From Isoetes taiwanensis (taxonomy: Eukaryota > Streptophyta > Lycopodiopsida > Isoetales > Isoetaceae): a stretch of DNA of 64,000 bases. Location of the stretch: assembly GCA_021234155.1 (NCBI GenBank), contig JAJEKV010000092.1:1622561-1686560 (forward strand), written 5' to 3'. Positions 1 through 64,000 of this stretch are shown in pieces. The notes beneath the pieces were generated by a model, which saw only the letters and a program-made list of their open reading frames with translations, was not told where the DNA came from and did not search any database. Every line of letters begins with the position of its first letter. Within the stretch, counting starts at the first letter, position 1. The position numbers and the translations under genes were made by a program.

Positions 1-149
1 TCTCTTCGTCTTTGTTCTAACCAAATTCATAAAGCCCTCGGGTAGGTCTTTATTTTTCTTTTTGCTCTAAAGAAAAACAAAACAACAAGCATGTCGAGAT
101 CGTTTGTGCGAGAGAAAAGGAATTTTGAGAGTACTTACCCGACCCTCAA

Positions 150-2330
150 AATTTGGTGCATATTGCACAATCATTTCGTCGGATGTGGCAATTGGGTAGA
201 GTTCCTTGCACCTTTCCCATGTTTTCGACATTTGGCTGCTCCATCAAACATGTTTGACATGTTATGGCGTTCTTTTAGGCTGCAAGGCGTTAAAGGAAAC
301 AATGAGTTTAAGCGTAAGAATGAAGGCAAAGTAAAAAGGAAAACAAATAAAAGTCAAGCTATGTGTGATACGGAATACAAAACTGGTTAGCTTGGTGATG
401 CTACCTCAAAACAATATCACGAGAAAATAGTTACGCTCTGGGGACAAACACATTGCTTGTCTCTAGAAAGCGTGTGTATTCGAATCTGATTGCTTCTCTA
501 AAGGGCATGTCGTATTCTAGAATACCACAGGGCCTTCATTGGAGGAGCAATGTGTATTAGGAATACACATGCCTTCCTTCACCGCGGGCAATGTGTTCGG
601 AATACACAATCTTTTTCTAGAGACAAGCAATGTGTATTAGGAATACACATTGCGGGTGTGAAGGAAGGCATGTGTGATACGGAATACACTATGTCTCTAG
701 CCCGATGTTTTTGGGAATCTAACATGCAAAAGAGTAAAGTTTGTGTCGAGAGAACTTGCTTGTGCAATTCCTTTGACATTTCTTCTAGGCTAAACTCCTT
801 ATCAACAACTTTTTTTTGGAAACTGCTCGGAAGCTCCATGTCGGAGAACCACTGCATTTCCGCCCGGTGGTAATGGTCATTTCTTTTTTTTTGGAGCGCG
901 TCGATGTTTTTTTCTTGGGCTGTCTCCTTGCCCTTGCTCTTTAACTCCCCTATTTCGAACATTGTAAATATCGATCACAGGTTCCCAAATCTGTTCAAGA
1001 AGATTTCCGCGTCAAATAGTTGATTTGCTATTACGGAATACATTTTGTGCTTACCTTGCCATCTCTAAAAGCTAATTTGGAACCGGTTGTAAGTGGCCAA
1101 TGAGAGGCGCCTTTTATTGGCCTCGTCATATTTCGAGGCGACATTCAATGGCACACGCCTCTTAAGCTCCAAAGGAAAGCGGCTTCTTAAAGGTCCTCGC
1201 AGGTACTTTTTCCTTGAAAATTACATACTCCCATTGCATAAACCCGGATCTTGTCGACAAAGCTCATCTTTAGTTTGTATTCGTTTGTCGGCATTGTGGG
1301 TGTTGGCAGCGATTTTTGCTTCTTCATCACGTAAGACCACGATGAGCGGCAGTTGCGAGGAGGGGCCGGAGGTACCTCGGGTTCTTCTTTTCTTTGTAAA
1401 GTTGCCTTCTTGCCTTGAAGCTATGATTCCCTCCCAAGGCGTAGTGAGTGTAGGTGTCGGCGTTTTTCTCATGTCATAGTCACGGGGGTTGTGCCTTTGC
1501 TCCACTGTCAACAAGGACAACTATTGGGGCCACATGAGCATTTGGATTGCTCCTTATTACGTCTTCGGGTTTCTTAAGTGATCGGCATAAATTTTGCGAA
1601 CACGAAGTGGCCTTTCACCGGCTTCATTTTTGATTGGAAGCTTCATTGAAGTGGTGGCAAATAAATGACACCTTGCACAAACTTGTGCGGGTTAATCTCT
1701 TCCTTCTTTTAATTTGTTTTGTCAACTTTTTTTTTCCTTAATAGCAACACGGGTGCTTTACCCTTCCCCTTCTTCTTCTTAGGTTCCTCGGGGAGCATCC
1801 TCTGTTGCAATTAAAGCCCGTCTGCTTTTTTAGGCTCTTTAGTAGCAAGCTGTTTGCCTTTCGCTTCTTTGGTGGTGGTGGCGGTGGCTTTTCTTGGTTG
1901 TGATGGACTCCCAGTTGTGATGATGCCTTTGCTTTCGGGCTCGGTTGGTCATCCTCTTCCCCTACGATGACTTCATTTTGTGTGGGAAGTCTTAAGCTCG
2001 TTATTAGCTTGAGCGTAGTTAATAATAGCCGCAGGCGACCTCTTCTTGAGTAGTGAGAAACATACTTATATAGAGGCTGAGGATTTACTTTCACCACTCT
2101 AAAATAGGCTTCATCAACATGAATAAAGCCTTGGGATGTCTGAAAAAATGAGTCTCCCCGTTGGCCGGACTCCCCGGCTACTTCACTCCACGGCTGGATG
2201 GTGCCCATGCGGACAAATTCCCTCTCATCGTACCTTTTTGCTCGGCCTCCGGCGGACATGTAGGAAAGTAAAGTCTTTGTACTTTCGAAGTACCCCTTGT
2301 AAAAAACCATTGAGTTTGGAAGTTTTTAAG
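150..2330 (-). pseudogene. DNA methylase-like gene, N-terminal exons (copy A1)
   Basis: These are reverse-strand exon pieces of the gene described at 22400-25790. The N-terminal piece (about 2330-1990) has the conserved stretch GQRG, FQTSQGFIHVDEAYFRVV and NPQPLYKYVSHY. It is followed by a Lys/Pro-rich linker (about 1930-1700), a piece containing KDELCRQDP (about 1260) and a piece with KVVDKEFSLEEMSKELHK (about 830-750) that ends at a splice donor. The last piece, about 290-150, matches the exon just before the catalytic part. The catalytic motifs are outside the window. Several frameshifts separate the pieces, so this copy is very unlikely to be coding unless they are sequence errors. Confidence 0.6.
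425..695. repeat. Palindromic repeat array, intron of methylase gene (A1)
   Basis: Variants of the palindrome GTGTATTCCGGAATACAC are interspersed with GCAATG/CATTGC arms and TCTAGA-type spacers. The array lies between two exon pieces of the reverse-strand methylase gene, so it would be intronic. The centre of the palindrome (TTCCGGAA) is the most variable part between copies. Confidence 0.7.
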
Positions 2331-2654
2331 TAGATAGCGGTAGCGGTGTCTCCTCAACCCTTCTCGTGGGTGCGGTTTTCGTTGGGATTTTAACGGTCCT
2401 CTTGTGTTGTTTCTTGCTGCCTTCTTATGCGTGTGCAAATTTGTGTAAACCACGATCTTGTTAGAAAGCGGTGGCAAAAACTATTCGAATACAAAATGTC
2501 TTGCAAAAAAAAAAGCGAGGGCAAAAAAGAGGACAAAAATGCCAAAGCGACCTTTGCAATCTTGACAAAAAACAGGTCTAAACAAGTTTTAAAAGCGGAA
2601 AAAAGCGCCTAAAGTTACTAAAAAATCACGGAAAAGTAACCTTACAAAACCTAA

Positions 2655-2875
2655 GAACACGAAAGTGTATTAGGAATACACTTCGCCGAGGAAAATGACG
2701 TGTATTCCGGAATACACTTCGAGGGAAGGCGAAGTGTATTCCGAAAGTGTATTCCGGGAATTTACCGCCGCCTTCCCCGAAGGCGTAAATATGTCGGAAT
2801 ACGCGTTCGCTTTTCGAAAAGTATATTCGGAATACACTTTAGCCTTCGAAAGGCGATAGTCCGAGGAATAAAGAA
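2655..2875. repeat. Palindromic repeat array between the two genes (A1)
   Basis: GTGTATTCCGGAATACAC-type palindromes alternate with CGCCTTCGAGGGAAGGCG-type palindromes. The array sits between the reverse-strand methylase gene and the forward-strand transposase gene, where a shared promoter would be expected. It matches 26080-26310 in copy B. Confidence 0.7.
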
Positions 2876-3249
2876 GCGGACACACAAATGATTGTACCTT
2901 GTACTTTCTTACTCACCTCTCCATGTTTTCTCTATGTGTATGGAATCGGATCTCCCGAATATTATGTCGAAGTATTTGGGCTGGCGACTTCATTTCGAGG
3001 CTGGAATCATGCGAAAGCCCGAAATTTCCTTTTTAAAGGTATCATTTTAGTCTTGCTCTTTTTTCTATGTGAAGCGGAATCGTTTAGCTTTCCTATCCTA
3101 CTCTGTGTATTCGAATAGCTTTTATTTTTGACTTTCACTTGATTAGTCTTTGGAACCAGCTTGTACTTCATTGGGCGTGTATTCGGGGAATAAGAAAAGG
3201 CTCGCACTCTGAGAAAGTTTCTCAAATCTCCTAACTATTTTGCGGTTGT

Positions 3250-4160
3250 TAAGATGATGAACAGCCGTGAACAAGCTTCCACCACCTTCGTTGTCTCAAG
3301 CTCGTCTAGTTAGAGGACGGCTTGGGAACAACGTCATTTCTAGTAAGCCAGGCATTCTCAGGCTCCTACCTCTACTTCATCGTTGTTGCTTCTCGAAGAC
3401 ACTGCGAGTCGGCCCAGTAACAGGACTTCACCACCCTTCCACCCGTCACCAAGTCGTAGGCGGTGCGGCATCTCCTTCCAAAAGCATCACCACCGGTTCG
3501 AGACATGTTGCCACCACCCTTTGTTCCATCCGGGACCACCTCTGAGAAGCTCCACAACAGCGGTTTGTTCAAGAATAAGCTACCCCGTTTGTAGTAGCCC
3601 CCTTCATGCAAACATACAAGGAAACAGTAAAAGAAAAGCGTGAGATTCACTACCAATTCTCTCACCGAGGGACTTCACTACAAATGAGGGCGGCGCTCGG
3701 CATGCACTCCTATTCACACAGCGGTTGTGACACATGGATTCTGAATTCAGTCCGCTCACGAAGGAGATGTTTGCAAAACGCCTTTTCAAGATGGTACAAG
3801 AGCGGTGATGCCACAACCTCTTATGGGCCATCACCATCCTTTAACTTTTTTGTACCCCGCCTTGTCAGGGAACAACTTCCGTGATGCTGTTTTTCCTCTA
3901 CAAACACACCACTTTCGGAATGGAGGAAGTCACCCCAGTAGAAGTTTCATCGAAGGTGAAGACTTTAGCGAGGAACAAAGAGATTACATGTTCTCGGACC
4001 AACCTTCAAAAAAGAAATTCAAGGTGGATTTTGGTTTGAGAGATGCTCCTACGTCAGAAAGAAGAAATCTTATGGATGAACACAAAATGGGGAGACTTTT
4101 GAGAACTAAATGCTCATTGGGTTTGCATCAACGATTTAACATGGCTAAACAATACATGGC
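3250..4160 (+). pseudogene. DUF7869-type transposase, N-terminal part (copy A1)
   Basis: This corresponds to 26697-27620 of copy B: a Ser/Thr/Pro-rich N-terminal region, then RRNLMDEHKMGRLLRTKC and a basic helix-like stretch. It is frameshifted several times and is cut at about 4160, before the region that holds the candidate catalytic residues. It cannot encode a working transposase. Confidence 0.7.
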
Positions 4161-4170
4161 AAAGAGAAAC
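4150..4170. other. Tail-to-tail junction between copies A1 and A2
   Basis: Up to about 4152 the sequence follows forward copy B at about 27615. From about 4160 it follows the reverse complement of B from about 30045 downwards. Both transposase 3' ends and both right terminal repeats are missing at the joint. The result is two left halves joined in inverted orientation. Confidence 0.7.
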
Positions 4171-4309
4171 TCTAATTTGAGACAATTTTTCCAACAAAAA
4201 AATTGAAGCAGTCCAGAATCAACTCCGTAGTATTCTCAAAACTGGAAAGATAGAATCTTCATATTCTACGCAAAATTCTACGCTCTTTCACTCAGCCAAG
4301 TGGAGGGAG

Positions 4310-7300
4310 TGATGAGAGGGATCCAGGATCGCCTTCTCATATTCAGCTCGCGCCAACGTCACCACCCCCAATTTCTCTTTCACTCAGCCACCGAGGAAGT
4401 GTTTTATTTATCTTCCTCAATACTATCGGGACAGACCTATGAAGCATTGTCACCACCTTCTTCACTGCAATTTCTCTCAAATTACAAGCTTTCTTGCTAA
4501 ATTGATAGTCTTCATGTAGGACGCATTGTCGATTTCAATTTAAAATCATAGTACAATATAGTCACTGCCATTAAGGTTCTATCGGCCCTACCAACCCACC
4601 TCTTGATCTCCTTTCTCCTTCCCTTTGGCTCTCTATTTCTAACTCTATATCTGCACCTTCATCTTGAGGCTCATTTCCTGCCTTTGGTCCGAGGTACATG
4701 ACTCGTCCTCCTTGCCTTCTCTAGAGGTGCAAATGTAGCAATCGCTTGGACCGCTTTGGTGTGGGTTGATGGAAGGTGTTAGCCATTGAAATGGTTCTTG
4801 CAACCTGCCTTAGAGCTATATTTTGTACAACAATTTTTCTGCTCGAGAAAGAAATTACTCCACCACATCCGATCTTCTTTCTAAGAAGTACTTAAAGCTC
4901 TGAGGAAATTCCATTTTCAATGGCTTTTAAGGATGACTCGATACTTTTCTTCCGGCTTGGACTCTTAGGATTTTGAGAGGAAGTTGCTCAGCACGCTCTA
5001 TTTAAGGAAGTGTCCGAATATATTTAAGGAAGCATAATCCCTCTGGTGGACTCCAGTCCTTAGTTGTGGTATACTTCTTCCCCTCAGAAGAAGCTTTGGC
5101 CATCCTTCAAGTAGAACTTGATATGATGTTGAAAGGTGAGATCATTCAACTTGTTCACGCCTTTGTTCTCTCTCGCTTGAACGCTGAGAGAAAACAAACT
5201 TCTCGGAATCAGCAGCCTTTTTAAGAAGATCAACCACGGAGTAGGAGTGTAAGAATCTTCAATACGGGAACTAAAGAAGGAAGATGTAAAAGCCTTCTTC
5301 CTTCTAAGCAATTTTCATTTAAAATCTGAACATTTGGTCAATCTGATCATGAGTGTGGCCTACAAGTAAGAAACCGAAGCTTCACTTTTCTAAAGATCCC
5401 TAGCTCCACTAACATGGCACAAGACGCAAAGAGTGTTTGATTCTTGTTCTCCCTTGTAGTATTGTCAAGCTGCGCATAAAGCACCGGGTGGTAATTGCTC
5501 TTTGCTCGCACAGACCTTGTTAAGAATTGTAATTGTGAGGTTCGGGTCACCATGCAAGTTTGGATACGCCAAAAATACTTTGCACTTTAGACTTCCTTTG
5601 AAGACCATAGCTCCTACAAGGTGGATCTTAACAAAACATTCCTCCGCACATCTTTAGGAATGTTCAAGAAATGTGGTAGAGTTTTTTTTTTTGGTCCATT
5701 CCATCAATCACAATGCATATGTATTGCAAAAGGACGCTCAAGAGTTTTTTTTCTATGCTTTGGCAAGCTTTTCCTGGGCCGCTTGTTGTTCACTTTATGT
5801 CCGGGCAAGGTTTTGTTGCACAATATTCAGAGAAGAAATCAGGTCAAAGCATTTTCTCCAAACAAGTGAGAGATTGAGAACATGAGCTTACTTCTTTCCT
5901 CTGCCTTTTGCAGCTTTGTTGACTCTTTAATTCTGCGACACCTCGAAAGCAAAACAGACATTCTATGTTTTCTAGAATTTTCACAAGACCGAATTCACTT
6001 TTCCACCCGTGAAGTGTGAGTAAGAGATGTGTCAAGCCGAAAGTGCAAGTCTCTTTGTACTCATTAAAACATCTTTTGGTGATGTTATCGCTTAAATGAT
6101 ACATGTTGTTAGGTAGCTTCTCACATGTTCTCTAAAATATTTCTCCATCCATGACACAAAGAAAGAAGGGCATGCATGGTTACAACTCTTCTTGGTCCAC
6201 AATGATCATCGATTGCGGATTTTGTCCAGTTTTTGTGTATTCTAGACATTCCGTGGACCCTAAACGGTGGACAACCATAAAGCATTTCGCAAACTTTGAT
6301 GGTTAATGTAGTGCAAGAAGGTGTTGGGGTCTGGTCTTACATGATAAGCTAAGTAGGCATTCTGGTTCCGCCAATGTCATGGAACCGAAGTTGTCTCTAA
6401 ATCGCCGTAATTTAGCTATGTTAAATCTGTTGATGCAACCCAATGAGCAGCATTTAGTTCTCAAAAGTCTCCTCATTTTGTGTTCATCCATAAGATTTCT
6501 TCTTCTTACAGAGGAGCAAGCCCTCAAACCAAAAATCCACCTTGAATTTCTTTGAAGATTGGCTGGAGAACATGTAATCTCTTTGTTCCTCGCTGGTGTC
6601 TTCTCATCTTTCGATGAAACTTCTACCTGGGTGGCTTCCTCTCGTCCCGAGTGGTGTGCTTGTAGAGGAAAACAGACCACGGGAAGTTGTTCCTGAATAG
6701 GCGGGGGTACAAGTTGTTAAAGGATGGTGATGGCCCATAAGAGGTTGTGGCATCATGTTTTGTACTATCTTGAAAAAGGAGTTCTGCAAACATCTCCTTT
6801 AGAGCGGACTGGAATTCTCAAGAAATCCATGTGTCATAACCCTGTTGTGTGAAGAGGAGTGCATGCCGGAGCCGCCCCTCATTTGTAGTGAAGTCCCCGT
6901 GAGAGAAATTGTAGTGAATCTCATGCCTTTTTACTTTTCTGCGGTTCCTTGTATGTTTGGATGAAGGGGCTAAGCAACAAATGGGGGGTAGCTTGTTCTG
7001 GAACACCCGCTGTTGTGGAGCTTCAGAGGTGGTCCCGGGATGGAAACAAAGGGTGGTGGCAACATGTCTGAACCTGGGTGGTGATGCTTTGGAAGGAGAT
7101 GCCAGCAGGCCGCCTACAAGGACTTGGTGACGGTTGGAAGGGTGGTGGAAGTCTGTTACGTATCGGACTCCTGCGGTGTCTTCGAAGAAGCAACAACGAT
7201 GAAGTAGAGGTAGGAGCCCGGAGAATGGCCTTCACTAGAAATGACGCTGTTCCCAAGCTTGTCCTCTAACTAGACGAGCTTTGAGACAACAAAAGGTGGT

Positions 7301-7320
7301 GGAAGTTTTTGTTCAACGGG
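4310..7320 (-). pseudogene. DUF7869-type transposase, decayed (copy A2)
   Basis: The whole length of the transposase can be followed on the reverse strand by similarity to 26697-29851 of copy B, but with many frameshifts and losses. Recognisable pieces are the N-terminal region (about 7310-6300), CCxLGCINRFN-like residues near 6450, the LDNTTRENKNQTLF block near 5440-5480 and the C-terminal VNKLNDLTFQHHIKFYLKDG block near 5090-5160. Where B has an in-frame TGA (28835), this copy reads through (GAT TCC GAG AAG), which suggests that the TGA in B is secondary. Confidence 0.75.
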
Positions 7321-7684
7321 CAGTTCGGCCATCCAACAACCGCAAAATAGTAAAGAGATTTGAGAAACTTTCTCAGAAGTGCGCAGCTTTTCTTATTCCC
7401 TAATACACTTCATGTAGAGTACAAGTAGACGCTCAGCATTAATCAAGTGAAAGTCAAAATAAAAGCTATTCGAATACACACAGAGTAGGATAGTAAAGCT
7501 AAACGTGATTCCGCCTACATAGAAAAAGAGCAAGATCTAAATGATACATTTAAAAGGAAATTTCGCTTCGCCATGTATTCCGGGGCCTCGAAATTAAGTC
7601 ATTAGCCTTCTTCATTATAATATTCAGAGACCGATTCATTCACATGTAGAGAAACATGGACAAGTCAAGAAGAAAGTACAACGC

Positions 7685-7985
7685 ATAATCATTTGCATGT
7701 CCGTTTATTCCCGAATACACTATCGCTTTCTCTCGAAGTAAAGTGTATTCGGATACACTTTTGCCTTCAATCATAAAGTGTGTTCGAATACACTTCAGTG
7801 AAAGTTTTAAAGTGTATTCGAACACACTTTCGCTTTTCAGGGAAGGCTTTATAGTGTATTCTCCGGACACACTTCGAGGGACAGACTTTCGAATACACTT
7901 TCACGAGCGGGAAAGAGAAGGGGAAAGTGTATTCGAATACACTTTCACCTTCGAGTGAAAGCAAAGTATTCCGAATACACTTTGT
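7685..7985. repeat. Palindromic repeat array (copy A2)
   Basis: At least six GTGTATTC-GAATACAC palindromes alternate with CTTTCGCTTT/CCTTCG-type spacers. The array is equivalent to 26080-26310 in copy B. Short open frames here (VYSEYT-like peptides) are only translations of the repeat. Confidence 0.75.
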
Positions 7986-8284
7986 TTTAGGTTTTAAGAG
8001 GTTACTTTTCCATGAGTTTTTAGTTATTTTAGGCTTTTTCCCGCCTTTTAAAGTTTGTTTAGACCGCTTTCTTTGTCAAGATAGCAAAGGCTTTTTGGCA
8101 TTTTTGTCCTCTTTTGCCCCTTTTTTCCCTTTTGGAAGACATTTTGTATTCGAATAGTTTTGGCCAATCGCTTTCTAACAAGGTCAGATTCCGCTTTTCT
8201 AACCCTTTGTATTCCGTAATACAAATAGCTTAACTTTTATTTGTTTTCCTTCTACTTTGCCTTGTTTCTTACTTTTTAACTCAT

Positions 8285-9765
8285 TGTTTCCTTTAACGCC
8301 TTGCAGCCAAAAGAACGCCATAACATGTCAAACATGTTTGATGGAACAATTTAAACGCCGAGACATGGGAAAGGTGCAAGGAACTCTACCCAATAGCCAC
8401 TTCGACGAAATGATTGTGCAATATGCACCAAATTTTGAGGGTCGGGTAGGCACGCCAACATTCCTCGCCTTTTGCACACACGATCTCCTTTAGCTTGTTG
8501 TTATGTTTTTCCTCGAAAAAAAAGAAAACAAAGACCTTCCCGAGGGCTTTATGCATTTGGTTAGAACAAGACGAAGAGAGGTCGTTAGTCGAAAAGAAGA
8601 ACCTTGGAGCCGTAACCATCCGACTACTTAGAGATTTTGCATGTTTGATCAAAACAATTTATATTCAATCATTCATGGTGATTGCATTAAGCTTGTCGGA
8701 ACGGTTAAGCCACGTGACTTCACTTTGGTTATTGCTGATCTTCCCTATGGGTTTAAGCTTAAAGACGCCAGATAATACCACCACTCAGCCCTTCAAATTT
8801 TCAGAGTTTAATGCTTTCATTGATGGAATCAAGCGATCACAACGGCCAAACATTGGCGCTTAGTTACTTTCCATTCGAAAGCATGCACCGCTTGGTAGAA
8901 TCAGCTTTCAAAACCACTTTGGTTCTCCGGGCCAAAGTGTGATATGAAAACCTTGTTCAGAAAGTCTTATTCCGTATCACGCTTACTTTTTCTTTTGATT
9001 ACGAGTGTATTCCGAATAGTATTTCCCGCTTCGGTTTTCAAGTGTTTTCTTTGTTTTTGCTAACATCACTTTAAATGTTTCACTAGGTACAAAACTAACA
9101 TCAACTACCATGGTGGAGGACCAAGGTTGCTCAGCAAGGTAGAGTACCTTCATGTAGCTTATTGGAGTTTTGATGGGAAGAGGACCATGGAACACTTCAA
9201 CACCGCCACCGCCAAAACTTTTCAAACGCCCTTGAGTTTCCAGCAGCCTTACGTAAATTGCAGGACACAAGTGCACAAGGCAGATTGTGAATCACTACCG
9301 TAAACCACAAAGCTCATCAACCATCTCCCGGACATGTTCTCGCCCAAAGATTGGGTGCTTGATGCTTTCTCCGGGTTTTGGTACTACTATCGCATGTGCA
9401 CTTAAGAAGGGCCGAAATCGTAGCCGTGGATATTGATAAGGATGCCGCATTTTGTGAAGATGAGACCGGTTGCCTTACCTACTTTTACCGATGAACATCA
9501 AGAGCTAGGGGCCAAGTCTTCATCCGATTATGCTAAACTAACGCCCTCGAGATACAGCCTCCATTCTCCAAATTTCACTAGACGATGAGGCAACCTTTGC
9601 AGAGCTTAAAGAAGTAGCTTTAGCTACCATTCCAGAGGACAAGGAGGATACAAAACTTAAGTCTCCAAAGAAGGAGCAGACGGCAAGTACGTATGACGAG
9701 AGGGCGAGAGCAAAGCAAAAAAAAATGATGAGGACTATGATATAGATCTTTGACTATCGCGAAAT
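8285..9765 (+). pseudogene. DNA amino-methyltransferase-like gene, catalytic half (A2)
   Basis: Read forward, the pieces give CQTCLMEQ, then an exon starting MFDQNNLYSIIHGDCIKLV, with DFTLVIADLPYGFKL around 8720-8760. DLPYG fits motif IV ([DNS]PPY) of DNA N6-adenine or N4-cytosine methylases. An intron with a GTAAGT-type donor in copy B separates this from an exon with YHGGGPRLLSKVEYLHVAYW (about 9090-9165). Near 9340-9400 follow DMFSPKDWVLDAFSG and, in another frame, TTIACALKKG, which together resemble the AdoMet-binding motif I (DxFxGxGTT). Motif IV before motif I is the order of beta-class amino-methylases. Frameshifts and the missing N-terminal half make this copy non-functional. The family call rests on motif reading only. 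Confidence 0.65.
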
Positions 9766-10044
9766 TAAAATTATCATTATTTATTACAATGAATCTTCCA
9801 CAATGATGTAATTTAAAATTTATTAAAAACATATTACTTTTTTTTTTCTCTATTCGGGTTTTTTTTGTCATGCTTTCGCCTCTTCAAGTCTATGCCTAAA
9901 TTTCGCTTATTTGTATGATTTCTCGCTTCATAAGTACAAACTTATCGCCTAATAATGGCCCAAAATGAAATGAAAAAAAAATGCTAACCTCTAGAAATTC
10001 TCAACAACTTTCAAAAAGCCTTATTTTAGAAACATGGTGTTTTT

Positions 10045-10083
10045 AAAGGGAATCTTTGAAACGGAGTGATGCAACACTCCCGC
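10045..10083 (-). repeat. Left terminal repeat of A2 with TTAA flank
   Basis: AAAGGGAATCTTTGA is followed by an imperfect hairpin (ACGGAGTGATGCAACACTCCCGC) that closely matches the left end of copy B. TTAA follows at 10084-10087. About 16 further bases, TTAATTTGTAATCGTG, also match the sequence outside copy B's left end, so the true end could lie slightly further out. Confidence 0.7.
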
Positions 10084-10102
10084 TTAATTTGTAATCGTGG
10101 TT

Positions 10103-10385
10103 TATATATGAGTAGAGCTAGCACATGAGTTTTTAGATGAGTTTTGAGTCTTGTCTCACATCAGTTTTCTCTCGACATAGAGCTCATGTATCTTCATTGA
10201 CATCAAGGAAGTTGTTCTCATTATTGTGGTCTCATTGTTTCTTTTTTGTTCTCGTTTCTCTCTTTCTTTGTTCTTTTTTTCTTGCAAATCCCGCAAGGAC
10301 ATAGCTCTCCTGATTCTCCTGTTAGATACAAGGGTCCTCACAGAGGGGTGCCTTTGCAGAGTTCCCTAACCCGCACTCCCAAACA
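10103..10385 (+). repeat. 5' LTR fragment of gypsy element C
   Basis: This matches 32610-32887 of the 3' LTR from TATATATGAGTAGAGC to the end CCCAAACA. The first part of the LTR is lost at the border with A2. The divergence from the 3' LTR is visible but includes CG-rich indels that may be sequence errors. Confidence 0.85.
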
Positions 10386-10419
10386 CCGCCGCCACGTCCG
10401 GTCTGATCTTTCCTCCATC

Positions 10420-12350
10420 ATGTCGACTCGCAGGTTTCACCTCAAGAACTTCTTCGCCTAAACGGGCGGCTCGCCTCGAGCGCCATCAACGACGGAGGTC
10501 GTCGGGATATGTATGATTCCCGCCATGACATTGAGGGGGTGGCCGATCCGCCTCCCCGAGCCTGGCCGGCCCCTCCTACCCCTCGGCTCATTCCCCTCGA
10601 ATGGGTCCCCCCCTCGTCCGGACATTGTTCTCAACCTCAATCTCCACAAAGATACCCCCTGCTCAGCCCACCCACTCATATTTTCGACCGACAAAGACCT
10701 ATATCAATATCCCTTCAGTCACACCCCTCTTCCATCACAACCTTTCTTCACCTCCCGTGGGATGGGCTACCATCAAGTGTCTTTTGGCCCTACCCACGCT
10801 CATGACTTTCGGCTTTTCCATCCTTTCAAAGATGCTCTTCCCCGCTTATCAAACCAACGATCTCAAGCCTAATGAGGCAGTGCTCAAGGCCCTTCCCCAC
10901 TGATGTTGCTTTCACCGACCACATGTTTTTCAGTTCCACCCCTTGCTCTCCCGCCCCGACCGCTCCACCTTTCTATGCTTCAACATATCCTCCAACGAAT
11001 CCAATTGCGTTTATGCGCCTCGTTCCGACTTCACCTCCAACTCCTAATTTGAAGTCGACTTATCCAACTTTCGCAACACTAAAGGCAAATCTTTGATCAG
11101 AGTGCTCAAGCTCATATGGAAGAATTCAAGCCTTGGCCATTCTGAATGGTCAGCGCGCAACCACAACTCAAATTTCATATCTTTTCGACCACGCCAGAGG
11201 CGCCTCATCGCTGGTTAATGGCCAACAAAAGTCACCGGAAACAGAGTTGGCAAGAAATGAAAACCGCCTTTTTCTGGTCTCATTATGGCACCACGGATGA
11301 TGATCGCCATTCCTCAAACAACTCAATGACCTTCAACAAGAGCCCACGGAGTCAGCCCGGATTTTATGGACCGCCTTCACATTCTCGCCATGACGTAATA
11401 CCAAGGCCCCAAGTCTCTGGAGCAGGCCATTGAATTGGTCAATCACTTGGCTAATGTTTCTTCTTGGGTGTTGCTCTCCAGGAACTCCCTTTCATGCCCC
11501 CCGCCATGGTTCCCCGTAACTCGTTTCAAGCATCAACCAAGAAATCCACAACGCTCACATCCGTGTACTATTTGTAAATATCAAGGTCATCTGGCAAATG
11601 AATGCAACTCCTCCAATGGACCCCTCATTGTAAAGATGCAATATGCAATCACGCCACGGAAGAATGCACTCGCTCTCATCCTACACCTTTCCGAATAAAA
11701 TGGTCTTTCAAGTCCGCACCACGCAACAACAACAACCGGCCGACAACCTCAAAGAATATCCGCCTCAACCACAAGCAGCAGCAGATCAACAAACGCAATA
11801 ATCTCAGCAGCCACGGGGACAAGGTAATCGCCCTCCCTTTGACCCTTCAAAGGCTCAATGTTATCATTGTCATGAATGGGGTCACACCACCACAACAAGG
11901 CCCTCAACTTCCTCAAGTTCAAGTTCAACTTCCGTGATCAAGTCAACCCGCCTTCAAGGCCTCACGGCTTACCAACTATGGGTTGCCAATGGCAAACAAG
12001 GCCCTCGCCCCTGCTTTTGAGAAAACCACCACGGCCCAACAACAACAAAACCATTAAAGAAGTTGCATCTACCTCCAATCCTATGGATCAACAAGCTCAA
12101 GAGGAGATTTATCAGGCCCTTAACCCTCCTGGCCCAAAGCCAGCCTAACCGGGTTGGTCTCGCTAATGGCCACACTCAAAGCTTCACGCCCTTTGACTAT
12201 CATTCCTCACGACATGCAACCCGCTTTTGTCGTGGGAAACCATCCTCATGAGGATGACAAAAAGTTCACTTTGCACCAGATCTTGACAAACCATGCCTCA
12301 TGTCATGCCTAAGGTGAGACAAAGCATTCTCAAGCTCATGCAGCCGCCGG
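10420..12350 (+). pseudogene. gag of gypsy element C, frameshifted
   Basis: The start ATGTCG matches the gag start of element E (50713, reverse strand), but the frame breaks within a few codons and many times after. The Pro-rich N-terminal half and the capsid-like part (AQPQLKFHIF, HRWLMANKSH) can be followed against E. Three CCHC zinc knuckles are recognisable across frames near 11560-11900, including CTICKYQGHLANEC and CYHCHEWGH. It would bind RNA and assemble particles in a working element; this copy cannot. Confidence 0.75.
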
Positions 12351-12359
12351 AAGGTCGAC

Positions 12360-13180
12360 ATTGGCAAATGTTCACGCCACCACTGAAGCTCAAGAATACG
12401 CCCAAAGCCGCCATCATCCACCGGTGCCCGCCTCAAACGATCCAAATATTGTCGCCGAGGTAGAGCTTCTCAAAGAAGTTTCGCTTTTTACCCAAGACTC
12501 CAGCTCCACCGACCCTCAAGGACCCTTTTCACATGTTCCTTTGGAACTTCAAGAGGAACTCGCCAAGATCAAGATTCCTTTGAGCCCGCCACTATTTTGA
12601 AACTCGTCCGCTCTTAAAGATCGGGCCACTCTTCCAACGGTTCGTAGGAGCTGCTATGCACTCCTCCACACCCACCATGCATGCCACGTGGGCAATCGCA
12701 AGTCAATCATGTTCAAATTGATGGTGGTTGTGCCGCCAATCTCATCACCGATAAGCTCGAAAGCAATTGGGCATCAAACAATTGTATCATGCCCCTTATG
12801 ACATCAAGTTGGCCAATGGCCATATCACGCATCCTCAAGGTGTCACCTCTTCTCCATATCAAGATATGCATCTCAAATTCCCTTTGAATTTGAGTTTGGA
12901 AAGCCGGAGAGGATCCCCGTGATTATGAAATGCTCGCTATGCACCTTTTCTCCTCCTGTGCAAAGAGTATTCACTACCGGGCCACGGACCAACTTGTCAT
13001 CACCGATGGCCATCTCAATGCCACAATGGATCTGAACCGGCAAATTAATCTCGCCGAGAAGGCTGAACCTCCATCTCGATTAATCGACTCAAGAAGCACA
13101 AAATATATATCATGTTCAAGCTCCTCCAAATGGGTCCGCCTCTCCTCTTACCCCCGAGTATGCATCCTTGGGGTGACATG
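12360..13180 (+). pseudogene. Aspartic protease region of gypsy element C
   Basis: The region aligns with the 47917-49011 frame of element E: LANVHATT, then LELQEELAKIKIPLS, then VQIDGGCAANLITDKL where E has VQIDGGSLVNLITDKL. The DGG replaces the usual DTG/DSG of retroviral-type proteases in both copies, so it is a family trait. Frameshifts break the reading. Confidence 0.7.
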
Positions 13181-13199
13181 ACGCCGACGTGACCAGCCG

Positions 13200-14137
13200 C
13201 TATGCTCTTTTGGACCCTTATCCGCTTCCTCTGAATCGTGATTCAACGCCTTGATCATTTTTTCGACCCACTTTCTTCTTCAGAGACCGCCGATATTCAT
13301 GCCGCCATGAAGCAACCCTTGCTTGATGACGCCAGCCAGCCTCTTTTCTTCACCACGCAAAATGCCGCTCCTCCCGGCCATGCTTCAGCCTCCCGCCATC
13401 GTTCAGGACACGGAGGTTGTTCCTCATATTCAAACTCCGAAGCGGAAATCGTGGACATTGGCAACAATCAACCTCGTCTGCTTAGCCGCCTTCCACCGAC
13501 CTATAAAGCACGCTACTGCGGACGCTGCTCAAGAAATTCAAACATATTTTTGCTTTGGAGCTACAAAGACCTTCGAGGTATCAAAAAGAGTTGGGCTTAA
13601 CTCACCATTCCTACCAAATCTGATGCACGCCCAATCTAGCAACGCACAAAGATAGGCTCAACCTAAATTACCGCGGACTGGCCAAGGCCGAAATTGACAA
13701 ACTCTTTCACGCCGGCCCGATTTATGAGGTCAAACATTCTCAATGGGTGAGCCCCATTGTCATTGCTTTCAAACACAATGGTAAGATCCGCTTATGGACT
13801 ACGTAAAAACTCAATCAAGCCACCTGAGCGTGATCACTTTCCGCTTCCCTTCACCACCGTGTTCTTGAAGAAGTTGCTGGTCATGAGATGTACTCTTTCA
13901 TGGATGGTTTTTCTGGGTACAATCAAATTTCTATCAAGCAAGAAGATCAACTCAAAACTACCTTCACCACCCCGTGGGGCACTTTTGCCTACAAGGTGGT
14001 CCTTTTGGTTTGTCAAACTCTCCTTCAACCTTTCAACAAGATCATGCTCTCCGCCTCTTTCAAGACTTTATGAAGGATAAACCTTTTCTTCAGATCTTCC
14101 AAGATGATTTTTCCGCTTACAAAGCTCCATGGATGAT
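13200..14137 (+). pseudogene. Reverse transcriptase of element C, first part
   Basis: Recognisable blocks are VKHSQWVSPIVIA, ERDHFPLPF, MYSFMDGFSGYNQISIKQED, TPWGTFAYKVV and FLQIFQDDFSAY. FQDD stands at the catalytic YxDD position, as in element E. The frame changes several times. At 14137 the coding sequence stops at the insertion of element H and continues at 18255-18258 with the same codons (GAT CAC TTG). Confidence 0.8.
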
Positions 14138-16615
14138 CACAAGGCCCCAAAAATTAAGTATTACTAGTTTTTTACAACAATTTTTGCATGAAACCGCTAT
14201 AATTAAGCAATGTTACTTTGTGGGTTAATATGTTGAAAAATCATGGATAGCTATTTACCGTTCTTTTGTGATAGTTTATTTATTCAATTTAATAATGCGG
14301 CTTTTATTCTTATGTTTTAAGTATGTGGTTAATAAGGCATGTAGGCAATGACCAATTAGAGTGGTTTTGTGTAACTTAGTCTAGTATCTTGAATAAATTG
14401 TCTATATTTTTCCTAAGAGCCAATGTTGTATCATCGCAATTACATGTCTTTGCTTTTATCAAAAATGTGAGTAAACCCTAATGGATTTTTCCCTAATTTA
14501 TGGGTTTCTCCATCATGGCTTCATTCAATTTTTACTCTAGGTAATGAGTACTGGTTTATATAACAAACTATGCAAGGTTTGTTGGATATCCTTTTATATT
14601 TTTTAGGTAAAGAGTCTATACAAAACCATTAAAACATTGATGCAAATTTTTATATCAAAACATCAATGTTTATTATAAAAAAACGTATGTGGTGTCATAA
14701 AGTAATGATAGATTGGTTTGTGCAAATATTATGATGTTTAATCTAGAAATAGATCTAGGGGTTTGAACCCTAGTATTTCCATTCGCCTAAGCATGTACTC
14801 TACAACCTTGGTCAGATGCCTCATCGAAATCTTGAGTAAAATGGCATCTGATCTCGTTCTCACTAATGCCAACACATATGCAATCAGTAAAACCAAAATA
14901 GGAAAGGTTCAACATTTGACCAAAAGTCTTTCCAATTTGGCATAACAGCATATTAAAAAATAGGAATTTACCACTAGTTTTACGATTGGGCTGCAATGGA
15001 CAATGTATTGAACTGGAAATAGAACTGAACTTGAGATTCTACACAAAGGCATTGTCACTAGACTTAGTCGCTACCTGCAAAAAGGTATTACATCAGTTTC
15101 ACTGGTACAATATTAAGTATAAGTGGTTCAAATAGTAATTGGAGTAGTTCTACAGATGCTCAAAAATGACATAGTAATGCAACATACATATCATCTTAAA
15201 CATCAAGTCTTCCATTAGTTTCTCAGAGAATAGAATACCTAACGATATTTCATGATCCCTAGATTCCAAAAAACCTACATCACAACAAGATTAAATGACT
15301 GCCCAGACCTATAAAATTACAAAGCAGAATACAAAGTAGAAGATTTGGCGAACAAAAGAAAGTAAGATGCTATGCCAGTAGAGATAATGAGATAAACTCA
15401 ATGAATGCCAGAAGCTCTACTTTGACAAAGCATGCTCGGCGAATTAAATTTGGACCCTTTGCTGTTAGAAATAACAGTAACAATTCTGCAAATCTCCACT
15501 ATAGTAGGAGTGCAATAGAGTAAAATCCAAAAAGTACCTGTGAAATCTTGCATCAGTGAAATTATTCAGGCCCTTTTTGAAAAGGATCGGTTGAAATGCT
15601 CTGTCCCACCACCAGTTCTATTGCATTACATATGAAGCCTTAATGCAAATCCCAATCAGAGCATAGTTGGTTCTACAAATGTAATATAAGTCGTGAGCCA
15701 CAAATTTAGCCAAAGACAAAGCATACAGTTAGCACAAAAAGGCTCGTCATGCACACACGTAAATACCCAGCTAGATGTTTCACAAGACAATAACATATCT
15801 AAAGAACTAAAACACATAAATCTAACTTCAGATTAGAAATGGAAAGCATGATGCCTGAATACATAACACGTTATGCGATGAGAACAGAAGTGACAATGAG
15901 AGAGAGAATGTTATAATTCAATTATAGCATTCACAACAATAGTAGCTATAGGAGCAACAACCAACAGAATCAAATTCACAAAATTACCTGAGGTATTTTG
16001 CATATACTCATTCAGACCCCATATGAAAGAAATTTGTCCATCGCACACCACAGCATTGATTTTTTGATGAGATCTGAATGTGAAAATTGCCTACGTCGCA
16101 GCAGCATTCATAAAATCGGCCTGAGAGGTTTTTTTTTCTGAAGATCCGGCAACAGCCACTCAAGTCGACCTAATTCTTAGGGTTTAGGTTAACTTTGCAT
16201 GCATGGCGGCGAAAAACCTAGCCGACGGAGCTCCACTGTGTTGCGGCCACAAGAAGCAACGTAAACCCTATTTTTCTTTGCATTTTGTATGAAGAAAATA
16301 CCTACATAAAAGAAGTAACATACAGAATGTGAGAACAGTAAAATGCCCTTAGAGGTTTTTTTTAATTAAAAAATATCAAAATCGTTCCCGACCTCAGGGG
16401 AACCATTGATGATATGGGATTCCTTAGAAAATGCTTCTAGCTCTGTTAAATGGTTTTCCCCTTCAATATATTGTCAAGCCAAATACTCTAAATAAAATAA
16501 TAAAGAGAATATAATGTAGGATTTAGACAATCAGGTTACAAAATTGAAACAATTTTAGAAGTTTCTTAACAAATTCCTGCTTGCCAAAATAATATGTTGA
16601 CATTTTAACATTTCA

Positions 16616-16616
<1 letters not shown>

Positions 16617-16644
<28 letters not shown>
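16617..16644. repeat. Poly-T run inside element H
   Basis: There are 28 consecutive T residues, followed by further T-rich sequence to about 16678. This could be the A tail of a reverse-strand retroposon or simple slippage. No gene was recognised next to it. Confidence 0.8.
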
Positions 16645-16647
<3 letters not shown>

Positions 16648-17252
16648 GTCGCTTTTTTTGTTTTTTTGTTTTTTTTTTGGAGGGGGATGCGAGTGTGTGC
16701 TGCAAAACTTTTCTTGTTATGAACATTTAAAAGGGAAGTTCGGGTCTCGTTCTACCATAATGGAAGGGCCTATGTGATCGGTGCCCATGGCAAAATGGGG
16801 GACCAAATTTCATTCTCATACAATCGAGAAATTGGGGAGGGGGGCATTTTTGTGTGTGTTTAAGAAGATCCGGGAGTTTTTTGCGCAGGATTAGGAGGCA
16901 ACTCAAGGAAGTTGTAGATCAAGTAAAATGGTTCAATTTTACAGATTCAACAATCTACGACAAAGTGCCTTTCATCTAAGCAAGCTTTTGGCAGAAGCAA
17001 GATCTGTGGTGAATATCTGTCGTTTTGTACAAATTTCAAAGGAATAAGAAGCAGTTGATCTTCGGCCTTCATCTGGCAAGCTTACATAAATTCAGCAAGC
17101 TATCTAACAAATCCATTGATCTTCAGCTGCAATAATGAAAGCTTTGATAAAAGGGCGCACACCCTAACCTATCGAAGTTGACATTTGTCGGTGCTAATTG
17201 CCTATCAATTGAGCAGAATAGAGCACCCGACCATTCCATGTTTCTGGAGGGG

Positions 17253-17360
17253 TTGCCACATATTGCTACCAAACTACATGCTAGACAAAAATGGCGATCC
17301 AACTCTATTGTATTGCCACATATTGCTACCAAACTACATGCTAGACAAAAATGGCGATCC
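17253..17360. repeat. 48-bp direct duplication inside element H
   Basis: The 48 bases at 17253-17300 are repeated exactly at 17313-17360, giving a 60-bp period. Overlapping open frames on both strands here are by-products of the duplication. Confidence 0.9.
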
Positions 17361-18254
17361 CTAATAAACTGCAATAATCATATGGGACTATCCCTAATGT
17401 CTTGGCACCTTGTTGATCTCTTATCTTACACTCATTTATAAAGAAAATGTATTGCAATCACCTAGCATCATGATTAGCAAATGTCTGCAATAATACGATC
17501 TACACCTTTAATATCCATTTAAAACATTCGATGTTACTAGTAAGAGAAGCATAAATGCCAAAATGTTAGTTAGTTACTGAGGACAAATGTCTCAAATCTT
17601 ATTCTTGAAAATACTCTGAAGGGTTCAACAGTATGGTGGTAGCCTAGTGATTAGATCATTGAGTTTGAGTGGCACCACCAAAGTTTAGAATGAACTTAGC
17701 CATTATGAATGGATGAAGCAATTGTTACCATGTAGTGTGTGCCACTTCCTTCCGTAAGAAGGGGGGGGGGAATCGGTTTCATAGAAAGTGAGATTTTTGG
17801 AATATGGGCAATGTGTTCTGGCCCTTTGGCAATAGTCCTAACAATGTGAGGTCTTAAGTTCAATGTCTTCTAGAGTCGCACTATGTATAGATTCGTCTCA
17901 TAGCTCAAAATATATCTATCTATGTATCTACTTTCATGTACATTAATTAATGTTTGCACAATAAAATTAGCCTCCAAACCATGTCACTATTCACATATTT
18001 GTTTTAACAAGCCATTACTAGTTTTACATGCAATAAAAATGATATAGAAAATCACAATCAATTTTTGTAAACCACTATAACAACGTAAAAATCAACAGAA
18101 AAAAAATCATATTGTAAACCACTATGTGATTAACAAACCACTATTGCATGTGGTTTTTTGTATCAAAGGAATTATGCATTAAAACCATATATGTCATGGT
18201 TTTTGATGAACTAATACTAGTAAAATATAATTGTTCCTTTTGGGCTCCTTTGTG

Positions 18255-19010
18255 GATCACTTGGACAAATTGGAGCTTGTCTTTCAAAAATGTGATGAAT
18301 CTGGGCATTAGTCTCAACTCGAAGTGCACTTTCAAGGCCACCTCGTGCATTCTAAGGTCATGTGGTCACCAAGAAGGCATCACCACGATCCCACTAAAAT
18401 CGGGCTTGGTAATCAAAAGCTCAACCACCGCCTAATATCAAAGAGACACGCCTTTCCGGTAAGGTAAATTACTATTCCACCTTCATTCCTCGACTAGCAG
18501 CCTATAGCTGACCCCATTCATAAACTCACGGGTGATGAATCCACTTGGGCTTGGAATTCCCACGCCGAAGCCGCCGTGACGCTGAAGCTATTACTTACTC
18601 AGCGCCGTCCTTGTTCCTCCTCAATGGGACAAGCCTTTCCACGCTCATGTTGACGCCTCGCTTTTGCCATTGGTGCTGTTTCTCTCGTGCCTATGATGAC
18701 ACCACGGATAAACTAATCCGCTTATGCCACCGGAACTCAATCCTCGGGCTGAAGCGCAACTATTCTCGCCACGAACGGGAAGCTTTGGGCTTAGTTTTCT
18801 CGCGGTCCAACGCTTCCGACATTATTTGTTGGGAAGCCGATCAAGTTCTTTTGTGGACCATCAAGCTCTTCTTTACTTGATCAACAAAGCCACGCCCACA
18901 CGCGTAATTGCTCGCTGGGTCCTTCTTCCGCAAGAATTCGCCCTTTTGAAATTGTTCATAAGGTGCAAGTCTCATGTGGTGCCTCGATTATCTTCACGCA
19001 TCCACACCTG
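18255..19010 (+). pseudogene. Reverse transcriptase end and RNase H of element C
   Basis: The region continues the polymerase after H: LSFKNVMNLGISL-like sequence, FLGKVNYYSTFIP-like residues across frames, then the RNase H part with DASLLPL near 18650, YSRHEREALGLVF near 18757-18795 and FVDHQALLYLINKATPT near 18850-18900. The Asp, Glu and Asp of RNase H are recognisable but split among frames. Confidence 0.75.
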
Positions 19011-20377
19011 ATGATCCCTCCACGGTGTTTTCGACGCCTTTCCAGACGCCAATTATTCCTCGGTCACGGCCACGCCCCATTGGTTTCACAACTTTCAAAG
19101 AATATCTTCTCAATGGTGCTCTTCCTCCACAAGATCCGGTTCTTCCGCACAAGCTGTTCGCCACGCCATCGCCAATTTTTTCCATGAGGTCCGCGACTAC
19201 ACCATGGTTGCAGGTCATCTCTACAAACGATTAAAGACATGGTCCTCGACGCTGTGTCCTCCCTCATGAGGTGCCCGATATTGTTCGACAAGCCCACGAC
19301 GGGCTTGGTGGTGGTCATTTTAGTGGTGACGCCACCGCGACGCAAAAATTCTTTCTCCGGCAGATACTTCTCGCCCACGCTTCAAAGATGCCCACGCTTT
19401 ATGCTCGCGACGCAGGACGCCCCGCCGGGCCAGTAGGAAAGTCCACGGCCCGCGGACGCCTACCCTTGATGCCAGTGAGCTAACGCCCACATCCCTTCAA
19501 AGAAATGGCTTAATGGATTTTGTAGGGCCCATGGATCCACCGACGCTGCACACCCGCGTGTTCGCTATATCCTGGTCATCACGGATTATGCTACCAAATG
19601 GGCGGAAGCTTGTGCACTTCCGCATAACACCGCCGCCAAAGACAGCCTAAGGTTCTCTACACGCACATCATCACACGCTTTGGATGTCCTACGGAACTTG
19701 TTAGTGATCGTATGCATTTTGTTAATCATACCATCAAGGAGCTAACGGATTATCTTCACATCCAAAGACCGGAAGAGTACACCTTACTATCCTCAAGGCA
19801 ATGGCTTGGCTGAAAGTACCAACAAAAACTCTCATCACAGCTTCAAGAAAATTTGTGATGCTTCACAAGACCGACATTATGTGTGTGACAAGTTGCCCAT
19901 CGCTCTTTGGGCTTACAACACTAGTTTCAAAATAGCTACGGGTCACACTCCCTTCAAACCGGGTTTATGGTCAAGAAGCTCTCATGCCTTTTGAATATAT
20001 TCTTCCAACTCTCCGCTTTCAACTTGCTACAGCCCATAATCCACCGGGCGTGACTCAAGGAATGGGTTTATCAATTAGAACAGCTTGATGAACTTAGGGC
20101 GCTGATGCTTACATTCGTGTTCTTCATGGACAAAGCTTGCGTAAATCATGGCATGACAAACATCTTAAGACAAAAACATTCAAAGAAGGTGATTTGGTTC
20201 TTCTTTATGATTCTCGCTACAAAAATTTTCCCGCAAGTTAAAGTTCGATGGTTTGGTCCTTATCAAATTGTTCAAGTGGTACAACCCAAAGATTTTCAAG
20301 TTGGTCAATTAGATGGCACTCCATTACCTACATTGGTTAATGGCTTTCACCAAACAATTTCATACAACCGAAAGTGA
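19010..20377 (+). pseudogene. Integrase of gypsy element C, frameshifted
   Basis: An HHCC zinc-binding part can be traced near 19270-19440 (HDGLGGGHFSGDAT, CDVC-like end damaged). The catalytic core follows: VITDYATKWAEA near 19580, ELVSDRMHFVNHT near 19695 and YPQGNGLAESTNK near 19790-19815. These supply the Asp, Asp and Glu of a DDE integrase. The end (VRWFGPYQIVQVV, LVNGFHQ) is typical for the C-terminus of plant gypsy pol. No chromodomain was seen. The frame breaks repeatedly. Confidence 0.8.
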
Positions 20378-20564
20378 AAATCATCCACCGATGCATTCCC
20401 GCATACGCATACACAAATGATAGTGACTAAAAGGCTGCATATTTATATTATAAAGGTGAAATTTTTACAAAATGTGAGCAGAGCCCATCTATTTCCGCTA
20501 TGGGCAGAGCCCTATTTAGAAAAAATGGGCTGAGAGCCCTATCTACAAAATCCTAAATTTTACC

Positions 20565-20860
20565 CCCTCTACTCCGGGTTGGGAGCAGAGGTGATGCGGA
20601 GGATATGGTACCAGTTCTGCTCGGGGTCCCAGCGAAGGTGAATCACCACCTCCATCCCGTTGGTGTGGGATGGGGATGCTCAGCCATCCCTGCACACCAC
20701 CCATCCATGGGAATGCTAACGACATTGTGGCACCGCCAGAGGTCCAAGCAAACCATCTTGCATGTTATCCACCTGTGCGCTCGAGGGCATGGTGCACTTG
20801 TCGGAAGTCCCGCAGAGACATATCGAGCCATCGGGGTGTCTCAGCTTCACCCACTGTTCG
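20565..20860 (-). other. Possible small antisense gene after pol of element C
   Basis: Reverse-strand sequence reads MSLRDFRQVHHALERTGG just downstream of a TATATAAG box, and ends in VIHLRWDPEQNWYHILRI in another frame, followed by AT-rich sequence with repeated GAGCCC motifs. The pieces need at least one frame change. The family is not recognised. It could equally be chance open frames in a GC-rich spacer. Confidence 0.25.
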
Positions 20861-20861
20861 T

Positions 20862-20869
20862 CTTATATA
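20862..20869 (-). promoter_or_regulatory. TATA box, reverse strand
   Basis: Read on the reverse strand, TATATAAG stands about 30 bases before the first ATG of the possible antisense gene. The support is position and sequence only. Confidence 0.35.
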
Positions 20870-21370
20870 GCCACCCGAGGACCTCCTTATTGACGTGGAC
20901 CAATAAGAAATTTCGCCAATGTGGTTGCAATGCAAGGCTCTTTCTAAAGGGGGAATCTTTTCTCCCGCCGCATATCTAGCCATGGTACTTTCTGACACCT
21001 TCGTTTTAATGATATCCCACTTCGAGTTGCCAGCATTAAATGACATTCCTTTTTTCACGCCCTCGCCGCGACATTAATGTGTGTCCTTTGCCAAACCGTC
21101 ACATCCGGGATCATTCCTCACGCCTCATCGCCACCGCTCAATCGATTTCTTTACCGCTTGGGGACTTAGCCAAAATTTTGCCTCTCAATCGCCTCCTTCG
21201 CATATGTCGCCACCTGGCATCATCAACGGTTGCTGGTTCATCCTCATCATGCCCCTTCACCAACACTTGTGTGCCCTAAAACCTTTTCGCCTATCTGCGT
21301 TTTAGTTTTTCGCCTCCGCGAATCCGGCTTTCCAAATAATTCTTCCCCGCTCCTTTCCGACGCTTTTGCC

Positions 21371-22046
21371 ATGGCTACTGACCCAAATTTCCTACACTTC
21401 AAGCTTCGCCTACCGGATCCGCTGCTTTTGAGTCCGTGGAGTTTTTTCGACTCCACCTTTCGCAAGCCCTTGTTGGTCCGAAGTCGAGAAGTGGCGGAAC
21501 GCCAGCGCTTTTATTTAATTCTCACAAATGGAACTCCCCGCCCCAAATCCGTAACAATTGAAGCAGCTTCATCGCCACATCACAACAGCCCGAACGGATA
21601 TGCTATCGCGGGTCGATGGCACCACCATTTTGCTTACTCAGCCCCTGATTTCTGAGGTATTCCGTATTCCTTTGCAAACTCCTTCTTTATCTTGGGCTGC
21701 CTTACAGGACATAGATGTCACTCAGTTTGGCGCTCCTGCTTATCAAGCAAACATGCATCGCCTCACCAACATTGCAAAGAGCCACGACACCTTTGTCAAG
21801 TTTTTGTGGCGCAAATTGCTTGGGTATTCTATCAAAAACACTCATATCAATAAGCCGTTCTATAATGTTGTGATCACAGCCATCTGCTCCAATCACCATA
21901 TTGATTGGCCACAGATGTTGTTCTACCGCCTCCTTGAAGTGGATCGCATTAGGGCTGCCCCCTCTTCTGTCTTTGAAGCCTCCGAGGGTGGCCATCTTCA
22001 AGCCCTCATCTGCAAATACCTTCCTACTCCTAACACGATTGCAAAT
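21371..22046 (+). pseudogene. Extra 3' ORF of element C, N-terminal half
   Basis: The frame starts at ATG 21371 (MATDPNFLHF) and shifts once near 21560 into a long open frame with LLTQPLISEVFRIPL, NIAKSHDTFVKFLWRKLLG, INKPFYNVVITAI and IDWPQMLFYRLLEV. The helical pattern loosely recalls the 'putative plant transposon protein' domain found in extra ORFs of some plant gypsy elements; that is a weak guess. Element B inserts at its end, and after B the coiled-coil part (30265-31206) continues in the same frame when one TTAA is removed, although the TTAA itself then makes a TAA stop. Confidence 0.5.
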
Positions 22047-22049
22047 TAA

Positions 22050-22096
22050 ACGGGAGTGTTGCATCACTCCCGTTTCAAAGATTCCCTTTAAAAAAA
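22050..22096 (+). repeat. Left terminal inverted repeat of element B
   Basis: It starts ACGGGAGTG, forms a hairpin with CACTCCCGT, then has TTTCAAAGATTCCCTTT. The last block is the reverse complement of AAAGGGAATCTTTGA at the right end. TTAA precedes it. Confidence 0.75.
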
Positions 22097-22399
22097 CACC
22101 ATGTTTCTAAAATAAGCCTTTTTTGATAGTTGTTGAGAATTTCTAGAGGTTCACATTTTTTTTCATGCCATTTTGGCCCATCATTAGACGAAAACTTTGT
22201 ACTTATGAAACAGAAATCATAAAAATAGCGAAATTTAGGCATAGACTTGAAGAGACTGAAAGCATTACAAAAAAAAAGCACCAGAATAGAAAGGAAAAAA
22301 AAGTAATATGTTTTTAATAAATTGTTGTACATCAATATTGAAGATTCATTGTAATAAATAATGATAATTTTAATATGCAGTAGTCAAAGATCTACATCA

Positions 22400-25300
22400 T
22401 AGTCCTCCTCATTCTTTTTGTCGCTTTCACGCCGCGCCGCCCTCAAGAAAGGTTGTTTCTATCCTCCGAGGAGGATTTTAGTTTAGCATAATCGATGAAG
22501 ACTTGGCCCCTAACTCTTGATTTTCATCCGGGTAAAGTAGGTAACGCAGCCAGCCTCATCTTCACAAAATGCATGCCTCCTTATCAATATCCATGGCTAC
22601 ACAGCTATGCCCTTCTTAAGTGCACATGCGATAGTAGTACCAGAACCGTGAGAGCATCAGCATTCCAATCTCCCCGGACGCCGCAGAACATGTCCGTGAG
22701 AGATGGTTGATGAGCTTTTTGTGGTTTCTGGTAGTGATTCACAATCCCCGCCTTTGTGCACTTGGGTCCCGCACTTCAGAAGATCGCTGGAAACTCTAGG
22801 ACGCTTTGAAAAGTTTTGACAAAGGCAAAGTTGTTAAAGTGTTCCATGGTCCTCTTCCCATCAAAACTCCAATAAGCTACATGAAGGTACTCTACCTTGT
22901 CGAAAGCAACCTTGGTCCTCCACCATGGTAGTTGATGTTCGCTTTGTACCTAGTGAAGCATTTAAAGTGATGTTAGCAAAAACAAGAAAACACTTCGAAA
23001 ACCGTAAACGTGAAATACTATTCCGAATACACTACGAATTAAAGAGAAAAGTAATTGTATTCGGAATAAGACTTACCGCATAAGGTTTTCATATCCCGCC
23101 GAACCGGAGAACCAAAGTGATTCTTGAAAGCTGATTCCACCAAGCCGCATCGCATGCTCGAATGGAACGTAACTAAACGCCAATGTTTGGCCGTTGAGAT
23201 CCGCTTTGATGCCTTCAATGAAAGCATTAAACTCTGAAAATTTGAAGGGCTGGTCGTCAGATTGCATTGCCTTTAAGCTTAAACCCAGAGGGAAGATCAG
23301 AATAACCAAAGTAAAGTCCCGCGGGCTTAACCGCCCGACAAGGTTCAGGTAATCACCATGAATGATTGAATATAAATTGTTTTGATCAAACATGCGTAAT
23401 CTCGTGAAGTCGGATGGTTTCGCTCAACAGCTTCTTCTTTTCGCCTAACACCTCTCTTCCCGTCGTTTCTAACCAAATTCATAAAGCCCTCGGTAGGTCT
23501 TTATTTTTCTTTTTGCTCTAAAGAAAAACAAAACAACAACCGCCAAGAGATCGTTTGTGCAGAGAAAAGGAATTTTGAGAGTACTTACCCAGCCCTCAAA
23601 ATTTGGTGCATATTGCACAATGCGCCGCTTTTGATGTGGCAATTGGGTAGAGTTCCTTGCACCTTTCCCATGTTTCGACATTTAGCTGCTCCATCAAACA
23701 TGTTTGACATGTTATGACGTTCTTTGGCTGCAAGACGTTAAGGAAACAATGAGTTTAAACGTAAGAATGAAGGCAAAGTAAAAGGAAAACAAATAAAAGT
23801 CAAGCTATGTGTATTCGAATACAAACCGTTAACCGGTGATGCTACCTCAAAACAATATGCGTAAAATAGTTCTCGCATAGACAAACACATTGCTTGTCTC
23901 TAGAAAAGCAAGTGTGTATTCCGAATGCATTGCTTCTAAAGGAACGCATGCGTATTCTAGAATACATGTGCCTTCATTCGGAGGAGCAATGTATTCTCGG
24001 AATACACATGTTTTTCTTCACGGGCAATGTGTATTCGAATACACAATGCTTTTCTAGAGACAAGCAATGTGTATTGGGAATACACATTGCCTGCGTGTGA
24101 AGGAAGGCATGTGTATTCCGGAATACACTATGTACTGAGATGTTTTTGGGAATCTAACATGCAAAAGAGTAAAGTTTGTGTCGAGAACTTACTTGTGCAA
24201 TTCCTTTGACATTTCTTCTAGGCTAAACTCCTTATCAACAACTTTTTGGAGAAGCTGCCCGTAAGCTCCATGCCTGAGAAGCCCCCGCATTTCCGCTTGC
24301 ACAGAATGGTCATTTTTGGGCACGCCTCGATGATTTTTTTTCTTGGCTGTCTCCTTGCCCTTGCTCTTTAACTCCCTCGCCAACATTGTAAATATCTCGC
24401 CCCGAGTTCCCAAATCTGTTCAAGAAGATTTCACGCCAAATAGTTGATTTGCTATTCGAATACATTTTGTGCTTACCTTGCCATCTCTAAAAGTTAATCT
24501 GGAATCAGCTTGTCGCGGGCAATGAGAGATCGCTTTTATTGGCCTCGCCATATTTCAGCAAAGATTCAATGGCACACGCCTCCTTAAGCTCCAAGGAAAA
24601 CGCCGGGCTTTTTAAGGTCCTCACCGTATTTTTCCTTGAAAATTACATACTCCCCTGCGGCATAAACCGGATCTTGTCGACAAAGCTCATCTTTAGTTTG
24701 TATTCGCTGTCGCAAGATTGTGGGTGTTGGCAACCATTTTTGCTTCTTCATCCGTGAAGACCCAAAAAGAGAAGGCAGAGGGACGGAGAGGTACCCGGGT
24801 TCTTCTTTTCTTTGTAAAGTTGCCTTCTTGCCTTGAAGCTATGATTCCCTCCCAAGACGTGAGTGAGTGTAGGTGTCGGCCGCTTTTTTCTGTCATAGTC
24901 CCGGGGGGTTGTGCATCGCCTCCCCGTCAACAAGGACAACTATTGGGGCCACATGAGCATTTGATTGCTCCTTATTCGTCTTTCGGGTTTCTTAAGTGAT
25001 CGCATAAATTTTGCGAACTCAAGTGGCCTTTCACCAGCTTCATTTTTCGGTGGAAGCTTCATTGAAGTGACTGGCAAATAAATGACACCTTGCACAAACT
25101 TGTGCAGGTTAATCTCTTCCTTCTTTTCAGCTGTTTTGTCAACTTTTTTTTCCTTAATAGCAACACCAGGTGCTTTACCCTTCCCCTTCTTCTTCTTAGG
25201 TTCCTCAGGAGCATCCTCTGTTGCAATTAAAGCCGTCTGCTTTTTTTTAGGCTCTTTAGTAGCAACTGTTTGCCTTTGCCGCTTCTTTGGTGGTGGTGAC

Positions 25301-25790
25301 GGTGGCTTTTCTTCGGACTGTGATGGACTCCCAGATTGTGATGATGCACTGCTCGGGCTCGGTTGGTCATCCTCTTCCCCTTCTGATGACTCGCTGTGGG
25401 GAAGTCTTCGCTCGTTGTGCTTCGAACGTAGTTAATAATAGCACAGAGCGACCTCTTGCTGAGGTAGTGAGAAACATACTTATATAGAGGCTGAGGATTT
25501 ACTTTCACCACTCTAAAATAGGCTTCATCAACATGAATAAAGCCTTGGGATGTCTGAAAAGACAGTCTCCCTCGCTGACCGGACTCCCCAGCTACTTCAC
25601 TCACGGCCTGGATGGTGCCCATGCAGACAAATTCCCTCTCATCGCACCTTTTGCTCCAAAGACAGATGCACATGTAGGAAAGTAAGGGTGCTGTACTTTC
25701 CGTAGTACCCCTTGTAAAACCATTGAGTTTGGAAGTTTTCGAGATAGCGCGCACTGCCTCCTCAACCCTTCTCTCGTGGGGCGGTTTCGT
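22400..25790 (-). pseudogene. DNA amino-methyltransferase-like gene of element B
   Basis: Read on the reverse strand, the N-terminal exon (about 25760-25430) has GTIQAVSEVAGESGQRG and FIHVDEAYFRVVKV. A Lys/Pro-rich linker (about 25330-25150, EEPKKKKGKGKAPG) leads to KFVQGVIYLPVTSMKLPP. Further exons carry KDELCRQDPVYAAGEYVIF (about 24690) and KVVDKEFSLEEMSKELHK, ending at GTAAGT near 24190. After an intron full of palindromes come CQTCLMEQLNVETWERCKEL (about 23710) and MFDQNNLYSIIHGDYLNLV (23393) with DLP(Y)G as motif IV. Motif I (DAF-SGSGTTIACALKKG in copy A2) is near 22640, out of frame here. The order IV then I fits beta-class N6-adenine or N4-cytosine methylases. At least four frameshifts or stops break it, so either it is decayed or the sequence is imperfect. 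The N-terminal part is unrecognised. Confidence 0.6.
23880..24135. repeat. Palindromic repeat array in methylase intron (B)
   Basis: Six or more units of GTGTATTCCGGAATACAC or close variants, several flanked by GCAATG and CATTGC so that longer hairpins form. The array lies between the KELHK exon and the CQTCLMEQ exon of the reverse-strand gene. Confidence 0.8.
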
Positions 25791-26079
25791 TTGGGATTTT
25801 AACGGTCCTCTTTGTGTTGTTTCTTGCTGCCTTCTTGTTCAGGCAAATTGTGTGTAAACACGATCTTGTTAGAGAAAGCAAAGTGGCAAAAACTATTCCG
25901 TATCACAAAATGTCTTGCAAAAAGGAAAAAACGAGGGCAAAAAGAGGACAAAAATGCCAAAACAGCACTGCAATCTTGACAAAAAAACAGGTCTAAACAA
26001 GTTTTAAAAGCAGAAAAAACGCCTAAAGTTACTAAAAAAATCACGGAAAAGTAACCTTACAAAACCTAAGAACACGAAA

Positions 26080-26310
26080 GTGTATTCCGGAATACACTTA
26101 CGCCTTCGAGGGAAGGCGAAGGTGTATTCCGGAATACACTTACGCCTTCGAGGGAAGGCGTAAAGTGTATTAGAAAGTGTATTCCGAATTTTTTCGCCTT
26201 CCCTCTCGGTAGTGTATTCCGAATACATTTCGCTTTCACCGGAAGGCTTAAAAGTGTATTCCGGAATACACTTTCGCCTTCGAGGGAAGGCGATAGTATA
26301 TTCGGGAATA
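26080..26310. repeat. Palindromic repeat array between methylase and transposase (B)
   Basis: The unit alternates GTGTATTCCGGAATACAC and CGCCTTCGAGGGAAGGCG with short AT-rich links, nearly in tandem (period about 40). It lies in the gap between the two divergent genes, where it could act in promotion, as a transposase binding site or as a methylation target. None of these roles is shown by the sequence. Confidence 0.8.
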
Positions 26311-26696
26311 AGAAACAGACACACAAATGATTGTACCTTGTACTTTCTTACTCACCTCTCCATGTTTTCTCTATGTGTATCGGAATACAGTCTCTGAATA
26401 TTATAATCCATATACTGGCTACCGGGCGAATTTCAGCTTCGTAGATCGAATACTAGAACCGGCTACCAAATTTCCTTTTAAAGGTATCATTTTCGCCTTG
26501 CTCTTTTTCTATGTGAAGCGGAATACGTTTAGCTTTCCTATCCTATCCCCCCGTATTCCGTAATAGCTTTTATTTTGACTTTCACTTGATTAGTACCGAA
26601 CTTCCGCTTGTACCACGGGCGCAGTATTCGAATAAGAAAGGCTCGCGACTACGTAAAGTTTCTCAAATCTCCTAACTATTTTGCAGTTGTTAAGAT

Positions 26697-29600
26697 GATG
26701 AACCGCCAGGAACAAGCTTCCACCACCTTTCGTTGTCTCAAGCTCGCCTAGTTCCGAGGACACGCTTTGGGAACAACGCCATTTCTAGTGAAAACCGGCA
26801 TTCTCCGACTCCTACCTCTACTTCATCGTTGTTGCTTCTCAAGACACACCGAGTCCAAAGACGTAATGTAGACTTCCACCACCCTTCCAACTGGCCACCA
26901 AGTCCTCAGAGACGGATTAATCGGCATCTCCTTCCAAAGCATCACCACCGCCGGAGCATGTTGCCACCACCCTTTGTTCCATCCCGGGACCACCACCTCT
27001 GAAGCTCCACAACAACGGCTGTTCAAGAATAAGCTACCCCCCGCTTGTAGCTTCGCCCCTTCATGCAAACATACAAGGAACACAGAAAGTAAAGAAAACT
27101 GTGAGATTCACTACCAATTCTCTCACCAGGACTTCACTACAAATGAGGACGACGCTCCAGCATGCACTCCTATTCACACAACGGTTGTGACACATGGATT
27201 TACAGAATTCCAGTCCGCTCTGAAGGAGATGTTTGCAAGAACGCCTTTTCAAGATGGTACAAGAACAGCTGATGCCACAACCTCTTATGGGCCATCACCA
27301 TCCTTTAACACTGTACCCCCGCCTTGTCCGGGAACAACTTCACGTGGTCTGTTTTCCTCTACAAACACACCACTCAGGACAGAGGAAGTCACCCCCAGAG
27401 TAGAAGTTTCATCCGAAGGTGAAGACACCAACGAGGAACAAAGAGATTACATGTTCTCCAGCCAACCTTCAAAGAAATTCAAGGTGGATTTTGGTTTGAG
27501 GGCGTGCTCCTCTGTAAGAAGAAGAAATCTTATGGATGAACACAAAATGAGGAGACTTTTGAGAACTAAATGCTGCTCATTGGGTTGCATCAACAGATTT
27601 AACATGGCTAAATTACGAGCAGTTAGAGACAACTACAGTTCCATGACATTGGCAGACCAGAATGCCTACTTAGCTTATCATGTAAGACCAGACCGCAACA
27701 CCTTCTTGCACTACATTAACCGTGAAGAAGTTTGCCAGAAATGTTTTATGGTTGTCCACCGTTTAGGGTCCACCAGAATGTCTAGAATACATAAAAGACT
27801 GGACAAAAATCCAGCAATCGATGATCATTGTGGACCAAGAAGAGTTGTAACCATGCATGCCCTTGTGGCTGTGTCATGGATGGAGAAATATTTCAGAGAA
27901 ACATGTGAGAAGCTACCTAACAGCAACATGTATCATTTAACTGATAACATCACCAAAAAAGATGTTTTTAATGAGTACAAAGAGACTTGCACTGAGCTTC
28001 AGCACATCTCTTACTCACACTTCACCAGACTGTGGAAAAGTGAATTCGGTCTTGTGAAAATTCCTAGAAAACATAGAATGTCTGTTTGCTCAAGGTGTGC
28101 GGAATTAAAGAGTCAACGAGAAACTGCAAAGACAGAGGTCGAAAGAAGTACGCTCATGTTCTCTAATCTCTCACTTGTTTTAAAGAAAATGCTTTGACCT
28201 GACTTCTTCTACAGATATTGTGCAACAGAACCTTGCCAGACATCGTGAACAACAAGCAGCAGAGAGAAGAAAGCTTGCCAAGCACAGAAAAAAAGCTCTT
28301 GAACGTCCACTGCAATACATGTCTGTTGTGATTGATGGAATGGACCAAAAAAAAACAACTCTACCACATTTCTTGAACATTCCTAAAGATGTGCCAGAGG
28401 AATGTTTTGTTAAGGTCCACCTTGTAGGAGCTATGGTCTTCAAAGGAAGTTTAAAGTGCAATGTATTTTTGACGTATCCAAACTTGCATGGTGACCCGAA
28501 CCTCACAATTACAATTCTTAACAAGGTCCTGTGCGAGCAAGAGCAATTACCACCAGTGCTTTATCTGCAACTTGACAATACTACAAGGGAGAACAAGAAT
28601 CAAACACTCTTCGCGTACTGTGCCATGTTAGTGGAGCTAGGGATCTTTAGAAAAGTGAAGCTCGGTTTCTTACTTGTAGGCCACACTCATGATCAGATTG
28701 ATCAAATGTTCAGCAGATTTTCTGTGCGCCTTAGTAGGAAGAAGGCTTTCTATCTTCCTTCTTTAGTTCGAATTATTGAAGATTCTTACACTCCCACTCC
28801 AGTGGTCGATCTTCTTAAAGAGACTGCTGATTTCTGAGAGTTTGTTTTCTCTCAACGTTCAAACAGAGAACAAGCTGTGAACAAGTTAAATGATCTCACC
28901 TTTCAACATCACATCAAGTTCTACTTGAAGGATGGCCAAAGCTTCTTACAGGGGAAGAAGTATACCACAACTAAGGACTGGAGTCCACCAGAGGGATTAA
29001 GCTTCCTTAAATATATTCCAGACACTTCCTTCATAGAACGTGCTGAACAACTTCCTCTCAAAAATCCTAAGGAGTCCAAGCAGAAGAAAAGTACCCCAGA
29101 GTCATCCTTAAAAGCCATTGAAAATGGAATTTCCTCAGGCTTTAAGTACTTCTTAGAAGAAGATCGGATGTGGTGGAGTAATTTCTTTGTCGAACAGAAA
29201 ATTGTTGTACAAAATATAGCTCTAAGACAGTTGCAAGAACCATTTCAATGGCCTGACACCTTCCATCAACCCCAGCACCAAGCAGGTCCAAGCAATGCTA
29301 CATTTGCACCTGCAGTAGAAGACGAGGAGGATCGAGTCATGTACCTCGGACCAAGACGCAGGAATGAGCCTCAAGGTAATATCACAGAAATTACCAAAGG
29401 TATGCTAATTGCTCTTCCGACTGAGGAGGATGACAAAGGTCGACCGTTCTGGATAGCAAAAGTGCTTGACACAGTCAAGGAGGAAGGCTTAATCATTAAA
29501 CTCAAGATTCATTGGCTTGCAACACGCTCAGAAAATGCTTTTGAAGGTAGATATGAGTTAGAAATGAGAAGCCAAGGAAAAGGGAGAAAGTCCAAGAAGG

Positions 29601-29851
29601 TGGGTTGTAGGGACGAGCTGAACCTTAATGACGTGACTATATTGTGCTATGATTTTAAATTGAAATCTGACAATCGTCTACACCAGAGGACTATCAATTT
29701 GCTTAAAAAAGCTTGTAATTACGAAGAAGATGATGAAGAAGGTGGTGGCAATGCTTCACCGTCTGTTGATAGTGATGAGGAAGATAACTCAAGCACTTCC
29801 TCGAGTGACAGTGAAAGAAGTGAAGGTGATGACGATGGCATAAATGAATGA
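26697..29851 (+). CDS. DUF7869-type transposase of element B
   Basis: From 26974 an open frame runs 391 codons to a splice donor at 28148; a 67-bp intron (28148-28214) joins it in phase to the second exon, which ends at 29851. The N-terminus is Ser/Thr/Pro-rich. RRNLMDEHKMRRLLRTKCC and CSRCAELKSQ give Cys pairs that may bind zinc. The second exon has MSVVIDGMDQKKTTLP, YLQLDNTTRENKNQTLF and LVGHTHDQIDQMFSRFS. I recall these as hallmarks of the uncharacterised DUF7869 family; the spaced Asp residues suggest an RNase H-like DDE nuclease, which is inference. The C-terminus is acidic (DDEEGGG, SDSERSEGDDD). One in-frame TGA (28835-28837) splits it, but a related copy (A2) reads through there. Upstream of 26974, from ATG 26697, the frame is broken. 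It is the most complete transposase in the window. Confidence 0.7.
28148..28214 (+). other. Intron of the element B transposase
   Basis: The donor GTACGC follows GAAAGAA, and the acceptor TTCTACAG precedes ATATTGTGCAACAG. Removal joins codon pieces A and AT (phase 1) and fuses the two open frames without a stop. An alternative donor GAGGTC at 28138 would not keep the frame. Confidence 0.6.
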
Positions 29852-30205
29852 TGACGTCCTGGATCCCTCTCCCATCACTCCTCACACTTTTGCACATAAC
29901 TGAGTCTTAGAAAAAGACTGTAAATTTTGGATGTGAATATGAAGATTCTATCTTCAAATTTTGAGAATACTACAGTTTCAGTTACAGACTTACTTCAATT
30001 TTTTGTTAAATATTTTTATCCTCTGAAATTAGAGTTTCTCTCTTAAAACATACTTTAAGAACATTCTATTTGCTAAGAAAAGTGACACTTTAAAAAAGGC
30101 AATTCTTTCGTTGCAAAAAAAAAATTAGTCATTTGGGGGGTGTCAAAATAGAATTTCATGCATCTTTTTTTTTAACCTCGTTTTACCCTCCTTTTTGTTA
30201 AAAAA

Positions 30206-30260
30206 AAGGGAATCTTTGAGGAATATTCCTTCTGCTCTCGTTTCAATGATTTGCTCCCGT
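30206..30260 (-). repeat. Right terminal inverted repeat of element B
   Basis: AAAGGGAATCTTTGA, then a diverged segment, then GCTCCCGT directly before TTAA. It mirrors the left end except for the hairpin stem, which is not conserved. Confidence 0.7.
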
Positions 30261-30264
30261 TTAA

Positions 30265-31206
30265 TACGCAACTTTGTTTCCTGGGTCCCCGACCACATCT
30301 CGTACCACCACTCATCAATCCCTTCATTCCCTACCTCACAATCACCAGGCCGGAACTTCACGCCCTTCTTCATCTGGTCATGTTCAACACAACACCACGC
30401 ATGTCACCGTCTCCTCTTCCTCCACTGAAACCATGCCCTCCACTTCCCGTCATGTCTCTCAAACATCTCAGACAAGGCAGCAACAAGGCCCTGCACCTCC
30501 ACATCCTCGCCAGCTTCTGTATCAATACCAGCAGGATGTTCAAGCCGCAGCCCTGAAGCTACAAGAATCCCAGGACGCTCTCATGAATGGTGTCCAAGCG
30601 TCCATGGAGGCCTCGGATGCCGTTCATAGAGACCTTCAAGCTGCCAACACACAAGTTCAAACTCTGGAGGACAAACTTCAAGAAAAGCACGAGGCTCTAT
30701 TAGAGGCCCGTGAAGCTCTCACGACCGCACAAGATCGAAACAGCCAGCTTGCTGATCAACAGGCTCAGTTGCAAACCACAATTCAGGAATTGCTGGAGCA
30801 CGTCAAGGCCAAGGATACTCTCCTGGGCGACAAGGAAAAAGATCTTGGCAAACTCAACACTTTGTATACTGAACTTTCTCAGAGTTACCGCCAACAAGTT
30901 CAGGACCTCACAGAACGTGATACTCGAATCACCTCTTTAGAAGTTCAGCTGTCCACGCTGACTTCTCAGCTCACGCCTCTTCAAGATCAGCTTACGGAAG
31001 CTCAGAAACAGAAAATTGTTGATGACGCCGAGATTGCCACGCTGCGCCTCCACACTCCTGGGCAATCCTCTTCACATGGCCCGCTATCTCATAAAAGGGT
31101 CCGGGATCAGTCACGCCTTCTGTTAGAGAAAGACAACCGGATCCGTGACCTCGAACATCAGCTACAGCAAGCTGTTCAGTCTGCTGATGAGGCCCAAACT
31201 AAATAA
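30265..31206 (+). CDS. Extra ORF of element C, coiled-coil part
   Basis: The open frame runs from the TTAA beside element B to TAA 31204-31206. The first 80 residues are rich in Ser, Thr, Pro, Gln and His. From about residue 85 to the end it is a long amphipathic coiled coil with leucines at heptad spacing (for example VQTLEDKLQEKHEALLEARE and VQDLTERDTRITSLEVQLS). It has no enzyme motif. It is the continuation of the ORF interrupted by element B. A coiled coil in an extra gypsy ORF could mediate self-assembly or binding to gag; this is inference. The frame is intact, unlike gag-pol of the same element. Confidence 0.6.
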   Translation, partial: YATLFPGSPTTSRTTTHQSLHSLPHNHQAGTSRPSSSGHVQHNTTHVTVSSSSTETMPSTSRHVSQTSQTRQQQGPAPPHPRQLLYQYQQDVQAAALKLQESQDALMNGVQASMEASDAVHRDLQAANTQVQTLEDKLQEKHEALLEAREALTTAQDRNSQLADQQAQLQTTIQELLEHVKAKDTLLGDKEKDLGKLNTLYTELSQSYRQQVQDLTERDTRITSLEVQLSTLTSQLTPLQDQLTEAQKQKIVDDAEIATLRLHTPGQSSSHGPLSHKRVRDQSRLLLEKDNRIRDLEHQLQQAVQSADEAQTK

Positions 31207-31233
31207 GAGGGCTACATTAACATCGCCCTCCAC

Positions 31234-32272
31234 ATGTCTGTAGACTTCGCTATTCCTTCCAGTTATCTAGATTATGTGGTTGCCCGCCGCCACCTATTTC
31301 TCCTGAAGTGGTATGCGGCAGATGGTCCAGTTGATGTCCCCTTGCGCACTGAGGATTTTCTTCGGATTTGGCCAGATCTCTCAGTTGAAGACAAAGCTTC
31401 TAGTCTTCGACCTCATTCACTGTGCAGACCCGGATTTGATCACCTTTAGAGTTGTTCAGCCGATGACGTACATTTTCCATGACTTCTATCTGGCTGATAC
31501 ACAGGACCAATTTCGTGATGGGCCACATCAGAACTTTCAGGGTGACTCACAGGCTCACTGGTTGCTCTTGGATAACAACCCCTATCTGTCCGATCATGAT
31601 CGGACTCACGCTCTTCATCAAGAGTACATGCCCGAGCTTGCTCATAATTTACCTCTATGGCAAGCCGAAACGCTGGAACAAGTGCGGAAGAATCTTGGGC
31701 ATCCTGAGGATCTTCCATTTGCCCAAGTTTATATGCAGCACTTAGCAGGCTACAATCAACTGCGTGGCCTTCTGGATAGCAAGACAGTCCCCACGGGTTG
31801 GGATAGCCCTCCTGTATACTCTCAGCTCTCTGCTTCTGCCTGGGACCAGTGGTGCAAAGCTCTTGATCCCGACCTCGTCCGTGAATTCCGAGAGCAAGCT
31901 CAACAGCCCACGCCCACGGGTGTGGCCCCCTCTCCATATGCTTCATTGGTCCCTCCACGCCCACGGTTCCTTACCTCGGATTGGCGTCTTCCCTTTTGGA
32001 CTAAGGTCCTGGACGGCCACGCTGGGTGGACTCCTCCCCAGATCTCCACGGATCTTCGGTGGCACCCCCTCTTTGTCAGATGCTCCAATTGGGAAGATGG
32101 TGCCACCTTGGACACTACTGCAAATTGGATCTATATTGCTAATGAGCATGGTTGGCAACGGCCTGCTGATGCTCTTCATGGCCTTGATACCTTCTTACAG
32201 AATGCCGCCACCTCACCAGACCCTTCAGTTCACCGTCAAGCTGGTTTCTGTGCCTCCTTTTCATCACTCTGA
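31234..32272 (+). CDS. Second extra ORF of element C, unrecognised
   Basis: ATG 31234 begins MSVDFAIPSSYLDYVVARRH, 27 bases after the previous stop. One frame change near 31390 moves into the frame that continues to TGA 32272 (about 345 residues in all). It has many aromatic residues (YLDYV, WLLLDNNPYLSD, SDWRLPFWTKVL, ANWIYIANEHGWQRP), no membrane segment and no zinc motif. I do not recognise the family. It ends 22 bases before the 3' LTR. It is not an obvious envelope protein. Confidence 0.55.
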
Positions 32273-32281
32273 GTGTCGTTT

Positions 32282-32293
32282 GGTGGGGGGGAG
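32282..32293 (+). other. Polypurine tract of element C
   Basis: The purine-rich run GGTGGGGGGGAG lies immediately before the LTR start TGTTAG. Such tracts prime plus-strand DNA synthesis in LTR retrotransposons. Confidence 0.7.
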
Positions 32294-32887
32294 TGTTAGT
32301 CCTGTGCCTCCTGGTACAGGACTATTCATGCATACGACGGACCAGGTCAAGGCCAAGGATCCACAACCAGGCACGGGTCAGTCGTCAAAGGCCACGCAGA
32401 AGACCAAGCAGACCACGCAGACAAAGACCACGCCTGGCGTCAAGAGCAGGCGCTCAGACAAGTGACGGCCCGTCACCGCCCGCATCAGCGTCAGCGTGAT
32501 TTCAGGCACTTCAAGAGGCACCGCCAGCATTCCTGCAAATCAGGCCTTCTTCCAGGAGTCGGCACCGAAATCAGTCAGAGTGTCTATATTGGGCCAAAGG
32601 CCATTGTACTATATATATGAGTAGAGCTAGCACATGAGTTTTTAGATGAGTTTTGAGTCTTGTCTCACATCAGTTTTCTCTCGATTGCGAGAGCTCATGT
32701 ATCTTCATTGACATCAAGGAAGTTGTTCTCATTATTGTGGTCTCATTGTTCTCTTTTTGTTCTGTTCTCTCTTTCTTGTTCTTTTCTTGCAAATCACGCG
32801 TGACATAGCTCCCGGATTCTCCTGTTAGATACAAGGGTCCTCACAGAGGGCTGTCTTGCAGGAGTTCCCGAACCCAGACCCCAAACA
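32294..32887 (+). repeat. 3' LTR of gypsy element C (594 bp)
   Basis: It starts TGTTAGTCCTGT and ends CCCCAAACA. A TATA box (TATATATA, 32610-32617) lies inside. It matches the LTR of element E at 50761-51350 in inverted orientation over its full length, apart from indels. Confidence 0.9.
32610..32617 (+). promoter_or_regulatory. TATA box in LTR of element C
   Basis: TATATATA precedes the conserved GAGTAGAGCTAGCACATGAG stretch that is shared by all LTR copies of the family. It is the probable promoter of the element. Confidence 0.5.
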
Positions 32888-33768
32888 AGTGGCGTGGCTA
32901 CCGGCGTCAAGGGAAGAGCGTCACGGGCCGTGGGCTTTCCCACACGCTGACAGACGTCACACGTGCAAGCATAAGCGTGGGCATCTTTGAAGAGCGTGGG
33001 CCAAAAATATCCTGCCAAAAGAATTTTGCGTGCCGTGGCATCACCACTAAAATGATCACCACCAAGCCCCTCGTGGGCTTGTCGAACAATATCGGGCACC
33101 TCATGAGGAAGGACACAACGGCGGAGGACCATGTCTTTACCGCGTTTGTATAGATGGCCTGCAACCATAGTGTAGTCACGGACCTCTCTGAGAAACTGAT
33201 GGCGGCGGGAGCGAAGCTTATCTAGAGAGAGCGTCGGATCTTCTGGAGGAAGAGCGCCAGTGAGAAGATATTGCTGAAAGTTGTGAAACCAATGGGGCGT
33301 GGCCGTGACCAGGAACAATTGAGCGTCTGGAAAGGCGTCAGAAACACCCGTGGAGGGATCATCCGTGTGGATGCGTGAAAGATAATCAGGCACCACATGA
33401 GACTTGCCTGCCTTATGAACAATTTCGAAGGGAGCGAATTCTTGCAGAAGAAGGACCCAACGAGCAATTCTACCTGTGGGCGTGGCTTTGTTGATTAAAT
33501 AAAGAAGAGCTTGATGATCAACAAAGAACTTGATCTGGCTGCCCAACAAATAGTGACGGAAACGTTGGACACAGAAAACTAAGCCCAAGGCTTCTCGTTC
33601 CGTGGCAGAGTAGTTGCGCTCAGCAGGATTGAGTTTCCGGCTGGCATAGCGGATCGGTTTATCCGTGTGGTCATCATAGGCCTGTGAAAGAACAGCATCA
33701 ATGGCAAAAGCAGAGACATCAATATGAACATGAAAGGGCTTGTCCCATTGAGGAGGAACAAGCACCGG
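32888..33768 (-). pseudogene. RNase H and integrase zinc domain of element E
   Basis: A single long frame shows HIDVSAFAIDAVLSQAYDD, NYSATEREALGLVF and FFVDHQALLYLINKATP (Asp, Glu, Asp of RNase H), then LREVRDYTMVAGHLYKRGKD and an HHCC zinc site (HEGLGGDHFSGDAT, CTCDVCQRVGK). It is cut at 32888 by the LTR of C, so the integrase core is missing here. The frame itself is open, which shows how little this copy has decayed. Confidence 0.85.
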
Positions 33769-35312
33769 TGTGACGTTCCAGCACAGTATACGGTCCCAGG
33801 ACGTATACTGTACTGCCCCGTCACGCGTACACGCCACTCCGACCGACGTGTACGCCAACGGATAACCAGGTAAGTAGCCCTTGGGGGCAACTTGTTAGAT
33901 ATGTTCACATGTTATTAATGTGCACATGTGCACATTAATGTGGGCACACCTTTCCATGTTGGCATATTTTGCCACCTAGCCATTAAAGGCAAGTGGGGCC
34001 TTTCCAATTATCCCACATGCCAAAATGGGTAATTGGAAACCCTAGCCTAAACCCCATGTCTATTTAGGGTAGGAAAACCCTAGCTTGCTAGTTTTCGTCC
34101 TTAGGGTTTTAGAGCTCGGGTTTTGGCTGCCCCAGAGCCAAAAACCGCCCCGTGACGCCTGCCCTTAATTGCGCCATCGGTTCCCCAAATTGATCAGCCC
34201 GGCCAGATGGTTGAACTCAGTCGGGAGGAGCCACTCAAGGATCAGATTTGGTCAATTTAATAGCTTAAACCGTCTTCTAGTCATAGAATCCGTAGAGGTT
34301 TAGACTATTAAATTGCCCATAGCAGCTATCTAGAGCTTAGATCTGGGACACTAACTAAAGAACCTAACTCTATGATTAGATCTAGTTCTTTAGTTCTTCC
34401 GTGATGTATTTGGATGATGTATCTGTGAACTCCTTGTATTGGGAAGGGGGTAGAGGCCCTAAAGCTTGTAGTTGATGCTCCTAGAGTAGCCTCTCTAGCA
34501 CACTTGTGAGATTCGCCCAGGCACAAGAACCACACCGGGTTGTGGGTGAAGGGGCCGACCGGCTTAGAAGGAGGTTCGTGTTTCGACTCTTGAACGATCC
34601 CTATGGTGTGTTAGTGCTACCGGGGTCATTGTGACTAGGTCTAATGGCTTACCACCGAAAAGGGTAAGGCATGGGCTCACACCGTGAAGTGGTGTACACT
34701 TTTGGGTTCGGTCGAATACGGCAAAGTGGGCCCTCTAGTCACCTTGAGTCAGCATGTAGATCTCGGAGGGAGTGATCCCTACCGCCCCATCGAACCGGGG
34801 AGATGAAACCCGTGAATAGCCCTTTTGGCTATGCATCCCGTGGCTACACAGTCCCAACACTTTCAAAGCCTACTCGCAAAGTGTGCACATGGGAGGGGCG
34901 GATGGAGTGGACAACCCAATGCCATGTTCTTATGCCGCCCAAATCCATTGCCATGAATTATGTCCGCAATGAACTCCGGAGACCCAAGCCGTCAGTCATT
35001 CCCTTGAGTCTGAGCCTTGGGTAGGATTCCCTATGTGATGTGCTGATCTTTGTCTATGCAGATATGTGGAGGACCATCCTTCGTGATGGTCATATGATGT
35101 TGATGTATGTACTACCGACATGTATGTTTACGCTTCCGCAGCCTAGGTAGGCCCCGAGGGAGAGGGGTAGAATGACACCTTCACTCTTCCCATCGGGACT
35201 CGTTACGGTGTGTTGATATGTGGAGGGCCCTGTATCAGCATGGAGCTGGTGTGGGGGAAGAACTCCTGTTTGTATACGGTGAGAGCACCGTATGCGAGTA
35301 GGGGACGTCACA
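33769..35312 (+). repeat. 5' LTR of element G (1544 bp)
   Basis: It starts TGTGACGT and ends ACGTCACA, perfectly inverted 8-base termini. It matches the 3' LTR with frequent small indels, many at CG-rich spots. Open frames inside (for example 34803-35024) are in the LTR and are not thought to be genes. Confidence 0.9.
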
Positions 35313-35313
35313 G

Positions 35314-35325
35314 TGGTATCAGAGC
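35314..35325 (+). other. Primer binding site of element G (initiator Met tRNA)
   Basis: TGGTATCAGAGC lies one base after the 5' LTR. It is the well-known complement of the 3' end of plant initiator methionine tRNA and marks the start of minus-strand synthesis. Confidence 0.9.
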
Positions 35326-35518
35326 AATGTTCTTGGAGACCAAGAGCAAAGCAACCGCCATGTCCCAAAGGTGGTACTAACTTGATAGGATCCTCAAGCC
35401 TCGAAAAGTGGGAAATTTTTTTCTCATCTTTGTAGTTTATGCTAAGCTAATAACAATTAAGTGAATTGGAATTTAACAAGATTAAAAAGAATGAGCCAAA
35501 ATTTTTCCAAGTGAGGTG

Positions 35519-35586
35519 GTCTCACGCATACCGCTACCGGTCGAGAACTAAATTTTAGTTTTGAAGCGAGGCGCAAGCTGTGAGAC
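35519..35586. repeat. 67-nt hairpin repeat, copy 1 (before H3-like gene)
   Basis: It starts GTCTCAC and ends GCGCAAGCTGTGAGAC, with AACTAAATTTTAGTT at the centre. The left arm has drifted here. It belongs to the family best seen at 37392-37458. Confidence 0.7.
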
Positions 35587-35706
35587 ATCGAGCCAAGAAC
35601 ATCAAAACATGATGAATTTGAGAAACATAACGTGGTAAGGCTAATTCTAAGATAGGAATTAGTTAGAATAGCATGTTTTAATTACCTAAAAACCCTAGAA
35701 ATGTAT

Positions 35707-35773
35707 GAGATCTCCATTTCGCTACCGTCGCAAAACTAAACATTAGTATTGGAACGAGGCTAAGTCGTGAGAC
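35707..35773. repeat. 67-nt hairpin repeat, copy 2 (before H3-like gene)
   Basis: A diverged copy (GAGATCTCCATTTCGCTACC ... GGCTAAGTCGTGAGAC) that keeps the central CAAAACTAAACATTAGTATT. It lies about 100 bases before the first TATA box. Confidence 0.6.
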
Positions 35774-35875
35774 CAATAGGTAGAAAAAGTCTGAAATAAG
35801 TATAAGTTTTAGCTAAGTTGGTGCCTTAGCATGTTAAACAGAGCAACTTGAGTTTTGACCTAAAATTCCCCAAGC

Positions 35876-35883
35876 TATAAATA
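35876..35883 (+). promoter_or_regulatory. TATA box of the H3-like gene in element G
   Basis: TATAAATA, 108 bases before ATG 35984. TTTTGACCT lies just upstream, as it does before the second TATA box (37851), so the two promoters look like duplicates. Confidence 0.6.
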
Positions 35884-35983
35884 GATGTAGAACCCCCTCA
35901 TTTTTTTCGCCCAAGCCCTAGAAATCCGCTCTTCCCAACTTAGGCGATCTTTGGGCGCTTTATCCGATTGACGATCCAGAAGC

Positions 35984-37245
35984 ATGGCCCGAACCAAACA
36001 GTAATCAAGGAAGCTGCCGCCCAGCGAAACCACCAAAGCCGCCACCGAGGCGGAGATCATTCGAAGATGCTTCGTGAGAGGCTCGCGAGAGGGGGTCGTC
36101 TTCGGACGAGGGAGCAAGACACGCCCGATCCGATTAATGTCTTCAACCAAAGAAGTGAGAGCAGACGAGGCCACATCACCCAACTCCATGGACGAGGGAG
36201 ACGAGGGAGGTGTATGAAGAAATAGAGCGGGAGATCCGCAGCAGAACAAGCGTAAGACCATTCAGACGCGACCCACGTAGATCCTCGAAAGCAGATGAGC
36301 AAGTGATGTGTCCGAGCCGCCAGAGGTAGCGCATCTTAGAAGGTTCATCGAAAAGTACGAAATTTACGTAAGAGAAGGGAAGACAAAAAGAGGAAAAGGG
36401 AGGAAGAGGAACAAAAGCGCCAGAAGAGAAGAAGAAGGCTTAAAGGGAAGTTCGTGGCTCGGCATAAGGAGAACGTAAGGACCGCCCGCCAAGGAAGAGG
36501 CCGAACCCCAAGATTGTCATCAAGGAGGCAACCCGACTAACCCCCAAACCCTCCGACGACTCTTTCTCGAGGAGGACTTCAACCCTAATGCCGCAGGTGG
36601 AAGCTCTTCCAAGCACCCAAGCGACGAAAGCAGAAGTACCGAAAGCAAAATGCAAGACCGAAAGCAACCCCAAAGAAGATCAAGTGCGTAAGCCCCCGAA
36701 AATCTCGCATGGGATAGAAAGAAGCAAACCACGACACCTGCCCGGAAGCCTACGCCACCGGCTGTGGTGAAGATTTACGAGAGGAAGATGAGGAAGCACC
36801 AGGCCTACATGAAGAAATGGGAGGCCTACAAAGAAATATTATGAAGAAAATGTGGTGAGGTTCATCGAGGGAGGGCGACCAACGGGCAAAAACCTTAAAG
36901 CCGCCACCACCGAAGCCCAAGGTTCCCAAGCCACCACCAAAGAAGAAAGCTGATAGAAAGGAGGTGGAGAGAAGAGCGCTAAGGGAGATTAGACACTTCC
37001 AGCGCTGCTACGGCCTCCTAATTCCCCGTGCCCCCTTCGCTCGGTTAGTGCGAGAAGTGATGCAGGCCTACAGAACAGACTTTAGAATCACGGACGAGGC
37101 GCTGCTGGCAATGCAAGAGGCGGCCGAGGCAAAGATAGTGCAACATTTTGAAGATTCAACAGCTTGCACTATCCACGCCAAGCGGATAACCTTAATGCGA
37201 CAAGACATGAGTCTTGCGACCCGCATAAAGGGAGAACGCCCTTAG
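35984..37245 (+). CDS. Histone H3-like protein gene in a retrotransposon
   Basis: The 3' part is an open frame of 128 codons (36859-37242, stop 37243-37245) without its own ATG. It has a Lys/Pro-rich stretch (KPPPPKPKVPKPPPKKK), then a complete H3 histone fold of 89 residues, collinear without gaps with canonical H3: ALREIRHFQRCYGLLIPRAP at the alpha-N and alpha-1 region, FARLVREV, EALLAMQEAAEA in alpha-2, FEDSTACTIHAKRITLM and a final RIKGERP. About half the residues are identical to H3 by eye. LMRQD replaces the canonical IMPKD, as in some centromeric H3s, but loop 1 has normal length. Upstream, ATG 35984 reads MARTKQ, then TAA, then SRKLPPSETTKAATEAE, very like the H3 tail. Between lie about 850 bases of basic, frameshifted coding-like DNA. 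So the product may be a long-tailed H3-like protein of about 400 residues; introns, frameshifts or errors cannot be told apart. Confidence 0.75.
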
Positions 37246-37391
37246 AACTTGTTTTGTAAATAATTAAAATTTTTGTAATATAGAGCAGTTTTGTGTACCT
37301 TGATTGCATAAACTTGATTAATTAGAGCAAATTAATAAGTTTTAGCTTTTATTTCAGTGAAATAGGACATTTGCAAGCCGAGAGACATGAT

Positions 37392-37458
37392 GTCTCACAG
37401 CTCGCGCCTGGTCGCAAAACTAAAAGTTAGTATTGAAGCGAGGCGCAAGCTGTGAGAC
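37392..37458. repeat. 67-nt hairpin repeat, copy 3 (before second gene)
   Basis: GTCTCACAGCTCGCGCCT at the left pairs with AGGCGCAAGCTGTGAGAC at the right, an 18-base imperfect stem. A second small palindrome (AACTAAAAGTTAGTATT) lies in the loop. Confidence 0.85.
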
Positions 37459-37593
37459 CTCGCCCAAACTTGACCAAAACAGCTCCAAATCAGCCAAATA
37501 AGGGGTCAATTCTGCCTGATTTGATGAGCCCATCACCCTTACACCATTAGTTTACCCAAATTAGACACCTTTTGATCGAAATGAGATCGATGT

Positions 37594-37660
37594 GTCTCAC
37601 AGCGGCGCTTTGGTCAAAGAACTAAAAGTTAGTTTTGAAGCGAGGCGCAAGCTGTGAGAC
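37594..37660. repeat. 67-nt hairpin repeat, copy 4 (before second gene)
   Basis: GTCTCACAGCGGCGCTTTGG ... GAAGCGAGGCGCAAGCTGTGAGAC. It has the same length and loop as copy 3, and lies 190 bases before the second TATA box. Confidence 0.85.
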
Positions 37661-37850
37661 CTCTTACCATTTCTTCACCAGGACTTGTCAAAGTCACCTT
37701 CAACCTATTGCATAGCATCTTTTAGGTAATCTAGCCTTGTTCAAGCATCCCATATAGTCCTCAAACTCCCATTTTGACCTCAGATAGGCTAGAATTACCC
37801 AACCCTAGGAAATTTTCAAGTCATCCAAAAATTAGGGTTTTCCCCTTTTC

Positions 37851-37858
37851 TATAAATA
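37851..37858 (+). promoter_or_regulatory. TATA box of the second extra gene in element G
   Basis: TATAAATA, 117 bases before ATG 37975, in the context CTTTTCTATAAATAGACCCC. The arrangement of hairpin pair, TTTTGACCT and TATA repeats that of the H3-like gene. Confidence 0.6.
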
Positions 37859-37974
37859 GACCCCTCACTTCTCAGATAGCACCCTACAAATCTGCTCCCC
37901 GCCCTTCTAGCCGATTTCTCAACTCCCCCGAGGCGCCCTTGCAACCGTTTGTTACCCTCTTACGCAATTAATCA

Positions 37975-39504
37975 ATGGCAACCGATTTCCACAGATGGTA
38001 CAGCAGCGCCCTCATGTCGCTGAGGGCGGCGTCGACCAAATCTTCTAGATCTTGGGAAGGAGGTAGATGTCCAAGCAACCTTGCACGCGACCCCCGCCTT
38101 ATAGTAGAGTCCCGACCGAGTTCCAAGCTAGGGTAGAACCAGCTAGTGCAACTCCCCCTTGTGTAGGCTATTTTGTTCCTAGGCAGGTCCCTGTAGTAAA
38201 GCATTAGGCGATGTCCCTAACATCGCCAAATACCTCACAAACAAGCGCGATCGCACACCTGAGCCAATGGTCCTAATCAGCCAACAGGACCAAGTACTTC
38301 TCTTTCAACACCGCCACGGCAATCTTTCTCCCCCGGTGCGAGAACACCGTGGGGGAAACCTCCATTCCCCCCATGGACGTGGACCCATTGGCCATAGCAG
38401 CAGAACAACGGCTCCTCACACAGTATGAACAGGAGCACGAAGGGAAGGAAGAAGACTCGGATGAACAGGAATCAGAAGAAGAGGAAGACTATGTCGAGCT
38501 CGACCCCCGAAGAGCGGCGACAAAAGAGCAGAGTGGCAAGACTTCGAAAAGAAGCCGGAGACTCTCGAAGTCGCGCCACCCCTGGGTTAGGCATCACAAG
38601 CCTAGCTCCCATTATTGTCGAAGGTGAGGAGTTTCGCTCCTAAGTTTACATTCAAAACCTCCCCGGAGTGCGAGGGGAAAGGGAGTACCGACCTGAAGAG
38701 TTGCTGCACCAACTCCGAAGAACGGACTTGGACGACTTCATCGTCCGAGGAGAATCTGACTTCCCCCTCCAAGTAAGGGAAGCCGACACTTACACGGGAG
38801 AGTTTACCTCCGACATCCAAGCCTACAGCAACATCAGGCAGATTATGGAGGCAGACAAGGCCGAGAACAAGCTACCGACGGAGGAAGAGTTCCTTGCTCT
38901 TCAAGAACAGATGGGGATCCGCTATGCGACCTCAAACATCTTAACGGCAAGCTCGTCCGCAGAACCTCCCCGGGAGAGGACAGCGCACGACCCTCGGGGA
39001 GGGCCGCCAATCGAGACTACAGGGAGCTCACCACGGTGGAGGTTGATGACTTCGGAAGCAGACACAGAGCTGGATACCGAGTGGCCGAGGACCCGTCTCG
39101 CAACGACAGGTCACTACGGTATTACCTGCCACTGCTGATGGATGGAAGAATAGCGGTTATCCACCGCAAGTTCACCCCCAGAGGCGAGGAAGGAGTATCG
39201 TTGCTGATTGCACTCTCAGGATTCGGCCGGCATGCTTTGGTTACCCCTTAATACCAGTATGCAATCCGGTGAAGAGAGCGGTAGCACTCGACGCCTTCGA
39301 CTTCGCCATACCTTACGGTGGGCAAGGCAAGATCTGCTGTGATGGCAGACTTATACCTCCCACCGCAGAATAGAAGATTTGGCAAGAGCATTACAAGGTG
39401 GATCTCCAGCCAATGTCCTTAGGAACTTGGGCCATTCAGTGGGAACAGCCCAAGTGAAAAAGTTCCTGGAGGATAATCCATCTTACCGGCGACAACAGGA
39501 ATGA
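37975..39504 (+). CDS. Second extra gene in element G, unrecognised
   Basis: The first ATG after the TATA box reads MATDFHRWYSSALMSLRAAS. Coding-like pieces follow in different frames: DVPNIAKYLTNKRDRTPEPM, an acidic run (EEDSDEQESEEEEDY, about 38450-38500), REYRPEELLHQLRRTDLDDF, DIQAYSNIRQIMEADKAEN, then AGYRVAEDPSRNDRSLRYYL and GRIAVIHRKFTPRGEEGVS, ending RRIEDLARALQGG ... PSYRRQQE with TGA 39502-39504. AT-rich 3' sequence with AATAAAATATAAATATAATA follows. Total near 500 residues if joined. The acidic run next to an H3-like gene could suggest a histone-binding or chaperone role, but no family was recognised. Confidence 0.45.
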
Positions 39505-39639
39505 TTAGCCGTAGTCATAATTTTTGTATTAGTGTAAAATAAAATATAAATATAATATTCTCTTGCACTATAAATGTTTTGTTGATATATTTTGTGTTCC
39601 CCCCCCCAACCACACCAACAAACATTAATAATGCAAGAA

Positions 39640-41080
39640 AACAAGGAAAACTAACCATGTAGCTATGAACCACTTGTGTATGCAGCTAGAGGCCTAAGCG
39701 CAGGAGAACGACAACTGCGGGAACTTATAGAGGAACAGAGTCCGCCCAGGCCACGCCCGGCAAGGAACCTGCTTGAAGAATTTGGACAAATGACCCCAGA
39801 AGAAGAAATATCGCAAATGAGGACGGACCTCGAACAGATAAAGGCTTTGCTAGCCGCATAAGCAGGAACAGGTTCGGTGGGTAACGCCAACCGCCGCGAA
39901 GCATCAGCTTTCGGAGAACGGTAGAGACAAGAAGAGGAGCAAGAGAGCAAAGGTCCCCCAGCTCGGACTCCTCCGACTCAAGCTCGATTCAGACAGGATT
40001 CCGAGGAAGAAGAAGGGCGTAACCAACCGAAAGCGCATTTAAAGGCGAGAGGAACACCCCGGACGGACGACAAAGGGACACAAGAACCTCGACTACCGTA
40101 AGAAAGTAGACTCGTGATTGGGAAATGTTTGGAAGGCCAGAAGCTCAAGCAATTCTCAGCGAGAACAGCGTCGCATGGAGGCGAGAGGCTTGGCTTGACG
40201 AGATGAGCGAATACGGCAATGCCTATGGTATGAAGGATAAGGATAAAGGCAGTGGTGGCAACAAATAACCCGAAGGGAGCAAAGACGCATTTGGTGGAAG
40301 GGCTATGCCAAGGCTCATGGCTTAAGCAGGGATGCTTGCAGTGTTCAAGAAGTTTGCTAAAAGCCTTCTGCCGCCATTACGCCCCAAGAGAGCACAAGTC
40401 CAAGATGATGCAACAGTTCTACAAAGTTGCGGCAAGGCAACAAGTCAAGAGCTTTAAATACACCTGAGGAATTTATGAGGCTAAGGTCAGTATGTGCCAA
40501 AGTTAGGTGAGAAGCATGCGGTGGAAAGCTACATTGAAGGTCTAAATGAGGAGATCCGCGAAGTTTGTAAGGGCAATAAACCCTAGAACAAAGGTCGAAG
40601 CGGAGTCCAAGGCAATAAGCTTGCAAGGAGCGGGGACCTCGAATAATAGCGGCAGAGGCAGCAAGTATTATCAAGATAAAGGCAAAAGGAAAGCGGTTTT
40701 AGCCCGAGGACAAGCCCGGGGACGGCTAGAGCCCCATATAGTGGCAATCAAGGGAAGCGGCAGAGAAGAAGAAGCGGTGTCTTTTCAAAGACAAACAGAA
40801 GGGTCAAACTACTCCAAAGCAAAGACGATCCTTCAAGCAGCCATGCCCAAGGAAAAGAGACAGGAGTGCATAGAAAAGCAGCTTTTGCTTCGTGTGTTTC
40901 CACCGGGCCATAGACAAATGAATCGCCCATATGTCATGAGTGCAGCGCCAGCGAGTTGGGAGATTGGGACACCCTGTCTCGACGACGACGGCGAGGAGGC
41001 CCGCGACTACATTTGTGGTGAGTGTCATATCTTTGCCGCAATAGATCTGAGCAAGCGAGAGAGCCGAAGATAAAGTAATT
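39640..41080 (+). pseudogene. gag of element G, frameshifted
   Basis: Pieces are YAARGLSAGERQLRELIEEQ near 39680, a Ty3-type capsid part (AFCRHYAPREHKSKMMQQFY near 40370-40430; in other frames EEFMRLRSVCAKV and ESYIEGLNEEIRE) and NPRTKVEAESKAISLQGAGT near 40580-40640. A CCHC knuckle is not clear: only scattered Cys and His remain near 40870-40930. No single frame is open throughout, and the start codon is not certain. Confidence 0.65.
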
Positions 41081-41112
41081 TCCACGAGTGGGAAAGGCCA
41101 AGGCCAAGGCCA

Positions 41113-42890
41113 AGTCATTTGTAGTCCTGATAGATTCGGGAAGTAGCCATAACTTTGCATCCCCCAGAATGGTTCAAATGTTGAAGTTGAAACCATTAAA
41201 GTCAAAGCCAAGGCCCGTTGTCTTAGCAAGTGGAGCAAGAAGGCGGCGGCAGTAAAAGAATCAACTTTGACATCGACTTGCCAGGGATTAAGATCCAGAT
41301 GGGGGCAGAAGTAATGGGCATCGGCAAATACGACTTGATAATAGGTATGGAGTACCTTGGACCAGCAGGGGCCATTATTGATTGTGGAAAGCGGAAGGTG
41401 ACCTTCCCAGCACCCGACGGCAATATCATTGAGATAACAGGTAAAGAAGTTGTTCCTATCATGCAGTGTATGTCTTCTAAACGACTGTTCAAGTGCATCA
41501 AGAGTGAGCAAGTGGCATACATCTTCAAGCTTGAGATTGGTGAGCCGGAATTGGAAGGAAGCAGAGAAGACAAGATGCTCAGCAAGTTACCGAAGCAAAT
41601 AGCTAAGTTGATCACGGAGTTCCACGATCTCTTTCCAGATGAGATCAAGCAGCTCCCTCCTTATAGGGGAGTCGAGTGCGAGATAGCACTCGAACCAGGA
41701 ACAAAGCCAACAAGCAAGGCTCCATATAGAATGACAACGCAGGAGTTGTCGGAGCTGAAGAAAAAGCGATTCAGGAGCTGCTTTCGACCTAGGTTTCATT
41801 AGACCTAGTGTCTCGCCGTTTGGGCGCCCATTCTTTTGTCAAGAAGAAGGATGGATCTTTGAGGATGTGCATAGACTATAGGCAGTTGAATAAGCACACC
41901 ATTAAGAACAAGTATGCGCTTCCAAGATCCGGCGACTTGATGGATCGGCTTCAAGGAGCAAAGATCTTCTCCAAAATCGACTTAAGGTCGTTATCATCGA
42001 TCTTCGATAAAGGAGGAAGATATGCAGGACCGCCGTGACGCGGTATGGGCATTATGAGTTCACAGTGATGCCTTTCGCTTATCAAATGCCCCCGCAACGT
42101 TCATGAGGCTCATGAACGATATCTTCAGGGAGTTCCTGGACACCTTCGTGATTGTTTTCTTTGATGACATTTTGGTGTATAGCAGATCCCTTGAAGAGCA
42201 CGTGCAACACTTGAGAAGGGTGCTAGAGAAGTTGAAGAGGCACCCGGTTATGCGCCAAGTTGTCGGGCGCCACTTCGCAATGAGAGAAGGTGGAATACCT
42301 TGGTCATGTGATCTCGTGAGAAGGCATCTCAACGGACCCCGCCAAGATTGAAGCAAATGATTCGATTGGTCGGGCCGAAGAATGTGCATGAGGTCAGAAG
42401 TTTTCTCGGGCTAGTAGGGTACTACAGGAAGTTCGTGAAGAACTTTGCTAAGATAGCATCCCCGTTAACAGACCTGACGAGGGCAGAGAAGGTGAAAGAT
42501 TGGGTAGAGCATTGGCACAAGAAAGCCCAAAAGGGGTTTGAATTGTTGAAAGAAGCTCTGACGACAGCCCCTGTCTTGACCTTGCCGGACCCGGAGAAAG
42601 ATAAGCTTGTAGCAACAGATGCGAGTAAGATAGCTACAGGTGCAGTGCTTATGCAAGAAGAGCGTGTGGTAGCGTATGATTCCAGGAAGATGAACGACGC
42701 CGAGACGCGCTACCCAACGCACGATCAGGAATTGCTTGCGGTTGTCAGGGCATTAAGAATATGGAGGCACTATCTCTTGGGAAGGAAGTTCCAATTGGAT
42801 ACCGACCATCAGAGCCTCCAATATGTATTCACGCAACCACACCTTAATCTGGCGGAGATGGATGGAGTTCCTCGAAGAATATGACTTTGA
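41113..42890 (+). pseudogene. Protease, reverse transcriptase and RNase H of element G
   Basis: The protease has VVLIDSGSSHNFASPRMVQM (active-site DSG, about 41126) and IGKYDLIIGMEYLGPAGAII. Reverse transcriptase follows: PSVSPFGAPI-like, [20 protein letters not shown] (41840-41900), [32 protein letters not shown] and FFDDILVYS, with FFDD at the catalytic site. RNase H has LVATDASKIATGAVL, TRYPTHDQELLAVV and LDTDHQSLQYVF. Frame breaks occur near 41230, 41790, 42000, 42080, 42290, 42350 and 42885. Without these the order and content are those of a normal Ty3 pol. Confidence 0.85.
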
Positions 42891-42916
42891 TATAGTCTAC
42901 AAGCGGGAAGCTCAAT

Positions 42917-44500
42917 GTGGTAGCAGATGCGCCTTTCAAGGCATCCCCGACAACTAGAGTGCATTGCAATGCAATTTCGACGCTCTCCAGCGACTTTGGT
43001 AAGAAGATTGAAGAGTCCTTGCCAACGGATGTGGATTTCAGGGAAGTATGGGCAAGCCTCTCTAAGGAGGCTAGAACAGATAAAGAGCGGGAGGCCTTCA
43101 AGCATTATAAGAAGGAAGGCAACCTGTTATACCATAAGAACAAGTTGTGCGTACCTGAATCATCAGGTGTAAGGAAGTTGATCCTCCATGACACGCACAA
43201 CAGCCCAATAGCTGGCCATGCGGGATTCATGAAAACATATTTCAAAGTGCGCAGCAGCTATTATTGGCCAGGAATGAAGAAGCAAATAGCTCGCTACATC
43301 AAGGAATGTCAGCTATGCCAGCAGACGAAGGCGGAGCAGCTTCGAATTCCAGGGGCATTAGAGCCATTAGCGGTGCCAAACGCTAAGTGGGAGGTAATCA
43401 GCATGGATTTCATCACAGGACTCCCAAGAACAGCGAGAGGCAAGGACGCCTTGATGGTAGTGGTCGACAAGTTGTCGAAGATGGCACATTTTGTGCCTTG
43501 CAGGACCACAGATACAGCTATGGATACAGCAAAGCTCTTCACCAAAGAGATCTTCAGGCTTCATGGCATGCCAAGGGAGATTATCTCCGACAGGGATCCG
43601 AAGTTCATGAGTGCCTTTTGGCAAGACCTCTTTGCGACGATTCAGACCAAGCTATCCATGAGCACGGCGTATCATCCTCAGACGGATGGCCAGACGGAGC
43701 GGACCAACAGGATTTTAGAGGACATGCTACGAAACTATGTCTGGAATAAGCAAGGTATGTGGGAAGAATTTATTCACTTGGTGGAGTTTGCATACAATAG
43801 CACCAAGCAGGAATCATCCCAAATGTCGCCGTTTATGATCAATTACGGCTATCAGTGCCTAACTCCAGACACTTGGCACAACCCCGTGTCAAAAGTGGAA
43901 GTCTCGCAGCAGATGTTGGCTGATATGCAGCAGCTTGTGGAAGAAGTTCGAGGGTATCTGCTAGCAGCAAGAAGTCGACAAAAGAGCATCGCCGACAAGC
44001 ATCGAACAGTAAGAGAGTTCAAAGTTGGAGATGATGTTTGGCTCAAGATCAAGGTGAAGCAGGCGAAGCTCAGGATTGGGAATTGCAAGAAGCTTGCTCC
44101 AAGGTGGGCTGGACCTTTCAGAACAGTCGAGAGAGTAGGTAATCAAGCCTACAAGCTAGACTTGCCAGCACACCTAAAGATTCATAAGGTCTTCCATGTG
44201 AGTTTGTTGAAGAAGCACACTCCAAATCCAGACGAAGTCTTGGACACTCCAACGTTGTTGGAAATGACAGAGGAGCAGCTGGAAATAGTTCCAGAAATGA
44301 TTCTTGATAAAGCTTTCAAGAAGACAAGGAGGTCGGAGTTCCTCCAATACTTGGTCAAGTGGAAACACTTGCCAGTGGAAGACGCGACGTGGGTACTTAA
44401 GAAGGATTTAGTAAAGCAGTACCCACAGTTTATGGAGCAATGGGACGGCAAGGTCATCTCCGAAGAAATCGGCTCAGGCATGTCGATTTGTGTAGGTTAA
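42917..44500 (+). CDS. Integrase with chromodomain of element G
   Basis: An uninterrupted frame of 527 codons begins inside the RNase H end. The zinc site is HDTHNSPIAGHAGFMKTYF with CQLCQQTKAEQ. The catalytic core gives Asp in SMDFITGLPRTARGKDALMV, Asp in IISDRDPKFMSAFWQDLF and Glu in PQTDGQTERTNRILEDML. The GPY/F-like part (KLAPRWAGPFRTVERVG, HKVFHVSLLKKH) follows. The last 70 residues are a chromodomain: FLQYLVKWKHLPVEDATWV, with aromatic residues that would bind methylated lysine, commonly H3K9me. An integrase that reads H3 marks in an element that also encodes an H3-like protein is notable. This frame looks functional although neighbours are broken. Confidence 0.93.
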   Translation: MVADAPFKASPTTRVHCNAISTLSSDFGKKIEESLPTDVDFREVWASLSKEARTDKEREAFKHYKKEGNLLYHKNKLCVPESSGVRKLILHDTHNSPIAGHAGFMKTYFKVRSSYYWPGMKKQIARYIKECQLCQQTKAEQLRIPGALEPLAVPNAKWEVISMDFITGLPRTARGKDALMVVVDKLSKMAHFVPCRTTDTAMDTAKLFTKEIFRLHGMPREIISDRDPKFMSAFWQDLFATIQTKLSMSTAYHPQTDGQTERTNRILEDMLRNYVWNKQGMWEEFIHLVEFAYNSTKQESSQMSPFMINYGYQCLTPDTWHNPVSKVEVSQQMLADMQQLVEEVRGYLLAARSRQKSIADKHRTVREFKVGDDVWLKIKVKQAKLRIGNCKKLAPRWAGPFRTVERVGNQAYKLDLPAHLKIHKVFHVSLLKKHTPNPDEVLDTPTLLEMTEEQLEIVPEMILDKAFKKTRRSEFLQYLVKWKHLPVEDATWVLKKDLVKQYPQFMEQWDGKVISEEIGSGMSICVG

Positions 44501-45375
44501 TTCTTGTGTAGTTAGGATTAATCTACGCATGCCACCTATGCTTGGTATGGGTCGCATGCGTTGTTACCGATGATGAGACCACTACGGTGATCTCTAGGGC
44601 GTGGTGTAATGTCAACGTAGGCATGACCGCGTTTTCGCTTGGGCGAGTGGAAGGTAGATTAGAAAGTCTACTTCTGTCCCACGGAAGTAGACGACCTCGA
44701 GAGAAAGGAGGTCATTAAGGAATGCACTGATAGGAAAAGCACCTCTAGCCCCATATATGCTTTGATAGGAGGAATCAGGCCTTCACGCCCCATATACGGG
44801 AAGGACGCTGGGCAACTAGGGTGTAGGCATGAGCGGCATATAGGCATATAGGCGCTATCTCCACGGCCATAATGGAAGATTCACCCTCTTCCTACGCCGG
44901 GAGATTAGCCATGCATCCATGTAGATAGGTGGGGTGGTCACCATATAACCAAAAATTTATTAAATAATTAAAACGGTACTAACGTAGTGTCGACCTGCAG
45001 GCCAGTAGAGCGCTCCGGAGGGCAAGGAGGTCGAGCTACGAAGACTTGCAACACAAATTTTGTTGGAATGTGTCGCAAGGAACGAAGAGTACCTCGAACA
45101 ATAATTATAGATATGAAATGTTGAAATTTTGTATAACTTAATGTCATAATAACTGAGATAGCGAATACCTTGTTTAATGAGGTTATGAATTGTTAAGTAT
45201 TCCATAGTATGATGACGTGATAATGTTTTAAAAATATTACCTTAGGGTAATCCTGTTAAATGTATAACTATTATATTGTATGCATCACGTTGATTGCAGA
45301 TTGCAGATTAGGAAGATCCCAAGGTGGGGAGACCCACGATCTTTGCGGACGACATCATTTCAAAGGTGGGGAGAA
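44501..45375 (+). other. Non-coding 3' part of element G
   Basis: No gene was seen in these 875 bases between the integrase stop and the 3' LTR. They hold AGGCATATAGGC-type short repeats near 44830-44850 and AT-rich sequence. A purine-rich run (AAAGGTGGGGAGAA, 45362-45375) directly before the LTR is the probable polypurine tract. Confidence 0.7.
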
Positions 45376-46929
45376 TGTGGCGTTCCAAAGACAAAGATAT
45401 ACGGTCCCGGGGCGATATCGTATCTTTGCCATCGCATTACACGCCACTCCGACCGACGTGTACGCCAACGGATAACCAGGTAAGTAGCCCTTGGGGGCAA
45501 CTTGTTAGATATGTTCACATGTTATTAATGTGCACATGTGCACATTAATGTGGGCACACCTTTCCATGTTGGCATATTTTGCCACCTAGCCATTAAAGGC
45601 AAGTGGGGCCTTTCCAATTATCCCACATGCCAAAATGGGTAATTGGAAACCCTAGCCTAAACCCCATGTCTATTTAGGGTAGGAAAACCCTAGCTTGCTA
45701 GTTTTCGCCCTTAGGGTTTTAGAGCTCGGTTTGGCTGCCCCAGAGCCAAAACCCCCTCCCGCCCAAGCTTAATTGCGCCATCGGTTCCCCAATTGATCAG
45801 CCCAAAGAGGATGGTTGAACTCAGGTCAGGAGGAGCCACTCAAGGATCAGGTATTTGGTCAATTTAATAGCTTAAACCGTCTTCTAGTCATAGAATCCGT
45901 AGGTTTAGACTATTAAATTGCCCATAGCAGCTATCTAGAGCTTAGATCTCGGACACTAACTAAAGAACCTAACTCTATGATTAGATCTAGTTCTTTAGTT
46001 CTTCTGTGATGTATTTGGATGATGTATCTCTGTGAACTCCTTGTATTGGGAAGGGGGTAGAGGCCCTAAAGCTTGTAGTTGATGCTCCTAGAGTAGCCTC
46101 TCTAGCACACTTTGTAGATTCGGCCCTGTGCACAAGAACCACACCGGTTTGTGGGTGAAGGGCGGGACCGGCTTAGAAGGAGGTTCGTGTTCGACTCTTG
46201 AAGCGATCCCTATGGTGTGTTAGTGCTACCGGGGTCATTGTGACTAGGTCTAATGGCTTACCACCGCGGGTAAGGCATGGGCTCGACACCCGTGAAGTGG
46301 TGTACACTTTCCGGTGGGTTCGGTCGAATCACGAGGCAAGTGGCCCTCTAGTCACCTTGAGTCGGCATGTAGATCTCTCGGAGGGAGTGATCCCTACTTG
46401 CCCCATCGAACGGGGGAGATGAAACCGGGAATAGCCCTTTTGGCTATGCATCCGTGGGCTCTGATCAGTCCCAACACTTTTCAGCCTACTCTACGCAAAG
46501 TGTGCATGGGAGGGGCGGATGGAGTGGACAACCCAATGCCATGTTCTTATGCCGCCCAAATCCATTGCCATGAATTTCATGCAATGAACTCACGGAGACC
46601 CAAGCCGTCAGTCATTCCCTTGAGTCTGAGCCTTGGGTAGGATTCCCTATGTGATGTGCTGATCTTTGTCTATGCAGATATGTGGAGGACCATCCTTCGT
46701 GATGGTCATATGATGTTGATGTATGTACTACTGACATGTATGTTTACGCTTCCGCAGCTAGGTAGGCCCTGAGGGAGACAGGGTAGAATGACACCTTCAC
46801 TCTTCCCACTGGGACTCGTTACGGGTGCAGTGATATGTGGAGGGCCCTGTATCAGCATGGAGCTGGTGTGGGGGAAGAACTCCTGTTTGTATACGGTGAG
46901 AGCACCGTATGCGAGTAGGGGACGTCACA
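45376..46929 (+). repeat. 3' LTR of element G (1554 bp)
   Basis: It starts TGTGGCGT and ends ACGTCACA, followed by ACCGG (46930-46934). It differs from the 5' LTR mainly by short indels and CG-containing replacements, with long identical stretches between. That pattern is unlike ordinary ageing. Confidence 0.9.
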
Positions 46930-46934
46930 ACCGG

Positions 46935-47790
46935 GGCCTGAGTAAGTAATAGCTTCAACTTCTGAAAAGCAGCTTCCGCTTGGGGATTTCAAGCCCAAGT
47001 GGATTCATCACCTGTGAGTTTATGAATGGGATCAGCGATAGCTGCAAGTCCAGGAATGAAGGTGGAATAGTAATTAACCTTACCCAGGAAGGAACATGTC
47101 TCTTTGATATTAGATGGTGCTTGAGCCTTCAGTACACAACTGATTTTAGCAGGATCCGTGGTGATCCCATCTTTGCTAACCACATGTCCCAAAAGAACAC
47201 CTGAGGTGACGCAGAAAGTGCACTTCTCAGGATTGAGACTAATGCCAGATTCATCACATATTTGAAAGACAAGCTCTAACTTCTCCAAGTGGTCATCCAT
47301 GGAGCTGTAGGCTGAAAAATCATCTTGAAAGATCTGGAGAAAAGGTTGATCCTTCAGATAGTCTTGAAAGACAGAGAGCATGATGCGCTGAAAGGTTGAA
47401 GGAGAGTTTGATAAACCAAAAGGGACCACCTTGTAGGCAAAAGTGCCCCACGGAGTGGTGAAGGTAGTTTTGAGTTGATCTTCATGCTTGATAGAAATTT
47501 GATTGTACCCCGAGAAACCATCCATGAAAGAGTACATCTCATGACCAGCAACTTCTTCAAGAACCTGGTCAGTGAAGGGAAGCGGGAAGTGATCACGCTC
47601 CGTAGCTTGATTGAGTTTTCTGTAGTCCAGGCAAACGCAGATCTTACCATTGTGTTTGAGAGCAATGACGATGGGGCTCACCCATTCAGAATGTTTGACT
47701 TCATATATCAGGCCAGCAGCTAAGAGTTTGTCAATTTCGGCCTTGACGCGGTCACGGTAATTTGGGTTGAGCCTGTACTGTCGTTGCTAG
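46935..47790 (-). pseudogene. Reverse transcriptase of element E
   Basis: One frame from about 47681 to 46989 holds MSPIVIALKHNGKICVCLDY, ERDHFPLPFTDQVLEEVAGH, MYSFMDGFSGYNQISIKHED, TPWGTFAYKVVPFGLSNSPS and FLQIFQDDFSAY (FQDD at the catalytic site), then LEKLELVFQICDESGISLNP and SFLGKVNYYSTFIPGL. It continues to the G insertion at 46934. Well preserved, but separated from the protease frame by a shift. Confidence 0.9.
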
Positions 47791-47916
47791 ATTGGGCGTG
47801 CATCAGGTTTGGTAGGAATGGTGAGTTCCCCCAGCTCTTTTTTGATACCTCGAAGGTCTTTGTAGCTCCAAGCGAAGATATGTTTGAACTTTTTGAACAG
47901 CGTCACAGCACGTGCT

Positions 47917-49011
47917 TTATAGGTAGGATGAGAGAGGCAGACCCGCGGGTGGAGCTTGAACATGATAAATATTTTGTGATTCTTCAAAGTCAGTGTCTGA
48001 GATTGAAGGTTCTGCATTCTCAACAGAGATCAATTTGCCAGTTTCCAGATCCATTGTGGCATTGAGATGTCCATCAGTGATAACAAGTTGGTCCGTGGCC
48101 CAGTAATGAATACTCTTAGCCTGGCGGAGAAAAGGTCTTCCAACCAGCATTTCATAATCACCAGGATCTTCTCCAGCTTTCCAAACACCAAATTCCAAGG
48201 GGAATTTGAGATCACCAATGCTGATATGGAGAAGAGGAGTGACACCTTGAGGGCGCGTGATATGGCCATTCGCCAACTTGATGTCATAGGGGGCACGGTA
48301 TAATTGTTTGATGCCCAATTGCTTTCGGAGCTTATCAGTAATAAGATTGACAAGACTACCACCATCAATTTGGACATGATGGATGTGCTGAGTGCCCACC
48401 GTGGCGTGCACCGTGGGTGTTGAGGTCGCAACAGCTCCAACCAGAACCGTGGGAAGAGGTAACTGATCTTTAAGAGCCGGACGGAGTTTCAAAATGGTGG
48501 CCAGGCTCAAAGGAATCTTGATCTTTGCAAGTTCTTCCTGAAGTTCCAAAGGAACGTGAGAAAATGGGTCCGCAGGATCCAGTGGAGCAGGAGTTTGGGG
48601 TAAAGAAGCGGAAACTTCTTTGAGAAGCTCTACCTCAGTAGCAATGTTGCGATACGGCTGAGAGCGGGCGCTGGTGGATGAGGATGGCGCTGCCTGACGC
48701 TGCTGAGCTCTAGTGGTGGCGTGAACATTTGCCAGTGTGCGACCTTCCGCAGCCTGCATGAGTTTCAGAATACTTTGTCTCACTTTAGGCATGATGTGAG
48801 GCATGAGTTTGTCAAGATCAGGCGCGAAATGAACTTTTTTCTCATCTTCATGAGGGACTGTTTCCACAGCAAAAGCGGGTTGCGTGTCATGAGGGATGAT
48901 GGTCAAAGGGCGGGAAGCCCGTGTGTGACGTGAGACGAGACCAACCCAATTTGACTGCTGGACTGGAGGGTTCAGTGCTTGATAAATCTCCTCTTGAGCT
49001 TGTTGATCCAT
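47917..49011 (-). CDS. Protease region of element E
   Basis: An open frame of 364 codons. The first 170 residues are a linker (QEEIYQALNPP, VHFAPDLDKLMPHIMPKVRQ). The protease follows with HVQIDGGSLVNLITDKL, then LANGHITRPQGVTPLLHISI and YEMLVGRPFLRQAKSIHYWA. DGG takes the place of DTG/DSG in both C and E, so it may be a real variant of the active site in this family. After it a shift leads into the reverse transcriptase. Confidence 0.8.
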   Translation of the reverse strand: MDQQAQEEIYQALNPPVQQSNWVGLVSRHTRASRPLTIIPHDTQPAFAVETVPHEDEKKVHFAPDLDKLMPHIMPKVRQSILKLMQAAEGRTLANVHATTRAQQRQAAPSSSTSARSQPYRNIATEVELLKEVSASLPQTPAPLDPADPFSHVPLELQEELAKIKIPLSLATILKLRPALKDQLPLPTVLVGAVATSTPTVHATVGTQHIHHVQIDGGSLVNLITDKLRKQLGIKQLYRAPYDIKLANGHITRPQGVTPLLHISIGDLKFPLEFGVWKAGEDPGDYEMLVGRPFLRQAKSIHYWATDQLVITDGHLNATMDLETGKLISVENAEPSISDTDFEESQNIYHVQAPPAGLPLSSYL

Positions 49012-50713
49012 AGGATTGGAGGTAGATGCTGCTTGCTAAGGGCGCTGTTGTTGAGGCGGTCGAGGGGGCTTGGACCTTGTTTACCGTTGGCCACCCATAG
49101 TTGATAAGCCGTGAGACGTACTGAAGCTGGTTGATTGGAACCTGGAAGTTAGACTTGAACTTGAGGAAGTTGAGGACACGCCGTGGTGCTGTGACCCCAT
49201 TCATGACAATGATAACATTGAGCCTTTGAAGGATCAAAAGGAGGACGGTTGCCTTGTCTCCATGGCTGCTGAGATTGTTGCGTTGTTGAGTTGGATATTG
49301 CTGAGGCGGATATGACTGTTGTTGTGGAGGCGTGGTCTGGACTTGAAAGACCATTTTATTCCGGAAGGGTGTAGGATGAGAACGAGTGCATTCCTCCGTG
49401 GCATGATTGCACATATTGCACCTTTTACAGTGAGGAGGTCCATTGGAGGAGTTGCATTCATTTGCCAAATGGCCCTGATATTTACAATCTGTGAGCGTTG
49501 TGGATTTGTTTGTGGAGGCTGAACAGAATTCTGTGGAACCATGACGGGGGGCATGAAGGGGAGTTCCGTGAGAGCAACACCTCGAGAAGAAACATTGACC
49601 GAGTGGTTGACCAATTCAATGGCCTGCTCCAGAAACTTTGGACGCAGGTATTCTGTCATAAGTCGAATGGCAGGAGGAAGGCCCTGCAGAAACCAGACAA
49701 GAATCTGGCTTTGCGTGGGGTACTCCTGGAGTTTACTGACGAGAATGTGTAGACGGTCCGCAAAATCCCTGGCTGACTCCGTGGGCTCTTGCTGAAGGTC
49801 ATTGAGTTGCTTGAGAAGAAGTTGATCATCATCTGTGGTGCCATAATGACAAAAGGAATGCGGTTTTCATTTCATGCCAACTTTGTTTCCAATGACTTTT
49901 GTTGGCCATTAACCACTGATGAGGGGCACCTCTGAGCGTGGTCGAAAAAATATGAAATTTGAGTTGTGGCTGCGCATGTCCATTCAGAATGGCCAAGGCT
50001 TCGAATTCCTCCATATGGGCTTGAGCACTCTGGTCCAAAGGTTTGCCTTTAGTGTTGCCAAAAGTTGGATAAGTCAGCTTCAAATTATGAGTGGGAGATG
50101 AAGGTGGAACTTGAGCATAGACAGGTGGATTGGGTGGAGGATACGCAGAAGCATAGAGAGGTGGAACAGCCTGAGACTGAGAACAAGGGAGCGGGACTGA
50201 AAAACCCGGTGGTCCAAAGAAAGTAGCATCAGGTGGGGAAGGGTCATGAGAGCCCTCCTCATTAGGCTTAAGATCAGTGGTTTGGTAAACAGGAAGAGCG
50301 TGCTGAAAAGATGGAGAAGACTGAAATTCATGAACGTGGGGAGGGCCAAAGGACACTTGATAGTAGCCCATCCCAGCAGGAGGTGAAGAAGGTTGTGATG
50401 GCTGAGGGGTATGACCTGAAGGGATATGGATATAGGTGCTGTCTGGAGTCTGAAAATAGTGAGGCGTGGGCTGAACGGGGGTATGTTGGGGAGATTGAGG
50501 TTGAGAACAATGCCGACACACAGGGGGAGACCCTGGTCGAGAATGAGCACGAGGTGTAGGAGGTGCCGACTGAGCTCTGGAGCGGACACGACCACCCTCA
50601 ATGTCATAAGCAGTATCATACATGTCCCGAACAGCCTCGCGTCGTTGATGGCGCTCCAAGCGAGCCGCCGTTTGGCAAAGAAGTTCTTCAGGAGTGAAAC
50701 CTCGAGCCGACAT
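48990..50713 (-). pseudogene. gag of element E
   Basis: ATG 50713 starts MSARGFTPEELLCQTAARLE, 48 bases after the LTR. A 294-codon frame covers the Pro-rich N-terminal half and the start of the capsid (KFHIFSTTLRGAPHQWLMAN). After a shift near 49830 come pieces with LVWFLQGLPPAIRLMTEYLR-like sequence and zinc knuckles, among them CKRCNMCNHATEEC near 49410-49450 (C-x2-C-x4-H-x4-C). It is the best gag of this family here and serves as the guide for element C. Confidence 0.8.
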
Positions 50714-50760
50714 GATGGAAAGAGAGGAAAAAGAAAGATCAGACCCGGCAGCGGCGACAG

Positions 50761-51350
50761 TGTTTGGGGTCTGGGTTCGGGAACTCCTGCAAGACAGCCC
50801 TCTGTGAGAACCCGTGGATCTAACAGGAGAATCCGGGAGCTATGTCACGCGGGATTTGCAAAAAGAACAAAGAAAAAAGAGAAGAGAAAGCAAAAGAGAA
50901 CAATGAGATCACAATAATGAACTTCCTTGATGTCAATGAAGATACATGAGCTCTCGCAATCGAGAGAAAACTGAAGTGAGACAAGACTCAAAACTCATCT
51001 AAAAACTCATGTGCTAGCTCTACTCATATATATAGTACAATGGCCTTTGGCCCACTATAGACACTCTGACTGATTTCGGTGCCGACTCCTGGAAGGAGGC
51101 CTGATTTGCAGGAATGCTGGCGGTGCCTCTTGAAGTGCCTAAAATCACGCTGACGCTGACGCAGGCGGTGACGGGCCGTCACTTGTCTGAGCGCCTCCTC
51201 TTGACGGCAGGCGTGGCCTTTGACTGCGTGGTCTGCTTGGTCTTCTGCGGGGCCTTTGACGACTGACCTGTGCCTGGCTGTGGATCCTTGGCCTTGACTT
51301 GGTCCGTCGTATGCATGAATAGTCCTGTACCAGGACGTACAGGACTAACA
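50761..51350 (-). repeat. 5' LTR of element E (590 bp)
   Basis: On the reverse strand it starts TGTTAGTCCTGTACGTCC at 51350 and ends CCCAAACA at 50761. It contains the TATA box (reverse of 51027-51034) and the GAGTAGAGCTAGCACATGAG stretch. No clear tRNA primer site follows it. Confidence 0.9.
51027..51034 (-). promoter_or_regulatory. TATA box in LTR of element E
   Basis: TATATATA, conserved with the LTR of element C at 32610. Confidence 0.5.
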
Positions 51351-51405
51351 GCTGCATCCTAGAAATTATAGAAAGGGCAGATTAAGCTCGCTTGACCAGA
51401 ATGGT

Positions 51406-51525
51406 GTTTATGAGGAAGACCGGAACTCGTCGTTTATGAGGAAGGCCGGAATGGGAAGAAGGCTCGAAATGGTCGTTTATGAGGAAGGCCGAAATGGGAA
51501 GAAGGCCGGAAGAGGGAAAAAGCTA
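51406..51525. repeat. Short tandem repeat next to element E
   Basis: Three imperfect units begin GTTTATGAGGAAG(A/G)CCG and continue GGAATGGGAAGAAGG. The spacing is 26 to 43 bases. The sequence from 51526 to about 51840 is GC- and purine-rich and holds no recognised gene. Confidence 0.7.
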
Positions 51526-51840
51526 TGTTGGTGTCTGGCTGAGATATAAAAATAGGAAAGAAAAGAAAACTTTGTACTACTCAAGCGTGCGTGGAAAAAA
51601 ATGTAATGGGAAAAAGGGTGAAGCAGAAAAGGGGCGAGGGAGCGACCGAGCGGCACAAAAGCGGGGGAAATTTTAGATGGAGAATTTTAAAGGGGCGAGG
51701 GAAAGTTTAGACGGGCGGGAATTTTAGACCGGCGGAGGAAATTATAGGCGGACGTGCAGAAAATGAAACTTATTTAAAACTCCCAATTTAATGATATAAT
51801 CCAAATTTAAATGAATGATGGTTGACAGAAAATACATCAC

Positions 51841-52720
51841 ATTGATCATGATTGAGAGAAATACACATTGCAGTGATAGTCATTGGGTGGCATGAATGAT
51901 CTGTGTCGGATACGGGTGCCCCCTGTCCATGTTCGAAACCCACTAGTTATCATTGCGTGAAGACTTTACTAAGGAACATCAATGGATTAAAATATGTCAT
52001 GTGGCCACTAGTACAAGAAGGTGTCACTGAGATACGTTATCTTTGCTATACAAACAAATATGTGCACATATGTATGTACATATCCTTCAAGCCTGTGCAA
52101 AAGATGATATGCTATATGGTTACTATATGATTCCCCTTACGTGCAGTTTGGAAGAAAAGCTTATCACAGTGATAGTCTAGTGGTTAGGCTATTGGTTATG
52201 GCTCAAATCCCACTAGCTATTATTGGATGACATGAATGATCTGTGTTCACGGTGATCATAATCGAGTGGTTAGACCATTGGATAGGAGTGTGCCCCGCCC
52301 AAGTTCAAAACCCACGGGTTATCATTGTGTGACATGGTTAAAAAAATAAATGGGACTACAAAGTGGGAATTGTATAGTCACTATGATCAGCATCCTTCTA
52401 TTGTACAGGCACTAGAACATAAGAAAGCAGGTTCAAATCCTGCATGTTCTAACACATATGTATGATGTAATGATGAGAAATACTCTTCTGCAAAATCATA
52501 TGAGGTAAAAATGATAAATTCTCTTCTCCAAGAATTTGGTAAAGAGAAATGTGTGCGGCAGCATTGGCCGCCGCTATAAATTTCTTGTATTATAAAGTTA
52601 TACAGTATATATGTATGTCAAGCATAAAAATGGAGGGCTAAGATTTTGCTAGCTCAACGGTCGAGATTACGCCCTTTTTCTTCAAACCCTAGCTACGGGC
52701 ATGGGGTTAGCAGGCGGCAG
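51841..52720. other. Non-coding stretch with tRNA-like promoter motifs
   Basis: No gene was seen. Several segments resemble the internal promoter boxes of tRNA-derived SINEs: AGTCTAGTGGTTAGGC near 52170-52195 and TAATCGAGTGGTTAGACC near 52260, each followed by a GTTCAAA(A/T)CCC-like box (52305, 52430). They may be decayed SINE heads. Folding of a whole tRNA was not possible by eye. Confidence 0.3.
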
Positions 52721-52729
52721 CTATAGTTG

Positions 52730-54110
52730 TGATGCAAAAGATGACTTTTCATTACATTCAGTGTGAGCAATGTGCCAGCAAGGACTCGGGATTGTCTAGG
52801 TAAGAGTAGAACAAAAAGTGGGCACAAAAGATTAAACAAACCTCTAGCAATTGACAACTATTGATATCCTAGAAATATTGTAACAATGAATGCACTTGCT
52901 ACATTGTCTTGGATGGAAACACATTACATGTGAGAAACTCCCAAACAATCAAATGTACTAGGACAAGCAATACTAGATGTTTTCAAGATATACAAAGGCA
53001 CATGTATTGATGCTAAATATATCTCTTATTCACACTTCATAAAGCTTGGAAGAGAACTTAATTTATTGAAAATAACATGCAAAATATAGGATGCCTATTT
53101 GCTCCACATGTGTAGAATTGGAAGAGCCAAAGAGGAATTGCCAAGACATATATTAAAAGAAGTATGTCCCTTTTTTGTTTTAACTCATAACTTTGCACAA
53201 ATTCTTTGCAAGATATCGAGATCAACAAGCAACTGAAAAATAAATACTACTAAATATAGGTATTAAGCTCTTGATCGTCCACTTGAGTACATTTGAAAAA
53301 CAAATACTACTAAATATAGGTATTAAGCTCTTGATCGTCCACTTGAGTACATTTGCATGGTTATAGATGGCATGGGCATGAAGAAGATAATTTTGCCTCT
53401 TTATCTAATTCCAAAGTGTTTGTTAAAAGAGGTTTTGCCAAAGTTCACATTGGGAGCAATGGTCTTCCATGGTATTCTCAAGTGAGAGGTCTTCTTGACG
53501 TATCCTAACCTTCATGGTGGCCCACATCTCACAGTCACAATTTTTAACAAAGTCATGTATGAGATGGAGTAGTTACCACAAGTTCTCTACTTCATCTCGA
53601 CAACACTACTAAATCGGTCACTATTTCCATATTATGCTATGCTTGTGAAGCTAGAAGGTTTCAAGAAAGTGAAGCTTGAATTTATACTTGTCAGGTACAC
53701 ACATGACCAAATTGATCCAATCTTGAATTTATACTTGTGAGACATAGGCATAAGCAAGTTGACCCAATGTTTAGCAGGCTCTTTGTGTGTCTTCGAAAGG
53801 CGGCCTTTAGCTTTCCAACTTTGATATTACCGAATATTCTTACATATTGAGACTGAGACGAACTTCTAAAAGAAACGTGACGTAATGAAGAGAAAGTGTT
53901 ATCACTGAATGATCATATGTTCCAGCATCACATAAAAGTCTACTGGAAACATAGAGAGAGCTACTACAAAAACTTAGAGCCCACAAGAAAGGTGGTGCCT
54001 CCTCAATTATGTTCGTATGAATATGTAGAGCATCTTCCACTAAAAAATCCAAATATGTTTTTGGTGACCCACCAGCAATCGGAGATCAAACAGTGGCCCT
54101 AAATCCAGTT
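52730..54110 (+). pseudogene. Old DUF7869-type transposase relic
   Basis: A diverged relative of the element B transposase read across all three frames: ALATLSWMETHYM (B: ALVAVSWMEKYF), AKYISYSHFIKLG, then CMVIDGMGMKKIILPLYLIP, TYPNLHGGPHLTVTIFNKV, FPYYAMLVKL and YTHDQIDPI, and at the end YVEHLPLKNPN. Stops and shifts are frequent, and there is a 60-bp internal duplication. It is more diverged from A and B than these are from each other, so it is an older family member. No termini were found. Confidence 0.75.
53234..53355. repeat. 60-bp tandem duplication inside transposase relic
   Basis: Two nearly perfect 60-bp units (53234-53293 and 53294-53353), including ATACTACTAAATATAGGTAT and TTGATCGTCCACTTGAGTAC. 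It duplicates the LDRPLEYI coding segment. Confidence 0.9.
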
Positions 54111-54708
54111 GAACTTCACATAAGCCTCTCAGTTTCACATTCAACTGTGATTTTATATGGAGGTGAAAGGTTTATGTATTATACTGCAAATCATTTGAGA
54201 TATTGCAAAGCATTTGTACATTTTACATATAAAAGCATCATTTGATAGATTATCCTCATTGATTATCATTCCAATTTGTCTATCATTCCAATGGTTATCA
54301 TGCTTGTTTACCTAGCAGATCGGACAAAATGATCCTTATTGAAGACTATTTCAATCAACTTCACAAGGTTTTAAAAGTAATTAGGGGGGTATTGTATTCA
54401 CGGTTAGGGATCCAAGAACACAATGCTTCAAACTTTGACAATAAATGAGAAAAAAAAAGGATTTTGCAGAAATAATCATGGAGAATCGGGTAGTACCCTT
54501 GTTTGTTGTCATTCCAATGTCTATCATGTTTGGTTCTATAATGGGTAGACTAGGCAAATATGCATTGTGTATATGCATGCAGCATTGTTCTGGGATGCAT
54601 GATATAATTCGTGTTGTCATGTACATGCCAGAGTACCAAATGGAGGAACTCAAACCAAAGTCACTACTTGACTATATTCATCGAGATGATCTCTCAGTAT
54701 ACAACGCT

Positions 54709-54780
54709 GTCCTTTTAGGGGACATTCTGCCTTGTCAACCATGCCTCCACGCGACATGCCAGAATGTCCCCTAAAAGGAC
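54709..54780. repeat. 21-bp perfect inverted repeat with 30-bp loop
   Basis: The arm 54709-54729 starts GTCCTTTTAGGGGACATTC and the arm 54760-54780 is its exact complement. It lies 48 bases before the TATA box of the recombinase gene. It could be a small foldback element, a transposon end or a regulatory hairpin. Confidence 0.85.
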
Positions 54781-54827
54781 ATTTTTGTAACGTGAAGTTT
54801 GGGTTTGTTGCAATTCTAACGTGGCAC

Positions 54828-54834
54828 TATAAAA
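54828..54834 (+). promoter_or_regulatory. TATA box of the Crypton-like recombinase gene
   Basis: TATAAAA in CACTATAAAACA, followed by a pyrimidine-rich leader and a GTAAG splice donor near 54940. It would drive the gene beginning near 54890-55300. Confidence 0.5.
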
Positions 54835-54886
54835 CAAAAAACTTCATCATTTTTTTCCTCTTTCTGCGCTTCTTTTTCTCTCAACT

Positions 54887-57149
54887 ATGGCATTACCTTA
54901 GCCAGCACGATGGCGCTCGTGTTTTTGTTGGGGTTGTAAGGTAAGATATGGCGTCTACTACCTATGATTCCTTTTTTTGCTCTAATTCTTCACTTAAGCT
55001 TGGATTTTTACTATTCTTTTTGTAAGATCCGCCAAATATCGCCAAGAACTCTTGCTTTTGTCAATATTTTGTGATTTCGGCTTGTAAAGACGCTTATAAT
55101 TCTGGATTTCGAAGTTTTTTTGAAGGTGAGTGCATGTTTTCTTCTAATCTACTTACTTTCTTCGAATATGATGTTTTACGTCTTGCAGGTTATTCTTGCG
55201 ACGTCTGGATGTGGGAAATGGCTAGTCATGATCATTACTTGTTTCTTTATGCAATTATTAGCTAATTATAGTTTATCTGTCAAGCTTAACTGGTTATGGC
55301 ATGGTCAAGTCTTTAGGGATGGAAGACATGTCGAGCTTTCACCTTAATGTGAAGCACACAGTAGTTCTTGATGGGAGCAGAGCTGCTTTGAGTGACATTT
55401 CGAATCTTGCTTCTGATTCCTCAAAAGATAATGGTAAGGGCAAAATGCTTGATAGATCTAGGAAAGAGAAAGTCGGGAAATGCATTAGATTTGTTGAACA
55501 TGTTGCAAGGGAGTATTTCAGCAGGGGATTATCAGTTTTTGAGATTGATATGCTAGCCAGTTTGGTGATGAGGCAATAGATGCATACATGCAACATGCTC
55601 AAGTGCCTAGAATGTTTACTACACTTGAAATGCTTGCAAATCCTACTGTACTTGATGATGGAGTTCGAGTACCTTTTGTAGAAATTGATGAAGACCTCCA
55701 GAAGGAAGTAGATGCTGGTGATGCATAAAAATATGCCAATAAAATTGCATGGGGCAGGAAGAGATTTGATCTTTGGAGGGAGTTTGTAGGGCTTCCAGTT
55801 GATAGGAAGATTGAGGAGGTGGACCTTCCAGAATTTGCTATCCAACTTGAGAAATTTATGCTGCAAGTGACGAAATGAAATAGACAGTTATGATCGTAAG
55901 TTTAATGTATTTTATTTGTTTATTTCCTTACATTTTAATTCCATTCATTTCTTCTAATATTTTCTTTTTTGTTAATAATTTGCATGATATGTTTATAAAT
56001 TTGGTAATATTATCAGAAGGCAGTAAGAAATCACTATTGCCAACACTGGTGTACAGTAATATTCTTTTGATATCAGAGAGAGCCCTACCTTTGAGCGAGC
56101 ACGCTTAGCTTGTGTGGCAGCAATGCAGACATCTAGAAGAACTCCCGGAGTCTGTGGATGAGGTAGGATATGCTGATGAGTTAGCTTTGATGGCGGACAT
56201 TGATCATCATATCAATCATCCAAAAGGACTTCAAAGGAGGTAAATTATTTAACTTTCATTTTTTATTAATTAGTTCCAGATTATTAGGTTTTCAATTTAG
56301 GTTTTTGATTATTAGGTTGGATGATTGGTTTTTATCTTATTGCGTATCAAGGTTCGCGATTCGTGGTCAAAAGGAGTTGGACTTGTTAGTTATGCCAGAC
56401 TTTTTAGTTGGAGTGGAAAATGGGAGTGAATACTTGGAGTACGATGAACGAACTAGCAAGAATTACGGTGCAGACATGAATTGATACCAACAAGAGCAGT
56501 TTAGGTCTGCTTGTAGATGTTATGAGGCTGATGTTGTTGTAACCTATAGACAGTTGTTGAGACATTTACCTGATCCGAAGCCGAATGATGATGGGACAGT
56601 TCAACCTAAATTCGGTTTCACGCAGGTGATAGTATAATTATGTCAATAGGGTTAGTGCACGAAAGTTAACGGGGTGGATGAAGTACATGCCTAAAACAGT
56701 CGGCGTTGAAGGAAATTTTTTTGGCAAGTCCGCGGTGCATTACTCTGATTATTTCTAGGATGATTCATGTTGGAGTTCTAGAGTCCACGTAGGTATGCGG
56801 ATTCGGAGACGGAGGACAGCCGAGGCATATAGCAGGCAAGTTTTGTTGTTATATTTCTAATTTACCTGTATTTAATATTTTTAACTTACAATGTTGTCTT
56901 CTTTTTAGATATGGCAAGAATATAGAAGTGCAAGCAAAGTGTGCTATGTCTGTTGTGAGTAATATGTTTGGTGAGAATGGGCAGAGGAGAATGTATGATG
57001 AGGTTTATGCTAAAGAGCTAGAGAAGTTGGATGAGTTGGATCGTAACGCTAGTGCCATAAATGAGCAGGTTTTGGCAGATTCTAAAATTGAAGAAACCAA
57101 ATCAGGTACTTTGATTTCTGCTATCGGTGGCTTGTTAGACAGTTTGTAG
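54887..57149 (+). pseudogene. Crypton-like tyrosine recombinase, first full gene
   Basis: Upstream exons are uncertain. From 55340 the frame reads ALSDISNLASDSSKDNGKGK, then FGDEAIDAYMQHAQVP and VPFVEIDEDLQKEVDAGDA. A core-binding segment follows (NKIAWGRKRFDLWREFVGLP, 55740-55800). Unit 1 of the repeat supplies the catalytic half: FAIRGQKELDLL (first catalytic Arg), YLEYDERTSKNYGAD (Lys in the beta hairpin), KSGRTTVISRM in the later units (second Arg; Lys-Ser in place of His-Ser), MRITGQRTAEAYSR (Gln for the usual His; Tyr nucleophile). A GC-AG intron (GCAAGT...TTTTTAG) joins AYSR to YGKNIEVQAKCAMSVVSNMF. Layout and motifs fit Crypton/DUF3504-type recombinases. An in-frame TGA follows GADMN in every unit, and small shifts break the frame. 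Confidence 0.65.
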
Positions 57150-60100
57150 ATGCCAACTTCTAGTCTTCCATTGTCTTTAGCTGTAAAATCACTATTGCCA
57201 ACACTGGTGTACAGTAATATTCTTTTGATATCAGAGAGAGCCCTACCTTTGAGCGAGCACGCTTAGCTTGTGTGGCAGCAATGCAGACATCTAGAAGAAC
57301 TCCCGGAGTCTGTGGATGAGGTAGGATATGCTGATGAGTTAGCTTTGATGGCTGACATTGATCATCATATCAATCATCCAAAAGGACTTCAAAGGAGGTA
57401 AATTATTTAACTTTCATTTTTTATTAATTAGTTCCAGATTATTAGGTTTTCAATTTAGGTTTTTGATTATTAGGTTGGATGATTGGTTTTTATCTTATTG
57501 CGTATCAAGGTTCGCGATTCGTGGTCAAAAGGAGTTGGACTTGTTAGTTATGCCAGACTTTTTAGTTGGAGCGGAAAATGGGAGTGAATACTTGGAGTAC
57601 GATGAACGAACTAGCAAGAATTACGGTGCAGACATGAATTGATACCAAGAAGAGCAGTTTAGGTCTGCTTGTAGATGTTACGAGGCTGATGTTGTTGTAA
57701 CCTATAGACAGTTGTTGAGACATTTACCTGATCCGAAGCCGAATGATGATGGGACAGTTCAACCTAAATTCGGTTTCACGCAGGTGATAGTATAATTATG
57801 TCAATAGGGTTAGTGCACGAAAGTTAACGGGGTGGATGAAGTACATGCCTAAAACAGTCGGCGTTGAAGGAAATTTTTTGGCAAAAATCTGGTGCATTAC
57901 TCTGATTATTTCTAGGATGATTCATGTTGGAGTTCTAGAGTCTGTAGGTATGCGGATTACAGGACAGAGGACAGCCGAGGCATATAGCAGGCAAGCTTTG
58001 TTGTTATATTTCTAAATTTACCTGTATTTAATATTTTTAACTTACAATGTTGTCTTCTTTTTAGATATGGCAAGAATATAGAAGTGCAAGCAAAGTGTGT
58101 GCTATATGCATTTGTGAGTAATATGTTTGGTGAGAATGGGCAGAGGAGGAGAATGTATGATGAGGTTTATGCTAAAGAGCTAGAGAAGTTAGATGAGTTG
58201 GATCGTAGCGCTAGTGCCATAAATGAGCGAGGTTTTGGCTGATTCTAAAATTGAAGAAACCAAATCGGTACTTTGATTTACGCTATCGGTGGCTTGTTAG
58301 GCGGTTTGTAGATGCCAACTTCCGGTCTTCCATTGTCTTTAGTCAGTAAGAAATCACTATTGCCAACTTTGGTGTCTGGTAATATTCTTTTGATATCGAG
58401 AGAGCCCTACCTTTGGGCGAGCAGCAGCTTGTGTGGCGACAATGCGGGACATCTAGAAACTCCCGAGTGCGTGGATGAGGTAGGATATCTTTGATGAGTT
58501 AGCTTTGATGGCTGACATTGATCATCATATCAATCATCCAAAAAGACTTCAAAGGAGGTAAATTATTTAACTTTCATTTTTATTAATTAGTTCAGTTATT
58601 AGGTTTTCAATTTAGGTTTTGATTATTAGGTTGGATGATTGGTTTTATCTTATTGTGTATCAAGGTTCGCGATTCGTGGTCAAAAGGAGTTGGACTTGTT
58701 AGTTATGCGGACTTTTTAGTTGGAGCGGAAAATGGGAGTGAATACTTGGAGTACGATGAACGAACTAGCAAGAATTACGGTGCAGACATGAATTGATACC
58801 AAGAAGAGCAGTTTAGGTCTGCTTGTAGATGTTACGAGGCTGATGTTGTTGTAACCTATAGACAGTTATTGAGACATTTACCTGATCCGAAGCCGAATGA
58901 TGATGGGACAGTTCAACCTAAATTCGGTTTCACGCAGGTGATAGTATAATTATGTCAATAGGGTTAGTGCACGAAAGTTAACGGGGTGGATGAAGTACAT
59001 GCCTAAAACAGTCGGCGTTGAAGGAAATTTTTTTGGCAAGTCTGGTCGTACTACAGTTATTTCTAGGATGATTCATGTTGGAGTTCTAGAGTCTGTAGGT
59101 ATGCGGATTACAGGACAGAGGACAGCCGAGGCATATAGCAGGCAAGCTTTGTTGTTATATTTCTAAATTTACCTGTATTTAATATTTTTAACTTACAATG
59201 TTGTCTTCTTTTTAGATATGGCAAGAATATAGAAGTGCAAGCAAAGTGTGCTATGTCTGTTGTGAGTAATATGTTTGGTGAGAATGGGCAGAGGAGAATG
59301 TATGATGAGGTTTATGCTAAAGAGCTAGAGAAGTTAGATGAGTTGGATCGTAACGCTAGTGCCATAAATGAGCAGGTTTTGGCAGATTCTAAAATTGAAG
59401 AAACCAAATCAGGTACTTTGATTTCTGCTATCGGTGGCTTGTTAGACAGTTTGTAGATGCCAACTTCTGGTCTTCCATTGTCTTTAGCTGTAAGAAATCA
59501 CTATTGCCAACACTGGTGTACAGTAATATTCTTTTGATATCAGAGAGAGCCCTACCTTTGAGCGAGCACGCTTAGCTTGTGTGGCAGCAATGCAGACATC
59601 TAGAAGAACTCCCCGAGTCTGTGGATGAGGTAGGATATGCTGATGAGTTAGCTTTGATGGCTGACATTGATCATCATATCAATCATCCAAAAAGACTTCA
59701 AAGGAGGTAAATTATTTAACTTTCATTTTTTATTAATTAGTTCCAGATTATTAGGTTTTCAATTTAGGTTTTTGATTATTAGGTTGGATGATTGGTTTTT
59801 ATCTTATTGTGTATCAAGGTTCGCGATTCGTGGTCAAAAGGAGTTGGACTTGTTAGTTATGCCAGACTTTTTAGTTGGAGCGGAAAATGGGAGTGAATAC
59901 TTGGAGTACGATGAACGAACTAGCAAGAATTACGGTGCAGACATGAATTGATACCAAGAAGAGCAGTTTAGGTCTGCTTGTAGATGTTACGAGGCTGATG
60001 TTGTTGTAACCTATAGACAGTTGTTGAGACATTTACCTGATCCGAAGCCGAATGATGATGGGACAGTTCAACCTAAATTCGGTTTCACGCATGTGATAGT

Positions 60101-60353
60101 ATAATTATGTCAATAGGGTTAGTGCACGAAAGTTAATGGGGTGGATGAAGTACATGCCTAAAACAGTCGGCGTTGAAGGAAAATTTTTTGGCAAGTCTGG
60201 TCGTACTACAGTTATTTCTAGGATGATTCATGTTGGAGTTCTAGAGTCTGTAGGTATGCGGATTACAGGACAGAGGACAGCGGAGGCATATAGCAGGCAA
60301 GCTTTGTTTTTATATTTCTAAATTTACCTGTATTTAATATTTTTAATTTACAA
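56022..60353 (+). repeat. 1.15-kb tandem repeats of the recombinase catalytic half
   Basis: Units start at about 56022, 57180, 58345 and 59489 (spacing 1158, 1165 and 1144); the fourth is cut at 60353 by the Helitron. Each has the exon SLLPTLVYSNILLIS, LALMADIDHHINHPK, an intron, the catalytic exon and, in units 1-3, the last exon with its stop. Units are nearly identical except for clustered differences such as GGTCGTACTACAG against GGTGCATTACTCTG. Unit 3 is the most altered. Confidence 0.9.
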
Positions 60354-60364
60354 CTAGAAACGTG

Positions 60365-60383
60365 TGCCCGGCGATGCCGGGCA
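60365..60383 (-). other. Helitron 3' terminal hairpin
   Basis: Eight perfectly paired bases (TGCCCGGC/GCCGGGCA) with a 3-base loop, 7 bases before the terminal CTAG at 60354-60357 on the reverse strand. It is the probable stop signal for rolling-circle transfer. Confidence 0.75.
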
Positions 60384-62799
60384 TTAGTCATGGATGTTTG
60401 AAATGAGTAGAAGTGGTGGAGTTTGTAGATAAAATAACCTTCTTAGGTCCTCAAATGTATCCTAGACAATAGCAACATTATCTTTTGGTTTATTATAGTC
60501 ATGTTACTATTTTAGTCTATTTGGGTTATGGCAACTTACAATTATGACTTGGGTTAACATGAGAATGTCGCACATGAGCAAATATTCATTTTTTCTTTAA
60601 ATCTAACAATAGACTATTGTTTTAAGCAAATTCCAATATGTAAATTTGACCAAGGGAGCCAAAAACTATATATAGATTTCTACTATCTAAAGGAAAAATG
60701 TCTTCAAATATATGCTTCAATTCCTAATGGCAAATGCTTCAATTCCTAAAGGAAAATGTTCAAAGTTCTTTAATGCTAAGATGTGTGACAAAACCATCGC
60801 TAACTTGTTTGTATTTTAATGCTAATGAATCAATGGTCTTGTTAACATTCATATACATTTGTGCTAACAAAGATTTGATTTATATTGCTCTCTTGAGTCT
60901 TGCTCAGTCTATCACCTTTCTATTTTACAACTCCTATACCACGTCCATGGACATGACCATGGCCCTTCTCAACATGTTATCTTTCTATGCTTAGCTTTGA
61001 TGGTACACAACTTAATTGTGGTTAGGGAATCCAAAATTTCCACTTTGAACACAAATAACCAGAATCTAGTCAGTGCATTAATGACGGTCTTGTATTTTCT
61101 GTAAGTATATTTTCCATCTTTATACTTCATCTTTTTAAAAAGAGTTGTCATAAATCTCGCTCCAAGCTTAGTTTTTGCAATTCCTACATAACATAACAAT
61201 AAAGAATTTATTTCAGAAAGCATTGCCTAAATATAAAAAGTTCTTGATGGTGCAAACCATATTGAAAATGTTGTTCTCAATATGACATAACAACAACGAT
61301 GCTGGCTATATGCAAATAAGCAGTCAATGTGTCATAGAACTTAAAAGAGTAATTTATTCCCATGCACATGCTGGAAGATGTATTGTGCATAGATGTTGAA
61401 TGCATGCAATTTCAAGAAAGATACTAAGGAAGAAGTACCTTGAACCACCAAACATATAGTCACGAAAAAGGCCACCAAAACCCAATTCAAGAAAGATAAA
61501 AAAAAAGAATTACTCTGAACCACAAACATATTGTCACAAAAAAGGCCACCAAAACCTAGAGAAGCAGTGCTCTGCATCACGTCAAGAGGGAAATGTTTTT
61601 TATCATCCCATTTGGGAATGCGACTCCTTAGCAAACTCCTAAAAAATTGCAAAACCTGTATGACAAACATGTTTCCAACTACCTATTTGTAAGCATAAAA
61701 TGGTAATTGCATGATTCAAAGACCCAACCTAAATGGTTGTACTTGATTTTATATGTGACTTGGACTTGATTAATTGGAAGAAATCTAGATAGAATGTAGT
61801 TAGTCAGAATACGGGGTGTATATCCTCGCAACAAACACGTCCCTGATGGTCTTCAGAAGTATGTTATCATTTCTGCGCATCTAAAAATTCTACAACATCA
61901 AGTACTCAAGTTCTGAAAAAATGGTACATTGTTCCAATGCAGGTCATGTGTTTTCACCATATAACTTAAGAGATTATAAATTCCAAGAGGAGATGCTTTT
62001 TGACAGTTAGTTGTTCATCGTGTTGCAATTAAGATGGTAGTCGTTGGTCGTCAATTAGTTCTACATGAACCTTGAGATGAACCTTGAGAAGCCGCAAAAT
62101 GTTGTATAATGTGTGAACATGCCTTTAATTCCATTATGTTCGCTTGTAAGCAGGTTATGTACGATCTTATTTACCCTTAATTTCTAACCCCTATAAAGCC
62201 AAGCACACATACAGCAAACAAACCTGAGACACAGCAGACTAGTGACTTTGCTTGCTAGCATATAATCCTAATGCAGCCAAGATAAAAAAACACATCGATA
62301 TTGCCCTGGCATGGATGCAAGATTCTTGTTCTGCTCCTTTTATCTACATTTACAGACGTCCATGAAAAACAAAACCAACAACGACAAAATAAAGAACACA
62401 ACTGCCATCGAATAGCCTCCTGCAATCATCCAAATCTGGAAAGCCTGAATTTTTTGAACAGGTTCTGTCTTCCTTGAACATAGTTGCAGAAGCTTTGCTC
62501 CTTCGAATAGGGAATCTATGGGTCTTTCTGCAAATCAAAATTCTGCTTACATCAACATTATGTCATTTTTGCACTTGGATTTTTGTTATCTGATCTCAAC
62601 TCTTAGCCGCAAGCCTGCAATCGTGGTTGAAGCTCCACAGATCCACAATCGATGGTATCTCCATCCGGGTTTTGCAGTGCAGGTATTGCCTAGCCTCCAT
62701 AGAAAGTCAGGCCACAGATTGAAGCGACACCAGCGGCATCATATGTTGCTCTTCCTGCCATAGCTAGCTTCAAGGGGGACCTTCAAGGATCCAGGTGCC
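60384..62799. other. Helitron interior without recognised gene
   Basis: AT-rich, with a few open frames under 110 codons (60734-60994, 61341-61670, 62518-62763) that show no family resemblance. The last 450 bases before the PP5 fragment may include further captured exons, which I do not recognise. Confidence 0.5.
61441..61558. repeat. Direct duplication of about 45 bp in Helitron
   Basis: TGAACCACCAAACATATAGTCAC...GGCCACCAAAACC is repeated about 75 bases later with a few changes (61516-61558). An A-rich stretch lies between the copies. Confidence 0.75.
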
Positions 62800-63578
62800 A
62801 TAATTTTCCTTATATCAGCTAGCTTTGCACCATCAGTTCTGAAAAGTCCCCCATGCACTACGAAAATTCTGTCATTTAAAACATGTGCTAGTGGCAAACA
62901 ACAGAAGCCAATCATAATACTGCAAAATAGTAAAAGCACATATCAGAAACATATTTCTTATGTGAACTTCTAGAGTGTTTATATATGTGTATGTATATAA
63001 GTAACACAGTACTAAAAGCGTATTCTTTATTGAGAAATGTCACATGCAATGACCTGTCCATGAATATCACCACAGATAGTGAAGTTGCCATTGCCATTGT
63101 CCAGTGAAGTAGGAAGGAAAAGAAGCAATTCCTTTGCCTGCAACAGAATCTAAAAGGCGTATCTGCACAAATCTGATTGTAAGATTCCAGCCCTTATGAA
63201 TTCAAACAAAAAAACAATCATGAAACCTCTTCTTTGCTTCCATATATACCTTCTATGAATTGTCTTTTGATTTTTGAAGTCTTCCATCATCTTTTTAATA
63301 AAATCCAGTGTCAAGTCCCCTTCAATCCGAGCACCAGTATAGGAATCGTGAACCTTTGTAAAAATGTGCATATCACAATGTCAATTCCAAGAAAAGCATT
63401 AGCCAAGCAATATATTAAAATTTCGTAATAAAAGATGTACCTATTGCTTCAAGATTTATAGATTCAGAAACAAAATGTCTCGTGCTCTACAGATATTGCC
63501 TCCTCAAATCTCATTCTTTGGAGAGCTTTTTCACATTCTCTAAGTTTCTTGGATGCATCTGAATCTCTTGGGACAATT
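62800..63578 (-). pseudogene. Protein phosphatase 5 (PP5) gene fragment, broken
   Basis: Reverse-strand exons with normal splice sites. 63578-63491: RDSDASKKLRECEKALQRMR, FEEAIS (end of the TPR part). 63353-63250: YTGARIEGDLTLDFIKKMME, DFKNQKTIHRR. 63162-63054: YAF, stop, ILLQAKELLLFLPTSLD, FTICGDIHGQ (first metal-binding motif of PPP phosphatases). 62919-62800: YYD, then [35 protein letters not shown] in a shifted frame. A TAG stands where PP5 has CAG (Gln) before ILLQ. About 75 residues between HGQYYD and the LPLAHV motif are missing, including the GDxVDRG and GNHE motifs. No later exons follow. So it is a dead gene fragment, most simply captured by the Helitron. Confidence 0.8.
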
Positions 63579-63699
63579 CTGCAGACCTACCGAAAATGCA
63601 TGCAAGTACCAGAATTAATGTCACAATATACAAATAAACAATTACAAAATAAAATCCCAATCGATTTTGGCATCCCAGTTTTCCACCGGCCATATTTAC

Positions 63700-63919
63700 C
63701 TGATCATTAGGGCAAAACCTTAGAAATTGTATCAGCGTCATGTTGTTTTGCATGAAGAAATCCAAATACACATAAGCATCTTCGGATTCCGGGCTGAACT
63801 GCAGTTGTGTAAGCCCGAAACCAATGGTCCATTTGAGCATCTTCGTGTATTTGAGCATCTCAAAGCCCGCTGCTTTGCCGTAAAGAAACCTTAGAAAGTT
63901 AAGTTTGGAAGAAATAAAC
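63700..63919 (-). other. Possible captured exon of an unrecognised gene
   Basis: A reverse-strand open frame is bounded by an acceptor (TACTCTTAG) and a donor (CAG/GTAAAT). It reads FLYGKAAGFEMLKYTKMLKW, SPESEDAYVYLDFFMQNNMT and IQFLRFCPNDQ. It lies upstream of the PP5 exons in the same orientation. It does not look like the PP5 TPR domain, so it may be from another gene or be chance. Confidence 0.35.
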
Positions 63920-64000
63920 CTAAGAGTATGAAACGTAAGATAGAAATTAAAGAGGCTACTCACAACCGAAATGCAAAGAGATAGTAGAGACTTAGCAACC

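Follow-up and report, generated by a model that had tools for sequence, protein, structure and literature searches.

Core histones are held to be the property of the host; among genetic parasites, they have been described in DNA viruses. The 64,000-nucleotide stretch of Isoetes taiwanensis DNA analyzed here (the window) raises the question of whether a retrotransposon can have a histone of its own and what it would gain from one. The initial annotation had proposed that an LTR retrotransposon in the window carries an H3 gene between its primer binding site and gag, and that no described retrotransposon family is known to have its own histone. We found the gene in that place, with a complete fold, in an element spanning positions 33769 to 46929, and the titles and abstracts of the literature searched contained no description of a retrotransposon histone.

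The element and its insertion

The element, a Ty3/gypsy chromovirus, interrupts the pol of another Ty3 element. It is flanked by the target site duplication ACCGG (left, 33764 to 33768; right, 46930 to 46934; both read from the sequence), and joining the flanks at one ACCGG leaves the interrupted Ty3 frame open over 342 residues. The 5′ LTR (TGTGACGT...ACGTCACA; 33769 to 35312) and the 3′ LTR (45376 to 46929) are 92.5% identical; these and all features described below are on the plus strand. The primer binding site, TGGTATCAGAGC (35314 to 35325), resembles the 3′-terminal sequence of the plant initiator tRNA-Met; in L039 and L040, two loci with H3 fusions discussed below, the same 12-mer stands after the end of the LTR.

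Upstream of the H3 gene, a repeat related to the repeats before ORF2 is present in two copies that are 74% alike (35527 to 35760). The TATA box that had been proposed for the gene is present at 35876 to 35883 as a putative promoter and was found in 21/21 aligned rows. The 26-mer at this box, CTATAAATAGATGTAGAACCCCCTCA, occurs at 144 exact places in the genome, and its reversed control at 0. After the H3 gene, a repeat with inverted arms occurs twice (37389 to 37663), followed by a second TATA box (37851 to 37858) and by ORF2 (37975 to 39504), whose frames are broken. Neither ORF2 nor ORF3 frames had a Pfam match above the cut-off, and for ORF2 no common ORF was detectable between the window's element and L039/L040.

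The frames of gag (40110 to 41078) and of the protease and reverse transcriptase (41079 to 42340) are also broken; a stretch homologous to gag in copy L014 matches PF03732 (4.5e-18), and frames in copies homologous to the latter match RVP_2 and RVT_1. RNase H (42348 to 42884; PF17919, 1.1e-31) and an integrase with a chromodomain (42896 to 44500) follow. The element is thus a chromovirus by its two LTRs and target site duplication, its order of PR-RT-RNase H-integrase, and its chromodomain at the integrase C terminus. As the available part of PMC3350952 describes them, plant chromoviruses (Tekay, Galadriel, Reina, and Tcn1 clades) likewise have gag, PR, RT, RNase H, and an integrase with a chromodomain, a 5-bp target duplication, and group II chromodomains, which the window's element appears to share. 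Unlike them, the window's element, 13.2 kb in length, has the H3 gene and at least one further frame before gag.

The integrase does carry the predicted chromodomain (44288 to 44446; PF00385, 9.8e-11), but the accompanying idea that it reads methylated H3 lost ground: with HP1 numbering matched by eye, the domain seems to have no aromatic residues at the positions of Y24 and Y48, two of the three cage aromatics. According to PMC3350952, loss of these residues marks group II chromodomains, the kind to which the window's domain apparently belongs; no partner of group II was found, though the paper reports that one group II domain co-localizes with an HP1-like protein.

A complete H3 fold with a distant tail tip

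Positions 36859 to 37242 encode a complete H3 fold (Pfam Histone, 1.2e-28) that aligns without gaps to H3.3 in the PDB (3.6e-27). The fold is identical to H3.3 (7ux9) at 50/89 residues and to a host H3 at 49/87, confirming the estimate of about half made from the letters. Chance or misreading as the source of the match is ruled out by the Pfam and PDB results and by the selection described below. For P0002, histone was the sole Pfam family above its cut-off. An AlphaFold2 prediction on a single sequence gave a poor, uninformative model (mean pLDDT, 69.7), with no PDB match at E ≤ 0.001.

The open frame at 36859 to 37245 (stop at 37243 to 37245) had been taken for the H3 gene; it does hold the fold but is not the whole gene, whose translation start is most likely the ATG at 35984. 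In the window, the start (35984 to 36013) reads MARTKQ, stop, SRK, and the stop and frameshifts break the stretch up to the fold, including the linker (36014 to 36858). In 10 of the 20 copies fetched, the exact H3 tail tip MARTKQTARK stands some 300 residues before the fold, and the 30-mer encoding it occurs at 60 exact places in the genome. An intron of the host H3 gene does not explain this distance, because one natural frame runs from the tail tip through the linker and the fold. Only 1/20 fetched copies of the window's family is open end to end; the genome is a nanopore-based draft in which sequence errors in repeats are likely, and these bear on the counts of broken frames.

Compared with the H3 tail (ARTKQTARKSTGGK), the window's family has MARTKQTARK, with both K4 and K9 kept, and then no STGGK. 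Within the fold, H3 contact positions 52, 69, 72, 83, 110, 113, 115, 116, 118, 123, and 126 are host-like in 16/16 window-family rows used and in 24/24 rows of the second set of H3 fusions described below. R63 is a proline in the window's family, and positions 49 and 129 are changed in 3/4 more distant relatives.

Copies, relatives, and selection

Because the 20 copies were picked by H3 similarity, the presence of H3 in them is by construction, and the informative part is the element sequence surrounding it. All 20 run collinearly through a complete element from LTR to RT; H3 occupies one and the same position in them, and no insertion borders of its own were seen. In relatives picked by their integrase, H3 was at the predicted place in 6/6 (4 clear, 2 with broken frames). 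A lone H3 fragment inserted in one copy is ruled out by these two results, and the initial annotation's expectation that other copies would carry the frame, under constraint, was borne out.

For the fold (block analyzed, 36946 to 37242), dN/dS was 0.084 in the true frame (codon bootstrap, 0.047 to 0.146). The shifted frames of the fold gave 1.42 and 1.90, which argues against an alignment artifact, and an untranslated control gave 0.55. Elsewhere in the element, values were 0.21 to 0.28 in PR, RT1, and RNase H and 0.75 in RT2. The linker was uneven: 0.685 at 36005 to 36214 and 0.032 at 36692 to 36841, the block adjoining the fold and the most constrained of all the blocks measured. Purifying selection was found both within and between families, with silent sites saturated. 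From these codon comparisons, we conclude that the H3 fold is held by strong purifying selection in several element families. That this is a real, selected H3 gene belonging to the element is close to certain.

A second set of H3 fusions

Further H3 fusions, forming a second set, were read at 23 places, one of which is counted twice in the rows (L037/L040). Both of the fusions examined further (2/2) lie in a gypsy-element setting. Their fold is 87 to 90% identical to host H3 (four measured), and the protein consists of an added N-terminal domain of some 300 residues followed by an H3 tail that lacks K9 and K27 at the expected positions. The tail has an STGGK-like motif without K9: a proline precedes the S10-K14 motif, at the place of K9, in 21/21 readable tails (20 places). 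There is no ARKS between K14 and K36, where the K27 region belongs; ARKS occurs further upstream in part of the set (L037/L040, L051, and L054; 3 places). K9 loss is not general, since both K4 and K9 are retained in the window's family.

Median dN/dS in the second set was 0.044 (97/276 pairs, those with pS of 0.05 to 0.6, with L037/L040 counted twice); the median pS over all pairs was 0.74, which is saturated. A profile of six of these fusions matched histone chains in the PDB for all of the best 60 of 177 matches, via the histone end. In the window, L039, and L040 alike, the H3 gene is preceded by paired repeats, which by eye differ in sequence; in L039 and L040, such repeats turned up ahead of the H3 fusion but not ahead of the later frames.

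What the H3 gene may do

The best mechanism that we can infer is that the histone goes into nucleosomes, probably those on the DNA of the element itself, and counteracts silencing there. A plant Ty3/gypsy lineage would have acquired H3 from its host and retained it as a functional gene, with its own TATA box, between the primer binding site and gag. The protein would pair with host H4 and enter nucleosomes; given the contact residues kept, it is likely that the element's H3 acts there. It would probably be directed to the promoter region of the element itself, the site of the paired repeats, by the added domain, the linker, or the product of ORF2. Chromatin with this H3 would resist or divert host H3K9 and H3K27 silencing, so that the element would stay transcribed. 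As the main benefit, anti-silencing is tentative. To the whole statement, from capture of a host H3 through entry into nucleosomes to anti-silencing, we assign a probability of roughly 0.4. Weighing against it are the broken frames, the K4 and K9 retained in the window's family, its proline at R63, the changes at 49 and 129 in more distant relatives, the upstream ARKS in part of the second set, the lack of a detectably common ORF2, and the confinement of the repeats in L039 and L040 to the place before the H3 fusion. A more specific form is possible but doubtful: that the lineage makes its own nucleosome, with an H3 lacking K9 and K27 (second set) or a tail tip on a long arm (window's family), which a family-specific part of the protein would guide to repeats at the promoters of the element itself, marking its copies as exempt from silencing.

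VANC of the VANDAL DNA transposons, as portrayed in the part of PMC5735166 at hand, is similarly encoded by its element, has conserved as well as variable parts and an anti-silencing effect, and often targets tandem repeats, which vary from one related element to another. It differs in that this text does not call it a histone; the proposed device would be a counterpart of VANC made of a histone.

The histone fold could instead have a role in the particle or in integration, binding the element's nucleic acid or host nucleosomes as a nucleocapsid or an integration tether. A histone suits the binding of DNA or H4, the strong constraint on the linker block next to the fold would fit, and a chromodomain that cannot be assumed to read H3 leaves room for another tether. 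Even so, we consider this role unlikely: the gene has its own TATA box and is separated from gag by ORF2, the gag-pol of copies has zinc-knuckle-like matches (though below the Pfam cut-off), and the H3-H3′ bundle has retained its residues, for which a protein that only bound nucleic acid would have no use.

Nucleosomes would not be needed if the protein were a decoy, with MARTKQTARK on its long linker attracting or titrating the host proteins that read and write marks at K4 and K9. The exact ten-residue tail in half of the copies, its many exact places in the genome, and the length of the linker are what such a mimic would show, but selection holds the fold and not the first linker block, and the six aligned second-set proteins are without the tail tip (one starts MARTKGTK). 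We regard the decoy as improbable.

Plant CENH3 combines an H3 fold with a long, variable N-terminal part, and the initial annotation had suggested centromeres as a target; a gene derived from CENH3 might help the element to enter or use them. The long N-terminal part is shared with the window's H3, as are some residues (RHFQ, LLIP, and TLM resemble Arabidopsis CENH3), the identity to CENH3 is 54% with 3 gaps, and the window's family groups weakly with two CenH3 rows (74/87.7), in a tree that cannot place the fold. However, the fold lacks the two-residue loop-1 insertion of CenH3, host canonical H3 aligns ungapped and scores higher (101 versus 84.7 bits), the tail tip is canonical, the gene lies in a retrotransposon, and the second set is clearly canonical H3. 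A CenH3 origin is therefore not favored, the centromere idea found no direct support, and we think a centromere-directed H3 very unlikely. An initial tree that left out the more distant relatives gave the window's family a branch length of 1.97 and nested both CenH3 rows within the second set, a placement that we took for a long-branch error. As to one capture of H3 or two, a single clade of the window's family and the second set, between which only the histone parts align, was not rejected (p-AU, 0.336).

Retroelements capture host genes now and then, and many frames in these elements are broken, but a functionless passenger carried along by copying has a negligible chance of being the explanation, given the purifying selection within and between families and the H3 in all of the integrase-chosen relatives.

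Histones in other genetic parasites

Among the nearest known likenesses is bracovirus H4, treated in PMC9145170 together with further lone histones encoded by DNA viruses, H3 among them. By the available text, this is likewise one host-like core histone in a mobile or viral genome, with an extended tail, and it joins host nucleosomes. Its carriers differ, being DNA viruses or virus-derived agents; here, several families of LTR retrotransposons are the carriers, and their H3 bears a linker or added domain of about 300 residues. In the main text of this review, as far as available, the word retrotransposon is absent and transposable appears once, about other genes. Our scan of viral contigs for the P0001 pattern gave 5 matches, none confirmed.

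A retrotransposon lineage that carries H3 makes it testable whether transposons fight silencing at the nucleosome itself, and it offers natural H3 variants with altered K9/K27 regions, long tails, and extra domains. It also raises the question of how a plant deals with numerous H3 genes of foreign origin, and plant histone counts and trees may be contaminated by transposon genes; among the matches listed here were at least 40 copies of the window's family and at least 135 further H3 hits.

A selected H3 gene inside a retrotransposon

In our reading, sequence comparisons show that retrotransposons carry a histone H3 gene under selection. The initial annotation had placed an H3 fold inside a Ty3/gypsy LTR retrotransposon (33769-46929), and this fold is real, since Pfam, PDB, and canonical-H3 comparisons agree: the Pfam Histone family matched 36859-37242 (1.2e-28), the same interval matched H3.3 in the PDB (3.6e-27), and 50 of 89 fold residues are identical to canonical H3, with no gaps. 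The LTRs (33769-35312 and 45376-46929) share 92.5% identity, and ACCGG borders the pair on either side; joining the flanks at a single ACCGG gave a frame open over 342 residues, from the pol of another Ty3 element. Because of this restored frame and the ACCGG flanks, the H3 gene can be assigned to one insertion with known borders. The interrupted element lies on the minus strand, its RNase H and RT halves split between 32797-33894 and 46992-47786. The plant-like primer site of the H3-bearing element, TGGTATCAGAGC, begins at 35314. RNase H and an integrase with a chromodomain were recognized in the window itself, and gag, protease, and RT were recognized via homologous frames in copies.

The genome searched comprised 1,658,258,908 bases in 1110 contigs. 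The best 40 of 1658 first-look candidates found with the fold DNA were scored and were 90 to 100% identical; 20 of these places were fetched, and collinearity with the window extends from LTR to RT in all 20 copies (one, L010, has additional sequence ahead of gag). Because these copies were chosen by their H3, a reverse test starting from the integrase counts more. Five of the best 40 of 7403 first-look integrase candidates, including the window, coincided by coordinates with one of the 40 H3 places; for six high-ranking places from the other 35, 751 bases were fetched at the expected H3 position. All six relatives (L057-L062) encode an H3-like fold, which bears out the idea that other copies of the element carry the frame. 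Their protein identity to the window's H3 was 46 to 95% over the matched parts, with best E-values from 6.9e-68 to 8.6e-11; four were clear, and the frames of L057 and L062 were broken (L062 was cut by the end of the fetched stretch).

The gene appears to start at an ATG at 35984, 108 bases past the start of the TATA box, where the window copy reads MARTKQ, a stop, and SRK. The first 18 bases were matched (≤3 changes) and MARTKQ was read in 17 of the 20 fetched copies, 10 of which have exactly MARTKQTARK; the remaining three have small insertions or deletions at the gene start. The 30-mer coding for MARTKQTARK matches the genome exactly at 60 places (0 for the reversed control). The TATA box of the putative H3 promoter is present in all 21 aligned rows, and a 26-mer around it has 144 exact genome places (control, 0). 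One copy of the 20 has a natural frame of 403 residues from MARTKQTARK to the fold end. The starts in the copies and this continuous frame indicate that the predicted product is an H3 variant in which a charged linker of ∼300 residues joins the host tail tip to the fold. A Pfam scan of the full variant gave nothing above the cutoff except the histone part.

Purifying selection and assembly errors

Purifying selection on the frame, which the initial annotation had made a test of its proposal, was evident: dN/dS of the fold was 0.084 over 21 rows (codon bootstrap, 0.047 to 0.146) and 0.092 with only the 16 gap-free rows, including one interrupted by a stop. The 21 rows differ at codon positions 1, 2, and 3 in 356, 327, and 1795 cases, and the two wrong frames gave dN/dS values of 1.42 and 1.90. 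Values elsewhere in the element were 0.21 to 0.28 for protease, the first RT block, and RNase H; 0.75 for the second RT block; 0.41 and 0.58 for gag; 0.27 to 0.46 for ORF2 (37975-39504, between the H3 gene and gag); and 0.55 for an untranslated control. The first linker block gave 0.685, and the block adjoining the fold gave 0.032. Between the window copy and relatives L059-L061, silent sites were saturated (pS, 0.82 to 0.89; pN, 0.14 to 0.17); the four closer pairs among the five sequences compared (window copy and relatives) gave 0.061, 0.069, 0.085, and 0.190. Random sequencing errors would push these figures up, not down.

Such errors bear on the broken frames. The Isoetes taiwanensis genome paper (PMC8566536) describes an assembly of 1658.30 Mb in 204 scaffolds and 909 contigs, for which nanopore reads (v9.4.1) were processed by miniasm, racon, and pilon. 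Because differences between the window's LTRs cluster in short garbled spots separated by nearly perfect stretches, and because copies differ from one another in garbled spots, many frameshifts are likely nanopore errors in repeats that short reads cannot correct. This clustering suggests assembly errors, and LTR dating is therefore unsafe.

A second set of H3 fusions

A Pfam histone family search of the same genome, in which the best 150 of 8705 first-look candidates were scored, gave 15 top matches at 164 to 165 bits (all four of those read were host H3) and 135 others at 144 to 155 bits, 36 of which have an open frame of at least 400 residues. We read 23 places among these 135 as 24 loci (L033-L056; L037 and L040 are the same place), and all have a C-terminal H3 fold, 87 to 90% identical to host H3 in the four measured. 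The median dN/dS of this fold was 0.044 and the maximum 0.16 among the 97 of 276 pairs with pS of 0.05 to 0.6; median pS across all 276 pairs was 0.74. Six fusions were aligned; they have a conserved N-terminal domain in common and are 44 to 69% identical overall to the first. This domain had no match above the cutoff in a Pfam scan of two fusions, and a PDB search gave no relatives other than histones among the matches listed. One fusion (L052:165-1409) begins MARTKGTK, a hint that the N-terminal end may be a former H3 tail.

Both fusions examined further (L039 and L040, two 9.9-kb stretches) lie in other gypsy elements, ahead of gag and pol genes and after an LTR end and primer site like those of the window's element. 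L040 has two more frames between the fusion and gag (5331-6074 and 6452-6940), which have relatives in L039, no Pfam match, and no detectable counterpart in the window's element. A single L040 frame (7271-9376) joins gag and protease straight to integrase; RT is missing, apparently by deletion.

In a 32-sequence fold tree, the second set formed one group (88/77) near host H3, and the window's family sat on a long branch whose placement failed. Grouping the two was not rejected (p-AU, 0.336); grouping of the window's family with CenH3 was weakly seen (74/87.7). None of the papers listed by literature searches describes a retrotransposon histone, and "retrotransposon" was not found in the main text of a review of viral histones (PMC9145170).

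Tails, contact residues, and possible function

Host H3 reads ARTKQTARKSTGGK...AARKSAPATGGVKKPHR. The second set has KHPSTGGK, SRPAVGAK, ARHPGTAGK, or similar ahead of the fold, with proline at the K9 place in all 21 readable tails (20 places), in an alignment made by eye with the G-K of K14 as anchor; a lysine is frequently found two positions before. The tails of L042, L046, and L050 were not readable and are outside this count. The K14-K36 stretch of the second set is shorter and lacks ARKS, which occurs farther upstream in L037/L040, L051, and L054. The window's family retains K4 and K9 at a free N terminus, followed by RRP. Residues 52, 69, 72, 83, 110, 113, 115, 116, 118, 123, and 126, which we take to have roles in DNA and H3-H3′ contact, are host-like in all 24 second-set rows, all 16 window-family rows used, and all four of relatives L058-L061. 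Proline replaces R63 in the window's family and in these four relatives, three of which are also altered at 49 and 129.

The most likely function, we infer, is anti-silencing via an element-made nucleosome. In the window and in both L039 and L040, a pair of repeats precedes the H3 gene; in the window, a second pair, related to the first, precedes ORF2. Inverted arms occur within single repeats in L039, in L040, and before ORF2; of the window's repeats before the H3 gene, only one copy against the other gives an inverted match. No recurrence of the repeats was found later in L039 or L040. Judged by eye, the three elements have unrelated-looking repeats, and this element-to-element variation is reminiscent of VANC, the anti-silencing protein of VANDAL DNA transposons, whose tandem targets are variable (PMC5735166).

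The chromodomain and neighboring frames

The best alignments of the element's chromodomain were to CHD1-type chromodomains. It reads VPEMILDK and VKWKHL at the places that we take to be Y24 and Y48 in classical numbering. Group II chromodomains, in the available text of PMC3350952, lack the first aromatic residue and usually the third; their interacting factor was not found, and one such domain colocalized with an HP1-like protein. Given the apparent lack of Y24 and Y48 and the group II description, the proposal that the element both makes and reads H3 is possible but unsupported.

Elsewhere in the window, a frame at 28184-28834 matches DUF7869 (2.9e-48) and is accompanied by long frames with no Pfam match at 26872-28194 and 28838-29848; together they are perhaps another mobile element.
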